Assembly (NCBI GenBank): GCA_001899805.1
Contig: MKWP01000004.1
Location: 124,001-188,000 of the forward strand
Direction: 5' to 3'
Length of the DNA stretch: 64,000 bases
DNA from: Lysobacterales bacterium 66-474
Lineage (GTDB): Bacteria > Pseudomonadota > Gammaproteobacteria > Xanthomonadales > Rhodanobacteraceae
The notes under the pieces were generated by a model. The model was not told the DNA's origin. It did no database searches and saw only the letters and a list, made by a program, of their open reading frames with translations. Positions 1-64,000 of this stretch are shown piece after piece (the stretch's first letter is position 1; each line of letters begins with the position of its first letter). The translations under genes were made by a program, and so were the position numbers.

Positions 1-49
1 CGACCTCCTCGCGCTTGCGGGACAGGATGCGCTGCAGGATGTCGGTCAT
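1..49 (-). CDS. trpC: Indole-3-glycerol phosphate synthase, N-terminal end only
   Basis: Only the first 16 codons are in the window ([16 protein letters not shown], minus strand); the gene runs off the left edge. This opening resembles TrpC N-termini, and the position directly after trpD is the usual one. Its ATG overlaps the trpD TGA as ATGA, so translation is probably coupled. TrpC closes the indole ring from the anthranilate-derived carboxyphenylamino-deoxyribulose phosphate. The call rests on 16 residues plus gene order. Confidence 0.75.
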
Positions 50-1092
50 TGCCGTTGCGCGGCCAACGCCTGCGTCGCCGCGACGAACTGGTCGAGCTTC
101 GCACGCGCCGAACCGTCCGCGATCGCCGCGCCGGCGCGCTCGATGCCAGCGGCGATCGACGCCGCGATCCCTGCCGCATACAACGCCGCCCCGGCGTTGA
201 GCGTCACGATGTTGTGCGCGACGCCATCGCCACCATCCAGCACCTGCAGCAACACGGTTTTCGATTCGGCGGCGTCGGCGACCCGAAGGTTGCGGCTGGA
301 CGCCATCGGGAAGCCGAATTGCTCGGGATCGACCTCGTATTCGCGCACCTCGCCGCCACGCAGCTCGCCGACCAGCGTCGCGGCGCCCAGCGAGATCTCG
401 TCGAGGCCATCCTTGCCGTGCACCACCAGCGCGCGTTCGACGCCCAGGCGCTGCAGCACGCGCACCTGGATGCCGACGAGATCAGGATGGAACACGCCCA
501 TCAGGATGTTCGGCGCGCCGGCCGGATTGGTCAGAGGCCCGAGGATGTTGAACAGCGTGTGCACGCCCATCTCACGGCGCACCGCGCCGACCGCTTTCAT
601 GGCCGGGTGGAAACGCGGCGCGAACATGAAGCCGATGCCGGTTGCCTCGATGCAACGGGCAACCGCGTCGGGACCGAGATCGATCTTCGCGCCCAGGGCC
701 TCCAGCACGTCCGCGCTGCCCGACGACGACGACACGCCGCGGTTGCCGTGCTTGGCCACGCGCGCACCGGCCGCCGCCGCGACGAACATCGACGCGGTCG
801 AGATGTTGAAGCTCATCGCGCCGTCGCCGCCGGTGCCGACGATGTCGAGCATGTGCGGGTGTGCCGGCACCGCAACCTTCTCGGCCAGCTCGCGCATCAC
901 CGTGGCGGCGCCGGCGATCTCGCCCACGGTTTCCTTCTTCACCCGCAAGCCGGTCAGGATCGCCGCGATCATCGCGGGCGACACTTCGCCGCGCATGATC
1001 TGGCGCATCAGGTCGATCATCTCGTCGTGGAAGATCTCGCGGTGCTCGATCGTGCGTTGCAATGCCTCGTGCGGGGAGATGGGCATGTTCAT
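46..1092 (-). CDS. trpD: Anthranilate phosphoribosyltransferase
   Basis: TrpD transfers phosphoribosyl from PRPP to anthranilate, the second committed step of tryptophan synthesis, in the cytoplasm. The 348-residue product has the usual family length. The PRPP-binding glycine loop GTGGDG lies near residues 86-91, followed by the SFNIST and KHGNRGVSS stretches typical of the family. An in-frame extension is open further upstream, but the start at 1092 (MNMPISPHE) is preferred because its ATG overlaps the trpG TGA as ATGA. The 3' end overlaps trpC in the same way, so trpG-trpD-trpC is one tightly coupled operon. Confidence 0.96.
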
Positions 1093-1685
1093 GCCGCCTT
1101 GGGCAACCGCGCGGCGAGGAAATTGCGCAGGATGTCGTGCCCGCACGTTGTCAGGATCGACTCGGGATGAAACTGCACGCCTTCGACTGGCAGTGTCTTG
1201 TGGCGGAAGCCCATGATCTCGTCGAACGAGCCGTCCGAAGTTTCCGTCCACGCCGTGATTTCGAGACAGTCCGGAAGCGACGCGCGCTCGACAATGAGCG
1301 AGTGGTAACGGGTGGCCTCGAACGGATCGGGCAGGCCTGCGAACACGCCTTCGCCACGGTGGCGGATCGGAGAGGTCTTGCCGTGCATGATCTGTTTGGC
1401 ACGGACCACCTTGCCGCCGAACGCCTGCCCGATGGCCTGGTGGCCCAGGCACACACCCAGGATCGGAATGACGCCGGCCAGATCACGGATCAGCGCCAGC
1501 GTGACGCCCGCCTGGTCGGGCGTACCCGGTCCCGGCGAGATCACGATGCGTTCGGGCGCCAGCGCGCGGATCCCGGCGACGTCGACGGCATCGTTGCGCG
1601 ACACCTTCACGTCCTGACCCAGCTCGCCAAGATACTGTGCGAGGTTGAACGTGAAGCTGTCATAGTTGTCGATCAGCAGCAACAT
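1089..1685 (-). CDS. trpG: Anthranilate synthase, glutamine amidotransferase component
   Basis: TrpG hydrolyses glutamine and passes ammonia to TrpE for anthranilate synthesis. The 198-residue protein is a class I glutamine amidotransferase: nucleophile Cys79 in GVCLGHQ, oxyanion-loop motif PGPGTP near 51-56, and the His/Glu pair in FHPES at 172-176. The start [11 protein letters not shown] is the standard TrpG N-terminus. It could also serve folate synthesis as PabA, since many bacteria share one subunit. No trpE lies next to it: only 47 bp separate it from a divergent lipoprotein gene, so the trpGDC promoter must lie in or beyond that short gap. Confidence 0.95.
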
Positions 1686-1732
1686 CGCGTCGAATCCGAT
1701 TCGGGCCGCGTGCCCGCGAGAGAAGCGCAAGT

Positions 1733-2833
1733 GTGACCGTGCAACCGCGGCGAGACAAGGCCATCGGGAAATCCGTGATCGCGCTGGCGACGGCGTTGGC
1801 GTTTGGCCTTCTGGGCGGCTGTTCCACGCTCGGCTACTACGCCCACCTCGCCACGGGGGAAATGGCGGTGTTGCGTGCACGCAAGCCGATCCCGCAACTG
1901 ATCGACGACCCCGCCACCCCGCCGGAACTGCGTGCGCGCCTGCAACTGGCCCTGCGTGCCCGCGCCTTCGCCTCCGACACGCTGAAACTGCCGCGCAACA
2001 GGAGTTACACGACGTATGCCGACATCCGCCGACCGTTCGTGATGTGGAACGTGTTCGCGACGCCGGCCCTGTCGCTGCAACCGGTCGAACATTGCTTCCT
2101 GTTCGCGGGCTGCGTGGCGTACCAGGGCTTCTACCACAAGGACCGCGCCGAAGCGCTGGCGGACAAGTTGGCGCGTGCGGGCGATGACGTGTGGATCGGC
2201 GGGGTGGCGGCGTACTCCACGCTCGGCCACTTCGCCGACCCCTTGCTCAGCAGCATGGACCATTGGAGCGACGACGAGATGGTCGGCACGATCTTCCACG
2301 AGCTCGCGCACCAGCAGCTCTACGTGAAGAACGACACGGCGTTCAACGAATCGTTTGCCACTTTCGTGCAACGCGAAGGCCTGCGCGAGTGGCACGCGGA
2401 CAACCACCTGCCGACGCCCGATCCCGGCGCGGCCGAACGCAAGCGGCAATTCACCGAACTGGTGCTGGCCACGCGCAAGAAACTGGAAGCGTTGTACGCG
2501 GGCAGCCTTTCCGACGCCACCAAGCGCGAACGCAAGGCGCAGGCATTCACCGACATGCGCCGCGAGTACGAACGCGTGCGCGACACCACGTGGCACGGCC
2601 ACGCGGATTACGACCGCTGGTTCGACACGCCGATCAACAACGCCAAGTTGCTGCCGTTTGGACTGTACGACCACGGCGTGCCGGCGTTCGCCGCGTTGTT
2701 CGGGCAATGCCATGGCGACTGGACGCGCTTTTACGCCGCGGTACGCACTATCGGGGGCGAACCTGCGGCGCAACGCGACGCATTCCTCGGGGCCGGGGAT
2801 GCCGCCACGCAACCGGGCACCGCATCGCCCTGA
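1733..2833 (+). CDS. Lipoprotein predicted aminopeptidase (PF10023 type)
   Basis: A 366-residue protein with an N-terminal signal ending in a lipobox (LLGGC, lipidated Cys about residue 30), so it should be anchored in the cell envelope. A zinc-peptidase motif HELAHQ lies near residue 189, followed by NESFATFVQ, where the Glu is a likely third ligand. Both fit the family of predicted aminopeptidases. The gene uses a GTG start at 1733 and diverges from trpG. Its TGA overlaps a possible ATG of the next gene (TGATG at 2831-2835), suggesting coupled translation with the DUF2249 gene. Substrate is unknown. Confidence 0.8.
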
Positions 2834-2901
2834 TGCAGGTCAATACGCGCGGCGTGGTGCCGGCGCATGCTTGTGCGGTCCTTCGCCACGCGAACCCGCG
2901 C

Positions 2902-3159
2902 ATGAACACGCCTGCCCAAGCCCAGACCTACACGCCGTACCCGTTCGACGCGCGCGCGATCGCGCATCGCTTCCGCCACTCCGCGATCTTCGGCGCGCTC
3001 GACGCGTTGCAGGCCGGCGAAGCCATGCGCTTCGTCAACGACCACGATCCGATCCCGCTGTTGCACCAGATGCAGCAACGCTACGGCGATCGCATCGACG
3101 TGATCTACCAGCAGCGCGGCGGCGAGGGCCCTGTGGTGATCGACTTCGTGGTCACCTAG
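2902..3159 (+). CDS. DUF2249 domain protein
   Basis: An 85-residue protein whose body (FDARAIAHRFRHSAIFGALD, then NDHDPIPLL) matches the DUF2249 family, small proteins often found near denitrification, nitric oxide and heme genes. Function is unknown; the conserved HDP and charged residues hint at metal or redox work, which is inference. An earlier ATG at 2833 overlaps the upstream stop and would add 23 residues. The start at 2902 fits the family length better. The TAG stop at 3157-3159 shares its last two bases with the left end of the inverted-repeat element that follows. Confidence 0.7.
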   Translation: MNTPAQAQTYTPYPFDARAIAHRFRHSAIFGALDALQAGEAMRFVNDHDPIPLLHQMQQRYGDRIDVIYQQRGGEGPVVIDFVVT

Positions 3160-3427
3160 GGTCTGTTGACACTATGCCACGTGGCCGCGCCGGCGACCGT
3201 TTGCCCGCAGGGCAAGGAAGAGTGAGGAGGATGTATGTCGATACATCGACGAGCGATGACGCAGCCATGCGGGCAAACAGCCCCGGCCCGAAGGGTTGCT
3301 CCGCAGCGGCCGCCATCCATCGGTGCGCGCCTTGACCAGAGAACCACTCTGGCGCTGCGGCGCGCGCCTCGTCTGGCGACCGCTGCGGAAGCAACGCGGC
3401 TCACTTGGCATAGCGTCAATAGACCCT
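3158..3427. repeat. 270-bp inverted-repeat element (MITE-like) between DUF2249 and FmdE-like genes
   Basis: The termini are 22-bp imperfect inverted repeats, 3158-3179 and 3406-3427, agreeing at 20 of 22 positions (core TGTTGACACTATGCCA versus TGGCATAGCGTCAATA). The interior has no convincing gene. The left end supplies the last bases of the upstream stop codon and the right end stops one base before the downstream ATG. No target-site duplication is visible. A shortened relative begins at 33999, so this is a dispersed family and not a unique spacer. Confidence 0.8.
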
Positions 3428-3428
3428 G

Positions 3429-4040
3429 ATGAGTTTTCCGGATTTCTTCGCCGAAGTCCCTGCGCTGAAGTTGCACGATGGCCTCGCGCAACTGCTGGGC
3501 GCCAGCGACGACGGCGTGATCGAATACCACTACGCCGACGCGGTGCGGCTGGCCGGGCACTCCTGCCCCACCGTCGCCGGCGGGTGGCTCAGCGCGCGCG
3601 CCGCGCTGCGCCATTTGTATCCCGACAGCCTGCCCGAGCGCGGCGGCATCAGCGTGTACTTGAACGACGCGGAGGACGCCGGTGTCACCGGCGTGATCGG
3701 CCAGGTGCTGACGCTCGTCACCGGCGCCGCGGCTGCCAACGGCTTTCACGGGTTGGGCGGCCGCCACGCGCGCAGCGACCTCCTGCACTACGCGCAGGGC
3801 GACGTCACCGGCGTGCGCTACCGGCGCAACGACACCGGCGACGAAGTGGAAGTCGACATCGACACCAGCAGCGTGCCGGCCGACCCGATGCAGGGGCTGC
3901 TGATCCGGCTCGTGCTGACCGGACAAGCCGACGACATGCAACGTCGCGAATTCGGACGCCTGTGGCAGGATCGCGTGCGGCGGATGCTGGTCGAACACGC
4001 CGACGATCCGACGGTGGTGAGGATTCGCGCGCTGGCGTGA
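3429..4040 (+). CDS. FmdE-like protein
   Basis: A 203-residue protein with an H-x-C-P motif (His44, Cys46 in AGHSCPTVAGG) followed about 65 residues later by GVIGQVLTLVTGAAAANGF. This resembles the layout of the E subunit of formylmethanofuran dehydrogenase and its relatives, where the first motif binds metal. No other methanofuran genes are present, so a C1 role is unlikely; the pairing with DUF2249 suggests a metal or redox task. The ATG follows the right end of the inverted-repeat element by one base, so the element forms its whole leader and no good Shine-Dalgarno is seen. Confidence 0.5.
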   Translation: MSFPDFFAEVPALKLHDGLAQLLGASDDGVIEYHYADAVRLAGHSCPTVAGGWLSARAALRHLYPDSLPERGGISVYLNDAEDAGVTGVIGQVLTLVTGAAAANGFHGLGGRHARSDLLHYAQGDVTGVRYRRNDTGDEVEVDIDTSSVPADPMQGLLIRLVLTGQADDMQRREFGRLWQDRVRRMLVEHADDPTVVRIRALA

Positions 4041-4071
4041 CACGGTTCATCCGTCGCCCCGACGCACGACC

Positions 4072-4518
4072 CTACAAGCGTGTCATGCGCGTCCCGCACA
4101 CGCGGTCGTGCCATGGGCGCCGTTCGGGGTCGAACAGCGCATACCAGAACCCTGCGCCGAGCACCGCAAGCGACAGCAGCGCCAGCAGGTATCGGACCAG
4201 CGCCGTCCGCGCATCGACCCGCGCAGCATCGCCGCGCACCAACTTCAGCTTCCACGCGCGCATCCCGATGGTTGCGCCGAGGCGCGTCCACGACGCCACG
4301 AAATAACCGCCCGCCACCGCCAGCAGCCATGCGCCCAGCAGTGCGCGCAAGGCCGGCTGCGGATGCTGCGGATCGTAGATGTCATGGAACACGAGCACCC
4401 ACAGGCCGGCGCCGACGATCCACAGGCCCAGCAGTGGGAACAGGTCGTAGAACATGGCGGCGAGGCGGCGCCACAGGGCGACGGGTCTGGGACCGGCGGA
4501 CGCGGGAATGGCGGGCAT
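4072..4518 (-). CDS. RDD family membrane protein
   Basis: A 148-residue protein with about three hydrophobic segments (FYDLFPLLGLWIVGAGLWVL, LLGAWLLAVAGGYFVAS, LVRYLLALLSLAVLGAGFWY), basic RDD-type motifs and the C-terminal WHDRVCGTRM typical of RDD proteins. The family is loosely linked to ion or solute transport; the true role is not established. The start at 4518 is chosen because the upstream extension to 4659 runs into the divergent xerD and is not hydrophobic. Only 43 bp separate the two divergent genes. Confidence 0.85.
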   Translation of the reverse strand: MPAIPASAGPRPVALWRRLAAMFYDLFPLLGLWIVGAGLWVLVFHDIYDPQHPQPALRALLGAWLLAVAGGYFVASWTRLGATIGMRAWKLKLVRGDAARVDARTALVRYLLALLSLAVLGAGFWYALFDPERRPWHDRVCGTRMTRL

Positions 4519-4561
4519 CGCGAGACTTGCGGGAAAGGGTGGCGCGCGCGAGCATCGCATC

Positions 4562-5482
4562 ATGACGGATTCGGCAAACCAAATCGACCCGCGCGACCGC
4601 GCCGCGATCGACGCGTTCCTGGAGGGCGTGTGGTCGCGCGACGGCCTGGCCGACCTCACGCTCGCCGATTACCGCGGCGATCTCGAACGCTGCGCGGCAT
4701 GGCTGGCGAGCCATGCGCACGGCCTGCTTGCCGCGACGCGGGCGGATCTTTTCGAGTATCTCGCCGCGCGCAACAAGGCCGGCGTCGGCGCGCGCACCAA
4801 CGCGCGCGAGCTGACCGCGCTTCGGCGTTTCTATGCCGAGCAGGTGCGCCGCGACGCCGGCTTCGAAGACCCCACCCTGCTGCTCGACACGCCCAAGCTG
4901 CCGCGCACCTTGCCCAAGGCGCTGGCCGAACGCGAAATCGAGGGCTTGCTGGAAGCACCGGACACCGCCACGCCGATCGGGCTGCGCGACCGTGCGATGC
5001 TGGAACTGATGTACGCCTGCGGCCTGCGCGTGAGCGAACTGGTCGGCCTGCCGCTGGCCGGCCTGAACGTGCGCCAAGGCGTGTTGCGCGTGCTCGGCAA
5101 GGGCGGCAAGGAACGTCTCGTGCCGGTCGGCGAAACCTGCATGGACTGGCTGGGGCGTTACCTTCGCGAGGCGCGCCCGGCGCTGGCGAAGGGCCGCGAA
5201 ACCCCCGCGCTGTTCCTCAGCAACCGCGCCGCCGGGATGACCCGGCAGATGGCGTGGACGATCGTGAAGAAGCACGCGCTCGCCGCCGGCATTCCGGACA
5301 AGCGCATTTCCCCGCACGTGTTGCGGCACTCCTTCGCCACGCATCTTCTGAACCATGGCGCCGACCTGCGCGCGCTGCAGATGCTGCTCGGCCACAGCAA
5401 CCTTTCGACTACCCAGATCTACACGCTGGTGGCGCGCGAGGGGCTGAAACGGCTGCACGCGCAGCACCATCCGCGCGCGTGA
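4562..5482 (+). CDS. xerD: Site-specific tyrosine recombinase XerD
   Basis: XerD works with XerC at the dif site to resolve chromosome dimers. The 306-residue length is standard. An N-terminal SAM-like core-binding domain (about 1-110) is followed by the catalytic domain with Arg in CGLRVSEL (about 155), Lys in GKGGKER, HVLRHSFATHLL (about 252-263), the HS of LLGHSNLSTTQ (about 277) and the Tyr nucleophile in TQIYT (about 286). The start MTDSANQ is taken, as upstream in-frame codons overlap the divergent RDD gene. XerC is a close alternative, but the sequence reads more like XerD. Confidence 0.92.
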   Translation: MTDSANQIDPRDRAAIDAFLEGVWSRDGLADLTLADYRGDLERCAAWLASHAHGLLAATRADLFEYLAARNKAGVGARTNARELTALRRFYAEQVRRDAGFEDPTLLLDTPKLPRTLPKALAEREIEGLLEAPDTATPIGLRDRAMLELMYACGLRVSELVGLPLAGLNVRQGVLRVLGKGGKERLVPVGETCMDWLGRYLREARPALAKGRETPALFLSNRAAGMTRQMAWTIVKKHALAAGIPDKRISPHVLRHSFATHLLNHGADLRALQMLLGHSNLSTTQIYTLVAREGLKRLHAQHHPRA

Positions 5483-5487
5483 TTCGT

Positions 5488-5583
5488 GCGATCGTCCCTG
5501 ATCGCTGCCTCGACGCGCGGATCGATGAATCCAATCACTTCGGCTGCGAAATCACCAGGACGGGCTTCCTGCCCTGACTTTCC
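5488..5583 (+). repeat. Dispersed repeat, family R2, copy 1
   Basis: Begins with a small hairpin (GCGATC then GATCGC around GTCCCT, 5488-5505) and ends about 75 bp later with GGACGGGCTTCCTGCCCTGA. The same two blocks in the same order occur at 21087-21181, and in reverse at 26573-26665. It lies between xerD and ilvE and may act as a transcript 3'-end structure. Confidence 0.75.
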
Positions 5584-5657
5584 GCAACAGCCGCTTCGAT
5601 CACGCTGCTCCTCCCGGCATGACACGCTATCATCGGTGTTTTGGGTGGAGCCGCGAC

Positions 5658-6578
5658 ATGGCCGAACAGAAATATCCCGAGTGGGTCTGGCACAACGGCA
5701 AGATCGTGCCGTGGGCGGAAGCCACCGTGCACGTGATGTCGCACAGCCTGCAGTACGGCTCGGCGGTGTTCGAAGGCATCCGCTGCTACAAAACCCCGAA
5801 GGGCGGCGCGATCTTCCGGCTGGCCGCGCACATGAAGCGGCTGTACAACTCGGCGCGCATCTACGACATGCCGATGCCGTTCACCATCGAACAAACCACC
5901 GCCGCCTGCCACGCGATCCTGAAGAAGAACGGCTTCGACCAGGCCTACCTGCGTCCCTGCGCATTCCGCGGCCTCGGCGGCTTCGGGATTTCCGCCGACA
6001 CGCCGGTCAGCATCACGATCGCCGGCTGGCCGATGGGTCCGTACCTCGGTCCGGAAGCGCTGAAGCAAGGCATCACCGCCTGCGTGTCGAGCTGGCAGCG
6101 CTTCGCGCCCAACACGATTCCGGCCGGCGCCAAGGCTGCCGGCAACTATCTTTCCGGCCAGTTGATTGCGCGTGAAGCGCGCCAGCGTGGTTTCGGCGAA
6201 GGCATCGCGTTGGCGTCCACCGGCCTGCTGAGCGAAGGTGCGGGCGAAAACGTGTTCCTGGTGATCGACGGCGCGCTGCACACCTCGCCCGTCAGCGCCG
6301 CGCTGCTGAACGGCATCACCCGCGATTCCATCATCACGCTGGCGCGCGACAACGGCATTACCGTGGTCGAGCGCGACCTGCCGCGCGAATACCTGTACCT
6401 TGCCGATGAAATCTTCATGTGCGGCACCGCCGCCGAGGTGACGCCGATCCGCGCGATCGACGGCAAGCAGGTCGGCAACGGTGAAGGCGGTCCGGTCACG
6501 CGCAGGATCCAGGACCTGTTCTTCGGATTGTTCGACGGCCGCACCGAAGACAAGTGGCAGTGGCTTGAGGCGCTTTAG
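5658..6578 (+). CDS. ilvE: Branched-chain amino acid aminotransferase
   Basis: IlvE is a fold type IV PLP enzyme that exchanges the amino group between glutamate and the keto acids of leucine, isoleucine and valine. The 306-residue length is standard. Seen: QYGSAVFEGIR near 34-44, the PLP lysine in AGAKAAGNYLS (about residue 158), EGAGENVF and CGTAAEVTPI. The start MAEQKYPEW at 5658 matches family N-termini; an upstream in-frame start at 5619 adds an unconserved 13 residues. A palindromic repeat (family R3) follows 30 bp after the stop. Confidence 0.95.
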   Translation: MAEQKYPEWVWHNGKIVPWAEATVHVMSHSLQYGSAVFEGIRCYKTPKGGAIFRLAAHMKRLYNSARIYDMPMPFTIEQTTAACHAILKKNGFDQAYLRPCAFRGLGGFGISADTPVSITIAGWPMGPYLGPEALKQGITACVSSWQRFAPNTIPAGAKAAGNYLSGQLIAREARQRGFGEGIALASTGLLSEGAGENVFLVIDGALHTSPVSAALLNGITRDSIITLARDNGITVVERDLPREYLYLADEIFMCGTAAEVTPIRAIDGKQVGNGEGGPVTRRIQDLFFGLFDGRTEDKWQWLEAL

Positions 6579-6607
6579 TGCGACCACCGTCGACATCCGA
6601 CGTACTT

Positions 6608-6754
6608 GGGGAGCCTCTGAAGAACCGTCGCGAGCGATGGCAGATTGTGCGGCGCCGGAGCGCAGCAAGCGGAGCGTACACGCCAGTACGTGAGCATTGC
6701 GAGCACCGCCGACGTGCGAGCTGCCGAGCGCAGCAGGTTGTTCGGAGGCTCCCC
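6608..6754. repeat. Long inverted-repeat element, family R3, copy 1
   Basis: A 147-bp element with ends GGGGAGCCTCTGAAGAACC (from 6608) and GGTTGTTCGGAGGCTCCCC (to 6754), complementary at all but two positions. The interior matches copies 2 and 3 in reverse orientation (GTCGCGAGCGATGGCAGATT here). It lies between ilvE and aroK. The right arm carries GGAGG at 6744-6748, eight bases before the aroK ATG, so the element appears to supply the aroK ribosome binding site. Confidence 0.85.
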
Positions 6755-6756
6755 GG

Positions 6757-7308
6757 ATGAACCCCTCGCCCAACCTGTTCCTGATCGGCCCGATGGGCGC
6801 CGGCAAATCCAGTATCGGGCGCCGGCTGGCGGAACATTTCCGCATGCCCTGCATCGACCTCGATGCCGCGGTGGAGGAGCGTACCGGCACCAGCGTCGCG
6901 ACGATCTTCGAGATCGAGGGCGAAGCCGGCTTTCGCCGCCGGGAGTCCGAACTGCTGGCCGAGTTCGCGGCCCGCGACGGCATCGTGCTTGCCACCGGAG
7001 GCGGCGCGGTGCTGGCACCCGCCAACCGCGCGCTGCTGCGCGAACGCGGATTCGTGCTGTGGCTGGAAACCTCGGTCGAACAACAACTCCAGCGCCTCGC
7101 GCGCGATCGCCAGCGCCCCCTGCTGGATGCACCGGATCGCCGCGAACGCCTCGATCAGCTTGCCCGCGTGCGCGACCCGTTGTATCGCGAGCTCGCGGAT
7201 TTCTCGGTCGCGGGCGAGGGCGAATCCTGCCAGCATGCCGCCGCACGCATCGCCGGCCTGCTGGAACAACACTGGCAACGCACGCCGGCGGCAAGGGCAA
7301 CCGCATGA
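6757..7308 (+). CDS. aroK: Shikimate kinase
   Basis: AroK phosphorylates shikimate at the 3-hydroxyl in the chorismate pathway. The 183-residue product has the P-loop GPMGAGKSS (about 10-18), the shikimate-binding DLD near residue 34, RRRESE, the Walker B-like GGGAV, and the lid arginine in RQRPLL. An in-frame extension from 6697 would be made of repeat sequence only, so the ATG at 6757 is taken. The TGA overlaps the aroB ATG as ATGA. Its Shine-Dalgarno GGAGG is inside the palindromic element upstream. Confidence 0.95.
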
Positions 7309-8393
7309 CCACCGTCATCGAAGTCGGATTGCCCGCGCGTCGTTATCCGATCCGGATAGGGACCGGCTTGCTGGACGCCGCCGCGACCTGGCGCGACGCC
7401 ATCCGCGGCGGCCATGCGCTGATCGTCAGCGACAGCCACGTCGCGCCGCTTTATGCGCAGCGGCTGCGTGACGCGCTTGCACGGGCGTCCGGGACGCCGA
7501 TCCATTGCGAAGCAGTCACGCTGCCGGCCGGCGAAGCCCACAAGGATCTGGATACCGCGTCGAAAGTCCTCGATGCACTCGCGCAACTCGGCGCCACCCG
7601 CGATGCCTGCGTGCTGGCGCTGGGCGGAGGGATGGTCGGTGACATCGCGGGTTTCGCCGCGGCGTGCTGGATGCGCGGCATCGACTTCGTGCAATTCCCG
7701 ACCACCTTGCTGGCGATGGTCGATTCGTCGGTCGGCGGCAAGACCGGTGTCGATCATCCCTCCGGCAAGAACCTGATCGGCGCGTTCCACCAGCCACGTG
7801 CGGTGTTCGCCGATCTCGACACGCTGGCGACGTTGCCCGGCCGCGAACTGCGCGCCGGGCTGGCCGAAGTGGTGAAGACCGCATGCATCGGCGACGCGGG
7901 GTTCTTCGCATGGCTGGAGGCGCACGCGGATGCGTTGCTGGCGCGCGACGTCGATGCGCTGACCCACGCGATCGCCACCTGCTGCCGCTTCAAGGCCGGG
8001 GTGGTCGTGCGCGACGAACGCGAAGCCGGCGAACGCGCGCTGCTCAACTTCGGGCACACCTTCGGCCACGCGATCGAAACCGAAACCGGCTACGACACGC
8101 TGCTGCATGGCGAAGCAGTCGCCATCGGCATGCTGCTCGCGGCGCGTTTGTCGATACGGTTGGGCATGGCCGACGAGGCGGACGCGCAACGGCTGCAAGT
8201 GCTGCTGGAACGTTTCGGCCTGCCGACAACGGTCCCGCGCGGCGTCGATGCCGGCGCACTGTTCGCGCGCATGCGGCTGGACAAGAAGAACCGTGCCGAC
8301 ATGCTGCGCCTGATCCTGTGGCGCGGGATCGGCCGTGCGGAAATCGTCGACGACGTCGATCCGGCTGCGGTGCGCGCCGTGATGCAGGGCTGA
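7305..8393 (+). CDS. aroB: 3-dehydroquinate synthase
   Basis: AroB is the NAD- and metal-dependent enzyme that cyclises DAHP to 3-dehydroquinate, second step of the chorismate pathway. At 362 residues it has family length. Seen: the NAD-binding [11 protein letters not shown] (about 105-115), the [20 protein letters not shown] block, and metal ligands in [11 protein letters not shown] and [10 protein letters not shown]. Its ATG overlaps the aroK stop (ATGA), so aroK-aroB is a coupled operon, the common arrangement in Proteobacteria. Confidence 0.97.
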
Positions 8394-8443
8394 AGCCCAC
8401 GTTACAATCCTGTTTCCGCCGCATCCGGTACGCGCGCACCGCC

Positions 8444-8701
8444 ATGCACCTGTACATGCAAACCCCGCCCGGCAGCGGCGCCGCGCCGCGCTACTGCCGC
8501 ATCGCGCTGGAGCAGGACCTGCTCGGCGGCTGGACGTTGTACCGCGAATCGGGCAGCGAGGGCGGACGGGCCACCCTGAAACGCGAGGTCTACCTCGACC
8601 GCGATGCCGCGTTGGCCGCGTTCGAACAGGCGCGCGACGTGCAGATCAAGCGTGGCTTCAAGGTGATGATCACGCAGGGAGTGGATGCACCACATGGATG
8701 A
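8444..8701 (+). CDS. WGR domain protein
   Basis: An 85-residue protein: [20 protein letters not shown] followed by a variable GR-containing turn, an FEQAR segment and KRGFKV. This fits the WGR fold found alone or next to PARP domains, a possible nucleic acid binding module. The WGR tripeptide itself is not strict here. Nearby TACAAT (8403-8408) could be a -10 element. The stop overlaps the hemE start region by 17 bases, so the two genes may be co-translated. Function unknown. Confidence 0.7.
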
Positions 8702-9758
8702 AGCGTCGAACCGCGGCAACCGTTTCCTGCGTGCGCTGCGGCGCCAACCCGTCGATGCGACGCCGGTCTGGATCATGCGCCAGGCGGGCCGCTACCTGCC
8801 GGAATACCGCGCGACCCGCGAGCGCGCCGGCAGTTTCCTGGCGCTGGCGCAGACGCCGGAGCTGGCCTGCGAAGTCACGCTGCAACCTGTCGAGCGTTTC
8901 GAACTCGACGCCGCGATCCTGTTCTCCGACATCCTCACCGTGCCCGATGCGATGGGCCTCGGCCTGCATTTCGTCGAAGGCGAAGGCCCGAAGTTCGCGC
9001 GGCCACTGCGCAGTGCCGAGGACATTGCCAGGCTCGGCGTGCCCGATCCGGAACAATCACTTCGCTACGTGACGGATGCGCTGCGCCTGATCCGCCGCGA
9101 ACTTCACGGGCGCGTGCCGCTGATCGGTTTTGCCGGCAGCCCGTGGACGCTGGCGTGCTATATGGTCGAAGGCGAAGGCTCGCGCGATTTCGCGCGCGTG
9201 AAGGCGTTCGCATTCAACGAACCGGCCGCGATGCACGCGCTGCTCGACATCAACGCGCGCGCCGTTGCGGCATATCTCGCCGCGCAAGCCGCGGCAGGCG
9301 CGCAGGCGCTGATGGTGTTCGACAGTTGGGGCGGGATGTTGGCACCCGCGATGTTCGAGGAATTCTCGCAACGCTACCTTGCCCAGATCGCCGAACTGCT
9401 GCGCAACGATCCGCACGCGCGCGACGTGTCGCTGATCCTGTTCTCGAAGGGTGCCAACGCCGGCCTCGAAGTGCTCGCCGACACCGGCTGTGCTGCGCTG
9501 GGCGTCGACTGGACGATCACGCTGGACGCGGCACGCCACCGCGTCGGCGATCGCGTCGCGCTGCAGGGCAACCTCGATCCCGCGGCGCTACTGGCATCGC
9601 CCGAGGTAATCCGCCGCGAAGCCCGCCGCGTGCTCGATGATTTCGGCCCGCATCCCGGCCACGTGTTCAACCTCGGCCACGGCATCACGCCCGATGTCGA
9701 TCCCGATCACGTCGCGGTACTGGTGGACGCCGTGCACGCGCACAACCATCCGTCGTAG
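8685..9758 (+). CDS. hemE: Uroporphyrinogen decarboxylase
   Basis: HemE removes four carboxyl groups from uroporphyrinogen III to give coproporphyrinogen III in heme synthesis. The 357-residue protein has the diagnostic [15 protein letters not shown] near the N-terminus, the catalytic Asp stretch of [30 protein letters not shown] and the C-terminal FNLGHGI. The start at 8685 (MHHMDEASN) has AGGGA four bases upstream; a second ATG at 8694 is possible. The TAG stop at 9756-9758 is part of the GTAGCCCGGATG repeat that begins at 9755. Confidence 0.97.
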
Positions 9759-9841
9759 CCCGGATGGAGCGAACCGTAATCCGGGAACGTCAGGCACGGT
9801 GTCCCGGGATTCCCGCCGCTGCGCGGCTTCATCCGGGCTAC
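9755..9841. repeat. GTAGCCCGGATG inverted repeat
   Basis: An 87-bp element with ends GTAGCCCGGATG and CATCCGGGCTAC and a GC-rich interior that includes CCGCTGCGCGGCTTC. This motif is known to be widely dispersed in Proteobacteria. Its first TAG is the hemE stop codon. It sits between hemE and trpS and may fold as a transcript-end hairpin. A one-armed relative is at 17306-17337. Confidence 0.85.
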
Positions 9842-9864
9842 GTTATTCACGATAATCACGAACC

Positions 9865-11355
9865 ATGACCACCCGCTACCTCACCGGCATCACCACCAGC
9901 GGCACGCCGCACCTCGGCAACTACGTCGGCGCGATCCGGCCCGCGATCGCGGCCAGCCTGCGCGGCGGCAACGACGCATTCTTCTTCCTCGCCGATTACC
10001 ACGCGCTGATCAAGAGCGACGATCCCGTGCGCATCGCGCGTTCGCGGCTGGAAATCGCGGCCACATGGCTGGCCTGCGGACTCGATCCCGCGCGCGTGAC
10101 GTTCTATCGGCAATCGGACATTCCCGAGATCCCGGAACTCACATGGATGCTCACCTGCGTGACCGCGAAGGGTTTGCTCAACCGCGCGCACGCGTACAAG
10201 GCCGCGGTCGACCAGAACACCACGAAGGGCGAAGACCCGGACGCCGCGATCAACGCGGGCCTCTACATGTACCCGGTGTTGATGTCGGCCGACATCCTGA
10301 TCTTCAACGCCGACAAGGTGCCGGTCGGACGCGACCAGGTCCAGCACATCGAAATGGCGCGCGACATCGGGCAGCGATTCAACCACATCCACGGCAAGGC
10401 GTGGCGCGCGGCGGGCGGCAACGGCGAACCGTTCGTGCTGCCCGAAGTGGTGATCGACGAAAGCGTCGCCACCCTGCCCGGCCTCGACGGCCGCAAGATG
10501 TCCAAGAGTTACGACAACACCGTGCCGCTGTTCGAGGGCGGCGCCAAGGCGTTGCGCGAAGCCATTGCAAAAATCGTCACCGACTCGCGCGAACCGGGCG
10601 AGCCCAAGGACCCGGATTCGTCCAGCCTGTACGCGATTTACCGCGCCTTCGCGGGCGACAGCGAAAGCGCCGTGTTCCGCAAGGAACTCGAATCGGGCAT
10701 GGGTTGGGGCGACGCGAAGGAAAAACTGTGCGATCGCATCGAACAGGACATCGCACCGCTGCGCGAGCGTTACGACGCGCTGATGGCGCATCCGGACGAT
10801 ATCGAGGGCGCGCTGCGCGACGGCGCGAAGAAGGCGCGCGCGGTCGCGATGCCACGGCTCGAAATCATGCGGCGCGCGGTGGGGCTCGGCCCACTCGTGG
10901 CACCGCGCGTGCGCCCCCCCCACCCCAACCCTCCCCCGCTTGCGGGGGAGGGAGACGAGCGCGCGACACGCTACCCCATTACTTCCTTCCCCCGCTCGCG
11001 GGGGAAGGTGCCCGAAGGGCGGATGGGGGGAACGTTGCCCAAAGGCCGCAAGCGCGCGCGCATCGTCAGCTTCCGCGACAACGAAGGCTTCCGTTTCCGC
11101 CTGCTTGGCGCCGATGGCGAAGAACTGCTGCTGTCGCGGGCATTCGCCGATCCGAAAGCCGCGGGGCAAGCATCACGCGCGTTCTCGAGCGATGGCGCCA
11201 CCGACGCATTGAAACCCATCGATGCGTCGCGCTTCGCGTTCCTGCAGGAGAACGAAACACTTGCAACCAGCGCGGCCTTCACCGAATTGTCCGCGCGCGA
11301 CACCGCGCTTGAACGCACCCGTGCAGCGCTGGCCTCGCTGAGGGACGCCGGTTAA
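9865..11355 (+). CDS. trpS: Tryptophanyl-tRNA synthetase with C-terminal YegP-like extension
   Basis: TrpS charges tRNA-Trp. Class I signatures are present: HIGH-like PHLGN (about 15-19) and KMSKS in DGRKMSKSYDN (about 211). At 496 residues it is far longer than the usual 330-350. After about residue 350 there is a repeat-derived insert rich in Pro, Gly and Arg (10913-11030), then about 100 residues containing FRFRLLGADGEELLLSRAF, which looks like a YegP/DUF1508-type module. The insert keeps the frame open and lies at the junction between catalytic core and extension, so the enzyme is probably active. The start at 9865 follows the repeat-containing spacer. Confidence 0.93.
   Translation: MTTRYLTGITTSGTPHLGNYVGAIRPAIAASLRGGNDAFFFLADYHALIKSDDPVRIARSRLEIAATWLACGLDPARVTFYRQSDIPEIPELTWMLTCVTAKGLLNRAHAYKAAVDQNTTKGEDPDAAINAGLYMYPVLMSADILIFNADKVPVGRDQVQHIEMARDIGQRFNHIHGKAWRAAGGNGEPFVLPEVVIDESVATLPGLDGRKMSKSYDNTVPLFEGGAKALREAIAKIVTDSREPGEPKDPDSSSLYAIYRAFAGDSESAVFRKELESGMGWGDAKEKLCDRIEQDIAPLRERYDALMAHPDDIEGALRDGAKKARAVAMPRLEIMRRAVGLGPLVAPRVRPPHPNPPPLAGEGDERATRYPITSFPRSRGKVPEGRMGGTLPKGRKRARIVSFRDNEGFRFRLLGADGEELLLSRAFADPKAAGQASRAFSSDGATDALKPIDASRFAFLQENETLATSAAFTELSARDTALERTRAALASLRDAG
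10913..11030. repeat. Palindromic element, family R4, inserted in frame in trpS
   Basis: Contains hairpins such as CTCCCCCGCTTGCGGGGGAG and CTTCCCCCGCTCGCGGGGGAAG, and ends in C-run and G-run arms (CCCCCCC near 10914, GGATGGGGGG near 11030). It is about 118 bp long and is read through as PPHPNPPPLAGEGD...PEGRMGG in TrpS. Related copies: 12494-12606 (in the E2 gene), 36831-36874 (in an ATP-grasp gene) and 38258-38388 (between etfB and etfA). Confidence 0.85.
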
Positions 11356-11357
11356 CC

Positions 11358-11681
11358 GTGGCCCGCTTCATCGCCCTGCTGCTGATCGGCCCATGGCTCA
11401 TCGTGCTGGGCTGGCTGTATTGGCTGTACGTGCGCAAATCACATGCCACCACGCAGATGGCCCGCCACGATGCGTTGATACTCGCCTTCGCGTTCCTGGC
11501 CGCCATCGTGGGCGCCGGCATCGCGTGGCAGGTCACGCTTGGCCACGGTGGGCCCATCTGGAAATATCTCGCCGGCCCTCTCGGCGCCTACGCGGGATTC
11601 AGCGTGGCATTGCTGTTCGGATTGTCGTGGCACTGGCTTGCGCGCCATCGCTCGCGAACGAAGTCGGCCGTCTGGCGCTGA
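11358..11681 (+). CDS. Small integral membrane protein
   Basis: A 107-residue protein with three clear hydrophobic segments (FIALLLIGPWLIVLGWLYWL, ALILAFAFLAAIVGAGIAW, GAYAGFSVALLFGLSWHWLA). I do not recognise the family. It starts with GTG two bases after the trpS stop, so it is probably co-transcribed and coupled with trpS. Its TGA (11679-11681) is the first three bases of a family R3 inverted repeat whose other end holds the stop of the converging E2 gene. Confidence 0.7.
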   Translation: MARFIALLLIGPWLIVLGWLYWLYVRKSHATTQMARHDALILAFAFLAAIVGAGIAWQVTLGHGGPIWKYLAGPLGAYAGFSVALLFGLSWHWLARHRSRTKSAVWR

Positions 11682-11792
11682 ACCACTGAATAGCCGTCGT
11701 GAGCGAACAACGCCATCCATGGCGAAAGAACTCCGTGATTGCGTGACGCCGGCGCGCAAGCTGCCCAGCGCAGCCGGTTATTCAGCGGTTCA
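11679..11792. repeat. Inverted-repeat element, family R3, copy 4 (short)
   Basis: Ends TGAACCACTGAATAGCC (11679-11695) and GGTTATTCAGCGGTTCA (11776-11792) are complementary at 15 of 17 positions. The 114-bp copy has a shortened, diverged interior. Both terminal TGA triplets serve as stop codons: the left for the membrane protein gene, the right (minus strand) for the E2 gene. It probably works as a shared transcript end for the convergent genes. Confidence 0.8.
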
Positions 11793-13169
11793 CTGCGGCA
11801 ACGCGAGATCGTCCAGGATCGCCTTGAGGAACCGCGCAGCCTCGCCGCCGGTGCAGGCGCGGTGGTCGAAGGTGAGCGAAATCGGCAGGCGCCGATGCAC
11901 TTCGATGCCACCGATCACTGCGACCACGTCGTGACTGAGCTTGCCCACGCCGACGATCGCGACGCACGGCGGCACCACCACGACCGTGCCGTAGCGCCCG
12001 GCGAACATGCCGAAGTTGGACAGGCTGATCGTGTAACCGGAGAGCTCCGACGCCGGGATCGAACGATCCTCGACCTGCGCGCGCAGGCGGTTGATGCCTT
12101 CGCGCAGGCCGCGTGCATCCAGCATGTCGGCATTGCGCAGCGCCGGCACGAACAGGCCATCCGGCGTATCGACCGCGATGCCGAGATCCACATGCGGGTG
12201 TTTGGTGAGCGTGAGGTTCTGGCCATCGAACCACGCGTTCAAGGCCGGCTCGGCCTTGCAGGCAGCAACGATCGCGCGGATGGTGCGCGAGGTGATGTCC
12301 TGCTTGCCCAGCCACTGGTGCAGGTCGGCATCATCGACGATGGTGGTCTGCACCACTTCCGCGTGTGCCTGCGCCATCACGCGCGCCATGTTGCGGCGCA
12401 CGCCCTTCAGTTGCTCCGGCTGGCCGGTCGCGGCCACCGTGGGCGGCGTGGTGCGCATGGGCCTGCCGGACTGCGACACGGTGCTTCTCTGTTCTTCCCT
12501 TCTCCCCCCGGGAGAAGGGGCCCCGGCTTTGATCAAAGACGGGGCGGATGAGGGTACGGCTCCGCGCGAACCCTCACCCCCAGCCCCTCTCCCGGTGAGA
12601 GAGGGGAGCGAAGCGGTGCCGGAAGCGGCGGCGTTCTTGACGTCCTGCATCGTTACCACGCCGCCGGCGCCGGTAGCTGCGACGCGCGCGAGATCGACTT
12701 TCAACTTCCTCGCCATCGCGCGCACCGCCGGCACGGCCTTCACGCCGCCGACGCTGCCCGCCTGTTCGGTGCGCACTTCGTTGCTGCTCGACACGGCGCC
12801 GACCACGGTGCCTTCGTCTTCGCGGTCAGCCGTCTTCGCAACGGCCGGCGCCGGTGCCGGAGCCGCGGGTTCCGGCGCGTGGTGATGCCCGCCCGCCGCG
12901 TTATCGGCGCGCTGCTTGGCCTTGGGGTCGAGCTCGAACTCGGCCAGCGCCGCGCCGGTCACGATCACGTCGCCCGCCGCGCCATGCTGCTTCAGCAGCT
13001 TGCCGGTAAACGGCGACGGCACTTCCACCACGGCCTTCGCGGTTTCCATCGACACCAGCGGCGCATCCAGCTTGACGCTGTCGCCTTCCTTCACCAGCCA
13101 TTCGACGATGGTGGCGTCGGGCAGGCCTTCGCCGAGGTCGGGGAGGTGGAATGTCTTGTTGTCGGCCAT
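11790..13169 (-). CDS. Dihydrolipoamide acyltransferase (E2) of a 2-oxoacid dehydrogenase complex
   Basis: E2 takes the acyl group from E1 on its lipoyl arm and passes it to CoA. Domains in the 459-residue product: lipoyl domain (about 1-80, lipoyl Lys45 in METAKAVV), a linker, peripheral-subunit-binding domain (about 145-180, VRAMARKLKVDLARVAATG), a second linker holding an in-frame repeat-derived insert (about 188-225), and the catalytic domain. The catalytic motif reads DHRACTGGEA: the usual Asp of HRxxDG is Thr. Genes for E1 beta, E1 alpha and a cupin lie upstream on the same strand. Pyruvate or branched-chain substrate cannot be told from sequence alone. Confidence 0.9.
   Translation of the reverse strand: MADNKTFHLPDLGEGLPDATIVEWLVKEGDSVKLDAPLVSMETAKAVVEVPSPFTGKLLKQHGAAGDVIVTGAALAEFELDPKAKQRADNAAGGHHHAPEPAAPAPAPAVAKTADREDEGTVVGAVSSSNEVRTEQAGSVGGVKAVPAVRAMARKLKVDLARVAATGAGGVVTMQDVKNAAASGTASLPSLTGRGAGGEGSRGAVPSSAPSLIKAGAPSPGGRREEQRSTVSQSGRPMRTTPPTVAATGQPEQLKGVRRNMARVMAQAHAEVVQTTIVDDADLHQWLGKQDITSRTIRAIVAACKAEPALNAWFDGQNLTLTKHPHVDLGIAVDTPDGLFVPALRNADMLDARGLREGINRLRAQVEDRSIPASELSGYTISLSNFGMFAGRYGTVVVVPPCVAIVGVGKLSHDVVAVIGGIEVHRRLPISLTFDHRACTGGEAARFLKAILDDLALPQ
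12494..12606. repeat. Palindromic element, family R4, inserted in frame in the E2 gene
   Basis: Hairpins CTTCTCCCCCCGGGAGAAG at one end and CCCTCTCCCGGTGAGAGAGGG at the other surround a middle with TTTGATCAAAG. The 113-bp copy is translated as about 38 extra residues (SLTGRGAGGEGS through SPGGRREE) in the linker before the E2 catalytic domain, a place where length change is tolerated. Confidence 0.85.
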
Positions 13170-13200
13170 GGCGTTTCGTCTCTCGTCGATGATGGTGTGC

Positions 13201-13566
13201 TCAGACCCACACGTCGTTCTCAGCGGTCAATCCGGAGGCGGCATCGCCGGTGTTGAGGATGCCACGTGGCTCGATGATCAGGGCATGGCATTCTTCGGAC
13301 GCGCGGGTGATGTGTTCCTCGCCACGAGGCACCACGAACATCTCGCCTTCGCGGATCGAAACCTCGCGGTCGCGGAAGCCGACCTGCATCGTACCCTTGA
13401 CGACGATGAAGACCTCGTCCGTTTCGGCATGGCTGTGCCAGACGAATTCGCCCTGCAACTTGACCAGCTTGAACTGGTAGTCGTTCATCTCGGCCACCAC
13501 GCGCGGTGACCACGGTTTGGGAATCCGCGCAAGCTTCTCGGTGAAATTGATGACGTCGTGGGTCAT
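13201..13566 (-). CDS. Cupin domain protein
   Basis: A 121-residue single-domain cupin. Motif 1 is HSHAETDEVFIVVKG, with the His/His/Glu metal ligands, and motif 2 is PRGEEHITRA. The N-terminus has NFTEKLARIPKPWSPRVVAEM. Such small cupins may be mannose-6-phosphate-isomerase-like or sensor proteins; the function is unknown. It sits between the E1 beta and E2 genes, separated by 15 bp and about 31 bp, so it is almost certainly part of the dehydrogenase operon. Confidence 0.85.
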   Translation of the reverse strand: MTHDVINFTEKLARIPKPWSPRVVAEMNDYQFKLVKLQGEFVWHSHAETDEVFIVVKGTMQVGFRDREVSIREGEMFVVPRGEEHITRASEECHALIIEPRGILNTGDAASGLTAENDVWV

Positions 13567-13581
13567 GCGCGTGGGTGCCAG

Positions 13582-14562
13582 CTAGCCGGCCGCCAGCGTC
13601 CGCTTCGCGGCAGCCACGATGCGCGCGGTGCTGGGCAACTGTTTCATTTCGAGGCGATACAGCGGCGTGTGCACGTCCCAGCCGCTGACGCGTGCGACTG
13701 GCGCCAACAGGTCGAAGATGCATTCTTCTGCGATACGCGCGGCGATCTCGGCACCGAAACCCGCGGTCTTCGGCGCTTCCTGCACGATCACGCAACGGCC
13801 GGTCTTCTGCACCGACTCGGCGATGGTGTCGAAGTCGAGCGGCGTCAGCGTGGCGACGTCGATCACCTCGGCGCTGATGCCTTCCTTCGCGAGCGCGTCG
13901 GCGGCCTCCAGGGTTTCCTTCACCTCGGCGCCCCAGGTCACCAGGGTGATGTCGGTGCCGTCGCGCAGCACGAAGCACACGTCCAGCGGCAGCGCCTCGC
14001 CGTCGTCCGGCACGTCTTCCTTGTACTGGCGGTAGATGCGCTTGGGTTCGTAGAACACCACCGGGTCGGGATCGCGGATCGCGGCCAGCAACAATCCGTA
14101 TGCACGCGCGGGCGACGACGGCAACACCACGCGCAGGCCCGGCACGTTGGCGAACAGGTGTTCGTTGGCTTCCGAATGATGTTCGGGCGCGTGGATGCCG
14201 CCGCCCCACGGCGCGCGGAACACCGCAGGACATGTGATGCGTCCGCGGGTGCGGTTGCGCATGCGCGCGGCATGGCAGACGATCTGCTCCATCATCGGAT
14301 AGATGAAGCCTTCGAACTGCGCCTCGGCCACCGGCTTCATGCCTTGCGCGGCCAAGCCCACGGTGAGGCCGGCGATGGTGGTTTCGTCCAGCGGGGTGTC
14401 GAACACGCGCCACTCGCCGAATTTTTCCGACAAGCCTTGCGTGGCGCGGAACACGCCGCCGTTGACGCCGACATCTTCACCCAGCACGACGACCGACTTG
14501 TCGTGCTTCATCTCGTAAGCAAGCGCCTGGGTGACGGCTTCGATCAGGGTGATGGCTGCCAT
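13582..14562 (-). CDS. pdhB: 2-oxoacid dehydrogenase E1 component, beta subunit
   Basis: The beta subunit of the thiamine-diphosphate E1 decarboxylase, working with the alpha subunit encoded upstream. At 326 residues it has the standard length. Seen: VVVLGEDVGVNGGVFRAT near the N-terminus, FDTPLDETTIAGLTVG, the active-site stretch APWGGGIHAPEHHSEA, and the transketolase C-terminal domain with IVQEAPKTAGFG. The substrate may be pyruvate or branched-chain 2-oxoacids; the name pdhB reflects the common annotation. Confidence 0.9.
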   Translation of the reverse strand: MAAITLIEAVTQALAYEMKHDKSVVVLGEDVGVNGGVFRATQGLSEKFGEWRVFDTPLDETTIAGLTVGLAAQGMKPVAEAQFEGFIYPMMEQIVCHAARMRNRTRGRITCPAVFRAPWGGGIHAPEHHSEANEHLFANVPGLRVVLPSSPARAYGLLLAAIRDPDPVVFYEPKRIYRQYKEDVPDDGEALPLDVCFVLRDGTDITLVTWGAEVKETLEAADALAKEGISAEVIDVATLTPLDFDTIAESVQKTGRCVIVQEAPKTAGFGAEIAARIAEECIFDLLAPVARVSGWDVHTPLYRLEMKQLPSTARIVAAAKRTLAAG

Positions 14563-14582
14563 CTAGCGAATCTCCTCTACTG

Positions 14583-14748
14583 CCGTCATTCCCGCGCAAG
14601 CGGAAATCCATTTGCTTTTGAAGTGAAAATCAAAATGGATTACTCGCGCCATCCATGGCGCTCGCCTGAGGCCGCCTTCGGCGTTCGCTCCGGCATCCTG
14701 CCTCCGCAGTCCGGATCGGATGGCTTCCGCCACCCGTCCGGAATGACG
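14583..14748. repeat. CGTCATTCC / GGAATGACG inverted-repeat element
   Basis: A spacer of 211 bp separates E1 alpha and E1 beta, and most of it is this element: CGTCATTCCCGCGCAAGCGG near 14583 and CCGTCCGGAATGACG ending near 14748. The motif is a common dispersed repeat in Proteobacteria. Within an operon it could act as an RNA processing or attenuation structure. Confidence 0.65.
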
Positions 14749-14773
14749 TTGGGGGAGTTTGCAGTGCGTCCTC

Positions 14774-15859
14774 TTAGCCATGCGCCTTCTCCAACGCGAT
14801 GGCTTCATCCCGCTGCTTCAACAAGTCCGCCGGCAATTCCGCGAAGGTGTAATCGAACATCGCGGTCACGGGCTGCGCCTTGGTTTCGAGATATGAATTG
14901 ACTTCACTGTCCATCCATTCGTCGCATTCGGCCTGCAGCTTCTCTTCCTTCTTCTTGTTCCAGGCCTTCTTCGCTTCCAGCCAGGTACGCAGGCGCTTGA
15001 CCGGATCTTTCGTCCACGCGTCCTCGACTTCGTCCTTGCCACGGTAGCGACGCGCGTCGTCGGCGGTGGTGTGGTCGCCGAGGCGGTAGGTGACGCATTC
15101 AACCACGCTGCCGCCGTCGCCCTTGCGCGCGCGTTCGATGGCATCGCCCATGGCTTTCTTGACCGCAATGATGTCGTTGCCATCCACCTGGATGCAGAAC
15201 AATCCGGCGGCGATGCCCTTTTGCGCCAGCGTCTTGGCGCCGGACTGGATCTTGCGCGGCACCGAGATCGCCCACTGGTTGTTGACGATCGCCGCGACCA
15301 ACGGCAGGTCGCGCGCGCCGGCCACGTTGATCGCGCCGTAGAAATCGGCCTTGGAGGAACCGCCGTCGCCGATGGTACACACCGCGACGCGCTTCTCCTT
15401 GCGGATCTTGAACGCCAGCGCGGAACCCGCGGCGTGCAGGCACTGGGTGCCGATCGGCACCGACCACGCGAAGTCGTGCTTCGCGGGTTCGTTCTGGTAA
15501 TCGTTGCCACGCTCGTCGCCGCCCCAGTACATGTAGACGTCGCGCGGGCGCACGCCGCGATACAACTGCGCGCCGTATTCGCGATAGCTGACGGCCAGCA
15601 CGTCTTCCGGCTTCAGCGAAGCGCCAATGCCGACATGCGTGGCTTCGTGGCCGAGGCACGACGCATAGGTGCCCAGCTTGCCGGTGCGCTGCAGTGCGAT
15701 CGACTTGGTGTCGAACACGCGGGTGGACACCATCAACTTGTACAGCTCGACCATCTGGTCGATGTCCTGCGCGAAGTCGGGCAGATCCTTCCTGACCTGC
15801 TTGCCCTCGGCGTCGAGGTATTGCAGGTATTCGATTTCAAACTTGGCGGCGATGGGCAC
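14774..15859 (-). CDS. pdhA: 2-oxoacid dehydrogenase E1 component, alpha subunit
   Basis: The alpha subunit carries the ThDP-binding site for oxidative decarboxylation of pyruvate or branched-chain 2-oxoacids. The 361-residue protein has the ThDP/Mg motif GDGGSSKADFYGAINVAG continuing to VNNQWAIS, the phospho-loop region TYRLGDHTTADDARRYR, and the N-terminal LYKLMVSTRVFDTKS. It is the first gene of the minus-strand E1 alpha, E1 beta, cupin, E2 operon. ATTATC at 15964-15969 (GATAAT on the minus strand) may be its -10 element. E3 is not in the window. Confidence 0.92.
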   Translation of the reverse strand: MPIAAKFEIEYLQYLDAEGKQVRKDLPDFAQDIDQMVELYKLMVSTRVFDTKSIALQRTGKLGTYASCLGHEATHVGIGASLKPEDVLAVSYREYGAQLYRGVRPRDVYMYWGGDERGNDYQNEPAKHDFAWSVPIGTQCLHAAGSALAFKIRKEKRVAVCTIGDGGSSKADFYGAINVAGARDLPLVAAIVNNQWAISVPRKIQSGAKTLAQKGIAAGLFCIQVDGNDIIAVKKAMGDAIERARKGDGGSVVECVTYRLGDHTTADDARRYRGKDEVEDAWTKDPVKRLRTWLEAKKAWNKKKEEKLQAECDEWMDSEVNSYLETKAQPVTAMFDYTFAELPADLLKQRDEAIALEKAHG

Positions 15860-16414
15860 GGGTTGCTCCCGGAAGTGATGCGGGGATGCGAAGCTGCGAT
15901 GGCGCAGCGACGCGACGTGTCGGACCGTTCGAAGTGACGATGGTTCACGCGAGCGGGCCGCCCATTATCGCATGCACCGCGCACGGCCCGCAGCCTTTTG
16001 CAGTACGGGCGCGCATGTTGCGACGCAACACGCGAAAGCGGATGGCACGCCGGAAACCGATTCCGGGTTCGACCCTTCGGGTCGCCCCGGAATGACGAAA
16101 TCCCTTCGCCGTCCCGGGGCCGGCCAGGGACCTGAACCCGGAATCGGTTTCAGTGCAGGTCGGAACCAGAAAGCTTGCCGTGCTCGCTGCGCTCGACGCG
16201 AGCTCACCGGCGTCGAACCGCACGAGCGCGCCTGATTCTCGTCAACGCGTGCACCGGACATTACGCTACGCTTGCCCTGCGTCTTTGCGATCATCCATGA
16301 TCGCAGCTTCGTTAAACTGGCTGGCCAAAACAATCTTTTCCCGCCCGGATAGACCAACTCGGCCATCCGTGGCCTTGTTTCAACAACGGCCGCTTCGAAC
16401 TGGACAACCAGCAC
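15860..16414. other. 555-bp gap between divergent pdhA and kynA
   Basis: No supportable gene. It holds the pdhA upstream region (possible minus-strand -10 GATAAT at 15964-15969), a 99-bp element with perfect 18-bp inverted ends (16053-16151), and a short palindrome GCGATCATCCATGATCGC near 16289 resembling the hairpin half of the R2 repeats. ORFs here are repeat-derived. Confidence 0.7.
16053..16151. repeat. Element with perfect 18-bp inverted ends
   Basis: GAAACCGATTCCGGGTTC at 16053-16070 and its exact reverse complement at 16134-16151 enclose about 63 bp with GACCCTTCGGGTC and CGGAATGACG. The last motif links it to the CGTCATTCC repeat type seen at 14583-14748. No coding potential. Confidence 0.85.
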
Positions 16415-17269
16415 ATGACCGACAGCAACCGGCGCGAACTCGAAGCCGGCATCCAGCGCGACCTTTCCGGCCGCATGACCTATGCAAGCTACCTGAAGCT
16501 CGACACGCTGTTGTCCGCGCAACGCCCGGTGTCGGACCCCGCGTACCACGACGAGATGCTGTTCATCGTGCAGCACCACGTCGCCGAGTTGTGGCTGAAG
16601 CTGATGATCCACGAGTTGCGCGCCACCATCGTCGACATCGATGTCGACCACGCCGACCAGGGCTTGAAGAAACTGGCGCGCGTCAAGCGCATCCAGGATC
16701 AGCTGTTCAACGAATGGGCGGTGCTGGAAACCATGACGCCGCACGAATACCTGAAGTTCCGCGACGCCCTGGGACCGTCTTCGGGGTTCCAGTCCGTGCA
16801 ATACCGCACGGTGGAATTCCTGCTCGGCAACAAGAACGCCGACATGCTGGCGGTGTTCGCGCACGATCCCGAAGCACAGGCCGGCCTGCGCGCGACGCTC
16901 GAATCGCCCAGCCTGTACGACGCGGCGTTGCACTGGCTGGCGCGGCGCGGGCACGCGATCCCGAAGGACATCCTCGATCGCGACGTGCGCGCCGGCTGGA
17001 AACGCCACGATGCGCTGCTGCCGGTGTTCCAGCTCATCTACGAGGCACCTGAGAAGTTCTGGCCCGAATACCATCTGTGCGAGACGCTGGTGGACGTCGA
17101 GGAAAACTTCCAGCTCTGGCGCTTTCGCCACATGAAGGCGGTGGAGCGCATCATCGGCCATCGTCCCGGTACCGGCGGCTCGTCCGGCGTCGGGTTCCTG
17201 AAGCAGGCGCTCGACCTCACCTTCTTTCCCGAACTGCTGGAAGTGCGCACGCAGATCCGCTCCCGATAG
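16415..17269 (+). CDS. kynA: Tryptophan 2,3-dioxygenase
   Basis: KynA is the heme enzyme that opens the indole ring of tryptophan to N-formylkynurenine. The 284-residue length is standard for bacteria. Seen: [16 protein letters not shown], the substrate pocket [31 protein letters not shown], and the heme-ligand region [23 protein letters not shown] at 16415. No other kynurenine pathway gene is next to it. The neighbours are peptide transporters, which fits a catabolic, amino-acid-using setting. Confidence 0.95.
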
Positions 17270-17305
17270 CCGGCGTGCGTACGCAGCACGCAAAACGGGG
17301 TTGGT

Positions 17306-17337
17306 CCCGGATTGCGCTTCGCTCCATCCGGGCTACG
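17306..17337. repeat. Partial CCGGATG repeat
   Basis: CCCGGATTGCGCTTCGCTCC followed by ATCCGGGCTACG forms a short imperfect hairpin, a one-unit relative of the element at 9755-9841. It lies between kynA and the first POT transporter and may end the kynA transcript. Confidence 0.65.
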
Positions 17338-17420
17338 CGGCGCCGCGCTTGCCGCAGCGCCGCCTGCGCCGCTAAGGTCGCGCGCAGGCTGGCAACCGCC
17401 AGCCGACGTGAAGGCTGACG

Positions 17421-18914
17421 ATGCACGCGAACGACGATTCCGCCCGGTCCTCGCCGCAGGACGGCAGCTTCATGGGCCATCCGCGATTGTTGTGGATGCT
17501 GCTGTTCGTCACGGTCTGGTTCAACTTCGCGTTCTACGGTTTTCGCGCGTTCCTCGCACCCTACGTCGCGCAGGCATTCTTCTCCGGCCTCCCGCAAGCA
17601 CAGGCGCTGCAACAGGCCAACCTGCTGTTCGCGGGCTTCGGCACCCTGCTGTACGCGCTGACGATCCTCGGCGGATGGGTCGCCGACAATGTGCTGGGCG
17701 AGGTACGTTCGTTGCGGCTGTCGTTGTGGCTGATGATCCCGGCGTTGCTCGGGATGGCATCGCCGACGCGCACCGGCTTCGTGATGGCACTGGCGGCCTT
17801 CGTGCTGGCGGCGGGCCTCAACATCCCGCTGACGGTCTTGATCGGGCGCAACTACGCCGACAACGATCCCAGGCGCGACGCCGGCTACACGCTGTATTAC
17901 CTCGCGATCAATTTCGGCGGCTTCATCGCGCCGTTCATCTGCGCAGCGTGGATCGGCGCGCACTATGGCTATCGCTGGGGCTTCGTCGCGGCAGCGGCCG
18001 GCATGCTGCTGGGCACGCTGGTGTTCGAATGGCGGCAACGCAAACTGCCGGGCGCCGGGGACAAGCCGCGCTTCCATCGACGCTGGTCGCTGCCCGCAGT
18101 GGTGATCGCCTGTCTGGCGCTCATCGTCCCCACCGGATTGTTGATGGCTTACCCCGACGTGTTGCACTACACGGTCTACGGGCTGATGGGCGTGCTGGTC
18201 CTGTATTTCGTCGTCAGCAGCGCGCACCGCGGCGATCGCGTGCAAAACCATCGCTACGTCGCGCTGCTGTTGCTGTTCGTGGCACTGATCGCGTTCTGGG
18301 CGATGAGCCTGCTCAGTGCCAGCGCGCTGAACTTTTTCGCGCGCGACCACGTGGCGCCGCTGTGGAATGGGTCGCTGCTGGGTATGCCGTGGGACTTCAC
18401 CCTGTTCCAGTCGGTCAACCCGCTGTGCATCCTGGTTTTCGCGCCGTTCATGGCGCTGCTGTGGCCCTGGCTGGACCGGCACCGTATCAACCCGGTGACC
18501 CCGCGCAAATTCGGCATCGGCCTGCTGCTGGTGGCGCTGGGTTACGGCGTGTTGTGGTTCGCGATCGCACGGCTGCAGCTGCCGGACGGGAAGGTCGCGG
18601 CATGGACGCTGCTGGTGTGCTACCTGTGCTCGACCGTGGGCGAACTGGCGCTTTCGCCGATCGGCTACGCGCTGATCGGCAAGCTTGCCGCGCCCGATGA
18701 AACATCATTGGCGATGGGCGGCTGGTTTTTCGGGGTCGGCGTGTCGTACGACCTTTCCGGCCAGATCGCGGCCATGACCACGGCGCACGGACAAACCGGC
18801 ATTGGTGGCTATGAACATGTGTTCGCGTGGCTGCTGATCGGTGGCGTGGCGATCGCACTGGTGTACCTGATCACCGCACCGTGGATCGTGAAACTGATGC
18901 ACGGGGTGCATTGA
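17421..18914 (+). CDS. POT family (MFS) peptide transporter lacking the ExxER motif
   Basis: A 497-residue protein with about 12-14 hydrophobic segments and strong likeness to its neighbour downstream (for example FGGWVAD, INFGGFIAPFICA). POT proteins import di- and tripeptides with protons. The helix-1 motif usually reads ExxERF; here the matching stretch is VTVWFNFAFY, so the two Glu and the Arg are replaced (T, F, N). This may change proton coupling or substrate. The gene is followed 20 bp later by a POT gene with the intact motif. Confidence 0.88.
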   Translation: MHANDDSARSSPQDGSFMGHPRLLWMLLFVTVWFNFAFYGFRAFLAPYVAQAFFSGLPQAQALQQANLLFAGFGTLLYALTILGGWVADNVLGEVRSLRLSLWLMIPALLGMASPTRTGFVMALAAFVLAAGLNIPLTVLIGRNYADNDPRRDAGYTLYYLAINFGGFIAPFICAAWIGAHYGYRWGFVAAAAGMLLGTLVFEWRQRKLPGAGDKPRFHRRWSLPAVVIACLALIVPTGLLMAYPDVLHYTVYGLMGVLVLYFVVSSAHRGDRVQNHRYVALLLLFVALIAFWAMSLLSASALNFFARDHVAPLWNGSLLGMPWDFTLFQSVNPLCILVFAPFMALLWPWLDRHRINPVTPRKFGIGLLLVALGYGVLWFAIARLQLPDGKVAAWTLLVCYLCSTVGELALSPIGYALIGKLAAPDETSLAMGGWFFGVGVSYDLSGQIAAMTTAHGQTGIGGYEHVFAWLLIGGVAIALVYLITAPWIVKLMHGVH

Positions 18915-18934
18915 ACCGTTTGCAAGGACAACCC

Positions 18935-20446
18935 ATGATCGAAGCCATCACCAACGCAACGTTGCCGGCCGCGCCGGACTTCCCGCAACGGTTCGGGCAC
19001 CCGAAGCCGCTGTGGATGCTGTTCATGACCGAGTTCTGGGAACGCTTCGCGTTCTATTCGGTCAGCTGGGCGCTGGCGCTGTACATCGTGCAGCAGTTCT
19101 ACCACGGCGATCCGTCCGGGCAGGCCTGGGCCAGCGGCATCTTCGGCGCCTACACCGCGCTGATCTACGGCACCTGCATCTTCGGCGGCTGGGTCGCGGA
19201 CCGCGTGATCGGTTACCAGCGCACGATCCTGCTGGGCGCGCTGGTGATGGCGGCGGGACTGTTCGTGCTGATGTTGCCCAGCCGCACGATGCTGCTGCTG
19301 GGCCTGGCGCTGGTGATCGTCGGCGATGGGCTGTTCAAGCCGAACATCTCGACGATGGTCGGGCAGTTGTACGGCCGCGACGATCCGCGCCGCGATCGCG
19401 GCTTCACGCTGTTCTACATGGGCATCAACGCCGGCGCACTGCTGGCACCGCTGCTGACCGGATGGATGGCCGCGCATTTCACGTCCACGCCGATGCAGCA
19501 GAACTTCCGGCTGGTATTCGCGGCCGCGGGCGTGGGCATGCTGCTGAGCCTGGTGTGGTTCTGGTTCGGCCGGCGGCAGTTGAAGCAGGTCGGACGGCCT
19601 GCGCCGGGCGCGGAAGGCCTGGCGCGCGTGGCGTGGGTGGTGTTGGGCGTGATCGCGTCGGTGCCGCTGGTGTTCCTGCTGCTGTCGAGGCTCGGTGCCG
19701 ATGGGTTGCAGTGGCTGCTCGGACTGTTGTTCGTCGTGGTGGCGGCGATGCTGCTGGTCGAGGCTGGCCGCCACGACCGCGTGCAGGTGCACCGCGTGAT
19801 CGCGATGCTGATCATCTTCGCGTTCAACATCCTGTTCTGGATGTTCTATTACCAGCTCGGCACCTCGTTCAATTTCCTCGCCGAGAACATCGTGAATCGC
19901 GTGATGCCCGGCGGGTGGGTGTTTCCGGTCGGCTGGTTCCAGTCCGTGAGTCCGCTCGCGATCATCGTGTTCGCACCCATCGTGACGCTGGTGTGGGCGT
20001 GGCTCGACAAGCGCCGGATGGAACCTTCGATTCCGCGCAAGTTCGGTTTCGGACTGCTGTTCAACAGCCTCGGGTTCCTGGTGCTGATGTTCGCGCTCGC
20101 GAAACTGCTGGGCGACAACGGACTGATTCCATTCTGGCCGCTGGTGCTGTGCTACGTGATGCAGACGCTCGGCGAGTTGTGCCTGTCGCCGATCGGTCTG
20201 TCGATGGTGACCAAGCTGGCGCCGTCGCGGTTGGTCGGCTTCGCGATGGGCGGCTGGTTCCTGTCGCTGGCGGTGGGCGGCAATCTTTCGGGCCTGTTCG
20301 CCAGCCGTATCGCCGGCACGGGCGGCATGACCACGGCTTCCGCACTTTCCGGTTTCACCTTCGGGTTCTGGCTGCTGCTGGGCGCCGGCGTGTTGTTGCT
20401 GCTGGTTTCGCCGCTGGTGAACAGGCTGATGCACGGCGTTCGCTAG
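18935..20446 (+). CDS. POT family proton-dependent peptide transporter
   Basis: A 503-residue inner-membrane transporter. Helix 1 has the canonical proton-coupling motif (MTEFWERFAFY). The family signatures FGGWVADRVIG, GDGLFKPNISTMVGQLY and FYMGINAGALLAPLL are present, as is the C-terminal LGELCLSPIGLSMVTKLAP. The start MIEAITN at 18935 lies 20 bp after the preceding POT gene, so the pair is an operon, probably a tandem duplication followed by divergence. The TAG stop is just before a family R3 inverted repeat. Confidence 0.92.
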   Translation: MIEAITNATLPAAPDFPQRFGHPKPLWMLFMTEFWERFAFYSVSWALALYIVQQFYHGDPSGQAWASGIFGAYTALIYGTCIFGGWVADRVIGYQRTILLGALVMAAGLFVLMLPSRTMLLLGLALVIVGDGLFKPNISTMVGQLYGRDDPRRDRGFTLFYMGINAGALLAPLLTGWMAAHFTSTPMQQNFRLVFAAAGVGMLLSLVWFWFGRRQLKQVGRPAPGAEGLARVAWVVLGVIASVPLVFLLLSRLGADGLQWLLGLLFVVVAAMLLVEAGRHDRVQVHRVIAMLIIFAFNILFWMFYYQLGTSFNFLAENIVNRVMPGGWVFPVGWFQSVSPLAIIVFAPIVTLVWAWLDKRRMEPSIPRKFGFGLLFNSLGFLVLMFALAKLLGDNGLIPFWPLVLCYVMQTLGELCLSPIGLSMVTKLAPSRLVGFAMGGWFLSLAVGGNLSGLFASRIAGTGGMTTASALSGFTFGFWLLLGAGVLLLLVSPLVNRLMHGVR

Positions 20447-20447
20447 A

Positions 20448-20586
20448 AAACTCTGAATAACCTGCTGCGCTCGGCAGCTTGCGTGCCGGCGGTGCTCGCA
20501 ATGCTCACGTACTGACGTGTACGCTCCGCTTGCTGCGCTCCGGCGACCCACAATCTGCCTTCGCTCGCGACGGTTCTTCAGAGTTT
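20448..20586. repeat. Long inverted-repeat element, family R3, copy 2
   Basis: Ends AAACTCTGAATAACC (20448-20462) and GGTTCTTCAGAGTTT (20572-20586) are complementary except at one position. The interior (CTGCTGCGCTCGGCAGCTTG onward) is nearly the same as in copy 3. The element lies between convergent genes, and its right arm contains the minus-strand TGA of the MarR gene (20578-20580). The outermost arm bases differ from the other copies but still pair with each other. Confidence 0.85.
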
Positions 20587-21069
20587 CCGGGCAGCGCAGG
20601 CACTGCTCGCCAGCAGCTTGTCGAGGATGCGCGTCAGCCAGTCGCGCTCTTCTTCGCTCAAGGCCGCCATGAATTCGCGCTCGTGCCGGCGCGCCAGCGG
20701 CGCCACCACGTCGTGGATGCGCCAGCCGGTGGCCGACAGCCGCAATACGGACCGGCGCTTGTCGCCGTGATGGGTGCGGCGCAACACCCGCCCGCCCGCC
20801 ACCAGCCGTGCCAGTGCGCGGCTGATCGCCACCTTGTCCATCGCGGTCAGCCGCGCTACCGCGCGTGCGGACAAACCGTCACCGTCGTAGCGCGCCAGTA
20901 CCGCCATCACCCGCCATTCGGTGGTGCCGAGGTCGAAACGCTCGCGGTACTCGCGCGCGATCTCCTCGCTGACCGTGTTGGACACGATCGACAGCTGGTA
21001 CGGAACGAATTTTTCCAGTTCGATGGGCGCGTGCCGGGCTTTGCTGGTTGCGGTTGCAAATGGTTTCAT
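20578..21069 (-). CDS. MarR family transcriptional regulator
   Basis: A 163-residue winged-helix regulator: LGTTEWRVMAVLARYDG, the recognition region SARAVARLTAMDKVAISRAL, and the wing HHGDKRRSVLRLSATGW. It diverges from hppD, with 154 bp between the start codons, and a perfect inverted repeat (21071-21085) touches its start, so it most likely autoregulates and controls hppD and the homogentisate genes. The ligand may be homogentisate or a related aromatic acid, which is inference from context. The last codons and stop lie inside the R3 repeat. Confidence 0.88.
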   Translation of the reverse strand: MKPFATATSKARHAPIELEKFVPYQLSIVSNTVSEEIAREYRERFDLGTTEWRVMAVLARYDGDGLSARAVARLTAMDKVAISRALARLVAGGRVLRRTHHGDKRRSVLRLSATGWRIHDVVAPLARRHEREFMAALSEEERDWLTRILDKLLASSACAARKL

Positions 21070-21070
21070 T

Positions 21071-21085
21071 TGTAACTATCTTACA
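21071..21085. promoter_or_regulatory. Candidate MarR operator
   Basis: TGTAACTATCTTACA is a perfect 5-bp inverted repeat around a 5-bp centre. It starts one base upstream of the MarR start codon, in the divergent region with hppD. Size and symmetry suit a MarR dimer. It is AT-rich compared with its surroundings. Confidence 0.45.
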
Positions 21086-21086
21086 T

Positions 21087-21181
21087 GCAATCATCCCTGA
21101 TTGCGGCACCCCAAGACCTCCTGCAATCCAACGAGCGTCTCGGTCCACCAACACCAGAACGGGCTTCCTGCCCTGACTTTT
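21087..21181 (+). repeat. Dispersed repeat, family R2, copy 2
   Basis: Hairpin GCAATCATCCCTGATTGC (21087-21104) followed by a variable stretch and AGAACGGGCTTCCTGCCCTG. Same layout and length as 5488-5583. It fills most of the leader between the putative MarR operator and hppD, ending 42 bp before the hppD ATG. Confidence 0.75.
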
Positions 21182-21223
21182 CACCAAAAGCCCGCACCAC
21201 GAATACCTATTTCGGAGACGACC

Positions 21224-22312
21224 ATGAACGCCCAGCCCCACACCGGCATGCAGCCGACCACGTTCGCCAACCCGATGGGCGTCGATGGTTTCGAATTCGT
21301 CGAATTCGCCGCGCCCGAGCCCAAGCTGCTGCACGACCTGTTCAAGCGGCTGGGCTTCACGGCGGTTGCGAAGCACGGGAACAAGGCCATCACCCTGTAT
21401 CGCCAGGGCGGCTGCAACCTGCTGGTGAACGAGCAGGCGGATTCCTTCGCATTCGATTTCGCACAGAAGCACGGTCCCTGCGCCTGCGGTTTCGCGATCC
21501 GCTTTTCGCATCCGGCATCGGAAGTGCTGAAGGCCACGCTGGCCAATGGCGCCAAGGAAATCACGCACAAGGCCGCGACAAAAGCCATCGACGCTCCGGT
21601 GATCGAAGGCATCGGCGGCTGCATGCTGTATCTCGTCGACAAGTACGGCGGCAAGGGCAGCGTGTTCGACGATTACGAATGGCTGGTGCCGGAGGCGCAG
21701 CGCAATCCCAAGGGTTTCGGCCTCACCTTCATCGACCACCTCACCCACAACCTGTATTTCGGCGAGATGGCCAAGTGGGCCGGTTACTACGAGAAGCTGT
21801 TCAACTTCCGCGAGATCCGCTACTTCGACATCAAGGGCGCCAAGACCGGCTTGGTGTCGAAAGCCATGACCGCACCGGACGGCATGGTGCGGATTCCGCT
21901 GAACGAATCGAGCGATCCGAAATCGCAGATCAACGAGTACCTCGACGAGTACAAGGGCGAGGGCATCCAGCACATCGCGCTGTTCACCGACAACATCTAC
22001 GACACGGTGGAAGCCATGCGCGGCGCGGGCGTCGAATTCCTCGATACGCCCGACACCTATTTCGAGGTGATCGACGTGCGCGTCCCGAACCACGGCGAAG
22101 ACGTGCCGCGACTGGCCAAGAACAAGATCCTGATCGACGCCGACATGGAGACGAAGAGGAAGCTGCTGCTGCAGATCTTCACCCAGAACTGCATCGGCCC
22201 GATCTTCTTCGAGATCATCCAGCGCAAGGGCAACGAAGGTTTCGGCGAAGGCAACTTCCAGGCGCTGTTCGAATCCATCGAACGCGACCAGATGAAGCGC
22301 GGGGTTTTGTGA
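21224..22312 (+). CDS. hppD: 4-hydroxyphenylpyruvate dioxygenase
   Basis: HppD is the non-heme iron enzyme that converts 4-hydroxyphenylpyruvate to homogentisate in tyrosine breakdown. At 362 residues it has the usual bacterial length, with two vicinal-oxygen-chelate domains. Iron ligands: His in FIDHLTHNL, His in GIQHIALFTDNI, and the Glu of GPIFFEIIQRKG. The start MNAQPH at 21224 has GGAG about six bases upstream; the in-frame upstream stretch is repeat sequence. It diverges from a MarR gene and leads towards hmgA and fahA. Confidence 0.96.
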   Translation: MNAQPHTGMQPTTFANPMGVDGFEFVEFAAPEPKLLHDLFKRLGFTAVAKHGNKAITLYRQGGCNLLVNEQADSFAFDFAQKHGPCACGFAIRFSHPASEVLKATLANGAKEITHKAATKAIDAPVIEGIGGCMLYLVDKYGGKGSVFDDYEWLVPEAQRNPKGFGLTFIDHLTHNLYFGEMAKWAGYYEKLFNFREIRYFDIKGAKTGLVSKAMTAPDGMVRIPLNESSDPKSQINEYLDEYKGEGIQHIALFTDNIYDTVEAMRGAGVEFLDTPDTYFEVIDVRVPNHGEDVPRLAKNKILIDADMETKRKLLLQIFTQNCIGPIFFEIIQRKGNEGFGEGNFQALFESIERDQMKRGVL

Positions 22313-22331
22313 TCGGCGGACGCCACGGTCT

Positions 22332-22376
22332 CCGTTCGCCCTGAGCGCAGGCCCGAAGGGCCGGAGTCGAAGGGCA
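22332..22376. repeat. CCGTTCGCCCTGAGC-type repeat
   Basis: A GC-rich stretch with CCGTTCGCCCTGAGCGCAGG and CCCGAAGGGCCGGAGTCGAAGG, one half of a dispersed repeat common in Proteobacteria. It sits between hppD and the GIY-YIG gene; a related piece follows that gene at 22699-22776. Confidence 0.7.
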
Positions 22377-22383
22377 CCCAACC

Positions 22384-22692
22384 GTGGCATTCAGCCTCTA
22401 CATCCTGGAGTGCGCCGATGGAACTTTGTACGTCGGGCACACGGATGACTTGGATGAAAGGATGCGGCAGCATGATGCGGGAAAGGCCGACACTTTCACG
22501 GCTCCACGTCGTCCGCTGAAGCTGCTGCACGTTGAAGAATTCGAAACGCGATATGAAGCGCTGACGATGGAACGCAAGCTGAAAGGCTGGAGCCGCGCCA
22601 AGAAGCTGGCGTACATTGCCGGAGACTGGGATACCGTAAGCCGACTGGCAAGAAGCCGCCAACGGCGTCCCGGCGGCACGGACGCGTCATGA
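22384..22692 (+). CDS. Small GIY-YIG nuclease-domain protein
   Basis: A 102-residue solitary GIY-YIG domain: SLYILECADGTLYVGHT (degenerate GIY and YIG elements), catalytic Arg in DDLDERMRQH, and the metal-binding Glu in TMERKLKGW. This resembles the UPF0213/YhbQ group, whose role is unclear. The GTG start at 22384 is taken as the first good start. The gene is flanked on both sides by parts of the same repeat family and lies between hppD and hmgA, where it interrupts an otherwise logical catabolic operon, suggesting it arrived with the repeats. Confidence 0.8.
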   Translation: MAFSLYILECADGTLYVGHTDDLDERMRQHDAGKADTFTAPRRPLKLLHVEEFETRYEALTMERKLKGWSRAKKLAYIAGDWDTVSRLARSRQRRPGGTDAS

Positions 22693-22698
22693 ATTCCG

Positions 22699-22776
22699 CT
22701 TGTGGTGAGCCTGTCGAACCACGAACAGACCAGGCCAACCGTCCGTCCTTCGACAAGCTCAGGACGAACGGTTTTT
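22699..22776 (+). terminator. Repeat-derived hairpin with T-run after the GIY-YIG gene
   Basis: A dispersed repeat (GGTGAGCCTGTCGAACCACG then CTTCGACAAGCTCAGGACGA). Its second half folds as AACCGTCCGTCCT (22737-22749) against AGGACGAACGGTT (22761-22773) with one mismatch and runs into TTTTT. That fits an intrinsic terminator or attenuator only 15 bp before the hmgA ATG. Confidence 0.6.
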
Positions 22777-22791
22777 GAGGCAGACACACGC

Positions 22792-24099
22792 ATGACGACA
22801 CACTACCAAACCGGCTTCGGCAACGAACACGCGAGCGAGGCGCTGCAAGGCGCCCTCCCGATCGGGCAAAACTCCCCGCAAAAGGTGCCGTACGGCCTGT
22901 ACGCGGAGCAGTTGTCGGGTACGGCGTTCACCGCGCCGCGCCACGCCAATCGCCGAAGCTGGCTGTACCGGATTCGCCCCGCCGCGCTGCACGGCGAATT
23001 CGCTCCGTTCGAACAAACCGCATTCCACAACCGTTTCGACGAGACACCCACGCCACCCGATCAGATGCGCTGGAGTCCGTTCGCGCTGCCGGACGTGCCG
23101 ACCGATTTCGTGGACGGCCTGTTCACGATGGCCGGCAATGGCGCTGCCGCTTCGCAAACCGGCATCGGCATCCATCTGTATGCGTGCAACCGGTCGATGC
23201 AGGATCGCTTCTTCTACGACGCCGATGGCGAATTGCTGGTGGTGCCGCAGCAGGGCCGCCTGCGGATCGCGACCGAGTTCGGCGTGCTGGAAGTCGAACC
23301 GCAACAGGTCGCGCTGATCCCGCGCGGCGTGCGTTTCAAGGTCGAACTTCCGGACGGCAGCGCGCGCGGCTACGTCTGCGAGAACTTCGGCGCGCCGCTG
23401 CGGCTGCCGGAGCTTGGCCCGATCGGTTCCAACTGCCTCGCCAACGCACGCGACTTCGAGGCGCCGGTGGCGGCGTATGAAGACGTCACGGGCGACTTCG
23501 AATTGATCGCCAAGTTCCAGGGCAACCTGTGGCGCGCACCGCTCGCCCACTCGCCGCTGGACATCGTCGCGTGGCACGGCACCCACGTGCCGTACCGCTA
23601 CGACCTGCGGCGCTTCAACACCATCGGCTCGATCAGTTACGACCACCCGGATCCGTCGATCTTCACCGTGCTGACTTCGCCGTCGGATACGCCCGGCACC
23701 GCCAACATGGACTTCGCGATTTTCCCGCCACGCTGGCTGGTGGCCGAGCACACCTTCCGGCCGCCGTGGTTCCACCGCAACATCGCCAGCGAGTTCATGG
23801 GCCTGGTCCACGGCGAATACGACGCCAAGGACGCCAGCGCCGGCGGCGGTTTCGTGCCCGGTGGCGCCTCGCTGCACAACTGCATGAGCGGACACGGCCC
23901 GGACGCCGCGAGCTACGCGAAGGCATTGGCGACGGACACAAGCAAACCGCAACACGTCGTCGATACCATGGCTTTCATGTTCGAAACGCGCTGCGTGATC
24001 CACCCGACCCGCCAGGCGCTGGACGCACCGCAACACCAGCGCGACTACCAGGACTGCTGGCAGGGATTGCAGAAACATTTCGATCCATCGCAACGCTGA
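22792..24099 (+). CDS. hmgA: Homogentisate 1,2-dioxygenase
   Basis: HmgA cleaves the homogentisate ring to maleylacetoacetate, using ferrous iron. The 435-residue protein is of standard length. Seen: [19 protein letters not shown] at the N-terminus, [41 protein letters not shown] with iron ligands, and [12 protein letters not shown]. The start at 22792 (MTTHYQ) is chosen, since earlier in-frame codons are the repeat just upstream. fahA follows 14 bp downstream, so the two are co-transcribed. Confidence 0.96.
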
Positions 24100-24113
24100 G
24101 TCGGAAACCACGA

Positions 24114-25112
24114 ATGAAACTTGCAAGCCTGAAAGAAGGTGGTCGCGATGGAACCCTGATCCTCGTCAGCCGCGACCTCGCGCACGGCGTGCGCGCGACC
24201 GGCATTGCGCCGACCCTGCAGGCCGCGCTGGACGATTGGCAAAACGCGGCGCCGCGCCTGCACGCACTGTACGACGCGTTGTGCCTGCATCGCCACAAGG
24301 CCGTCGAGCACGCGTTCGATCTGGATTTCCACGCGCTGGCCGCGCCGCTGCCGCGCGCGTATGAATTCGTGGATGGCAGCGCCTACCTGCCGCACGTCGA
24401 GCGCGTACGCAGGGCGCGCGGCGCGACCGTCCCGGAAACCTTCTACACCGATCCGCTGATGTACCAGGCCACCAGCGCCGGTTTCCTCGGCCCGCGCGAT
24501 CCCGTGCGCGTTCCGAGTGAAGACTACGGCATCGACCTCGAAGCCGAAGTGGTGGTGGTGACCGACGACGTGCCGATGGCGGTGACGCCCGAGCAGGCCT
24601 CGCACCACATCCAGCTGGTCGGGCTGGTCAACGACGTCAGCTTGCGCAACCTGATCCCGGCCGAACTCGCCAAGGGTTTCGGTTTCCTGCAATCCAAGCC
24701 GCGCTCGGCGTTGTCGCCGGTGCTGGCGACCCCGGACGAACTGCGCGATGCATGGCAGGGCGACAAGGTGCACCTGCCGATGCGCACCTGGATCAACGGC
24801 CAGTGGTTCGGCGAGGTCGAAGCCGGCGAGGACATGCAGTTCGACTTCGCGCAACTGGTCGCGCACGCCGCGAAAACCCGCCCGCTCGCCGCCGGCACCC
24901 TCGTCGGTTCCGGCACCATCGCCAACCAGGACACCTCGCGCGGCGCTTCGTGCCTGGCCGAACAACGCACGGTCGAGAAACTCCGCGACGGCGAAGCGAT
25001 GACCCCGTTCCTGAAATACGGGGACACGGTGAAGATCGACATGCATGACGTCGACGGCAATTCGATCTTCGGCGCGATAGAACAGAGGATCGAGCCTCCC
25101 GGGAACCACTGA
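24114..25112 (+). CDS. fahA: Fumarylacetoacetate hydrolase (short form)
   Basis: FahA splits fumarylacetoacetate into fumarate and acetoacetate, last step of tyrosine catabolism. The 332-residue protein is the short bacterial form, against about 420 in animals. Seen: an N-terminal cap, then the FAH core with EDYGIDLEAEVVVVTDDVP (metal-binding acidic residues), LVNDVSLRNLIP, and LVGSGTIANQD. The maleylacetoacetate isomerase gene is not adjacent. The TGA (25110-25112) lies inside the left arm of an R3 inverted repeat, so the last residues (PGNH) are repeat-encoded. Confidence 0.93.
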   Translation: MKLASLKEGGRDGTLILVSRDLAHGVRATGIAPTLQAALDDWQNAAPRLHALYDALCLHRHKAVEHAFDLDFHALAAPLPRAYEFVDGSAYLPHVERVRRARGATVPETFYTDPLMYQATSAGFLGPRDPVRVPSEDYGIDLEAEVVVVTDDVPMAVTPEQASHHIQLVGLVNDVSLRNLIPAELAKGFGFLQSKPRSALSPVLATPDELRDAWQGDKVHLPMRTWINGQWFGEVEAGEDMQFDFAQLVAHAAKTRPLAAGTLVGSGTIANQDTSRGASCLAEQRTVEKLRDGEAMTPFLKYGDTVKIDMHDVDGNSIFGAIEQRIEPPGNH

Positions 25113-25245
25113 ATAACCTGCTGCGCTCGGCAGCTTGCGTGCCGGCGGTGCTCGCAATGCTCACGTACTGGCGTGTACGCTCCGCTTGCTGCGCGCCGGC
25201 GTCACGCCATCTGCCTTCGCTCGCGACGGTTCTTCAGCGGCTCTC
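25101..25245. repeat. Long inverted-repeat element, family R3, copy 3
   Basis: Arms GGGAACCACTGAATAACC (25101-25118) and GGTTCTTCAGCGGCTCTC (25228-25245) pair at 14 of 18 positions. The interior is nearly identical to copy 2. The left arm carries the fahA stop codon. It lies between fahA and the FNR-type gene and probably forms a strong RNA hairpin at the end of the hmgA-fahA transcript. Confidence 0.85.
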
Positions 25246-25320
25246 AACCAGAAGGACCGGCCCCTGCGGTAAACTGTAGGCATCACCGACGGCTGCGGCG
25301 CCAACGCGCCGGACACCCCC

Positions 25321-26085
25321 ATGGAATCGCACTCGTCACAACCCGGTGCGCTTGCGCGCCCCACCGGCGTACCGAGCAACGACGGCGACGCCGAGAACTT
25401 CTGCTCGAGTTGCGCGTTCGCCGAAGCCTGTGCGGTCGCGGGTTACGGCAGACCCGAGCTGAACGACCTGCATTGCCTCGTCGAGCACGTCGGCCCGTTC
25501 GAGCCCGGCCAACGCGTGTTTCGATCCGGTGACCCCTTCCGCGCGCTGTTCGCGGTGCGCACCGGCATGATCAAGACCACGCTGGTGGACGCCGAAGGCC
25601 GTGAGCAGGTATTGGGCTTCTACCTGCCCGGCGAACTCGTGGGCCTGGACGCGATCTATCCCGAGCACTATCCGTGCGATGCGATCGCGCTGGAGACCAC
25701 CCTGTGCTGCCGCTTCTCGTTCCCCGCGATGAGCGCGTTGGCCGCACGCCAGCCCAAGATCCAGCAACACCTGTTCCGCCTGCTCAGCAAGGAGCTCGGC
25801 TCGGCCACGCTGCTGGCCGGCGACCATTCCGCGGACGAACGCCTTGCCGCGTTCCTCGTCGACCTGGGCGACCGCTACGCCACACGCGGACTGTCGGGCA
25901 CCGAATTCCGGCTCAGCATGGCGCGTGCCGACATCGCCAACTATTTGCGCCTTGCCGCGGAAACCGTCAGCCGCGTGCTGGGGCGCTTCCGTGAACAGAA
26001 GCTCATCGCGATCGACGGCCGCAGGGTCGAGTTGCTCGATCCGCCGCGCCTGCGCGAACTGGCGCGTTGTGTCCTGAATGTTTGA
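25321..26085 (+). CDS. FNR-type oxygen-sensing transcription regulator
   Basis: A 254-residue Crp/Fnr family activator. It has C-x2-C-x5-C near residues 28-37 (CSSCAFAEAC) and a fourth Cys in TLCCRF (about 129), the same layout as the four [4Fe-4S] ligands of E. coli FNR, so oxygen sensing is likely. The cyclic-nucleotide-like beta barrel is followed by the HTH ARADIANYLRLAAETVSRVL, whose E..SR core recognises TTGAT half-sites. It is transcribed alone. The 75-bp leader downstream of the R3 repeat shows no clear FNR box. Confidence 0.9.
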   Translation: MESHSSQPGALARPTGVPSNDGDAENFCSSCAFAEACAVAGYGRPELNDLHCLVEHVGPFEPGQRVFRSGDPFRALFAVRTGMIKTTLVDAEGREQVLGFYLPGELVGLDAIYPEHYPCDAIALETTLCCRFSFPAMSALAARQPKIQQHLFRLLSKELGSATLLAGDHSADERLAAFLVDLGDRYATRGLSGTEFRLSMARADIANYLRLAAETVSRVLGRFREQKLIAIDGRRVELLDPPRLRELARCVLNV

Positions 26086-26151
26086 GTCGAATCAACGCGC
26101 GCCGTCCCTGCGGCCTGCATACTCCATGGCCCCGCCTTTCCGCGACCCGCC

Positions 26152-26547
26152 ATGGCCGTCTGGTACCTGCAAATCCTCTGGACCCACGTCGGCTGCGTGA
26201 TCGCGTCGGGCAGCCTGTTCTTCACCCGCGGCTGCATGATGCTGGCCGGGTTGCCTGCGGCCAACCATGTCGCGCTGCGGCGTGTGTCCGTGCTGATCGA
26301 TTCGCTGTTGCTGGCCGCCGCGATCGCACTGACCACCATCATCCACCAGTACCCGTTCGTGCAGGCGTGGCTGACGGTGAAGGTGGTCCTGCTGGTGGTC
26401 TACATCGCGCTGGGCGTGTTCGCGTTGCGGCGTGGACGCACCCGCACGATCCGTGCGATCTGTTTCGTCGCAGCGATGCTCGTGTTCCTGTTCATCGTCA
26501 GCGTGGCGCGCGCGCACGATCCGCTCGGAATCTTCATGCGACTCTGA
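26152..26547 (+). CDS. SirB2 family membrane protein
   Basis: A 131-residue protein with four hydrophobic segments (LQILWTHVGCVIASGSLFF, LLLAAAIALTTIIHQYPF, VVLLVVYIALGVFAL, ICFVAAMLVFLFIVSVARAH), matching the SirB family in size and in W..HV, LTVK and R..H positions. SirB2 was named for invasion gene regulation, but the molecular role is unknown. It follows the FNR-type gene by 66 bp. A reversed R2 repeat follows. Confidence 0.8.
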   Translation: MAVWYLQILWTHVGCVIASGSLFFTRGCMMLAGLPAANHVALRRVSVLIDSLLLAAAIALTTIIHQYPFVQAWLTVKVVLLVVYIALGVFALRRGRTRTIRAICFVAAMLVFLFIVSVARAHDPLGIFMRL

Positions 26548-26572
26548 ACGATGTGATGCGCGGCTGTCGTGG

Positions 26573-26665
26573 AAAGTCAGGACAGGAAGTCCATTCTGGT
26601 CTCCATGGAGCCGAGGCGTTCCCGGTCGACGCAACCTTCGCGACGCAGCGATCAGGGATGATCGC
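26573..26665 (-). repeat. Dispersed repeat, family R2, copy 3 (reversed)
   Basis: Read on the minus strand it starts with the hairpin GCGATCATCCCTGATCGC (26665-26648) and ends in AGAATGGACTTCCTGTCCTG, the same order as copies 1 and 2. It lies between the convergent SirB2 and Rieske genes. Confidence 0.75.
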
Positions 26666-26675
26666 AAAATAAAAA

Positions 26676-27017
26676 TCAACCACGCGTAACCACGCCGTCC
26701 TTCACCTGCACCCGCACCGCGACCAGCGACTGGCCACGGCAGGGGCCGCCGATGCAAAGTCCCGCTTCGCGCAGCGCGAAGGTCGCGCCGTGCACCGCGC
26801 AGGTCAGCTTGTCGTCCTTGACCAGGAACAGGCCGGGTGCATAGTCCATGCGCCGGCCGGCGTGCGGGCACACGTTCAGCCACGCCTGCACCGAGTTGCC
26901 CCGCCGGGTCAGCAGCAGCGGTTCGCCCTCGGGGTCGGGCGGATCGACGCCCAGCACGCCGCCGTCGGGAATGTCGTCGAGGCGGCACAGGATTTCGTCG
27001 GGTGTGGTCATGTCCAT
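26676..27017 (-). CDS. Rieske [2Fe-2S] domain protein
   Basis: A 113-residue soluble ferredoxin-like Rieske protein: cluster motifs CPHAGRRMD (Cys-x-His) and CAVHGATF (Cys-x2-His) in the 110-residue fold. Similar small proteins serve as electron carriers for oxygenases or as NirD-like components; the partner is not evident here. The start at 27017 (MDMTTPDE) gives the normal domain boundary. It diverges from a small membrane protein gene, with 73 bp between starts. Confidence 0.85.
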   Translation of the reverse strand: MDMTTPDEILCRLDDIPDGGVLGVDPPDPEGEPLLLTRRGNSVQAWLNVCPHAGRRMDYAPGLFLVKDDKLTCAVHGATFALREAGLCIGGPCRGQSLVAVRVQVKDGVVTRG

Positions 27018-27090
27018 GATTTCCGGCACTTGTGACGGCGCCTTTCCGCCCTCATGGTCGAAGGGACATTGTGCCACGCGGGTTCCATCG

Positions 27091-27345
27091 ATGCGCGCCA
27101 GCCTGTTCGTTGCCCTGCCCCGCCATCCGCTGCTGCGCGCCGTGGTCCTGGTCGCGGGCGCGGTGCTGCTGGCCGGCCTGGTCGCGATGGGCCTCCTGAT
27201 CGGCGCGGCCGTGGTCGCCCTCGCGGCCCTGGTGATGCTGGTCCGGCGCTGGCTGAACGGGCGCAACCGGCGCCCGACCGAGCCCGGCATCATCGAAGGC
27301 GAGTTCACCGTGGTGCCGCGCGCCTCGCTGCCCCGCGCGGACTGA
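27091..27345 (+). CDS. Small membrane protein of unknown function
   Basis: An 84-residue protein with one long hydrophobic region that could form two helices (LLRAVVLVAGAVLLAGLVAM and LLIGAAVVALAALVMLV), then a basic stretch and the tail PGIIEGEFTVV. That tail recalls other short Xanthomonadales membrane proteins, but I cannot name a family. It is followed 28 bp later by the AraC-methyltransferase gene. Confidence 0.65.
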   Translation: MRASLFVALPRHPLLRAVVLVAGAVLLAGLVAMGLLIGAAVVALAALVMLVRRWLNGRNRRPTEPGIIEGEFTVVPRASLPRAD

Positions 27346-27373
27346 ACACCACCGCAAAAAACGGAGTGCGGAC

Positions 27374-28273
27374 ATGCGCGGCCGTCGCCATCCTGTACGC
27401 ATGAACGCCAACCCCGACCTCATCGCGAACACACCCGACCCGGTCGACCGGGCCCGCGACATCCTCGACCACGACACTCCCGCGCCTTCCCTGACGGCCC
27501 TGGCCAGGCGCGTGGGGCTCTCGGCCGCGTGGCTGCAACGCCGGTTCAGGCAACGCTTCGGCGTGTCGCCCGCCGAATACACCCGCGCGCGGCGTTTCGG
27601 CGAATTCAAGCAAGCCCTGCGCGACGGCTCGGGCGTCACCGACGCCGTCTACGCGGCCGGCTTCGGGTCGGGCAGCCGGGTCTACGAGCACAGCGACCGC
27701 CTGCTCGGGATGCCGCCCACCCGCTACCGCGAAGGCGGCGCCGGGGTCGCGATCCGCTACACCACGCTCGCCTGCCCGCTCGGCCGCGTGCTGGTGGCGG
27801 CCACCGCGCGCGGATTGTGTGCGGTGACCCTTGGCGACAGCGACGCAGCGCTGGTGGAAGCATTGCGCGGGGAATTTCCCAACGCCGACCTGAGCCGCAT
27901 CGACGCCGGCCGGGACGAATGGCTGGCGGCCGTGGTCGACCGCATCGCCCGCCAGTTCGGCAAGGACGGCGGCCCGGACGACGCAGCGCTGCCGCCGCTG
28001 GACGTCGCTGCCAGCGCGTTCCAGTGGCGCGTGTGGGAAGCCTTGACCCGCATCCCCAGCGGCGAAACGCGCAGCTACTCGGAGATTGCCCGCGCCATCG
28101 GCGAACCCGGCGCGGCGCGCGCAGTGGGCCATGCCTGTGGCAGCAACAAGCTGGCGCTGGTCGTGCCCTGCCATCGCGTGGTGCGTGCCGACGGTACACC
28201 GGGCGGCTGGCGCTGGGGCGTGGCACGCAAGGAAAAGCTGCTGGCACGGGAGCGGCGCGACGCGATGCATTGA
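27374..28273 (+). CDS. AraC domain fused to O6-methylguanine-DNA methyltransferase (Ada-like, no N-terminal zinc domain)
   Basis: A 299-residue protein combining an AraC-type DNA-binding domain (about 20-115, LSAAWLQRRFRQRFGVSPAEY) with a DNA repair methyltransferase (about 130-299) whose active Cys is in VPCHRVV (about residue 265). It moves alkyl groups from guanine O6 to itself. The zinc-binding methylphosphotriester domain of Ada is absent, so it is not expected to sense that damage. The ATG at 27374 has GGAG upstream; a second ATG at 27401 is possible. Confidence 0.9.
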   Translation: MRGRRHPVRMNANPDLIANTPDPVDRARDILDHDTPAPSLTALARRVGLSAAWLQRRFRQRFGVSPAEYTRARRFGEFKQALRDGSGVTDAVYAAGFGSGSRVYEHSDRLLGMPPTRYREGGAGVAIRYTTLACPLGRVLVAATARGLCAVTLGDSDAALVEALRGEFPNADLSRIDAGRDEWLAAVVDRIARQFGKDGGPDDAALPPLDVAASAFQWRVWEALTRIPSGETRSYSEIARAIGEPGAARAVGHACGSNKLALVVPCHRVVRADGTPGGWRWGVARKEKLLARERRDAMH

Positions 28274-28340
28274 ATGTCGTTCAACCCGGCGTCGCAAAAC
28301 TTTCATCGCTGCGTCGCCACCCGCGCGCCACCATCGGAAC

Positions 28341-28375
28341 TACAATGCCCGCACGCCTCCCCGAACGGGAGGCGT
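28341..28375 (+). promoter_or_regulatory. Possible -10 element and adjacent 9-bp hairpin
   Basis: TACAAT (28341-28346) is followed by a perfect stem ACGCCTCCC / GGGAGGCGT (28353-28361 and 28367-28375) around CGAAC. The hairpin could start the transcript of the downstream gene (ATG at 28448) or end that of the methyltransferase gene. There is no T-run. Confidence 0.4.
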
Positions 28376-28447
28376 CATTGCTTGCAGGGCAGCGACACGG
28401 ATGCGCGTGCGGTACTTGTCCCGGCACGCGCGACTTGAGGCAACGTC

Positions 28448-28843
28448 ATGGCAAAACCCACCGATCCGTATCACGCCCACGTCTACTTCGACGCGGCCAA
28501 CCTGTCCGTGGCGCAACGCCTGCACCGGGATCTGCATGGCCTGCTGGAAAACGGCTCGCTGCCGGGGTTGGTCCTGGTCGGGAAGATGCACGACCGAGGC
28601 GTCGGCCCGCACCCCAAACCCCAGTTCGAGGTCCAGTTCCTGGCCTCCGCATTGCCCGGCATCGTGCCCCTGTTCAAGCGTTCGGGACTGACGTCCCTGG
28701 TCCACCCGGTCACCGACGACGACCTGGCCGATCACACCACGCTCGCCGAATGGATAGGCGAGCCGCTACCGCTCGACCAGTCGGTGCTCGACCCGCCGGG
28801 CCACAACAAGGGGTTGGCCCGGTTCGGCAAGGTGGATTTCTAG
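28448..28843 (+). CDS. DOPA 4,5-dioxygenase family protein
   Basis: A 131-residue protein beginning PYHAHVYFD, then LPGLVLVGKMHDRGVGPHPK and LVHPVTDDDLADHTTLAEWIG, which fits the small DOPA 4,5-dioxygenase family with its conserved His ligands. In fungi and plants the family opens catechol rings; the bacterial role is not settled. It is a monocistronic gene with a possible hairpin in its leader. The aromatic degradation genes nearby make a catechol substrate plausible. Confidence 0.8.
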   Translation: MAKPTDPYHAHVYFDAANLSVAQRLHRDLHGLLENGSLPGLVLVGKMHDRGVGPHPKPQFEVQFLASALPGIVPLFKRSGLTSLVHPVTDDDLADHTTLAEWIGEPLPLDQSVLDPPGHNKGLARFGKVDF

Positions 28844-28894
28844 GCGAAGCTTGGCCCCAGGGCATACGCTCACACACACGCAGATTCGCCGATC

Positions 28895-29824
28895 ATGCAC
28901 GACACCGTCGCTCCCATTGCCGTCGACACCGCAGCCGAACGCCGCTGGCTGATTCCGCTGGCGCTGGCGGCGGTGTACCTGATCTGGGGCTCGACCTATC
29001 TCGGGATCCGGATCGGACTGACCGGCTTCCCGCCGTTCACGATGGCCGCCTTGCGCTTTCTTTCAGCCGGCGTCGCGATGTATGCGTGGCTGCGCCTGCG
29101 CGGCGTGAAGCCGCCCACGCGCCGGCAGTGGCGCAATGCGGCGATCACCGGCGTACTGCTGCTGATGTTCGGCAACGGGCTGGTCTGCTTCGCGGAGCAA
29201 AGCGTGACCTCCGGCATCGCCGCGGTCGCGATCGCGAGCGAACCGCTGTTCATCGCGCTGTTCCTGTTCGCGTATCGGGAACGCCCGAGCCGCGGTGAAA
29301 TTGCCGGGCTGGTGGTCGGGTTCCTCGGCGTGATCGTGTTGAACAGCGGCGGCGCGATGCGCGCGGCGCCGTGGGCGGCCGTGGCGCTGCTGGTGGCGAC
29401 GCTCGCCTGGGCGTTCGGCTCGATCTGGAGCCGCCACCAGGACATGCCGGAAGGCCCGATGAACGTGGCCGCGCAGATGCTGTGCGCGGCGCCCGCACTG
29501 GCGCTGACCGCGTGGCTGACGGGCGAAAGGTTGCCCGAGCATCCGCCGACCGCATCGATCCTGGCGATCGCGTACCTGGCCGTGTTCGGATCGATCATCG
29601 CGTTTTCCGCGTACCTGTTCCTGATCAAGCACGCGCGCCCGGCGCTGACCGCGAGTTATGCCTACGTGAATCCGCCGGTGGCGGTGCTGCTGGGCGCACT
29701 GATCGCGGGCGAGCACGTGGGTCCCGCCGAGATCGGCGGCATGGTGGTGATCCTCGTCGGCGTGGCGATCATCACGCTCGCGCATACAGGTCGCAGCAAG
29801 TCACGGCGAGCCGCTGCGGAGTAA
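28895..29824 (+). CDS. EamA/DMT family exporter (YedA-like)
   Basis: A 309-residue inner membrane protein with ten hydrophobic segments in two EamA repeats. Seen: the family opening YLIWGSTYLGIRIGL, ALRFLSAG, GLVCFAEQSVTSG and the second-repeat FSAYLFLIKHARPALTASYA. Members export amino acids or metabolites; the substrate here is unknown. ATG at 28895. Confidence 0.88.
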   Translation: MHDTVAPIAVDTAAERRWLIPLALAAVYLIWGSTYLGIRIGLTGFPPFTMAALRFLSAGVAMYAWLRLRGVKPPTRRQWRNAAITGVLLLMFGNGLVCFAEQSVTSGIAAVAIASEPLFIALFLFAYRERPSRGEIAGLVVGFLGVIVLNSGGAMRAAPWAAVALLVATLAWAFGSIWSRHQDMPEGPMNVAAQMLCAAPALALTAWLTGERLPEHPPTASILAIAYLAVFGSIIAFSAYLFLIKHARPALTASYAYVNPPVAVLLGALIAGEHVGPAEIGGMVVILVGVAIITLAHTGRSKSRRAAAE

Positions 29825-29863
29825 AATCCGCGCCCGTTCGATGCTTGCCGTCCCGTTTTCGCC

Positions 29864-30784
29864 ATGACCAAGTGGATCGTCCTGGCCGTCCTCATCGCGA
29901 GTGCGCTGTACGTGCATTTCCGCGGCAGGGTGCGGCACAAGTTCCTGCGCCAGATCACCGACCATTCGACCTTCATGGCGCCGATCAACGTGCTGATGTA
30001 CGCGTTCTCGCGCGTGCCGGTGACGCCGTACCTCGCGCCGTCGGATTTTCCCGAGCTCGAAAACCTGCGCAGCCACTGGCAGGTCATCCGCGACGAGGCG
30101 GTCGCGCTCGCGAAAGCCAGCCACATCAAGGCGTCCGACCAGTACAACGATGCCGGTTTCCATTCGTTCTTCCGCACCGGCTGGAAGCGGTTTTACCTCA
30201 AGTGGTACGACGACGCGCCGCACCCGTCGGCGCTGCAACTGTGCCCGCGCACGGTCGAAATCCTGAAAGGCTCGCCGCACATCAAGGCCGCCGCGTTTAC
30301 CCAGTTGCCGCCCGGCAGCAACCTCGGCAAGCACCGTGACCCGTTCGCGGGTTCACTGCGCTATCACCTGGGCTTGATCACGCCCAACGACGATCGCTGC
30401 TGGATCAGGGTCGACGGCAAGCCCTACAGCTGGCGCGACGGCGAAGGCGTGGTGTTCGACGAAACCTACATCCACTGGGCCGCGAACGAGACCGACCAGG
30501 ACCGCATCATCCTGTTCTGCGACCTCGAACGGCCGATGAAATACCGTTGGGCCACGGCGCTCAACCACGCGGTCGCGCGCACCCTGCTCGCGGCCGGCGC
30601 CTCGCCCAACCAGGAGGGCGATCGCACCGGCGGCGTCAACAAGATCTTCAAGTACGCCTACGCCATCCGCCACGTCGGCAAGAGGCTGAAAAAGCATAAT
30701 CGCAAGCTGTATTACGCGACCAAGTGGTCGATCTTCGCGGTGATCCTGGCCGCGATCTTCCTGCCCTGGCACCGTTGGTGGTGA
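29864..30784 (+). CDS. lpxO: Lipid A hydroxylase LpxO (Asp/Asn beta-hydroxylase family)
   Basis: A 306-residue protein with an N-terminal membrane anchor (about 4-17), a beta-hydroxylase domain and a C-terminal hydrophobic segment (IFAVILAAIFLPW). Fe/2-oxoglutarate ligands are visible in LGKHRDPFAGSLRYHLGL and in YIHWAANETDQDRIILFCD. LpxO adds a 2-hydroxyl to a secondary acyl chain of lipid A in the inner membrane. Length and anchors agree with that family. It is separated by 39 bp from the EamA gene. Confidence 0.88.
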   Translation: MTKWIVLAVLIASALYVHFRGRVRHKFLRQITDHSTFMAPINVLMYAFSRVPVTPYLAPSDFPELENLRSHWQVIRDEAVALAKASHIKASDQYNDAGFHSFFRTGWKRFYLKWYDDAPHPSALQLCPRTVEILKGSPHIKAAAFTQLPPGSNLGKHRDPFAGSLRYHLGLITPNDDRCWIRVDGKPYSWRDGEGVVFDETYIHWAANETDQDRIILFCDLERPMKYRWATALNHAVARTLLAAGASPNQEGDRTGGVNKIFKYAYAIRHVGKRLKKHNRKLYYATKWSIFAVILAAIFLPWHRWW

Positions 30785-30825
30785 CGCCGCGCCGCGCCGC
30801 GCCGGTCGGTGCGGCGCGACCGGCA

Positions 30826-32244
30826 TCATGCCGCGACGGGAACAACCGGGTACGCCGGCACTGCGTCCAGTGCGGACGCGCAGACTTCCGCGAGTTCCAG
30901 CAAACGCAAGTCCGACCCCGGTGCGCCCACGAACTGCATGCCGATCGGCATGCCATCGGGCAAGGTTCCCATCGGGATGCTGACCGCGGGGCACGCGGAC
31001 AGGCTGGCGAACGCGGTGAGGTCGGCCTGCGACGCCGGCACCGGCGCATCGACCGGAAACGCGCCCTGCGGCGTGGTCGGCAGCACCAGCACGTCCACGC
31101 GCGAGAACACGCGGCGCGCCTTCAGCACCGCGAAGTCGAGGATGCGGTCCGCCGACGCGTAATCCGCAGCGGACTTGCGCGAAGCGTAGTCGAGCATGTG
31201 CCGGAAATCGTCGGACACCGGGTGCGCGGTGTCGGCCAGATCCTCGGCGAAGGTGTTGCGCATCTCGGCTTCCATCAGCAACAGGCCGGCGCGACGCATC
31301 TTCTGGAACGGCCAATCGGAAAAATCCAGTGCCTGGCGTTCGCCGAGCTCGCGTTCGAGCCTTGCCAGGGCGGCATCGAACACCGCCACCACCGCCGGCT
31401 CCACCCCAATCGCGGCGAGGTCCGGCACCACGCCACAGCGCAACTGGGTGGGATTCCAGTCCGGCAGTTGCAACGCGACGCGGCGCCGGCGCGAACGCGG
31501 ATCGTCGGCATCGTAACCGGCCAGCACCTGCAGCATCACCACGAGGTCGCCGACGCTGCGCCCGAGGATGCCGACCGCATCCAGCCGCCGCGCCGCAGGC
31601 ACCAGGCCACGCGCGGAAATTTCGCCGTGGGTGGGTTTCAATGCGAACACCCCGCAATAGCTCGCGGGGATGCGCACCGAACCCAACGTGTCCGAACCGA
31701 TCGCGACCGGCGCCATCCCCGCCGCGACGGCCGCGGCGGAACCGCCGGACGAACCGCCCGCCACGCGGCCCGGATCGATCGGATTGCGCGTGGTGCCGAA
31801 ATGCGGATTGCGGGTGGCCGCGCCCAGCGCGCCTTCGTCGAGATTGGTCTTGCCCAGCAGCACCGCGCCGGCCGCGCGCAAGCGCGCGACTGCGTGCGCG
31901 TCGTTGCGGGCGATGTGTTCGTCGCGCGTCGGCAGGCCCGCACGCGTCGGGTAGCCCGCCACGTCGAAGTTGTCCTTGACCGCGACCGGAATCCCGTCGA
32001 GACGCCCGATCGGACCCTCGCGGCGACGGCGCTGCGCGCTGGCGGCCTGGTCGCGCACCAGGTCCGGACGCACGTCCACGAACGCATGGATGTCGGGATC
32101 GCGTCGTTCGATGGCATCGAGGCATGCATCCGCCAGCGCCTCGGCCGAGGTGCGTCCCGATGCAAGCCAGTGCAGGCACTGCCACACGCCGCCGCGCTGC
32201 AGCGCGTCCGGTCCCAATACCGCCTCGTCGTCGATGGCACTCAT
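30826..32244 (-). CDS. Amidase signature enzyme
   Basis: A 472-residue amidase with the Ser-cisSer-Lys machinery: Lys90 in PVAVKDNFD, the GGSSGGSAAAVAAG loop (163-176) and the nucleophile Ser189 in SDTLGSVRIPA. It is close to GatA in length, but no gatB or gatC is adjacent, so it is probably a stand-alone amidase (indoleacetamide, nicotinamide or similar). The frame is open well beyond the start; 32244 (MSAIDDEAV) is chosen because the extension would overlap the divergent ETF-QO gene. Confidence 0.88.
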   Translation of the reverse strand: MSAIDDEAVLGPDALQRGGVWQCLHWLASGRTSAEALADACLDAIERRDPDIHAFVDVRPDLVRDQAASAQRRRREGPIGRLDGIPVAVKDNFDVAGYPTRAGLPTRDEHIARNDAHAVARLRAAGAVLLGKTNLDEGALGAATRNPHFGTTRNPIDPGRVAGGSSGGSAAAVAAGMAPVAIGSDTLGSVRIPASYCGVFALKPTHGEISARGLVPAARRLDAVGILGRSVGDLVVMLQVLAGYDADDPRSRRRRVALQLPDWNPTQLRCGVVPDLAAIGVEPAVVAVFDAALARLERELGERQALDFSDWPFQKMRRAGLLLMEAEMRNTFAEDLADTAHPVSDDFRHMLDYASRKSAADYASADRILDFAVLKARRVFSRVDVLVLPTTPQGAFPVDAPVPASQADLTAFASLSACPAVSIPMGTLPDGMPIGMQFVGAPGSDLRLLELAEVCASALDAVPAYPVVPVAA

Positions 32245-32335
32245 GCGCCGATTATGCGGGATGCACGGCCGGTTTGCCGGGGGCGCGCGAACCCAAGACA
32301 ATGGTGGGCCGCAGACGGTCAATGACGGAGCCGCC

Positions 32336-33988
32336 ATGAGCGAACGCGAAACGATGGAATACGACGTGGTCGTGGTCGGCGCCGGGCCGTCCGGCCTCGC
32401 CTTCGCGATCCGCCTGAAGCAACTCAAGCCCGACGCCCGCGTATGCGTGATCGAGAAAGCCTCGGCAGTGGGCGCGCAGATTCTTTCGGGCGCGGTGATC
32501 GAACCCGCTCCACTGGATGCGCTGCTGCCGAAGTGGCGAGACGCGCCGCCGCCGATCTGCGTGCCGGCCGCGCATGATGAATTCCTGTGGCTGCGCGATG
32601 CCAAACGTGCAAGCAAATTGCCCACGCCGCCGCAGATGCACAACGCGGGCAATTTCATCGTGTCGCTGGGCGCACTCTGTGCGTGGCTGGCGCCGCAGGC
32701 CGAGGCCCTGGGCGTGGACGTGTTCCCGGGCTTCGCCGCAGCGGATGCGGTGTTCGACGACAGGGGCGCCGTCGCGGGCGTGCGCATCGGCGACATGGGC
32801 GTGGCGAAGGACGGCTCGCACAAGCCCGGCTACACGCAAGGCATCGACATCCTGGCCTCGCTCACGGTACTGGCCGAAGGCTGCCGCGGCAGCGTCAGCA
32901 AGACGTTGATCGCCAAATATGGTTTGGACAAGAACTGTGACCCACAGACTTACGGCATCGGTTTGAAGGAACTCTGGCAACTGCCGCCAGGCCGGGTCCA
33001 GCCCGGGCACATCACCCACACCATCGGCTGGCCGCTCGACAACCGCACCTACGGTGGCAGCTTCATTTACCAGATCGACAAGGACCGCGTCGCGATCGGC
33101 TTCGTCGCAGGGCTGGATTATTCCGACCCCCTGTTCCGGCCGTGGGAGGCGTTCCAGCAATTGAAGCACCACGCGCGGATTGCGCCGCTGCTGGAGGGCG
33201 GCAGCATCGTGTCCGCCGGCGCACGCGCGCTGATCGAAGGCGGCTTGCAATCGCTGCCGAACGTGGAAATGCCGGGTGCCATCCTGATCGGCGACGCGGC
33301 CGGGCTGATGAACGTGCCCAAGATCAAGGGCACGCATCAGGCAATCCGCTCGGGCATGCTTGCGGCCGAACATTTCGCCGAGAAGCAAACGGGCACAGGT
33401 TTCGATGCGCGCCTGCGCGCCTCGCCCATCGCCGCAGAGCTGAAGAAAGTGCGCAACATCCGGCCCGGCTTTCACGGCGGGTTGTGGCGCGGACTGTTCA
33501 ACGCGGCGTGGGAAACGGTCACGGTCGGGCTGTCGCCGTGGACCCTGAAGAACCACGCCGATTGGTCATCGCTGGACAAGCTCGATCCGCCCGCGACGCA
33601 AGCCAACCGTCCCGGCCCGAACGCCACGTCGCCGCGCGAACCCGGCTGGATCGAGCGCTCGTTGCCACCACGCGATCGCCTCGCATCGGTGTATTTCGCC
33701 GCCACCGAGCACGACGAGGACCAGCCCGTGCACCTTCACGTCGCCGACACCAGCGTCTGCGTCGATCGCTGCACGGTCGAATACGGCAACCCCTGCACGC
33801 GCTTCTGCCCCGCCAACGTGTACGAAATCGTCGAGGAAACCGGCACGGACAATGCCAGGTCGCTGCGCCTGCAGATCAACGCCGCCAACTGCGTGCACTG
33901 CAAGACCTGCGACATCAAGGACCCGTACGAGATCATCACCTGGGTGCCGCCCGAGGGCGGCAGCGGACCGAATTACAGCAATCTCTGA
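32336..33988 (+). CDS. Electron transfer flavoprotein-ubiquinone oxidoreductase
   Basis: A 550-residue membrane-associated flavoprotein that passes electrons from ETF to ubiquinone. Seen: N-terminal FAD-binding VVVVGAGPSGLAFAIRL (about 11-27), GIGLKELWQLP, an FAD/quinone region with LIGDAAGLMNVPKIKGTH, and the C-terminal [4Fe-4S] cysteines in CVDRCTVEYGNPCTRFCP and CVHCKTCDIKDP. Its partners etfB and etfA are 3.5 kb downstream on the same strand, separated by an S9 peptidase and an ATP-grasp gene. Confidence 0.94.
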   Translation: MSERETMEYDVVVVGAGPSGLAFAIRLKQLKPDARVCVIEKASAVGAQILSGAVIEPAPLDALLPKWRDAPPPICVPAAHDEFLWLRDAKRASKLPTPPQMHNAGNFIVSLGALCAWLAPQAEALGVDVFPGFAAADAVFDDRGAVAGVRIGDMGVAKDGSHKPGYTQGIDILASLTVLAEGCRGSVSKTLIAKYGLDKNCDPQTYGIGLKELWQLPPGRVQPGHITHTIGWPLDNRTYGGSFIYQIDKDRVAIGFVAGLDYSDPLFRPWEAFQQLKHHARIAPLLEGGSIVSAGARALIEGGLQSLPNVEMPGAILIGDAAGLMNVPKIKGTHQAIRSGMLAAEHFAEKQTGTGFDARLRASPIAAELKKVRNIRPGFHGGLWRGLFNAAWETVTVGLSPWTLKNHADWSSLDKLDPPATQANRPGPNATSPREPGWIERSLPPRDRLASVYFAATEHDEDQPVHLHVADTSVCVDRCTVEYGNPCTRFCPANVYEIVEETGTDNARSLRLQINAANCVHCKTCDIKDPYEIITWVPPEGGSGPNYSNL

Positions 33989-33998
33989 CCGGCTCCGC

Positions 33999-34069
33999 AG
34001 GGCCTGTTAACGCTATGCCAAGCGGTCGCGCCGTCGGCCATTTGCACGCAGGGCAAGGAAGCAGGCCCT
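33999..34069. repeat. Short relative of the 3158-3427 element
   Basis: AGGGCCTGTTAACGCTATGC (from 33999) matches the left arm and next bases of the element at 3158, continuing with GCAGGGCAAGGAAG in both. Here it ends in CAGGCCCT (34062-34069), inverted to AGGGCCTG at its start, giving a 71-bp miniature. It lies between the ETF-QO gene and the S9 peptidase gene. Confidence 0.65.
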
Positions 34070-34107
34070 AGGTCGAAGGTCCTGCTGGCAGAACGGCTGC
34101 AAAAGGT

Positions 34108-34113
34108 TATAGT
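34108..34113 (+). promoter_or_regulatory. Possible -10 element of the S9 peptidase gene
   Basis: TATAGT stands out in GC-rich surroundings 30 bp before the ATG. No good -35 was found at the standard distance. Confidence 0.35.
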
Positions 34114-34142
34114 CCGCGAACCATCGCCGCGGAGGGTTAGCC

Positions 34143-36332
34143 ATGCGTTTCGGATTGCGTCCCAGCCTGTTCGTTGCCGCGCTGCTTGCCCTTGCCGCGG
34201 CGCCGTTCGCACTTGCGGCCACCGATCCACTGGCCCCCGTCGATGTCGGCCCGCCGCCGGCCGCACCACCCATCCAACCCGTGACCGAGACGCTGTGGGG
34301 CGTCAAGGTCACCGACAACTATCGCTACATGGAGAAGCTCGACCCTGCGACGATCGCGTGGATGAAGTCGGAGGGTGTGTATACGCGCAAGGTGATGGAT
34401 GCGATCGCGCCGCTGGCCGCGCTGCAAAAACGCGTATCGACCTTCACCGGCAGCTTCGGGTTCGTGCAAGGGTTCGCCTCGTACGGCGGCCGCGATTTCT
34501 ACGAGGAACGCGCGCCCGGCGCCGATGACTATGACCTGGTGGTGCACGATGGCACGGGCACCCGCAAGTTGATCGACATCGCGGCACTGCGGGCAAGGAA
34601 TGGCGGCAAGCCTTACGCGATCAACTGGTTCCTGCCATCCCCAGACGGCAGCAAGGTCGCCGTGGGCGTGTCGGAAGGCGGTTCCGAAAACGCGTCGATG
34701 ACGGTGTACGACGCGGCAACCGGCAAGCCCATCGCGGGTCCGCTCGATCGCGTCCGTTTCGGCGCGACGGCATGGAGCAATGATTCGCAAACGGTGTACT
34801 TCAATCGTTTGGCGAAACTGAACCCCGGCGCACCGGAAACCGATACCTACAAGAATTCGACGCTCGACGCGTGGAACCTGGCCGGCAAGCCGCACACCGT
34901 ACTCGGCAGCAGCGTGGGCCACGGGCCAAAGTTCGCGCCCGAAGCCTTCCCCATCCTGTTGCTCACGCCCGGCGCCACGGATGCGCTGGCGGTTTCCATC
35001 AACGGCGTGCAGAACGAATGGCAGGCCTGGGCTGCGCCCGCCGGCGACGCAGCGAACCCCAAGGCCACCTGGAAGCCGCTGGTCGACCGCGCTGACGACG
35101 TTACCTTGATCGGCATGCGCGGCAATGAAATCTTCCTGCTCTCGCACAAGGACGCGCCGACCTTCAAGGTGCTGCAACTGCGGGCGGGCGAAACGCTGTC
35201 GTCCGCGAAGACGCTCATCCCCGCGCAACCCGATCGCGTGATCGAGGGTTTCTACGCCGCATCCGATGCGCTGTACGTCACGGCGCGCAAGGGGGCGTAT
35301 TCGCAACTCCTGCGCGTTCCGGCAGGCAGTGACAAGGTCGAGCAAGTCGCATTGCCATTCGAAGGCCACGTCGGCGAGGCCTTCGGCGATCCGCGCAAGC
35401 CCGGCATCGTGGTCGGCCTTTCGGGCTGGGTGACGCAACCGACCTACCTGCGCTACGACCCGTCCTCGCGGAAATTCGCCACGCTGGGCATCGGTCATGC
35501 GGGCGACATGGACGCCGCGGCTTTCAAGGTCAGCGACCTGGAAGCGAAGGCGCGGGACGGCGTGATGGTGCCGCTCAGCCTGATCCAGCCGAAGGATGCC
35601 AAGGGCCCGCAGATCACGCTGGTCGAGGCGTACGGCTCCTACGGCATTTCCAACCTCGCCGATTTCAGCACCCGGCGCGCGGCGGCGATGCGCGAAGGCA
35701 TCGCCTACGGCATCTGCCACGTGCGCGGCGGTGGCGAAAAAGGCGAGGCGTGGCGGCTCGGCGGCAAGGACGCCAACAAGCACAACACCTGGCAGGACCT
35801 GATCGCCTGCGGCGAGGATTTGATTGCGCGCGGCGTCACGACGAAAGACAAGCTGTTCATCATCGGTGGTTCCGCGGGCGGGATCACGATGGGCCGCGCG
35901 ATGACCGAGCGGCCCGACCTGTTCGCGGGCGTGCTCGATCTGGTGCCTGCCGCCGACACCCTGCGCGCGGAGTTCTCGCCCAACGGGCCGCCCAACATCC
36001 CGGAGTTCGGCAGCGTGAAAACCGAACAGGGATTCAAGAACCTGTTCGCGATGGATTCGATCCAGCACGTGAAGAAGGGCGTCACGTATCCGGCGGTGAT
36101 GATCACGACGGGCCTGAACGATCCGCGTGTGTCGCCGTGGGAACCCGCCAAGTTCGCCGCCGCGCTGCAGGCGTCGGGCACGCCGAATCCGGTGCTGTTG
36201 CGGATCGACGCCGAAGCCGGCCACGGCATCGGCTCCACCCGTACCCAGACCGACCTGCAGACCGCCGACACCATCGCCTTCATGAAATGGCGCGCCGGCG
36301 TTCCCGGTTGGCGGCCCGATCGCAAGCCGTAA
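34143..36332 (+). CDS. Secreted prolyl oligopeptidase family (S9) peptidase
   Basis: A 729-residue protein with a signal peptide (LFVAALLALAAAPFALAA), a seven-bladed propeller part (about 70-460) and a C-terminal alpha/beta hydrolase. Catalytic residues: Ser in IIGGSAGGITMG (about 576), Asp in TGLNDPRVSPWEP (about 660) and His in EAGHGIGS (about 694). It should cleave short peptides after proline or related residues in the periplasm or outside. The POT transporters in the same window could take up the products, which is inference. Confidence 0.9.
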   Translation: MRFGLRPSLFVAALLALAAAPFALAATDPLAPVDVGPPPAAPPIQPVTETLWGVKVTDNYRYMEKLDPATIAWMKSEGVYTRKVMDAIAPLAALQKRVSTFTGSFGFVQGFASYGGRDFYEERAPGADDYDLVVHDGTGTRKLIDIAALRARNGGKPYAINWFLPSPDGSKVAVGVSEGGSENASMTVYDAATGKPIAGPLDRVRFGATAWSNDSQTVYFNRLAKLNPGAPETDTYKNSTLDAWNLAGKPHTVLGSSVGHGPKFAPEAFPILLLTPGATDALAVSINGVQNEWQAWAAPAGDAANPKATWKPLVDRADDVTLIGMRGNEIFLLSHKDAPTFKVLQLRAGETLSSAKTLIPAQPDRVIEGFYAASDALYVTARKGAYSQLLRVPAGSDKVEQVALPFEGHVGEAFGDPRKPGIVVGLSGWVTQPTYLRYDPSSRKFATLGIGHAGDMDAAAFKVSDLEAKARDGVMVPLSLIQPKDAKGPQITLVEAYGSYGISNLADFSTRRAAAMREGIAYGICHVRGGGEKGEAWRLGGKDANKHNTWQDLIACGEDLIARGVTTKDKLFIIGGSAGGITMGRAMTERPDLFAGVLDLVPAADTLRAEFSPNGPPNIPEFGSVKTEQGFKNLFAMDSIQHVKKGVTYPAVMITTGLNDPRVSPWEPAKFAAALQASGTPNPVLLRIDAEAGHGIGSTRTQTDLQTADTIAFMKWRAGVPGWRPDRKP

Positions 36333-36346
36333 CAGCACGCTGCCGT

Positions 36347-36377
36347 GGCTTCGCCCGCCGCCTTGGCGGGCGAAGCC
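36347..36377 (+). terminator. GC-rich hairpin after the S9 peptidase gene
   Basis: A perfect 13-bp stem GGCTTCGCCCGCC / GGCGGGCGAAGCC with loop GCCTT, 15 bp after the stop codon. It is followed by TTC and not by a long T-run, so it may need Rho or act as an RNA 3' barrier. Confidence 0.65.
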
Positions 36378-36442
36378 TTCAAACCGGATCGGGCGGCGGA
36401 CATGCTAGCCTGCGCGATTGTTCCCGCGGTCCCGTATTTCCC

Positions 36443-37399
36443 ATGACACGACCACGCGTCGCCCTCGTCACCGCACGCGCCGCGCGCGGCACCGACCAGG
36501 ACATGCCGCTGCTGTTGGCGGCACTGGGCGACGCGGGCGCCGAGGCATGCGAAGTCGATTGGGATGACGACACCGTCGACTGGTCGCGTTTCGATCTCGC
36601 GCTGCTGCGTTCGACTTGGGATTACTTCGAACGCCTGCCGGATTTCATCGCGTGGGCGGAACAGGTGTCGCGGCACTCGCGTTTCCTGAATCCTCTCGAC
36701 GTGATTCGCTGGAATACCGACAAGCACTATCTTGCCGATCTCGACCGCGCCGGCGTGCCGGTGGTGCCGAGTGCGTTCGTCGAGCCGGGCGAGGATGCGA
36801 TCGCCATGATCGGTGGCTTTCTGGAGCATTTCCCCCATCCGCCTTCGGCACCTTCCCCCATGAATGGGGGAAGGAAAAATCAAGACGTCGTGGTGAAGCC
36901 CGCTGTCGGCGCGGGTTCGCGCGACGCGCAGCGTCACTCGCGCGGCAATCGCGACGCAATCGTCGCTCATGTCCAACGGTTGCTCGAGAAAAACCGCAGC
37001 GCCCTGCTGCAACCGTATCTCGAGCGCGTGGACGAACACGGCGAGACGGCACTGCTGTTCTTCGACGGCGAATTCAGCCATGCGATCCGCAAGGGCCCAC
37101 TGCTCAAGCGCGACGAAGGCCCGACCGCTGGCCTGTATGCGAAGGAAACCATCGAACCGCGCACGCCTTCCGCCGGTGAACTCGCCGTCGCGCGAGGCGC
37201 GCTCGCGGCGATCCCTTTTGAGCGACCCTTGCTGTACGCGCGCGTGGACCTGATCCGCGACGATGACGGCTCGCCCCGACTGCTGGAACTGGAACTGGTC
37301 GAACCTTCGGTCTTCGTCGCCCACGCGGACGGCGCGGCGCAGCGGTTCGCGAAGGCCATCGTGCGGCGCATCGCGGCCCGGGCAGGCCGCAGCGCCTGA
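36443..37399 (+). CDS. ATP-grasp domain protein
   Basis: A 318-residue RimK/glutathione-synthetase-like ATP-grasp enzyme. Seen: N-terminal VALVTARAARGTDQDMPLL, RSTWDYFERLPDFIAW, the ATP-binding VVVKPAVGAGSRDA, and a metal-binding LLELELVEPSVF near the end. Members ligate an acid to an amine; the substrates are unknown. Residues about 130-144 (FPHPPSAPSPMNGG) are encoded by half of a palindromic repeat inserted in frame just before the ATP-binding strand. Start at 36443. Confidence 0.82.
   Translation: MTRPRVALVTARAARGTDQDMPLLLAALGDAGAEACEVDWDDDTVDWSRFDLALLRSTWDYFERLPDFIAWAEQVSRHSRFLNPLDVIRWNTDKHYLADLDRAGVPVVPSAFVEPGEDAIAMIGGFLEHFPHPPSAPSPMNGGRKNQDVVVKPAVGAGSRDAQRHSRGNRDAIVAHVQRLLEKNRSALLQPYLERVDEHGETALLFFDGEFSHAIRKGPLLKRDEGPTAGLYAKETIEPRTPSAGELAVARGALAAIPFERPLLYARVDLIRDDDGSPRLLELELVEPSVFVAHADGAAQRFAKAIVRRIAARAGRSA
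36831..36874. repeat. Partial palindromic element, family R4, in frame in the ATP-grasp gene
   Basis: TCCCCCATCCGCCTTCGGCA followed by CCTTCCCCCATGAATGGGGGAAGG. It matches one half of the copies in trpS and between etfB and etfA, and adds about 15 residues. Confidence 0.8.
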
Positions 37400-37447
37400 C
37401 ATCGTCTTCCGGACGGGCGTCGCGCGGGTTCGCGGGTCGCGGTCGGC

Positions 37448-37453
37448 TATAAT
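37448..37453 (+). promoter_or_regulatory. -10 element of etfBA
   Basis: A consensus TATAAT in very GC-rich DNA, 52 bp before the etfB ATG. The -35 region is not recognisable. AAGGAATT just before the ATG gives the ribosome binding site. Confidence 0.5.
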
Positions 37454-37505
37454 TTCCGGTTGATCGTTCCGATGTGCCGCACAGGCCGAACGCAAGGAAT
37501 TCCCG

Positions 37506-38252
37506 ATGAAGATTCTGGTCGCTTACAAGCGCGTGGTCGATTACAACGTGCGCATCCAGGTGAAGCCGGATGGCAGCGGCGTGGTGACCGACGGCGTGAA
37601 GCTGTCGCCCAATCCGTTCGACGACATCGCACTGGAAGAAGCGCTGCGCTTACGCGAGAAAGGCATCGCCGAGGAAGTCGTGATCGCGACGATCGCGCCC
37701 GCCGATGCGCAGGCGCACCTGCGCAACGGGCTTGCGATGGGCGCCAATCGCGCGATCCACGTGGTCACGCCCGATCCGGTGCAACCGCTCGCGGCCGCGC
37801 GCACGTTCCTGAAACTGGTCGAGAAGGAACAGCCCGGTCTGGTGATCCTCGGCAAGCAGGCCATCGATGATGACTGCAACCAGACCGGCCAGATGCTGGC
37901 CGCGCTGTGGGACCGCCCGCAGGCCACCTTCGCGTCGAAACTGGAAATCAGCGGCGACAAGGCCACGGTGACGCGCGAAGTCGACGCCGGCCTCGAAACC
38001 ATCGAAGTGGATCTTCCGGCCGTCGTCACCACCGACCTGCGTTTGAACGAGCCGCGTTTCATCAAGCTGCCGGACATCATGAAGGCCAAGTCCAAGCCGA
38101 TCGAGACCATCGAGTTGTCCACGCTCGGCATCGAGCATGGCGGCGAAATCAAGACCACACAGTACGCCCCGCCAGCCAAGCGCTCGCGTGGCGTGATGGT
38201 GAAAGATGTCGCGGAACTGGTCGGCTTGTTGAAGCAGAAGGGTTTGGTTTGA
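37506..38252 (+). CDS. etfB: Electron transfer flavoprotein, beta subunit
   Basis: EtfB binds AMP and forms the ETF heterodimer with EtfA, collecting electrons from acyl-CoA and other dehydrogenases. The 248-residue length is standard. Seen: MKILVAYKRVVDYNVRIQVK, GVKLSPNPFDDIALEEALRL, ILGKQAIDDDCNQTGQMLAA and a C-terminal helix near VAELVGLLKQKG. etfA follows after 158 bp, a wider gap than usual because a palindromic element is inserted there. A degraded copy of the N-terminus recurs at 40665. Confidence 0.97.
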   Translation: MKILVAYKRVVDYNVRIQVKPDGSGVVTDGVKLSPNPFDDIALEEALRLREKGIAEEVVIATIAPADAQAHLRNGLAMGANRAIHVVTPDPVQPLAAARTFLKLVEKEQPGLVILGKQAIDDDCNQTGQMLAALWDRPQATFASKLEISGDKATVTREVDAGLETIEVDLPAVVTTDLRLNEPRFIKLPDIMKAKSKPIETIELSTLGIEHGGEIKTTQYAPPAKRSRGVMVKDVAELVGLLKQKGLV

Positions 38253-38257
38253 TTTGC

Positions 38258-38388
38258 TTTCCCCTCTCCCTCCGGGAGAGGGTGGCGTGAAGCGCCGGGT
38301 GAGGGTCCGGATCTTCGACAAAAGTTCGCCGAGACTCGTACCCTCATCCGCCCCTTCGGGGCACCTTCTCCCGGAGGGAGAAGGAGAA
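38258..38388. repeat. Palindromic element, family R4, between etfB and etfA
   Basis: Starts with CCCTCTCCCTCCGGGAGAGGG and ends with CTTCTCCCGGAGGGAGAAGG, with CCCCTTCGGGG in between. About 130 bp, the intergenic version of the element found in frame in trpS and E2. It could create an RNA hairpin that sets the etfB:etfA ratio. Confidence 0.85.
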
Positions 38389-38410
38389 TCCAGAACCGAG
38401 TGGTGGAACC

Positions 38411-39355
38411 ATGTCCAAAATCCTGGTCATCGCCGAACACTTGAACGGCCAACTCAACGCCTCGACCGCGCGCTGCGTCACCTGCGCGAAGGAGATCAAG
38501 CCGGACGCCATCGACGTACTGGTGCTGGTCGATGCGCCCGATGCCGTGGCTGCGCAAGCAGCAAAACTCGATGGCATCAGCAAGGTTCTGACCATCGCTC
38601 GCGCCGAAAACGCGCACGCGCTGGCCGCCGTGCTGGCGCCGCAGATCGCGGCTGCCGCGAAAAACGGCTACACGCATTTGCTGTTCCCTTCGACCACCTT
38701 CGGCAAGGACGTCGCACCGCGCGTGGCCGCGCTGCTGGGCGTCGGCCAGGTCAGCGACATCATGTCGGTGACCGGCGCACACACCTTTACGCGACCGATC
38801 TACGCCGGCAACGCCATCGTCACCGTCGAAGCACCGACCGACGCGACCGTGGTCGGCACTGTACGCACCGCGTCGTGGCCGGCCGTGGGCGACGCGGCCA
38901 GTGCCGCCCCGGTCGAAGCATTGTCACTCGATGTGTCGCTGCCCTCGCACACGCGTTTCGTGAAATTGCAGCAGGCTTCCAGCGAACGCCCCGACCTGCA
39001 AAGTGCGTCGAGAGTGGTGTCGGGCGGACGCGGACTGGGTTCGAAGGAAAACTTCGACATCATCTACAAGCTCGCCGACAAACTGCACGCCGCGGCCGGC
39101 GCCTCGCGCGCCGCGGTCGATGCGGGCTATTGCCCCAACGACATGCAGGTCGGCCAGACCGGCAAGATCATCGCGCCCGAGCTCTACATTGCGATTGGCA
39201 TCTCCGGCGCCATCCAGCACCTCACCGGCATCAAGGACGCCGGCACCATCGTCGCGATCAACAAGGACGCCGAGGCACCCATCTTCGAAGTCGCCGACAT
39301 CGGCCTCGTCGGCGACCTGTTCAAGCTCGTGCCGGAGCTGGAGGCAATGGCGTAA
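38411..39355 (+). CDS. etfA: Electron transfer flavoprotein, alpha subunit
   Basis: EtfA holds the redox FAD of ETF. The 314-residue protein has the N-terminal domain ([19 protein letters not shown]) and the C-terminal FAD domain with [53 protein letters not shown] and [20 protein letters not shown]. Its ATG is 22 bp after the palindromic element. The electron acceptor, ETF-QO, is encoded at 32336-33988. A diverged copy of the FAD domain lies at 40810-41261. Confidence 0.97.
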
Positions 39356-39369
39356 GACTGTCGCATCCC

Positions 39370-40545
39370 ATGCCTGCCACCAGCCCTTCGCCGCCTTTCC
39401 TGGTCTTCGGTTCGCCGCTGATCGAACAGGCCGAAATCGACGAGGTTGTTGCCTGCATGGAGTCTGCGTGGCTCGGCACGGGTCCGCGGGTGGCGCAGTT
39501 CGAACGCGATTTCGCGGCATACCAAGGCTTGCAACCCTCGCAAGTCGCTGCGGTGAATTCCTGCACCGCGGCCCTGCACGTCAGCATGGTCGCGTCGGAT
39601 CTCGAACCCGGCAGCGAAGTCATCACCACGCCGATGACTTTCTGTGCATCGATCAACGCGATCATCCACGCGGGCCTGACACCGGTGCTGGCGGACGTCG
39701 ATCCGGTGACGCAATGTATCGACCCCGCCGCGATCGAGGCCGCGATCACCCCGCGCACCCGCGCGATCCTGCCGGTGCATTTCGCGGGACGGCCCTGCGA
39801 GATGGACGCGATCATGGCCATCGCTGACAAGAACGGCTTGATGGTTATCGAAGACTGTGCGCACGCGATCGAAAGCACGCATCACGGCCGCAAGGCTGGT
39901 ACGTTCGGCGACTTCGGTTGTTTCAGTTTCTACGCCACGAAGAACGTCGTCACCGGCGAAGGCGGCATGATTACCGGCCACGACGAAGCGCACATTGCGC
40001 GCGCGAAGGTTCTGGCGCTGCACGGAATGAGCAAGGATGCCTGGCACCGGTTCGGCGACCAAGGGTACAAACACTACCAAGTCGTTGAAGCCGGCTTCAA
40101 GTACAACATGATGGATCTGCAAGCCGCGATCGGGATCCACCAACTCGCCCGTGTGGAGAGGAATTGGCGGCGCCGCGACACAATCTGGAATCGTTACATG
40201 GCAGCCTTTGCCGACCTGGCGATCGGCCTCCCTGCACCGCCCGCGCCCGGCACCCGGCACGCCTGCCACCTGTTCACGATCATGGTCGATGCAGAACGCA
40301 GTGGCATTTCACGGGATGACTTCTTGAACGCCATGAACGTGCGCAGGATCGGTACAGGGGTTCACTATCTCGCAGTACCCGAACACCCGTACTACCAACA
40401 GCGTTTCGGCTGGCGACCTGAGAAGTGGCCGAACGCCATGCGCATCGGCCGCCAGACTGTCAGCCTGCCGCTGTCGCCAAAATTGACCGATGCCGACGTT
40501 GGGCGGGTGATCGAAGCGGTGCGCGATCTGGCAAACCCCGCCTGA
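39370..40545 (+). CDS. DegT/DnrJ/EryC1/StrS family sugar aminotransferase
   Basis: A 391-residue PLP enzyme, expected to place an amino group on a keto-sugar nucleotide for surface polysaccharide. Seen: [48 protein letters not shown], and the PLP lysine in [13 protein letters not shown] (about residue 189). It lies 14 bp after etfA, an odd neighbour, and just before the etf-like remnant. It marks the left end of the polysaccharide region. The product sugar cannot be told. Confidence 0.88.
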
Positions 40546-40664
40546 ACACGACTGTTCGGGTTGCAAGCCAATCAACTCGCCGACAGAACGCGTCTCCAAG
40601 CGTCATCGGGTGTTCAAAGCGCGGTTTGTTACAATGAACGCCTGTTTCAGACCGGGGAATTTCG

Positions 40665-41261
40665 ATGAAGAGATTGGCCGCATGCAAGCGCACGGTCGAT
40701 TACTACGTGGGGATTCAGGTGAACCCCGATCTTTCTTGCACAGGCACGGAAGACGTCAAGTTGCCGCTCAATCCATTCGTTGACATCGCTTCAAACCAAT
40801 CATCGAACGCGGCGCGCGTTGAACTCTTGTCGTTCGCCACAATGCCATTTTCGCACAGACGCTCCGTGGAATCGAAGCAGGCCGTCGACAAATGTCCTGA
40901 TCCGCAAGGCGCAGCAAAAATCGTGTCGGGCGGACGCAGATTGGGCTCGAAGGAAAACTTCGAGATCATCTTCAAGCAGCCCACCAAAAGGATGCACGCC
41001 GGCGTCTCGCGCGCGGCAGTCGATGCAGGCTATTGCCCCAACGACGTGCAGATCGACCAGACTGGCAAGATCGTCGCGCCCGAGCTTTATATCGCGATAA
41101 GCATTTCCGGCGCCACCCGGCACCTCACCGGCTTCAAGGACGCTGACACCATTGTCGCGATCTACAAGGAGGACGCTGAAGCACCCATCTTCGAAGTCGC
41201 CGTCATCGGCCTCGTCGGCGACCTGTTCAACCTGGTGCCGGAATTGGAAGGCTTGCTCTGA
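40665..41261 (+). pseudogene. Chimeric etfB-etfA remnant, still an open frame
   Basis: A 198-codon frame. Residues 1-45 resemble EtfB (MKRLAACKRTVDYYVGIQVN), while residues about 49-198 resemble EtfA residues about 165-314 ([42 protein letters not shown]). This is what remains if etfBA was duplicated and about 1.2-1.3 kb between the two points was lost in frame. Changes at normally fixed sites (QVGQTGK to QIDQTGK, EVADIG to EVAVIG) suggest decay. It cannot make a full ETF. Whether it is expressed is unknown; GGGGAAT precedes the ATG. Confidence 0.75.
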
Positions 41262-41341
41262 TGCCACCACTTGCCAGTGACCGGTGGACTCCGGATGCGC
41301 AATCCTCAAAGGTCACACCATCGAGATGTGAGGTTTGAGCA

Positions 41342-42457
41342 ATGCGGGTTTTATTCATCACTCGCAAATTTCCGCCGTCTGTCGGCGGAATGGAAACGTA
41401 TTCCCATGAACTGTTCGAGGCTTTGCGCGAAATCAGCAGTGACGTCGACATCCATAAGCCTTGCTATCCGATCCACGGACGACCATCCCTCGCACGTTTG
41501 ACCACGTTCTTCCTGGGAGCATCCTGGACCCTGATACGCAACCGGGGGGTGTACGGGGCCGTGTTGATCGGTGACTTTGCCATTGCCGGCTTGGCGCTCG
41601 TGGCAAAAATTGCCAGTTCGGGCAAGACGAGGGTAGTGGTCAGCTTGCACGGCAACGACCTTTACTTTCTGAAACGGAGGAGCATCAAGGCACGCATCTA
41701 CCGTCTGGTCGCCCGCGCCGTGATCAAGAGCAACACGATTGATGCCGGGCTCGCAAACAGCCATGCCATCAAGAGGACGGCAGATTCAATAGGGATTCGC
41801 GGGGTACGCGTTGTCGCCCTTGGCACATCCGTACCGCACCCCTTTCCCAGGTCACCGATCCGGAACGCCATCCTGTTCGCGGGACGGCTGATCAAATACA
41901 AAGGCTTGTCGTGGTTCGTGCAAGAGGTCTGGCCGAACATGGATCCGGCCATGGAATTACTCGTCGCCGGAACGGTGTGGGATAGGCAGGAATACGACTG
42001 CATCAAATCCCGGAGTCGTATTCACTATCTCGGCTCGCTTCCTCGCGATCAGCTGTCCGCTCTGCGTTCACAAGTTATGGCGTGCATCATGCCCAACTTG
42101 CCTCCAGAGGCCCAGGAACAGGATGAAGGTTTCGGACTCTCGGCCTTGGAAGGTCCTGCGGTGGGTACCCCTACGGTCGCGACAAGATGCGGCGGGCTCG
42201 TCGACGCCATTGCGGATGGCATAACCGGCTTTCTCCTGCCTCCGTTGGATCCGGGAGAATGGGTGAGGTGCCTGAACGAGATTTCAGGCTGGTCCGATGC
42301 CAAGCGTGATGACTTCGCGAGCAAAGCCAGGGAATACGTCGTGGAACACTACAACTGGAAGTGGGTGGCGGAGCAGACCCTTCGGGTATTGAATGGTAAC
42401 GATTCACCACACACCGAAACCGCGGACGCGCCACATCCAGACAAGCTCGTCGACTGA
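41342..42457 (+). CDS. GT4 family glycosyltransferase
   Basis: A 371-residue GT-B enzyme: N-terminal FITRKFPPSVGGMETYSHEL, VVSLHGNDLYFL, ILFAGRLIKYKGLSWFV, and the nucleotide-sugar site EGFGLSALEGPAVGTPTVA (about 260-280). It should add a sugar to a lipid-linked or growing polysaccharide on the cytoplasmic face. It is first of four closely spaced genes (glycosyltransferase, methyltransferase, membrane protein, methyltransferase). Base composition is visibly less GC-rich than upstream genes, suggesting transfer. Confidence 0.88.
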   Translation: MRVLFITRKFPPSVGGMETYSHELFEALREISSDVDIHKPCYPIHGRPSLARLTTFFLGASWTLIRNRGVYGAVLIGDFAIAGLALVAKIASSGKTRVVVSLHGNDLYFLKRRSIKARIYRLVARAVIKSNTIDAGLANSHAIKRTADSIGIRGVRVVALGTSVPHPFPRSPIRNAILFAGRLIKYKGLSWFVQEVWPNMDPAMELLVAGTVWDRQEYDCIKSRSRIHYLGSLPRDQLSALRSQVMACIMPNLPPEAQEQDEGFGLSALEGPAVGTPTVATRCGGLVDAIADGITGFLLPPLDPGEWVRCLNEISGWSDAKRDDFASKAREYVVEHYNWKWVAEQTLRVLNGNDSPHTETADAPHPDKLVD

Positions 42458-42472
42458 AGGGCAGGAACCAAG

Positions 42473-43216
42473 ATGAGAGAGCGTGGCCGCTGGACGCCGT
42501 CAAAATACGTCATGCGCGGTGAAAAGCTGCATCCCAACCGTGATCGCCGTGAACTCGCGGTATCGTCCAGGCTGATAGCCAGACTCATCACCGACAAATA
42601 CCAGTCCGCCTTTCGTCAATACGCGCACGGTCTCCTCTTGGACATGGGATGCGGGAAAGTACCGTTCTACGAAGGCTATCGCGAATGTGTATCGGAAAAC
42701 ATCTGCATCGACTGGCCGGGCTCCATCCACAACAATGTGCATGTGGATGTTTTTTGTGACCTCTCGCAAACGTTGCCATTCGCGGCAGGCACATTCGACA
42801 CCCTACTTTCCTCGGACGTCATCGAGCATCTTCCGAATCCAGAACTTGCGTTTTCAGAAATGAGCCGTCTCCTGAAGCCCAATGGGATACTGCTGCTCAA
42901 CACTCCATTTCTTTACATGCTGCACGAAGTACCGAACGACTACTACCGCTTCACCAGGTACGCCATCAAGCATCTTCTCGACATGGCTGGGCTGGAGCTG
43001 GTACGACTGGAGGAAATCGGTGGCTACGGTGCAGTGATCACGGACCTCGTCTCGAAAGCGATGTCAGCGCTGCCGCTCATCGGCCCACCCATGGCATCGT
43101 TGATCCAAGGGATCGGACTGTTGGCTTCGGGGGGGTTACGATCGACCCCGGCACTCATCAGGTTCCCTATCGGTTACTTTTTGGTGGCCCAAAAGCCCGG
43201 CTCCGGCATTGAATAG
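42473..43216 (+). CDS. Class I SAM-dependent methyltransferase
   Basis: A 247-residue methyltransferase with motif I LLLDMGCGKVPF (about 54-65), an acidic residue at the end of strand 2 (ICIDWPG), FDTLLSSDVIEHLPNPELAF and a C-terminal hydrophobic helix region (about 195-220). The C-terminal segment suggests membrane association. It follows the GT4 gene by 15 bp. It probably modifies a sugar or lipid carrier in polysaccharide synthesis; the precise substrate is unknown. Confidence 0.82.
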   Translation: MRERGRWTPSKYVMRGEKLHPNRDRRELAVSSRLIARLITDKYQSAFRQYAHGLLLDMGCGKVPFYEGYRECVSENICIDWPGSIHNNVHVDVFCDLSQTLPFAAGTFDTLLSSDVIEHLPNPELAFSEMSRLLKPNGILLLNTPFLYMLHEVPNDYYRFTRYAIKHLLDMAGLELVRLEEIGGYGAVITDLVSKAMSALPLIGPPMASLIQGIGLLASGGLRSTPALIRFPIGYFLVAQKPGSGIE

Positions 43217-43225
43217 AACCGACCC

Positions 43226-44224
43226 ATGATAGTCCCGTCATTGCAGGCGCATTCGCCATCAAAAGCGTGGCGTCGAAGAGCGTCGGTTCTGCTCCGCATC
43301 CTGTTCTTCGGTGCATCAATAGCGTTTCTCATCCACTTTGCATCGGGACTCGCCAACACCAATGGACTTCACGGCCTTCGACCCGATACATACCTTGCCA
43401 TCGGCATCGCGGTGATCTTGATCTCGCTGACCAGCGTCGTGTCTGCAGTGGCATGGAACATACTACTTGCCGGGCTGTCCTGCCGCGTCGCGATCGTACC
43501 GTCCACCGCTGTTTACCTGAGTACGCAAATCGCCAAATACCTTCCGGGCAATGTTGGTCACTATGTCGGAAGGGTCGCCTTGGCACGGACGCGCCTGAAG
43601 GTGCCAGCCGCTCCCGCCGTACTGTCTCTCCTGCAAGAAGCGGGTCTTGCATGTGCGGGCGCTCTATTCATCGGTCTGGGGCTCTATTGCCTTCTGCCCG
43701 ACGGAACCCTGCACGGGATGAGTCGTGCAGATTCCTACGCGGCATTCCTGCTCTTCGCGATCCTGTTGATCGGGGCGGTCCTGGTTGCAGGAATGTTGCG
43801 CAAAAGGCTCAAGCTGCACCGTACCATAATCCGGAAGTTCGTCGACGTCGTCCCGGCCCTGTATCCGTCGCTGTGGTCGCTGCCGTTCTACATTGCGGGA
43901 TATGTGCTTGTCGGCATCGCCGCTGGGGTTATTGCTGCAAGTCTTGTACCCCTTCGGATACAGGATTGGGGCGTCATCTGTGGGGCATATTCACTTGCAT
44001 GGATAATCGGGTTTCTGATCCCTGGGGCGCCAGGCGGGCTTGGGGTCCGCGAGTCAGCGCTGGTGCTCCTGCTCGCCGGCACCTTCCCCCGGGATGTTGT
44101 GCTCCTGATCGCACTCCTTGCGCGTCTCGCCTCGGTCGGCGCAGACGTACTTGCTTTCATTGTCGGCCTGCTTCTGATGTGCAAAGTGCGGCCCGATCCG
44201 AACTTCTCCGACATCGCCAAATAG
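43226..44224 (+). CDS. UPF0104/lysylphosphatidylglycerol synthase TM-like membrane protein
   Basis: A 332-residue inner membrane protein with about eight hydrophobic segments. Family features: VSAVAWNILLAGLS, STQIAKYLPGNVGHYVGRVAL and FLIPGAPGGLGVRESAL. These match the flippase-like domain family related to AglD and MprF membrane parts. In a polysaccharide cluster it may help move or use lipid-linked sugars. It starts 9 bp after the methyltransferase gene, and the next gene starts 7 bp after it. Confidence 0.8.
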   Translation: MIVPSLQAHSPSKAWRRRASVLLRILFFGASIAFLIHFASGLANTNGLHGLRPDTYLAIGIAVILISLTSVVSAVAWNILLAGLSCRVAIVPSTAVYLSTQIAKYLPGNVGHYVGRVALARTRLKVPAAPAVLSLLQEAGLACAGALFIGLGLYCLLPDGTLHGMSRADSYAAFLLFAILLIGAVLVAGMLRKRLKLHRTIIRKFVDVVPALYPSLWSLPFYIAGYVLVGIAAGVIAASLVPLRIQDWGVICGAYSLAWIIGFLIPGAPGGLGVRESALVLLLAGTFPRDVVLLIALLARLASVGADVLAFIVGLLLMCKVRPDPNFSDIAK

Positions 44225-44231
44225 GATCATC

Positions 44232-44912
44232 ATGAAGAAAATCTTTTCAACCATCGGGAAGCTGCTTCCTCTGATCAGATTTCGAGAATCCTCGAAATAC
44301 TGGGAGGATCGCTACCGTCTCGGCGGGGAGTCCGGGGAGGGTTCACGCGGGATGAACGCCGAATACAAAGCGTCGGTGATCAACCGCTTCATAGCCGAAC
44401 ATGACGTGCGTTCGTTGATCGAATTCGGTTGTGGTGACGGAGTGCAACTCGATATGTTCAACGCCTCCGCTTACATCGGAGTGGACGTGAGCCGGACGGT
44501 AATTCAACAGTGTCGCACGCGTTTCTCGAACGACGCGAGCAAAAGATTTATTCTGACCAACGATTACGTGGGAGAAGGCGGGGATCTTTCCCTGTCTCTC
44601 GACGTGATCTTTCATCTCGTCGAGGATCCGGTATACAACACGTATCTCGAACGACTGTTCGCCGCGGCGGAACGCTATGTGCTGATCTACTCAACCAGCA
44701 CAGATCTTCGGGACACCGGGGTGCCGCATGTACGACACCGGGATGTCGCCGCAGACGTGCGCCGGCTCTTCCCGCAATTCGAACGCATGGCCCCAGAGGA
44801 GGAACGTCTGCCGCCGCCGGTTCGGTTTGATCGCGGGCTGCCGACACGCTTCTTTATGTACCAACGTCAAGGCGCGATCCGTCAGGGAATGGGTGACCAT
44901 ACCGAGCTATAG
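44232..44912 (+). CDS. SAM-dependent methyltransferase-like protein
   Basis: A 226-residue protein with motif I SLIEFGCGDGVQLDMF (about 62-77), YIGVDVSRTVIQQC and LSLDVIFHLVEDP. The N-terminus KYWEDRYRLGGESGEGSRG resembles methyltransferases of polysaccharide and polyketide clusters. Last gene of the four-gene cluster. Its 3' end overlaps the convergent metallopeptidase gene by 31 bp (44882-44912), with no terminator visible between them. Confidence 0.78.
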   Translation: MKKIFSTIGKLLPLIRFRESSKYWEDRYRLGGESGEGSRGMNAEYKASVINRFIAEHDVRSLIEFGCGDGVQLDMFNASAYIGVDVSRTVIQQCRTRFSNDASKRFILTNDYVGEGGDLSLSLDVIFHLVEDPVYNTYLERLFAAAERYVLIYSTSTDLRDTGVPHVRHRDVAADVRRLFPQFERMAPEEERLPPPVRFDRGLPTRFFMYQRQGAIRQGMGDHTEL

Positions 44913-47134
44913 GATTGGGAGATGTGCTGTCCGGTGAATCCATTTCCGTTGCTCGTCCAGATGACAAGGTTGTGGGCACTGTTGGTCCAAAGGAGGTCGG
45001 CCTTCCCATCCCCATTGAAATCGCCCGTAGCAACAAGGTAATAGCCAGCGCCCGTAGCTTGGTTATTCATGGACAGTACCCGGATTCCGTTCATGGTCCA
45101 CCAACCGAAGTAGCTGCTCGTTGAATTGGAGAACAACAAATCGGCCTTTCCATCTCCATCCACGTCGCCGGCGCCCAAAAGTTTCCATCCCGGCCCGTAG
45201 GACTGGATATGTTGTCCGACGAAACCGGATCCCGTGCTCATCCAGATGACGAGGGCTCGACTGGCGTTGGTCCAGGCAATGTCAACCTTACCGTCACCGT
45301 CGAAATCGCCGATCGCAGCGACCGAGTAACCCGAGCCGGTAGCCTGGTTGTTCATGGACAGTACTTGTGCCCCGTTCATGATCCACCACCCGAAATAGTT
45401 GCTCGTCGGATTTTGAAACAGCAGATCGGCCTTGCCATCGCCATCTACATCGCCAGCGCCCACGACCTTCCATCCCGGCCCCACAGTTGCAACGTATTGT
45501 GACGTGAAGCCTGAGCCGTTACTCAGCCATATATAAAGCGCGTTCGACTTGCTTATCCAAACGATGTCGGCCTTCCCGTCGCCATTGAAATCACCGGTCG
45601 CAACCACGCTGTAACCCAAGGTCATGGATTGATTACTTGTCGACGTCACCTGGGTGCCGTTCATCAGCCACCATCCAAGGTAGCCTTGGCTTGTGTTTTG
45701 GAACAGCAAGTCGGATTTGCCATCTCCGTTGACATCGTTGTGGAGGGATGCTCTTAGTGGGGGTGGCGTGCCCACTGTGGTCGGCTCGAACGCCGCGATC
45801 AGCGCCGCGGTATTGTTCAAGCTGTGCACGTTGTCGGCAGAACTCGTTGTATTGCTGTCCGGCACGCCGCAAGGGCTGTTCTGACAAGTGGAAATGTTGG
45901 GATTGGAAAATACGGAAAGCGGTGTGGCGGTCTTTGCGCCATAGGCCATGATGGTCGAGAACCCGCTGGCACCGTTGCCGAGGTAACCGTAGGAGTACGA
46001 GTACGCACCAGGTTCGGTGGCATTGGCACGATCGTGCGCGCTACCCATGTTGTGGCCGAGTTCGTGCGCGAAGGTGGTGTCGAGGCAGAAATAACCGCCA
46101 CTCTTGCCGTCGCTGACCACGTTGTAGCCGTAGGGTTTCTGCTGGCTCGGCACGATCTGGGTCATGTTCCCGCCAATCAGCCAACCCACGCCACAACCAC
46201 CTTGCGTGGCGTTGTCGTAGCCGCGGAGAAGCGTGACCAGATCGGCGCCATATTGGTCGCGCAGCGAGGCGACGTTTTGCAGCGACGCGGGAATGGGTAC
46301 GGTGCCGCCGCTTTCATTGATGCCGGTGATGTCATCCAATGCACTCTGGTTGGAAGTGTTGTCCGGGTAATTGACCTCGGCCGTCTTGACCAGGCGAATT
46401 TGCTGGTTGACGCCGCTGCTCGTGTACGCCGCGTTGGTCACGTCGACAAGGTTCTGGATGCGCGTCAATGTCTTACTCTGGCTACCCATCGCACTGACGT
46501 AGCCAGAGGTGTAGACAACCATCACGTCAATGGTGACGGGACCACTCGCAGCCGCCTGCACGGGTGCGGCATCAGCCACGCTCGGCGTCGCCGTGGCCAG
46601 AGAGACCCCCTTCGGATTCACCTTGGGTGGAATCACGTAGTCGCGTGCGCTGCTCACGCGCAGCGCCTCGGCCGACTGCGCCATGGCCGTGGCGGAAGTC
46701 TCCACCACATGGGTCCCCGCGGCATTCGACACGATCCGCAGCGGATACCCGGATGCCTGCGGGATCAGGCCGAACACGCTCTTGTCCGCACCGAACGTCA
46801 ACACCACGGGTTGCGCGCCGTGCACCGTCTCGACGGAGCCGACCCAAGTCCAAGTGCCATTGGCATGCAGGATGTGGCGTTGGTATTTAGCGTAGATGCG
46901 TCCGCCGGCGGGGTTGGGCAACCACATGCCGCCCTGGAACACCGCATCGAATGCATTGTCTTCGCTGACCTTGATGGGCCAGGATTTCTGGGCACCCTGC
47001 GCGAGCACTTCGGCCTTGCCGGAAGCCATGGAAAACAAGGTCGGGGTTGATGCCGCCATCGCAGCAGGCAGGCACCCGACCAGCAACGCAACAGACAGGA
47101 GGTACTTGAGGGCAGGCAGCAAGGGACGCGACAT
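44882..47134 (-). CDS. Secreted metzincin-type metallopeptidase with six calcium-binding VCBS/FG-GAP repeats
   Basis: A 750-residue protein: signal peptide (YLLSVALLVGCLPAAMAA), propeptide-like region, metalloprotease domain with zinc motif HELGHNMGSAHD (about 355-366) and a possible Met-turn TIMAYG (about 394). From about residue 465 come six repeats of the D-x-D-G-D-G-K-x-D type (DVNGDGKSD, DFNGDGKAD, DVDGDGKAD, DFDGDGKVD and so on), each about 45 residues and alternating in two forms. The repeats probably form a calcium-bound propeller for surface or glycan contact. The start at 47134 gives the signal peptide. Target unknown. Confidence 0.88.
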   Translation of the reverse strand: MSRPLLPALKYLLSVALLVGCLPAAMAASTPTLFSMASGKAEVLAQGAQKSWPIKVSEDNAFDAVFQGGMWLPNPAGGRIYAKYQRHILHANGTWTWVGSVETVHGAQPVVLTFGADKSVFGLIPQASGYPLRIVSNAAGTHVVETSATAMAQSAEALRVSSARDYVIPPKVNPKGVSLATATPSVADAAPVQAAASGPVTIDVMVVYTSGYVSAMGSQSKTLTRIQNLVDVTNAAYTSSGVNQQIRLVKTAEVNYPDNTSNQSALDDITGINESGGTVPIPASLQNVASLRDQYGADLVTLLRGYDNATQGGCGVGWLIGGNMTQIVPSQQKPYGYNVVSDGKSGGYFCLDTTFAHELGHNMGSAHDRANATEPGAYSYSYGYLGNGASGFSTIMAYGAKTATPLSVFSNPNISTCQNSPCGVPDSNTTSSADNVHSLNNTAALIAAFEPTTVGTPPPLRASLHNDVNGDGKSDLLFQNTSQGYLGWWLMNGTQVTSTSNQSMTLGYSVVATGDFNGDGKADIVWISKSNALYIWLSNGSGFTSQYVATVGPGWKVVGAGDVDGDGKADLLFQNPTSNYFGWWIMNGAQVLSMNNQATGSGYSVAAIGDFDGDGKVDIAWTNASRALVIWMSTGSGFVGQHIQSYGPGWKLLGAGDVDGDGKADLLFSNSTSSYFGWWTMNGIRVLSMNNQATGAGYYLVATGDFNGDGKADLLWTNSAHNLVIWTSNGNGFTGQHISQSYSSVWSPIP

Positions 47135-47328
47135 GGCCAGTTCCGCGAATGTAAACGAATGTGCCTTTATATCAGCGATGCCACCACACCACACTGCGGC
47201 TTGGCACACAATTCAGGTGGGGTTGCCTTTGTGCTGCCGAAAACGAGGCCAGCATCACAGGCATTCCGGACCACGCCCGGCACGGGTCGAGCTCCCTGCC
47301 GAGGCCCGAGCGCCATCGGTCGATCCGC

Positions 47329-47334
47329 TACAAT
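47329..47334 (+). promoter_or_regulatory. Possible -10 element for the acetoacetyl-CoA synthetase gene
   Basis: TACAAT, followed by TTCCGGCG, 28 bp before the ATG at 47363. The motif resembles the TATAATTTCCGG seen before etfB. The 228-bp gap between this gene and the divergent peptidase gene must hold both promoters. Confidence 0.4.
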
Positions 47335-47362
47335 TTCCGGCGTTTTCAGATCCGGACCACGC

Positions 47363-49324
<1,962 letters not shown>

Positions 49325-49351
49325 CCGAACACGGCGCGGGAGGCGTCGAGC

Positions 49352-50344
49352 ATGAAGTTGATCATCCAGATCCCCTGCCTCAATGAAGCCGCGACGCTGG
49401 GCGCGGCGTTGGCCACGCTGCCGCGTACCGTCGCAGGCTTCGACAAGGTGGAATGGCTGGTGGTGGACGACGGTTCCACCGACGGCACCACGGAGCTTGC
49501 GCGCGAACTCGGCGTCGACCATGTGATTCGGCATCCGGTCAATCGCGGGCTCGCCACCGCCTTCATGACCGGGATCGATGCCGCCCTGCGAGAGGGCGCT
49601 GACGTGATCGTCAACACCGACGCCGACAACCAATACGAGGCCGCGGATATTCCGTTGCTGGTACAGCCGATCCTCGAACACCGCGCCGACATGGTGGTCG
49701 GCGCGCGCCCCATCGCGCAGACCGAACATTTCAGCTGGATCAAGAAACAGTTGCAGCACCTCGGAAGCTGGGCGGTGCGTCTGGCCAGCAAGACGGATGT
49801 CGCCGATGCGCCGAGCGGGTTTCGGGCAATGACCCGCGAAACCGCGATGCGCCTCAACGTGTTCAACGCCTATACCTACACATTGGAAACGATCATCCAG
49901 GCGGGCCTCAGCAACCTGACCGTGGTTTCCGTGCCGATCCGCACCAATCCCGACTTGCGGCCATCACGCCTGGTCAGGAGCATTCCCAATTACGTCAAGC
50001 GCTCGCTGATGACGATCCTGCGGGTGTTCGTGATCTATCGCCCCCTGACGCTGTTCATGTGGATCAGCGCTGTTCTTGCCGTCGCCGGCCTCGCAATCGG
50101 TGCACGCTATCTGGTGTTCCTTGTTGGCGGCCATGGCAGCGGCCACGTGCAATCGCTGATCCTGGCTGCGCTGTGCATCATGCTGGGCGCGATGTCATTC
50201 ATGATCGGGCTGGTCGCCGACCTGATCGCAACCAACCGCAAGCTTCTCGAACAGATCGATTTCCGCGTCCAGCAAATCGAACTGCAACGCGCCGCGGTTG
50301 TCGCGGCAACAGGCTTCGGGCATTCGCGACCACCGCAACCCTGA
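49352..50344 (+). CDS. GT2 family glycosyltransferase with C-terminal membrane segments
   Basis: A 330-residue enzyme: GT-A fold with IIQIPCLNEAATL, VVDDGSTDGT (about 37-46) and the metal-binding NTDADNQY (about 90), followed by two hydrophobic helices (about 230-290). The layout resembles dolichyl/undecaprenyl-phosphate sugar transferases, which make a lipid-linked sugar for GT-C enzymes. The convergent neighbour at 50363 is such a GT-C-like protein, so they may act together. Confidence 0.88.
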   Translation: MKLIIQIPCLNEAATLGAALATLPRTVAGFDKVEWLVVDDGSTDGTTELARELGVDHVIRHPVNRGLATAFMTGIDAALREGADVIVNTDADNQYEAADIPLLVQPILEHRADMVVGARPIAQTEHFSWIKKQLQHLGSWAVRLASKTDVADAPSGFRAMTRETAMRLNVFNAYTYTLETIIQAGLSNLTVVSVPIRTNPDLRPSRLVRSIPNYVKRSLMTILRVFVIYRPLTLFMWISAVLAVAGLAIGARYLVFLVGGHGSGHVQSLILAALCIMLGAMSFMIGLVADLIATNRKLLEQIDFRVQQIELQRAAVVAATGFGHSRPPQP

Positions 50345-50362
50345 CGCCAGGACCGCAGGCGC

Positions 50363-52930
50363 TCATGGCTTCCCCTTTTTCGGCGGAGCACTTTCTGGAT
50401 GTCCGCCCTGCGGAAGGACGCGCCCGCGTTCCAAGGCAACGCCCAGTTGCCGATCATCGGAATTGAGATTCAGCTCCTGCGGACTTGTGGCATCCGGAAG
50501 CGATAACTCCACGTTGACGCGTTGCGTTGATTCGGCCTGCGGCACCCGAATCGGGATTCGCATCGTCAGGCTGGCATCAGGATACTCCACGGTGTACGTG
50601 TCAACGGGGTTGCCATCGACACTTGCATAGATCCTCTGCATGCGATGGTTCTCCGTCACGAACGCCCGCGCGTCGAGCTCGAGCAGGAACGACTTGGCAG
50701 ATTCCGGAAGATCGCGAAGGTCCACCGACAGCACGGCTTCGTGGCCCACGCTCCACGTTCCCCATGGCTCTTGACCGCTCCAGCCTGAATGGAGCCAGGC
50801 ACTGCCAAGGCCGCCGACCGCAAATGAAAACGGCATGTCGAAGGGTATCCGCAGGCGACCCAGCCGATACATGTTCAACACCATGTCCTGACTCAACGCG
50901 AGCTGGCGCGGGAATGAGTGGTTCCGTGCGTAGGACTTCACGCGGAAGCGGACACTGTCGACAAGCTTGAAATTGCCCGGCACGCTTTCGCGAGGCGTGA
51001 GCAGGAAGATATCGTCGTACAGGGAATCGAGTTTGGCGAGGTATCCCTCGTCCTGCAGGTCCTTGCTGTCGACCACCATCGTCGTGCGATGGAACGTGTA
51101 CAACAGCGGCGTCTCGACCTGGTTGCGGTCGAAGGTCGAAAACGGCGGGATCTGAAGCAAAATCAGGTCAGCGGGATCCACCGAGGCGGTCAGCCTCGCC
51201 AGGCCCGCATAGGCGCCATCGTTCTCGTTCTTTCCGATCTGCGCGGCAGAAATGCCGGCGGCATACACGGCGCTGATGACCAGGGCCCAGGACAACGCCT
51301 TTTTGCCGTGGCCCCCACGCATCGACGCCCAGGCACATACCACCAGAAGCAGCATGCATGGAACAAGCCCGCTCAAGAGGTAGCGTGCGTAATAGGGGCT
51401 GTAGGGAATCACCCACTGCAGAAGCGCGATGTAGGCAAAGAGCCCCGCGGCCAACCAGCGCAGGAACGCGATCCGCGGATCGGCGCTGCGCCAGGCGACG
51501 AGCACCAGGAACGCCAGCACCAGCAAAGGCCCCAGGTACACAACCAGCGTCCACAGACTGCTGGCTGACGCCGCCGTCCACCCGGCGCCCGCCAGATGCC
51601 ACATGTCCGCGAACCCGGCGCTTCCGACATAACGGTTGGTCCACCCCAAACGATAGATCCGCGCGATTCCAAACACCAGCGCCAGCCATACGATGATGCC
51701 GGGCAAGCGCCGCCACGCACCATCGAAGTGCGCCGCGAACCGCTCACGGAACCGCGCACGTTCGGCCACGATGGCCAACCCGCCCCAAAAAACCAATACC
51801 ACCGCGCCCAGTGCCTGAAGAACGATCCGCCAGTGCCGCCCGAAAAGAGGTTCGAAGGACAGGCGGTAAATGTCGCGGGAGTAGTCTCGCGACCAGACGA
51901 GGCCATACGCAACCGAAATCAGGTACATGGCCGTCACGGCCAGGGCGAACCACTGCACCGCTCGCCGTCTGCGCGGGTCGGCGTCCCGCAGCAGCGTCAC
52001 CCATGCCATCGCTACGATGAAGGGTACATACATGAACCCGTCGATGCGGGTGGTGAACGCGCACAGGAAAGCGAGGCTGGACCATGCCAGCCACCCGGCC
52101 CGCCTGTGCGCGGGTGCCGCGGACCAATAGACCGCCAGCAGCGTGAATCCCGCCAGCATGAAGCACAATGCCGGCACTTCGGTGACCGGGAACTTGGAGA
52201 AAAAAGCATGCAAGGGGCTGAGTGCCAGCAAGCCACCCGCGAACAACGCGGGTCGATACGATTCGGTCAGCAACAATGTCAGTCGGTAGAAAAACACGAT
52301 CGACAACAAAGCGAAGAGCGTCAGCGCGTACACCGCCGCCGCCTGTCCGAACACTCCGCCCGCGATCGCCATCCAGACCGGGAAGACGTCGTAGAACTGG
52401 AAGCTGAGCTTGCCTAGATCCGAATTGCGCGCATACACGCCGGCCAGGAATCCGTCTGCGCCGGATCGGTTCCTGGCCAAGTACCGGTCAAGGAATGGCG
52501 TGTTCTCCAGCTGTCGCTCGACCTTGTCGGAGACGGCGATTCCGCCGGTGTCTTCGATGTAATGGGCGATGTTCACGTAAAGGCCCTGATCCTGGCCGCC
52601 GAGCACGTAGTGATACACCGGCGAGCGGAAGAACAGGGCGACCAGCACCAGCAACACGACATGGCGCCAACGCGGGGCCGGGCCAGGCCAGGCGCTACCG
52701 TTCTTGCGTGTCCGGTGCAGATGCCAGGCGGCGGCTGCGACGGCAACGACCAATATCTGGGGTGCATGGAACACGCCTGCGAGCGCTGCCGCCAACCCCA
52801 CCAGGCTGGCGACGACGATGAAGACGGTCATCGCGGCCAGCGCGCGATCGACTGTCATGCCACGCCCGGACGGGATCATGCCGCTTTCATGATCCTCCGG
52901 CGCGGCCATCGTGTTCTGGTCCGTACTCAC
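50363..52930 (-). CDS. Multi-pass membrane glycosyltransferase (GT-C, ArnT/PMT-like)
   Basis: An 855-residue protein with about 11-13 hydrophobic segments in the first 560 residues and a soluble periplasmic-type C-terminal part. The first loop has YVLGGQDQGLYVN, similar to the acidic catalytic loop of dolichyl-phosphate-sugar-using GT-C enzymes, and LSPLHAFFSKFPVTEVPA follows. It should use a polyprenyl-phosphate sugar at the outer face of the inner membrane. Last gene of the minus-strand polysaccharide operon. Confidence 0.75.
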   Translation of the reverse strand: MSTDQNTMAAPEDHESGMIPSGRGMTVDRALAAMTVFIVVASLVGLAAALAGVFHAPQILVVAVAAAAWHLHRTRKNGSAWPGPAPRWRHVVLLVLVALFFRSPVYHYVLGGQDQGLYVNIAHYIEDTGGIAVSDKVERQLENTPFLDRYLARNRSGADGFLAGVYARNSDLGKLSFQFYDVFPVWMAIAGGVFGQAAAVYALTLFALLSIVFFYRLTLLLTESYRPALFAGGLLALSPLHAFFSKFPVTEVPALCFMLAGFTLLAVYWSAAPAHRRAGWLAWSSLAFLCAFTTRIDGFMYVPFIVAMAWVTLLRDADPRRRRAVQWFALAVTAMYLISVAYGLVWSRDYSRDIYRLSFEPLFGRHWRIVLQALGAVVLVFWGGLAIVAERARFRERFAAHFDGAWRRLPGIIVWLALVFGIARIYRLGWTNRYVGSAGFADMWHLAGAGWTAASASSLWTLVVYLGPLLVLAFLVLVAWRSADPRIAFLRWLAAGLFAYIALLQWVIPYSPYYARYLLSGLVPCMLLLVVCAWASMRGGHGKKALSWALVISAVYAAGISAAQIGKNENDGAYAGLARLTASVDPADLILLQIPPFSTFDRNQVETPLLYTFHRTTMVVDSKDLQDEGYLAKLDSLYDDIFLLTPRESVPGNFKLVDSVRFRVKSYARNHSFPRQLALSQDMVLNMYRLGRLRIPFDMPFSFAVGGLGSAWLHSGWSGQEPWGTWSVGHEAVLSVDLRDLPESAKSFLLELDARAFVTENHRMQRIYASVDGNPVDTYTVEYPDASLTMRIPIRVPQAESTQRVNVELSLPDATSPQELNLNSDDRQLGVALERGRVLPQGGHPESAPPKKGKP

Positions 52931-52990
52931 GGAGATGCGGGAGTCTTGTTCACTGCAACCATCCGTCGGAACCCCATCGAACTCGCCTTG

Positions 52991-55900
52991 CTATGCATGG
53001 AAGCCGGAAGTCCGATCCTCGCACACATCCGGACCCGGCGTCGCCGAGCGGCCGTCCAATTTGATCACATCGAGCAGTTGGTGCGTGCTCTGGCGCCACG
53101 TCAACGGCGTGGGCGTCGGCACATCCGGCAGCCGGCCTTGCTGCGCGCGGATCTCCCAATCGGAAATCGCGCGCACCAGTTCCGTGGCATTGGCGGCGTC
53201 GAAGTAAACGACCGCTTCCCCAGCCACCTCATGGAACACCGGTAGATTCCTCGCGAGCACCGGGATGCGATGGCGGGCAGCCTCGATCAGGGGCAGGCCG
53301 AAACCTTCGCCGAACGAAGCCGCCAGCAACACACTGGACGCGGCGTAAACCGAACCAAGCGCCTCGTCACTCAGCGCCTCGAACCAGAACAACCGCCGGC
53401 CTGACTCGGGGTGCCCGCGCAAGCGCCCGACCAGTGCTTCCGTATGCCAGCCCGGCTTGCCCACGATCGCAAGGCACGCCTGGCTCCCCTGCGACCAAAG
53501 CATTTCGAACGCATCGAGTGCCTGCGCGTAGCCCTTGCGCGCCTCGACGGTACCGACCATCAGGAACACGCGGCGCTTGCGCCAGCGTGCCAGCGCGCGC
53601 GCCGTTTCCGCCCTCGTGCCCGTAGTCGGCTTGCTCGATTCAATATCCGAACCCAAGTGGAACCATGCGATCTCGAGCGGCTCACTGCGGGCCGGGCGCG
53701 CGCGCTCCAGCCAATGGGAAAATTCGCCGGCCACGGCCCGCGAAATCGCGACCACGCTGTTCGAAACCCTGGCGACGGAACGTCGCCATTGGTCCAGCCA
53801 ACCGACCAAATCTTCCGGGAACCACTCCGGATGCAGTGCAGCCAGCATGTCGTACAGGACGAAATGGATGCGGACTCCCTGCCTGCGCATGCGCAGCAGC
53901 GCACGCTCGCACCCCGGCACGATGTGCGGGGCCAGATCGAGACCAAGGAAAACATCGCCATCCGACACGTCGACTCGGCTGTCCGATTTGGGCGCTGCAC
54001 CGATGCCGAGAAACCGGCTCGTGAAGGCACGCGCATACCTGTACCCGGCGCCGCCTTCGCCATACACGGCATAAACCGGTTCCACGCGAAAGCCTTCCGG
54101 GGGGAACCGCAGCAGCTCCAGCACGATGCTGCGCACCACGCGCTGGATTCCGCTGTGGGCATCGGTGGTCGAGAGCTGTGAAACATCGACCAGCAACTGG
54201 CGCTGCGAGACGTCCTGGGGAACAACTTCGGCGAGCGCCTGTGCTGCATGCTCGATGTCTCCCGGCTGGGCGACGGTGCCCGTGGTGCGCGCAATCAGTT
54301 CTTGTGCGACACGGTGCATTCGACGGTGCGAACTGGTGGCATGGAAATTTTCGATCGCAGCCCGGTATCGCGCGGCGATCCGGGCCGGGTCGTGCATCTG
54401 CTCGAGGTAGGCACGCCCCGCCCGGCCCAGCGCCTCGCGGCGTGCCATATCGTCCGATAGCGATTCCAGCGCCGCCGCCAACTCCCGATCTTCGAACTCA
54501 TCGGAGATCATGCACACGGCATCCGCGGGCAATTCCGCAGCCGACCCGTGCGCGTTCGCGATCACTGCGCGCCCGGATGCGAAGCCATCCAGAATCGCGG
54601 CCGAGGTTTCCCCGCGCGAACTGGCTCGCAACTGCACTACCACGTCGGCGGCCGCAAGGTAGAGATCGTAGATGGCCGCGTCGACGTAGCCCGTGATCCT
54701 TACCTGCTCCTCGATGCCGCGTTCACGAGCCTGTCCCAGCAGCGACGCAGTGAATGCGTTGTCATGGCTGTCGCCCACGAACACGAGCAGACCGCCATGC
54801 GCTTTCGCCAGTCGGGAAAGCCCCCACGCGGAAACGAGCCGGTCGCAGAGCTTGGGCGGATTCACGACCCCGAAACTGGCAACCACGAATCCGGCGTCCG
54901 ATATCCCGAGTGCGCGACGCGCCTCTTCGCGGGAACAAGGGTTCCGTTTGGAGCGAAGCAGCGGGATGTGCAACATGCGGGCAGTCGCGGCTTCCCCATA
55001 CCAGCTCGCCGCCAGCCGCTTGCAAAAACCGGAATGCACGATGACCCCGTCGCTGTCACGCAGAACGTTCCAGTTGCTGGGATATTTCCGCGCGACCTCA
55101 CCGGGGGCGGCTCCGTCGCACTGCGCAAGCAGCGCGCGGTAGCCGTGGGATTCGTACAAGGCGCGCGTCCAGAACCCGGAATCGGAGCCCGACGCGGCAA
55201 CGTGCGCACTGATATGGCCGAGATAGAAATCGTGCAGTACCGCGGTCCCGGGGTGTCGCGACAACAAGTCAAACATGTGCCCGTGGAAAGACGAATTGCC
55301 GACCTGGTAAAGCACGCGGTCATAGTGCGCGGCGTGGCGATCGAACCACTCGCTGCTTCGCCACTGGCAGCCCAACGGCACGCATGCGCCGATTTCCGCC
55401 TGATCGCTCACGACCTCGATTTCGTAGTGGCGAGTCAGTTCCGGCAACAGTTCTGCGCCATAATCCGCGATGCCCGTTCGTTCCGGGGGCAGGGGCGAGA
55501 CATACGCAAGACGGGGTTTTCTGCCGGACGAATCGTGCACCGGTGGCACCCCGTGTGCCGCGTGTACCGCCTCCATCGCCTCCAGTGCGCGCCGCGCACT
55601 CTCGTCCCACGAAAACTGCTTCGCCCGCTCCAATCCACGCTCCGACAATGAACGCCGGAACCCCGCGTCCTCCAGCACCCGGCTCATCAATCCGGCCATC
55701 GCCTCCTCGTCATGCGGATCGAACAACGCGTCGCTCCGCCCCACCACCTCCGGCAAACTCGACGTGTTCGACGCGATCACCGGCGCCCCGCAAGCCATCG
55801 CTTCCAGCGCCGGCAATCCGAATCCTTCATGCCACGACGGAAACACGAACAACTTGCACAGGTTGTACAACGCCACCAAATCCTCGTCGCTGACAAACCC

Positions 55901-56776
55901 CGTCAACACCAGGTCGCCGTCCCGCAAGCCCGCCTGCCGCGCCAGCCCGACCAGCCGCTCGCGATCGGCATCCGACACCCGGCATACCACCGCCAACTGG
56001 TGTTTTCCCCGCAGTTCGGCCGGCAGTTTTGCGAACGCGCGGATCAGGCCTTCGATATTCTTGCGATGATCGATGCCGCCCGTGTACATCACGAACGGAC
56101 GCGTCAGCCCGTAGCGCGCGCCAAGCTGTGCTTCACGCCGCGCCTCCATCGCCTCGCGACGGAAAATGTTGTTCGCTGCCGTGGAAATGTTGACGACGCG
56201 CTCAGGCGACAAGTCCAGCAATTCGATCGCCTCGCGTCGTGACGCATCGGAAATTGCAAGCAGCAGCCGCGCTCGACGCAGTTCGTCAAGGCGTTCGTAA
56301 TAGAAATCTCTTGGCACCGGGTGGCGAAGATATACATCGCGGTGCACCAACGGGATGAGGTCGTACAGCGTGACCGCCACCGGTGCGGCCTCCGCCGAAT
56401 CCGGAACTGCCGCCACAGCATCGTCAGCCCATCCTTCGAACAGGCTGGCGACATGCACGAAGTCGGGATCGAGCGCAGCAATGAACGCCTGGCGGTGAGC
56501 CTCGGCGCGGCCGCGGTTGCTGCGACCTTCCGCGTGCTCGGCGGCGGTGGGCCACGGGGATCGCCACGTCACCACGCGATCGGGAGCGATCAATCCCTGC
56601 AAATCGTTGCGTATCGTATCCGCGGAGTCCGGCAACCTCTCGTTCAACATGACAAGGAATTCGTGTCCGGCTCCCCGCTTGAGCATGGCTGTCGCCAGCG
56701 CCCAGGAATAACGCCCTATTCCGCGCTGGCGGCTGCTGCCAGTCTGGCAGGCCTGCAGGTCAAGAACGATGCGCAC
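52991..56776 (-). CDS. Three-module glycosyltransferase (GT4 x3)
   Basis: A 1261-residue protein with three GT-B modules in a row: module 1 about 1-410 (MRIVLDLQACQTGSSRQRGI, EGFGLPALEAMACGAPVIA), module 2 about 420-795 (LAYVSPLPPERTGIADYGAE, then FASGRAVIANAHGSAAE) and module 3 about 858-1240 (LLVDVSQLSTTDAHSGIQRV, GEGFGLPLIEAARHRIPVLA). Fused transferases of this kind build repeating polysaccharide units, for example mannan or rhamnan O-antigens. Its ATG overlaps the upstream GT4 gene by 17 bp. Module 1 shares a nearly identical DNA tract with that gene. Confidence 0.88.
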   Translation of the reverse strand: MRIVLDLQACQTGSSRQRGIGRYSWALATAMLKRGAGHEFLVMLNERLPDSADTIRNDLQGLIAPDRVVTWRSPWPTAAEHAEGRSNRGRAEAHRQAFIAALDPDFVHVASLFEGWADDAVAAVPDSAEAAPVAVTLYDLIPLVHRDVYLRHPVPRDFYYERLDELRRARLLLAISDASRREAIELLDLSPERVVNISTAANNIFRREAMEARREAQLGARYGLTRPFVMYTGGIDHRKNIEGLIRAFAKLPAELRGKHQLAVVCRVSDADRERLVGLARQAGLRDGDLVLTGFVSDEDLVALYNLCKLFVFPSWHEGFGLPALEAMACGAPVIASNTSSLPEVVGRSDALFDPHDEEAMAGLMSRVLEDAGFRRSLSERGLERAKQFSWDESARRALEAMEAVHAAHGVPPVHDSSGRKPRLAYVSPLPPERTGIADYGAELLPELTRHYEIEVVSDQAEIGACVPLGCQWRSSEWFDRHAAHYDRVLYQVGNSSFHGHMFDLLSRHPGTAVLHDFYLGHISAHVAASGSDSGFWTRALYESHGYRALLAQCDGAAPGEVARKYPSNWNVLRDSDGVIVHSGFCKRLAASWYGEAATARMLHIPLLRSKRNPCSREEARRALGISDAGFVVASFGVVNPPKLCDRLVSAWGLSRLAKAHGGLLVFVGDSHDNAFTASLLGQARERGIEEQVRITGYVDAAIYDLYLAAADVVVQLRASSRGETSAAILDGFASGRAVIANAHGSAAELPADAVCMISDEFEDRELAAALESLSDDMARREALGRAGRAYLEQMHDPARIAARYRAAIENFHATSSHRRMHRVAQELIARTTGTVAQPGDIEHAAQALAEVVPQDVSQRQLLVDVSQLSTTDAHSGIQRVVRSIVLELLRFPPEGFRVEPVYAVYGEGGAGYRYARAFTSRFLGIGAAPKSDSRVDVSDGDVFLGLDLAPHIVPGCERALLRMRRQGVRIHFVLYDMLAALHPEWFPEDLVGWLDQWRRSVARVSNSVVAISRAVAGEFSHWLERARPARSEPLEIAWFHLGSDIESSKPTTGTRAETARALARWRKRRVFLMVGTVEARKGYAQALDAFEMLWSQGSQACLAIVGKPGWHTEALVGRLRGHPESGRRLFWFEALSDEALGSVYAASSVLLAASFGEGFGLPLIEAARHRIPVLARNLPVFHEVAGEAVVYFDAANATELVRAISDWEIRAQQGRLPDVPTPTPLTWRQSTHQLLDVIKLDGRSATPGPDVCEDRTSGFHA

Positions 56777-58073
56777 GGTTCAATTCCTCGCTTGCCCGGG
56801 CAGAGTCCGCCGGCCTTGGTGCATGCATCGACTCAAGCCTCCTTGCAGACCGTTCTTCATGCACCGCCTCCATCGCCTCCAGTGCGCGCCGCGCACTCTC
56901 GTCCCACGAAAACTGCTTCGCCCGCTCCAATCCACGCTCCGACAATGAACGCCGGAACCCCGCGTCCTCCAGCACCCGGCTCATCAACCCAGCCATCGCC
57001 TCCTCGTCATGCGGATCGAACAGCGCGTCGCTCCGCCCCACCACCTCCGGCAAACTCGACGTGTTCGACGCGATCACCGGCGCCCCGCAAGCCATCGCTT
57101 CCAGCGCCGGCAATCCGAATCCTTCATGCCACGACGGAAACACGAACAACTTGCACAGGTTGTACAACGCCACCAAATCCTCGTCGCTGACAAACCCCGT
57201 CAACACCAGGTCGCCGTCCCGCAAGCCCGCCTGCCGCGCCAGCCTGACCAGCCGCTCGCGATCGGCATCCGACGCCTTTCCGACCAGCACCAACTGGTGC
57301 GCGGTCCGGCATGCAACAGGCAAGCCGGCAAACGCGCGGACCAGGCCTTCCACGTTCTTGTGGCGATCAACCCCGCCCGTGTACATCACGAACGGACGCA
57401 CAATACCCGCGGCTGTGCGCACGGCATCCTGTGCCGGTCCGCAAACGGACAAACGTACGAATCCCGCATCCACGGAGGAAGAAACATTCACGATGCGGCT
57501 GGGCTGCAAATCGAGCTGATCGATGGCCTCTCGCCGCGTGTGCGCGGAGACCGCGAACAGCAGGCGTGCGCGTTTCAGCGAATCGAGCCTGCGCGCATAC
57601 CAGGCTTTGGCTTGCGGCGACGGAAGATAGATTTCCGGGTACAGCCACGGAATCAGGTCATGCAGCGTGATCGCGACCGGAGCAGCCGCTGCGTCCACGG
57701 GGACCGACGCAATGGCGTCATCGCCAAACCCTTCGAACAGGCTGCCCATGTGCAACCAGTCGGGTTGCAGCGAATCGACGAACGCCTCGCGAAGCACTTC
57801 CCCGCTGCAAGAACGCCACGCATTCGCGGGGTCGGCGGCAGCGGTTGGTCCCGGCACTTCCCATTCGTGGATGCGGGACGGCGGGACCAGATCCCGCAGT
57901 TCCCGGCGCAGGTCCGGGAGCGAGTCGGGAAACGCGCCATTGAGCATGACCCGGAATTCATGCCGGCTGCCGCGCTTCAACATCGCGCGCGTAAATGCCC
58001 AGGTTGAACGTCCGATCCCGCGGAAGCGGCTGCCACTGGTCTGGCACGCTTGCAAATCAAGAACGATGCGCAT
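56760..58073 (-). CDS. GT4 family glycosyltransferase
   Basis: A 437-residue GT-B enzyme, close paralogue of module 1 of the following 1261-residue protein (MRIVLDLQACQTSGSRFRGI). Donor site: HEGFGLPALEAMACGAPVIA. It starts 17 bp inside the preceding FkbM gene and ends 17 bp inside the next, so the three genes are tightly coupled. DNA at 56863-57273 is about 99% identical to 55566-55976 downstream, whereas flanking parts are much more diverged. ManC in the same locus suggests a GDP-sugar donor, which is inference. Confidence 0.9.
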   Translation of the reverse strand: MRIVLDLQACQTSGSRFRGIGRSTWAFTRAMLKRGSRHEFRVMLNGAFPDSLPDLRRELRDLVPPSRIHEWEVPGPTAAADPANAWRSCSGEVLREAFVDSLQPDWLHMGSLFEGFGDDAIASVPVDAAAAPVAITLHDLIPWLYPEIYLPSPQAKAWYARRLDSLKRARLLFAVSAHTRREAIDQLDLQPSRIVNVSSSVDAGFVRLSVCGPAQDAVRTAAGIVRPFVMYTGGVDRHKNVEGLVRAFAGLPVACRTAHQLVLVGKASDADRERLVRLARQAGLRDGDLVLTGFVSDEDLVALYNLCKLFVFPSWHEGFGLPALEAMACGAPVIASNTSSLPEVVGRSDALFDPHDEEAMAGLMSRVLEDAGFRRSLSERGLERAKQFSWDESARRALEAMEAVHEERSARRLESMHAPRPADSARASEELNRAHRS

Positions 58074-59688
58074 CCTTGTCCCCTTCGGATCCACCCAATC
58101 GTATCTCTTCGAGCAACTGTTTCGCCTTGCGCCCGCGTTCCGAAAGCGCATCCAGAGAGTCTGTCATCCCGGGCGATCCTTCCCGCTTTTCCTGATCGCC
58201 CGAAGTATGGCCTGCGTCGGCTCGCAAGTCACCGTGGTTGCGCGGGGACACCTGCGTTTCGGCCGACGGCGCTCCAAACAGGAACAGACGTGCAGTTTCG
58301 GTGAAACGCGAGTGCTTGCCGAGCGATCCCGTCACGGCGGAACGGGCGAGGCGTGACTTGGCCGCGCCGCGCAAGACTGGCTTGGCAAGACGCGCCAATG
58401 GCCTGAACACGATGAAAGCCGCGCGCAGGATAACCCGTTTCAGCCGCCGGGTAGCATTCCCGGCCGTCCTGAGCGGAGCCGTGATGCGCCACGAACGGCT
58501 CGCGTGCATGCTGCCGACTTCGGCCTCCCATTGCCGGCACAGATCATTTGCTCCGGCGAGTTTCAGCTCGGCGCGCGCACGTTCCTCCTCCCGGGCGCGC
58601 CGCGTGTCTTGCAAAGCCTGATCGGATGCCCAAAGCATGCCTTGCAGCTGCTCGCCGGATGCCCTAAGCGTGGCCAGCTCGGCTTCTCGCCGGCCGGCTT
58701 GCGTTCGCAGGAGGAGATGTTGCGCCTTGATACCCTCGATCTGCGCATCCTGCTCGGCGATAGCGGTGCGCAAAAGGTCGCGCTCACTTTCCACGTTCGT
58801 GATGTGTGCATCGCGCGTGGCCAGGACCATCCGCAACTCGTCGCGCTCACCTTCCACATTCGTGATGTGCGCATCGCGCGTGGCCAGGACCATCCGCAAT
58901 TCGTCGCGCTCGCTCTGAAGCCGCCCTGCGCGCTCCGCTGAACGCGATTGCTCGAGTTCGGCAGTCAAACGGGCTATGTGCTTCTCACGACGTACGTCGA
59001 TCTCGCGCACGGCCCCATCCAGCGCATTGGGCGGGGTTTCAAACGACCGCTGCAATTCCACGTGTTCGCGGGCGATGTAAAACCTGTTCAGGCCATCAGA
59101 GTAGACGTGCACGTATTCCTTGCCGGTCAGAATGGGTTCCCATTCCTGCCACGTCGGTTCGGTACTGTTGGGTTCGGTGGCTTCGACGAGTACCACCCAC
59201 GGCCTGATTTTCGTGAACGACATCCCCCTCAAGGCCTGCAGTTCCGCACCCTCGCAATCCATCTTGAGAAAATGGACGAGGTCTATCTGATGCTCCGAGC
59301 AAATCCCGTCGAGTGTCACGCAAGCGACGGTGTGGTCCGTGACCAGCAACCCCTGTTCGCGATGACGGCGCGCGAATTCGGCGTTGCAGGTCGACAGGCC
59401 CGTTCCCTCCACTTCGAACAACCGGAGACTACCCGCGCTATCTGAGGCCGCAACCTGCAAATTGATGTCATGCGGACGATCCGCGACCAGACGCTTGTAC
59501 CAGTGTGCAACGGGCTCGATGTTGATACCCCGCCATCCGCGCTCGTAGAAAGCCTTGGTCACCGAATCCACGACAGGATCCTGGGCGCCCACGTCGATGT
59601 AAAAGCCCCTCTGGATATCCTTGAATGCACGGTGAAGCATGATGTCTTCACCGTTTTGGGCGTAGCTGATGAAGTTTTCCGTGTTCAT
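58057..59688 (-). CDS. FkbM methyltransferase fused to a coiled coil
   Basis: A 543-residue protein. Residues about 1-215 are a FkbM-type SAM methyltransferase (YAQNGEDIMLHRAF, GFYIDVGAQDPVVDSVTK, FLKMDCEGAELQALRGM). Residues about 235-395 are charged heptad-rich coiled coil, including 21-residue tandem units at 260-280, 281-301 and, weaker, 302-322. Residues about 400-455 form a basic, amphipathic stretch, and the tail is polar. First gene of the operon with two GT4 genes. By analogy with WbdD it may cap the polysaccharide and set its length. Confidence 0.82.
   Translation of the reverse strand: MNTENFISYAQNGEDIMLHRAFKDIQRGFYIDVGAQDPVVDSVTKAFYERGWRGINIEPVAHWYKRLVADRPHDINLQVAASDSAGSLRLFEVEGTGLSTCNAEFARRHREQGLLVTDHTVACVTLDGICSEHQIDLVHFLKMDCEGAELQALRGMSFTKIRPWVVLVEATEPNSTEPTWQEWEPILTGKEYVHVYSDGLNRFYIAREHVELQRSFETPPNALDGAVREIDVRREKHIARLTAELEQSRSAERAGRLQSERDELRMVLATRDAHITNVEGERDELRMVLATRDAHITNVESERDLLRTAIAEQDAQIEGIKAQHLLLRTQAGRREAELATLRASGEQLQGMLWASDQALQDTRRAREEERARAELKLAGANDLCRQWEAEVGSMHASRSWRITAPLRTAGNATRRLKRVILRAAFIVFRPLARLAKPVLRGAAKSRLARSAVTGSLGKHSRFTETARLFLFGAPSAETQVSPRNHGDLRADAGHTSGDQEKREGSPGMTDSLDALSERGRKAKQLLEEIRLGGSEGDKDAHRS
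58723..58911 (-). repeat. 63-bp tandem repeats encoding three heptads each
   Basis: Two units (58849-58911 and 58786-58848) are nearly identical: ERDELRMVLA...AHITNVE plus Gly or Ser. A third, diverged unit (58723-58785) starts ERDLLRTAIA. Each is 21 residues, exactly three heptads, so copy-number change would lengthen or shorten the coiled coil without breaking its register. Confidence 0.85.
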
Positions 59689-60040
59689 GGTTGTAGGTTT
59701 CGAGCGGAAGCCGGTCGGCATGGCCCAAGCAGTTCCCGTACCGGCCGGTGCAATTTGGGAGATGTGGCCGAATACGGACCCCGCGAAATGGCCACGATGC
59801 AGCAGGTCACACGCGCGCACGCGACGTGAAGGGTTCGATCATGGATGGCTGCGCGAGAGCTTGCTGGAACAACATGAACCTCGTTTCACCATGCAGACTA
59901 CGCGGGCCATTATCCACGATAAGTGGCGGCCCCATGCAGCCTGATTTGCCCGCTCCAAAGGAACATCCGGACGCCGGTAGCCGACTCGCCAACGCGACGA
60001 GCATGCTAGATTATCGCGCCTCCGATCCTGGAAAAATTCG
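59689..60040. other. 352-bp divergent promoter region between the FkbM gene and manC
   Basis: No supportable gene. It holds TTATCCACGATAA (59910-59922), a perfect 5-bp inverted repeat that could supply -10-like GATAAT for the minus strand. A similar TTATTCACGATAA precedes trpS at about 9843. TTATCG near 60011 could be part of the manC promoter. I see no JUMPstart/ops sequence. Confidence 0.5.
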
Positions 60041-61453
60041 ATGCTCTCCCCGGTAATCCTCAGCGGCGGCAGCGGAACGCGCCTGTGGCCGCTTTCGCGC
60101 AAGAACCTGCCCAAGCAATTCCTGGCCTTGAGCGGCGACTCCACGCTGTTCCAGCAGACCGTTGCACGCACCCGCGAGCTTGAGGAGGTCGCTGCACCGA
60201 TCATCGTGTGCAGCGAGGAACATCGATTCCTGGTCGCCGAACAACTGCGGGGACTCAAAGTGGAAGGCGCTTCGATCCTGCTGGAACCCATGCCGCGCAA
60301 CACGGCGCCGGCCATCGCGCTGGCGGCCTTGCGGGCATTGGCAATGGACAAGGATCCAACGCTGCTGGTGCTGCCCGCCGACCACTTGATCGGAGACACG
60401 GCCAGCTTTGCCGATGCCGTCGGCAAGGCCTTGCCCTTGGCGGAACAAGGCTGGCTGGTCACGTTCGGCATCCGTCCGGAAGCGCCGGAAACCGGCTTCG
60501 GTTACATCAAACGCGCGGAAGCGACGGGCGCGGGGGCGTTCCGGGTGGAGCGCTTCGTCGAGAAGCCCGATGCGGATACGGCAAAACAGTACGTCGAAGC
60601 AGGCGACTACGAATGGAATTCGGGCATGTTCTTGTTCAAGGCACAACGTTACCTGGATGAACTGCAACAACACGCGCCCGCAATATACGCGGCCAGCAAA
60701 AAGGCATTCGAAGCGGCCAAGGCCGACCTCGATTTCGTGCGGATCGACAAGCAAGCCTTTGAGGCCTCGCCCGACAATTCGATCGACTACGCGGTGATGG
60801 AAAAGACCACGCGCGCGGCGGTGGTGCCGGTGAGCTGCGGGTGGAGCGACATCGGTTCATGGGATGCGCTGTGGGCGGCATCCACACGGGACGGCGACGG
60901 CAATCGGCTGGAAGGCGATGTGATCGCCATCGACAGCCGCAACTGTTTCGTGCGCGGCACCGATCGGAGGCTGGTGGCCGCTCTGGGCCTCGAAGATATC
61001 GTGATCGTGGATACCCCGGATGCCGTGCTGGTCGCGCCGCGTGTGCGCGTGCAGGAAGTCAAGAGGCTCGTCGACCGGATCAAATCGGACGGGCGTCAGG
61101 AGCACCTGTTCCATCGCAAGGTTTATCGCCCATGGGGGAGCTACGACTCCATCGACATGGGCGATCGCTTCCAGGTCAAGCGCATCACGGTGAAACCCGG
61201 CGCCGCACTGAGCCTGCAAAAGCACCATCACCGCGCCGAACACTGGGTCATCGTATCCGGCACCGCTGAAGTCACTCGCAACGAGGAAGTGTTCATGGTG
61301 GCGGAAAACGAAAGCACGTTTCTTCCATTGGGCGCCGTGCATCGCTTGCGCAACCCCGGCAAAGTACCGCTGGAGTTGATTGAGGTGCAGTCCGGTAGCT
61401 ATCTGGGCGAAGATGATATCGTGCGGCTGGAAGATGTGTATGGAAGGACCTAG
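60041..61453 (+). CDS. manC: Mannose-1-phosphate guanylyltransferase / mannose-6-phosphate isomerase
   Basis: A 470-residue bifunctional enzyme (AlgA/XanB type). The N-terminal nucleotidyltransferase has LSGGSGTRLWPLSRKNLPKQ (about 7-26), and FVEKPD is the mannose-1-phosphate site. The C-terminal cupin isomerase has QKHHHRAEHWVIVSGTAEV (about 394-412) and GAVHRLRNPG. It makes GDP-mannose, the precursor for mannose, rhamnose or fucose in the polysaccharide. It is transcribed away from the FkbM operon and converges on wzt. Confidence 0.95.
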   Translation: MLSPVILSGGSGTRLWPLSRKNLPKQFLALSGDSTLFQQTVARTRELEEVAAPIIVCSEEHRFLVAEQLRGLKVEGASILLEPMPRNTAPAIALAALRALAMDKDPTLLVLPADHLIGDTASFADAVGKALPLAEQGWLVTFGIRPEAPETGFGYIKRAEATGAGAFRVERFVEKPDADTAKQYVEAGDYEWNSGMFLFKAQRYLDELQQHAPAIYAASKKAFEAAKADLDFVRIDKQAFEASPDNSIDYAVMEKTTRAAVVPVSCGWSDIGSWDALWAASTRDGDGNRLEGDVIAIDSRNCFVRGTDRRLVAALGLEDIVIVDTPDAVLVAPRVRVQEVKRLVDRIKSDGRQEHLFHRKVYRPWGSYDSIDMGDRFQVKRITVKPGAALSLQKHHHRAEHWVIVSGTAEVTRNEEVFMVAENESTFLPLGAVHRLRNPGKVPLELIEVQSGSYLGEDDIVRLEDVYGRT

Positions 61454-61546
61454 CGGCACCTCTGCAGCAATCAGCCCGCGTACATCCAGCGCAAAGTCTC
61501 ATGCGGCGCGATTTGTCCGATCGCGCGCCCCGGCGTCCTCGCAAAG

Positions 61547-61580
61547 CATCCGTCTGGGCAGAAACCTGCGCAGACGGATG
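61547..61580. terminator. Hairpin between convergent manC and wzt
   Basis: CATCCGTCTG (61547-61556) pairs perfectly with CAGACGGATG (61571-61580), with an inner CAG/CTG pair. It lies in the 142-bp gap between the convergent genes and has no T-run on either side. It is a plausible shared transcript end. Confidence 0.55.
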
Positions 61581-61595
61581 AGAAGCGGCGCGACG

Positions 61596-62819
61596 TCATG
61601 ACACCAGCACCTCGATCACGGGAGGGACCCACGCGCTGCCGACGAAATGGTCGCGGTCTTGGTTGGCAACGGTGAATACCAAGGCGAGATCGCGCCACTC
61701 GTAATTGTTGACCAGATGGGTATCGGTGCTGCACAAGGCCGTGGATACCGAATAGCTGCCCGGGCCGAAGTTCATGGGAAAAGCCACCCGGTATTCCACC
61801 ACCGCACCCTTTCGCACACCTTCCAGTGATTGCCCGGTGTGGTGCGTATTGGTTCCGAACACCGGCTGACCCAGTCGATCCTTGATCATGTAGCCGAACA
61901 CCAGTCGCGGAATGTCGTCTTGGACGGCAATCCGCGCGCGCATTTCAGCCGCTTCTCCGACGTTGACGAATTCCACCGGCTCGCCTGCCGCGTTGAACAG
62001 TCCGATCGATTCGACCACGGCCTCGCGGGTACCCGAAATGGTCTGCGTTCCACCGCCGAGCTGCCGCACCTCGACGGTTGCGTTCTCCCGCTCGGCGATC
62101 AGCGCGTTGTAGTAATCCATCACCTGGCTTGGCTCGCCATCCAGCAGCAGCCGCCCGTGATCGAGCAGGATCGCGCGATCACACAGGGACTGGACGGCGC
62201 CCGGATCGTGCGAAACGAACAGCAGCGTGGTACCCTCCTCGCGGAATCGCCGTATGCGCGCCATGCTCTTGTGCGAGAAATACGCGTCGCCCACCGACAA
62301 CGCCTCATCGACGATGAGGATCTCCGGACGCACCGCAGTCACCACGCTGAACGCGACTCGCATCTGCATGCCGCTGGAATAGGTGCGCAACGGCTGGTCG
62401 AAATACTCGCCGATCTCGGCGAATGCCTCCGCCTCCGGAATGATCGCATCGATCTGGTCGGGGCTCATCCCCATTAAGCCCGCGGTGTAGCGGGCGTTCT
62501 CACGGCCGGTCAAGTCGGCATTGAAGCCCATGCCGAGTTCGAGGATCGCGGCGATGCGCCCGCTGACGGCGATCGAGCCTTCGGTGGGACGCAGCGTGCC
62601 AGTCACGAGCTTCAGGAGCGTACTCTTGCCGGCGCCGTTCTGCCCCACGATGCCCACGCTCTCGCCGGCGTTCACCTGGAACCCGATGTTGCGCAGCACC
62701 CACACTTCGCTCGTGGCCTTCGATGCAATGCCGAACCACGTCAGCACCCGACGCCATTCCGCCCGGTATTCGCGGAAGGCCTTGCCAAGTCCTTCCACCT
62801 GCAGCACCGGGGCGCTCAC
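61596..62819 (-). CDS. wzt: Polysaccharide ABC exporter, ATP-binding subunit with C-terminal substrate domain
   Basis: A 407-residue protein. The ATPase part has Walker A GIVGQNGAGKST (about 57-68), signature TYSSGMQMRVAFS and Walker B ILIVDEALSVGDAYF. Residues about 255-407 form an extra domain like the Wzt C-terminal domain, which binds the modified non-reducing end of some O-antigens (E. coli O8/O9a). The GTG start at 62819 overlaps the wzm stop (GTGA). The presence of this domain fits export of a terminally modified glycan. Confidence 0.92.
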   Translation of the reverse strand: MSAPVLQVEGLGKAFREYRAEWRRVLTWFGIASKATSEVWVLRNIGFQVNAGESVGIVGQNGAGKSTLLKLVTGTLRPTEGSIAVSGRIAAILELGMGFNADLTGRENARYTAGLMGMSPDQIDAIIPEAEAFAEIGEYFDQPLRTYSSGMQMRVAFSVVTAVRPEILIVDEALSVGDAYFSHKSMARIRRFREEGTTLLFVSHDPGAVQSLCDRAILLDHGRLLLDGEPSQVMDYYNALIAERENATVEVRQLGGGTQTISGTREAVVESIGLFNAAGEPVEFVNVGEAAEMRARIAVQDDIPRLVFGYMIKDRLGQPVFGTNTHHTGQSLEGVRKGAVVEYRVAFPMNFGPGSYSVSTALCSTDTHLVNNYEWRDLALVFTVANQDRDHFVGSAWVPPVIEVLVS

Positions 62820-63610
62820 AGCACGTCCACCATGTCGGGCGAGGCGCGCCGGAACAGAAGCATTCCGACCGTCAACAACACCAGCGACAACACCACGATC
62901 GCGCCCAGCGTCTTCAAGTGCGGCAGGTGTCCCCACAGCAGTACCTGCTGGTACGACGAGCAGATCGCGTACATCGGGTTTAGCCTCAACACCGGCGCGA
63001 AATGGCCGGGCAGGATGCTGATGGCATAGACGATCGGTGTCAGCCAGAACCACAACTGCATGACCACGTTCGTTACCTGCGCCACGTCGCGCACGAACAC
63101 GTTCAGCACACCGAGGATCAGGCCCAGAGCCAACCCGAACAACAGCGTGATGGCTATCAAAACCGGCAACCACAACCACATCCAAGTCGGATAATTGCCG
63201 ACGAGCATGAAAATGAAGAGGGTCGCCGCCAGCAAGAACAGGTTGTTCAGCAGGCACGATCCCGAGACGATCAGCGGCAGGCAGATGCGCGGGAACACCA
63301 TCTTCTTCAGCAGGCTGGCGTTGTCCACGAAGATCGTGAGGCAGCGCGTGATCAGTTCGGCAAACAGCGTCCAGCCCAACAGACCGCCCAGCAGATAGAC
63401 CACATAGGCATATTTGTTGTTGGTATCAGGCAGGCGGCTGCCCAGGATCTGCCCCAGCACCAACGCGTAGATGGCACCCTGCGTCAAGGGTTGCAGGATG
63501 GCCCAAGTCGCACCCAGTTTGCTGCGCGCGAAGCGGGTGCGCAGGTCGTTCCTGATCGAGGTCAGGATGAAGTGGCGGTAATGCCAGACGGCGATCAGCA
63601 TCAACTTCAT
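62816..63610 (-). CDS. wzm: Polysaccharide ABC exporter, membrane subunit
   Basis: A 264-residue permease of the ABC-2 type with six hydrophobic segments and the family N-terminus ILTSIRNDLRTRFARSKLGA, followed by WAILQPLTQGAIYALVLG. It forms the channel with Wzt for lipid-linked O-antigen or exopolysaccharide across the inner membrane. The start at 63610 (MKLMLIAVWHYR) is preferred to upstream in-frame codons. ATTATC at 63683-63688 (GATAAT on the minus strand) could be the -10; the 174 bp upstream hold no gene. Confidence 0.93.
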   Translation of the reverse strand: MKLMLIAVWHYRHFILTSIRNDLRTRFARSKLGATWAILQPLTQGAIYALVLGQILGSRLPDTNNKYAYVVYLLGGLLGWTLFAELITRCLTIFVDNASLLKKMVFPRICLPLIVSGSCLLNNLFLLAATLFIFMLVGNYPTWMWLWLPVLIAITLLFGLALGLILGVLNVFVRDVAQVTNVVMQLWFWLTPIVYAISILPGHFAPVLRLNPMYAICSSYQQVLLWGHLPHLKTLGAIVVLSLVLLTVGMLLFRRASPDMVDVL

Positions 63611-63784
63611 CGATTCACGGCTCCTGCCGTGCCACGGGAAAAGCGAAGCCGAACGGCCTACCCCGTCTTGTCGAAACCGCGCATTATCGTGGAGCCTACA
63701 TGAACACGGCAAGCATCTGCCGCTCGCATCAGGCTGGAGAGTGCGTGCGGAGCATGGTTGCCGATGCCCAGGAATCCCGCGATC

Positions 63785-64000
63785 TCACACCGCGGTATCT
63801 TGCGCGAGCGATTGACGCCCTTCGATTGCCCGCAGACGCTCGACCATTGCGGCACCGCATACGGCATTCGAATGGGTGCAACGGATGCCGACAGCTGCAG
63901 TGGCGCCGATCCGGCGCGCCAGATCCCTGTCATCAAACACTTGGCGCATGAACCTCGCGGCTTGTGCCACGTCAGGATCCGCCCAGAACTGCCTCTGCCA
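63785..64000 (-). CDS. C-terminus of a glycosyltransferase-like protein (runs off the right edge)
   Basis: The last 71 residues are visible, from FWADPDVAQAARFMRQVFDD through THSNAVCGAAMVERLRAIEG to the stop at 63785. This ending is typical of GT4 enzymes of Xanthomonadales polysaccharide clusters. It is followed by the wzm promoter region, so the polysaccharide locus continues to the right. The family call is tentative because the catalytic part is missing. Confidence 0.55.
   Translation of the reverse strand, partial: WQRQFWADPDVAQAARFMRQVFDDRDLARRIGATAAVGIRCTHSNAVCGAAMVERLRAIEGRQSLAQDTAV

What the first reader, a model, noticed from the sequence alone, without database searches (positions are those of the whole stretch)
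58057..59688. FkbM methyltransferase with a three-heptad-repeat coiled coil: candidate O-antigen terminator and length ruler
Seen: an N-terminal FkbM methyltransferase, a long coiled coil containing 21-residue tandem units, and a basic amphipathic tail, in an overlapping operon with two GT4 genes and near manC, wzm and a wzt with the extra C-terminal domain. Known: in E. coli O8/O9a, WbdD caps the chain with a methyl (and phosphate) group, its coiled coil sets chain length, and Wzt's C-terminal domain recognises the cap. Inference: this operon encodes an independent version using a FkbM-type methyltransferase, with length tunable by repeat number.
Basis: partly seen in the sequence, partly recalled or inferred. 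Interest (0 to 1): 0.8.

Follow-up and report, generated by a model that had tools for sequence, protein, structure and literature searches.

The report
FkbM-headed O-antigen chain terminator and ruler
A bacterial surface-sugar gene cluster appears to use a methyltransferase mounted on a long, repeat-containing coiled rod, docked by the same kind of end-piece as the well-studied E. coli protein WbdD, to decide where surface sugar chains stop; it looks like a swapped-head version of a known machine whose rod length has changed again and again in related species.

Summary
It encodes an FkbM methyltransferase domain, a predicted coiled coil with a 21-residue unit in 2.1 tandem copies, an SxSWRxTxPLR motif and a basic tail. 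A search of 233 genomes of its family gave 28 further copies. wzt lies upstream on the same strand in 28 of 29 and a GT4 gene downstream in 28 of 29. The coiled-coil part holds 14 tandem arrays with eight different periods; the FkbM domain and wzt hold none. A 46-residue unit occurs in 2 to 4 copies among related species. A profile of the motif region, built without E. coli, finds E. coli O9 WbdD (E 8.5e-10) at the end of its own coiled coil. The large downstream glycosyltransferase is a homolog of WbdA, the polymerase that WbdD recruits. So this is a WbdD-type terminator and ruler with an FkbM head, not an independent invention. In a congener with 92%-identical Wzt, the corresponding gene is an unrelated methyltransferase-coiled-coil protein: the head has been swapped. 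Terminal methylation, ruler action and cap recognition are inferred; no chemistry was tested. New variant of a known kind.

The parts
58057..59688 (-). fkbM-CC gene, 543 aa: predicted chain-terminating methyltransferase with coiled-coil ruler
59122..59595 (-). FkbM methyltransferase domain, residues 32-189 (coordinates computed from the residue numbers)
   Evidence: PF05050 E 1.3e-23; D32, G34, K142, D144, E146, G147, E149 invariant in 27 aligned proteins
58504..58938 (-). predicted coiled-coil helix, residues 251-395
   Evidence: AlphaFold2 single sequence; heptad score and controls; Fourier test negative
58777..58911 (-). 63-bp (21-residue, three-heptad) tandem unit, 2.1 copies
58468..58500 (-). 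[quoted passage not shown]
   Evidence: S399, W400, T403, R407 invariant in 27 aligned proteins; same kind of motif in E. coli WbdD
58357..58470 (-). basic, moderately amphipathic helix, residues 407-444, predicted membrane/polymerase docking end
   Evidence: (low confidence); PMC11231755 on WbdD; docking is inference
56760..58073 (-). GT4 glycosyltransferase (437 aa), overlaps fkbM-CC by 17 bases; 36% identical to WbdA 1-423
52991..56776 (-). three-module GT4 glycosyltransferase (1261 aa), WbdA-like polymerase
60041..61453 (+). manC, GDP-mannose supply; here lies between wzt and fkbM-CC
61596..62819 (-). wzt, ABC transporter ATPase with C-terminal domain (start computed from the 407-residue protein)
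61629..62042 (-). Wzt_C domain, predicted glycan/cap recognition (coordinates computed)
   Evidence: PF14524 E 1e-36
62816..63610 (-). wzm, ABC transporter permease
   Evidence: PF01061; 41% to E. coli O9 Wzm

Best explanation
The gene encodes a WbdD-type chain terminator with a different catalytic head. Its C-terminal module (SxSWRxTxPLR plus basic helix) docks on the membrane and on the WbdA-like GT4 polymerase encoded next to it. The coiled coil holds the FkbM domain at a set distance. When the lipid-linked mannan or D-rhamnan chain is long enough to reach the FkbM domain, the domain O-methylates the non-reducing terminal sugar, elongation stops, and Wzt, through its C-terminal domain, accepts the capped chain for export. 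Adding or removing repeat units in the coiled coil changes that distance. Shown here: the anatomy, conserved synteny, motif module shared with WbdD, homologous polymerase and transporter, repeat-linked length variation. Inferred: docking, terminal methylation, ruler action, cap recognition, sugar identity.
For: Conserved unit: of 29 FkbM-CC genes including this one, 28 have wzt upstream on the same strand and 28 a GT4 homolog downstream, the order wzm-wzt-terminator-polymerase of E. coli O9. Shared C-terminal module: a profile of the motif region from 44 proteins, none from E. coli, finds WbdD of E. coli O9 (residues 570-609, E 8.5e-10) and the O99 terminator (residues 590-627, E 1.9e-7), and none of 1000 shuffles of those two at E<=0.01. 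WbdD carries SRSWRMTKGYR just after its predicted coiled coil. Polymerase: GT4b residues 1-401 are 38% identical to WbdA 1-401, and 859-1235 are 39% identical to WbdA 455-828. Transporter: Wzt NBD 53% and Wzm 41% identical to E. coli O9. Head: putative SAM-site and acidic residues invariant (roles recalled from family knowledge). Ruler: 14 tandem arrays in 4980 coiled-coil residues against 0 in 6438 FkbM residues, 3 in 3210 tail residues, 0 in 12475 Wzt residues and 3 in 33491 GT4 residues; a homologous 46-residue unit with 4, 3 and 2 (plus a degenerate third) copies in three species. Head type and Wzt lineage go together: 7 changes of head type on the Wzt tree against a shuffled mean of 46.7.
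Against: No reaction, glycan or LPS profile was examined. Wzt/head co-segregation holds equally for the NBD and the C-domain, so operon linkage alone may explain it. In a congener Wzt is 91.7% identical (C-domain 90.5%) while the terminator gene is an unrelated DUF4214-methyltransferase protein with its own coiled coil and no SWR motif: either both heads make the same cap or Wzt does not read the cap, and that protein must dock otherwise. One genome (G066) has FkbM-CC but no Wzt_C match, and its nearest Wzm/Wzt homologs lie about 32 kb away. G361, of another family, has an FkbM protein with almost no coiled coil. A Fourier test does not see heptads in this protein. 7 of 14 repeat arrays are not multiples of 7 residues. 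Tail amphipathicity reaches p<=0.05 in only 13 of 27. Methylation by WsaE, another terminal methyltransferase, was chain-length independent in vitro (PMC2943079, passage). Coiled-coil repeats may simply slip neutrally.
Confidence: 0.72

Rival explanations
1. The FkbM domain decorates internal residues of the O-polysaccharide and the coiled coil only tethers it to the polymerase; length is set otherwise.
For: FkbM-family enzymes are general O-methyltransferases (family knowledge, recalled); no cap structure is known here.
Against: The head sits at the far end of a coiled coil on a WbdD-type C-terminal module, next to a Wzt with Wzt_C. [quoted passage not shown]
Confidence: 0.1
2. It terminates chains, but coiled-coil length has no effect; tandem repeats are neutral replication slippage in an easily repeated sequence.
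For: Units differ between lineages, and 7 of 14 arrays are not multiples of 7 residues, as slippage would give.
Against: Ruler action is reported for E. coli O9 WbdD and O12 WbbB (as stated in PMC11231755), and this protein shares WbdD's C-terminal motif module. Heptad character is kept at p<=0.05 in 25 of 27 proteins despite sequence turnover.
Confidence: 0.15
3. The FkbM domain is a catalytically dead spacer-end and termination comes from another methyltransferase in the cell.
For: Other loci of this Wzt clade carry different methyltransferase heads.
Against: Putative SAM-site and acidic residues are invariant in 27 aligned proteins.
Confidence: 0.03

Closest known systems
WbdD of E. coli O9/O9a (methyltransferase-kinase with coiled-coil ruler)
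   Same: Gene order wzm-wzt-terminator-polymerase, N-terminal catalytic head, coiled coil, SxSWRxT C-terminal module, WbdA-like polymerase and related Wzm and Wzt NBD.
   Different: Head is FkbM with no BLAST match to the WbdD methyltransferase or kinase; no kinase domain in Pfam; Wzt_C only 22% identical over 78 residues; coiled coil with a 21-residue tandem repeat.
WsaE of Geobacillus stearothermophilus (methyltransferase fused to two glycosyltransferase domains)
   Same: N-terminal methyltransferase tied to Wzm/Wzt export, with a proposed role in a terminal 2-O-methyl cap (PMC2943079, passages).
   Different: Here the polymerase is a separate protein and the head is FkbM; the WsaE sequence was not compared.
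K. pneumoniae O4/O7/O12 coiled-coil terminators (PMC11231755)
   Same: Different catalytic heads on a coiled-coil ruler.
   Different: The O4 head is a Kdo transferase and the O7 head a methyltransferase-kinase (abstract); FkbM is not mentioned in the text. Their C-terminal motif region was not examined here.
DUF4214-CC-Methyltransf_23 proteins of the same Wzt clade (L067, L074, L075, L087, L103, L106)
   Same: Found in the same clade of Wzt loci, in a congener beside a 91.7% identical Wzt; L067 and L075 score as coiled coil, L074 does not.
   Different: Methyltransferase at the C-terminal end, no SWR motif found, unrelated head.

Membership tests
Coiled-coil terminators of ABC-transporter-dependent O antigens (WbdD-like strategy) | Gene near wzm/wzt, Wzt with C-terminal domain | tested here: met
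   28 of 29 genes have wzt upstream; exception L040/G066
Coiled-coil terminators of ABC-transporter-dependent O antigens (WbdD-like strategy) | Catalytic domain at the distal end of an extended coiled coil | tested here: met
   prediction only; the Fourier test was negative for this protein
Coiled-coil terminators of ABC-transporter-dependent O antigens (WbdD-like strategy) | C-terminal membrane/polymerase docking region | tested here: met
   sequence match to WbdD 570-609, basic tail; membrane and polymerase binding themselves not testable
Coiled-coil terminators of ABC-transporter-dependent O antigens (WbdD-like strategy) | Adds a non-reducing terminal cap that stops elongation | not testable with these tools
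   needs glycan analysis
Coiled-coil terminators of ABC-transporter-dependent O antigens (WbdD-like strategy) | Chain length depends on coiled-coil length | not testable with these tools
   only natural length variation shown
WbdD family proper | Class I methyltransferase head homologous to WbdD (with or without kinase) | tested here: not met
   BLAST finds only the coiled-coil/tail region, 296-492 against 494-677; Pfam shows FkbM only; an hhalign match of the FkbM domain to the WbdD kinase is judged chance
FkbM methyltransferases (PF05050) | FkbM domain over the curated cut-off | tested here: met
   84.4 bits against cut-off 22.7
WsaE-type fused terminator-polymerase | Glycosyltransferase modules in the same polypeptide | tested here: not met

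The most novel reading that the evidence does not exclude
The coiled coil ending in SxSW[RK]xTxP(L)R is a portable chassis, present in WbdD and in many other surface-glycan proteins, on which unrelated heads (FkbM, several class I methyltransferases, PIG-L deacetylase-like and perhaps sulfotransferase-like domains, glycosyltransferases) are exchanged while transporter and polymerase stay. Chain length evolves by in-frame tandem duplication in the rod. FkbM-CC is a new terminator class of this chassis, and the SWR motif is the hallmark of the polymerase-docking end.
Probability: 0.45. Interest if true: 0.75.

Novelty: new variant of a known kind. Interest (0 to 1): 0.6.

Why it matters
It gives a natural length series for a molecular ruler (four, three and two copies of one 46-residue unit in related species) and a candidate sequence signature for the docking end of glycan rulers, so both can be tested without building anything new. 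It also predicts which methyltransferase makes the O-antigen cap in the 29 genomes found here, and it offers a natural test of whether Wzt reads the cap or the chain.

Tried and rejected
A scan of genome contigs with the protein gave one stretch only, a 60% match over 25 residues in a Saprospiraceae record. Fold search of the single-sequence model gave no match at E<=0.001, as expected from a model whose enzyme part failed. A profile search of the PDB matched the coiled-coil part only: 141 sequences at E<=10, 60 shown, all 60 between profile positions 217 and 449, best E 0.014: weak support for a coiled coil, nothing on the head. hhalign of the family with WbdD put the FkbM domain on the WbdD kinase (95% probability, E 1.8e-8); the match centres on an RPW segment against a single-sequence template, and I take it as chance, though I did not test it further. 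Fourier heptad test: negative for this protein, followed by a register-tracking score of my own making with controls; both are reported. My regex labels of head types were replaced by tblastn labels; one label, L057, was changed by hand to FkbM because its FkbM gene is the one next to wzt. The idea that Wzt/head co-segregation proves cap recognition was dropped: NBD and C-domain trees behave alike. Dropped from counts: 9 of the 38 genomes with a match, because their matches were partial; 5 of them (loci L061, L063-L066) were fetched and gave no FkbM head at E<=1e-8, 4 were not fetched. L037 (contig end) and L055 (gap of N) were left out of the 27-row alignment; L050 was left out of the Wzt tree (partial Wzt), and L040 gave no Wzt.

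Literature: FkbM, methyltransferase, coiled-coil and O-antigen together, 0 papers; Xanthomonas with wzm, wzt and FkbM, 0; FkbM with Wzt, 0; six spellings of the SWR motif, 0. Only open-licence PMC papers are searched; the 2020 review on O antigens and the 2015 coiled-coil ruler paper (both known to me by recall and citation) were not held, so I cannot say that FkbM terminators are absent from them.
Full report
What is there. The gene lies on the minus strand at 58057-59688 and encodes 543 residues. Pfam finds only an FkbM methyltransferase domain at 32-189. The single-sequence AlphaFold2 model shows a helix from 251 to 395 (block pLDDT 81-94 up to residue 390), a break at the SRSWRITAP segment and a second helix from 407 to 444 at low confidence (pLDDT 44-62); the FkbM part was not modelled. 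The 38 residues after the motif have net charge +10; their helical moment is above shuffles at p 0.022 here and at p<=0.05 in 13 of 27 of the family. A 63-bp unit is repeated 2.1 times with 94% match. A heptad score that follows the register beats all 200 shuffles for this protein; 22 of 27 proteins (this one included) reach p<=0.01 and 25 of 27 p<=0.05, against 0 of 29 FkbM segments and 0 of 40 Wzt segments at p<=0.05. A plain Fourier test at 3.5 residues is negative for this protein and reaches p<=0.01 in 13 of 27. The coiled coil is therefore well supported for the family and moderately for this member.

Setting. With the starts chosen here the gene overlaps a GT4 gene by 17 bases, which overlaps a 1261-residue gene with three GT4 stretches. 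Upstream lie manC on the other strand, then wzt with Wzt_C and wzm. A cystathionine gamma-synthase-like gene (metB, named by eye) lies beyond wzm outside the window, and etfBA-like genes (by eye) lie at 37506-39355. That resembles the metB-etfA position described for xanthomonad LPS loci in PMC2238763 (passages read). The genome has gmd elsewhere, at C9:7824-8831, with a weaker match just after it at 8992-9600, so either a mannan or a D-rhamnan is possible.

Relatives. In 233 genomes of the family, 38 had a match at E<=0.001; 29 of these, this one included, hold the FkbM head and the other 9 are partial matches. Of the 29, 28 have wzt upstream on the same strand (in one, L050, only a partial Wzt at a contig end) and 28 a GT4 homolog downstream. 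The exception for wzt is L040/G066, whose genome had no Wzt_C match and whose nearest Wzm/Wzt homologs lie about 32 kb away. In a 27-row alignment the invariant columns fall at residues 10-224 (FkbM domain and its edges) and at S399, W400, T403 and R407 of the motif. The stretch between varies from 86 to 333 residues (27 proteins). In a sample of 274 genomes of the class, at E<=1e-30, besides this genome one of another family (G361) had a strong match and two had weaker ones confined to the head. The G361 protein has almost no coiled coil, and Pfam shows no Wzt_C in the Wzt of its locus.

Repeats. TRF finds 14 arrays in the coiled-coil part of 13 of 29 genes (4980 residues), none in the FkbM domain (6438), three in the tail (3210), none in wzt (12475) and three in the GT4 genes (33491). 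Periods are 21, 30, 42, 54, 63, 69, 108 and 138 bp; 7 of 14 arrays are multiples of 21 bp. Two of the 21-bp arrays are weak (65% match) and one lies beside an assembly gap (L055). The 138-bp (46-residue) unit is shared by related species: G186 has four copies spaced 46, 46, 46; G166 three spaced 46, 46; G187 two spaced 46 and a third element 39 residues on. This is copy-number variation of one unit in otherwise conserved genes.

Link to WbdD. The window's wzt DNA finds 221 of 5426 E. coli genomes; the 15 best rows are annotated O9 family, and of 40 rows spread over the ranking 37 are O9 and 3 O99 family. The E. coli O9 locus runs manC-rfbK-wzm-wzt-methyltransferase-wbdA (the methyltransferase is not named there, and I take it as WbdD by its place and its 708 residues, the length given in PMC3482155). 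By BLAST the large window GT aligns to both halves of WbdA (38% and 39%), the Wzt NBD is 53% and Wzm 41% identical, while the Wzt C-domain keeps only 22% over 78 residues. The FkbM head does not match WbdD; the coiled coil and tail do, 27% over 207 residues, E 6.7e-4, which alone could be composition. The stronger test is a profile of the motif region made from 44 proteins without E. coli: it finds WbdD at 570-609 with E 8.5e-10 and the O99 terminator at 590-627 with E 1.9e-7, and no sequence among 1000 shuffles of those two at E<=0.01. [quoted passage not shown] Discussion part 1 of 2). So an end-piece like that of a known ruler is present here under a different head.

Heads are exchanged. 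I took 60 further Wzt_C loci of the family, chosen from the upper part of the list (not at random). Beside wzt or in the same locus lie other heads: Methyltransf_11-CC-SWR-GT fusions, Methyltransf_24, Methyltransf_12-type with WbsX or GT, DUF4214-Methyltransf_23, or a methyltransferase upstream of wzm. On a tree of 87 Wzt proteins, 81 with a head label (6 had none), head type changes 7 times against a shuffled mean of 46.7, minimum 40 of 200. Among the 33 FkbM and DUF4214-Methyltransf_23 loci there are 3 changes. The sharpest case is G015, same genus: Wzt 91.7% identical overall, C-domain 90.5%, with a DUF4214-methyltransferase protein, scored as coiled coil in the middle, beyond manC where this genome has FkbM-CC; further ORFs lie between manC and wzt there. 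The simplest reading is that both heads make the same methyl cap; the alternative is that Wzt does not read the cap.

The module is wider than the family. In 252 genomes of the class, 36 (this one included) match the motif-region profile at E<=0.001 (at most 23 candidates per genome were scored, so a lower bound). Of 20 proteins then scanned with Pfam, 18 bear the motif, one of them from the window's own family. Domains found before it include class I methyltransferases, PIG-L, a weak sulfotransferase match and glycosyltransferases; after it glycosyltransferase, RgpF or WbsX domains; two of the 18 gave no Pfam domain. ORFs of 115-176 residues that carry the motif without a catalytic head also occur.

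Mechanism and prior work. I commit to a WbdD-like terminator and ruler with an FkbM head, 0.72. The steps from sequence to function (docking, terminal methylation, measurement by the rod, cap recognition) are inferred from WbdD. Prior work: coiled-coil terminators with various heads are established (PMC11231755; PMC3482155, passages). WsaE is proposed to make a terminal 2-O-methyl cap (PMC2943079, passages). An E. coli O101 methyltransferase with a C-terminal coiled coil was proposed as a possible ruler in 2026 (PMC13168486, passages). PMC10888714 suggested that an FkbM methyltransferase controls O-polysaccharide length in Ochrobactrum (passages); its main text holds no mention of Wzt or Wzm. 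What I did not find in print is the FkbM-coiled-coil architecture next to Wzm/Wzt, the shared motif, or the repeat series.

Noticed in passing
window 55563-55862 and 56860-57159: A 300-bp stretch is 99% identical between the two GT4 genes next to the terminator: recent duplication or gene conversion between polymerase modules.
   Followed up: partly
L067:2-1576 (-): In a congener (G015) with 91.7% identical Wzt, the corresponding gene is a DUF4214-methyltransferase protein with a coiled-coil-like middle instead of FkbM-CC.
   Followed up: yes
L139:9007-10194 and 17236-17994: G361 (another family) has an FkbM protein with hardly any coiled coil, in a locus whose Wzt lacks Wzt_C: possibly a ruler-less form.
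   Followed up: partly
L089:189-644, L082:99-626, L096:6114-6458: Short ORFs (152, 176 and 115 aa) that carry the SWR motif and have no catalytic head; in L089 and L082 they precede a large GT4-like gene, in L096 they lie between manC and wzt.
   Followed up: no
L055 and L037/L062: Assemblies break inside the repeats: 92 N in L055 beside a 7-residue array, and a contig end inside the 46-residue repeat region in G158.
   Followed up: no
window 44882-47209: Large ORF on the minus strand that looks by eye like a secreted metalloprotease with FG-GAP-like repeats (HELGHNMGSAHD motif), on the far side of the locus; not searched.
   Followed up: no
L146, L147, L166: The SWR coiled-coil end also occurs on a protein with a PIG-L domain, one with a weak sulfotransferase match plus GT2, and one with a partial PIG-L plus GT2 in other gammaproteobacteria.
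   Followed up: partly
G000:C16:120980-121393 (L134): The same genome has a second Wzt_C match elsewhere, so two ABC-type glycan exporters may coexist.
   Followed up: no
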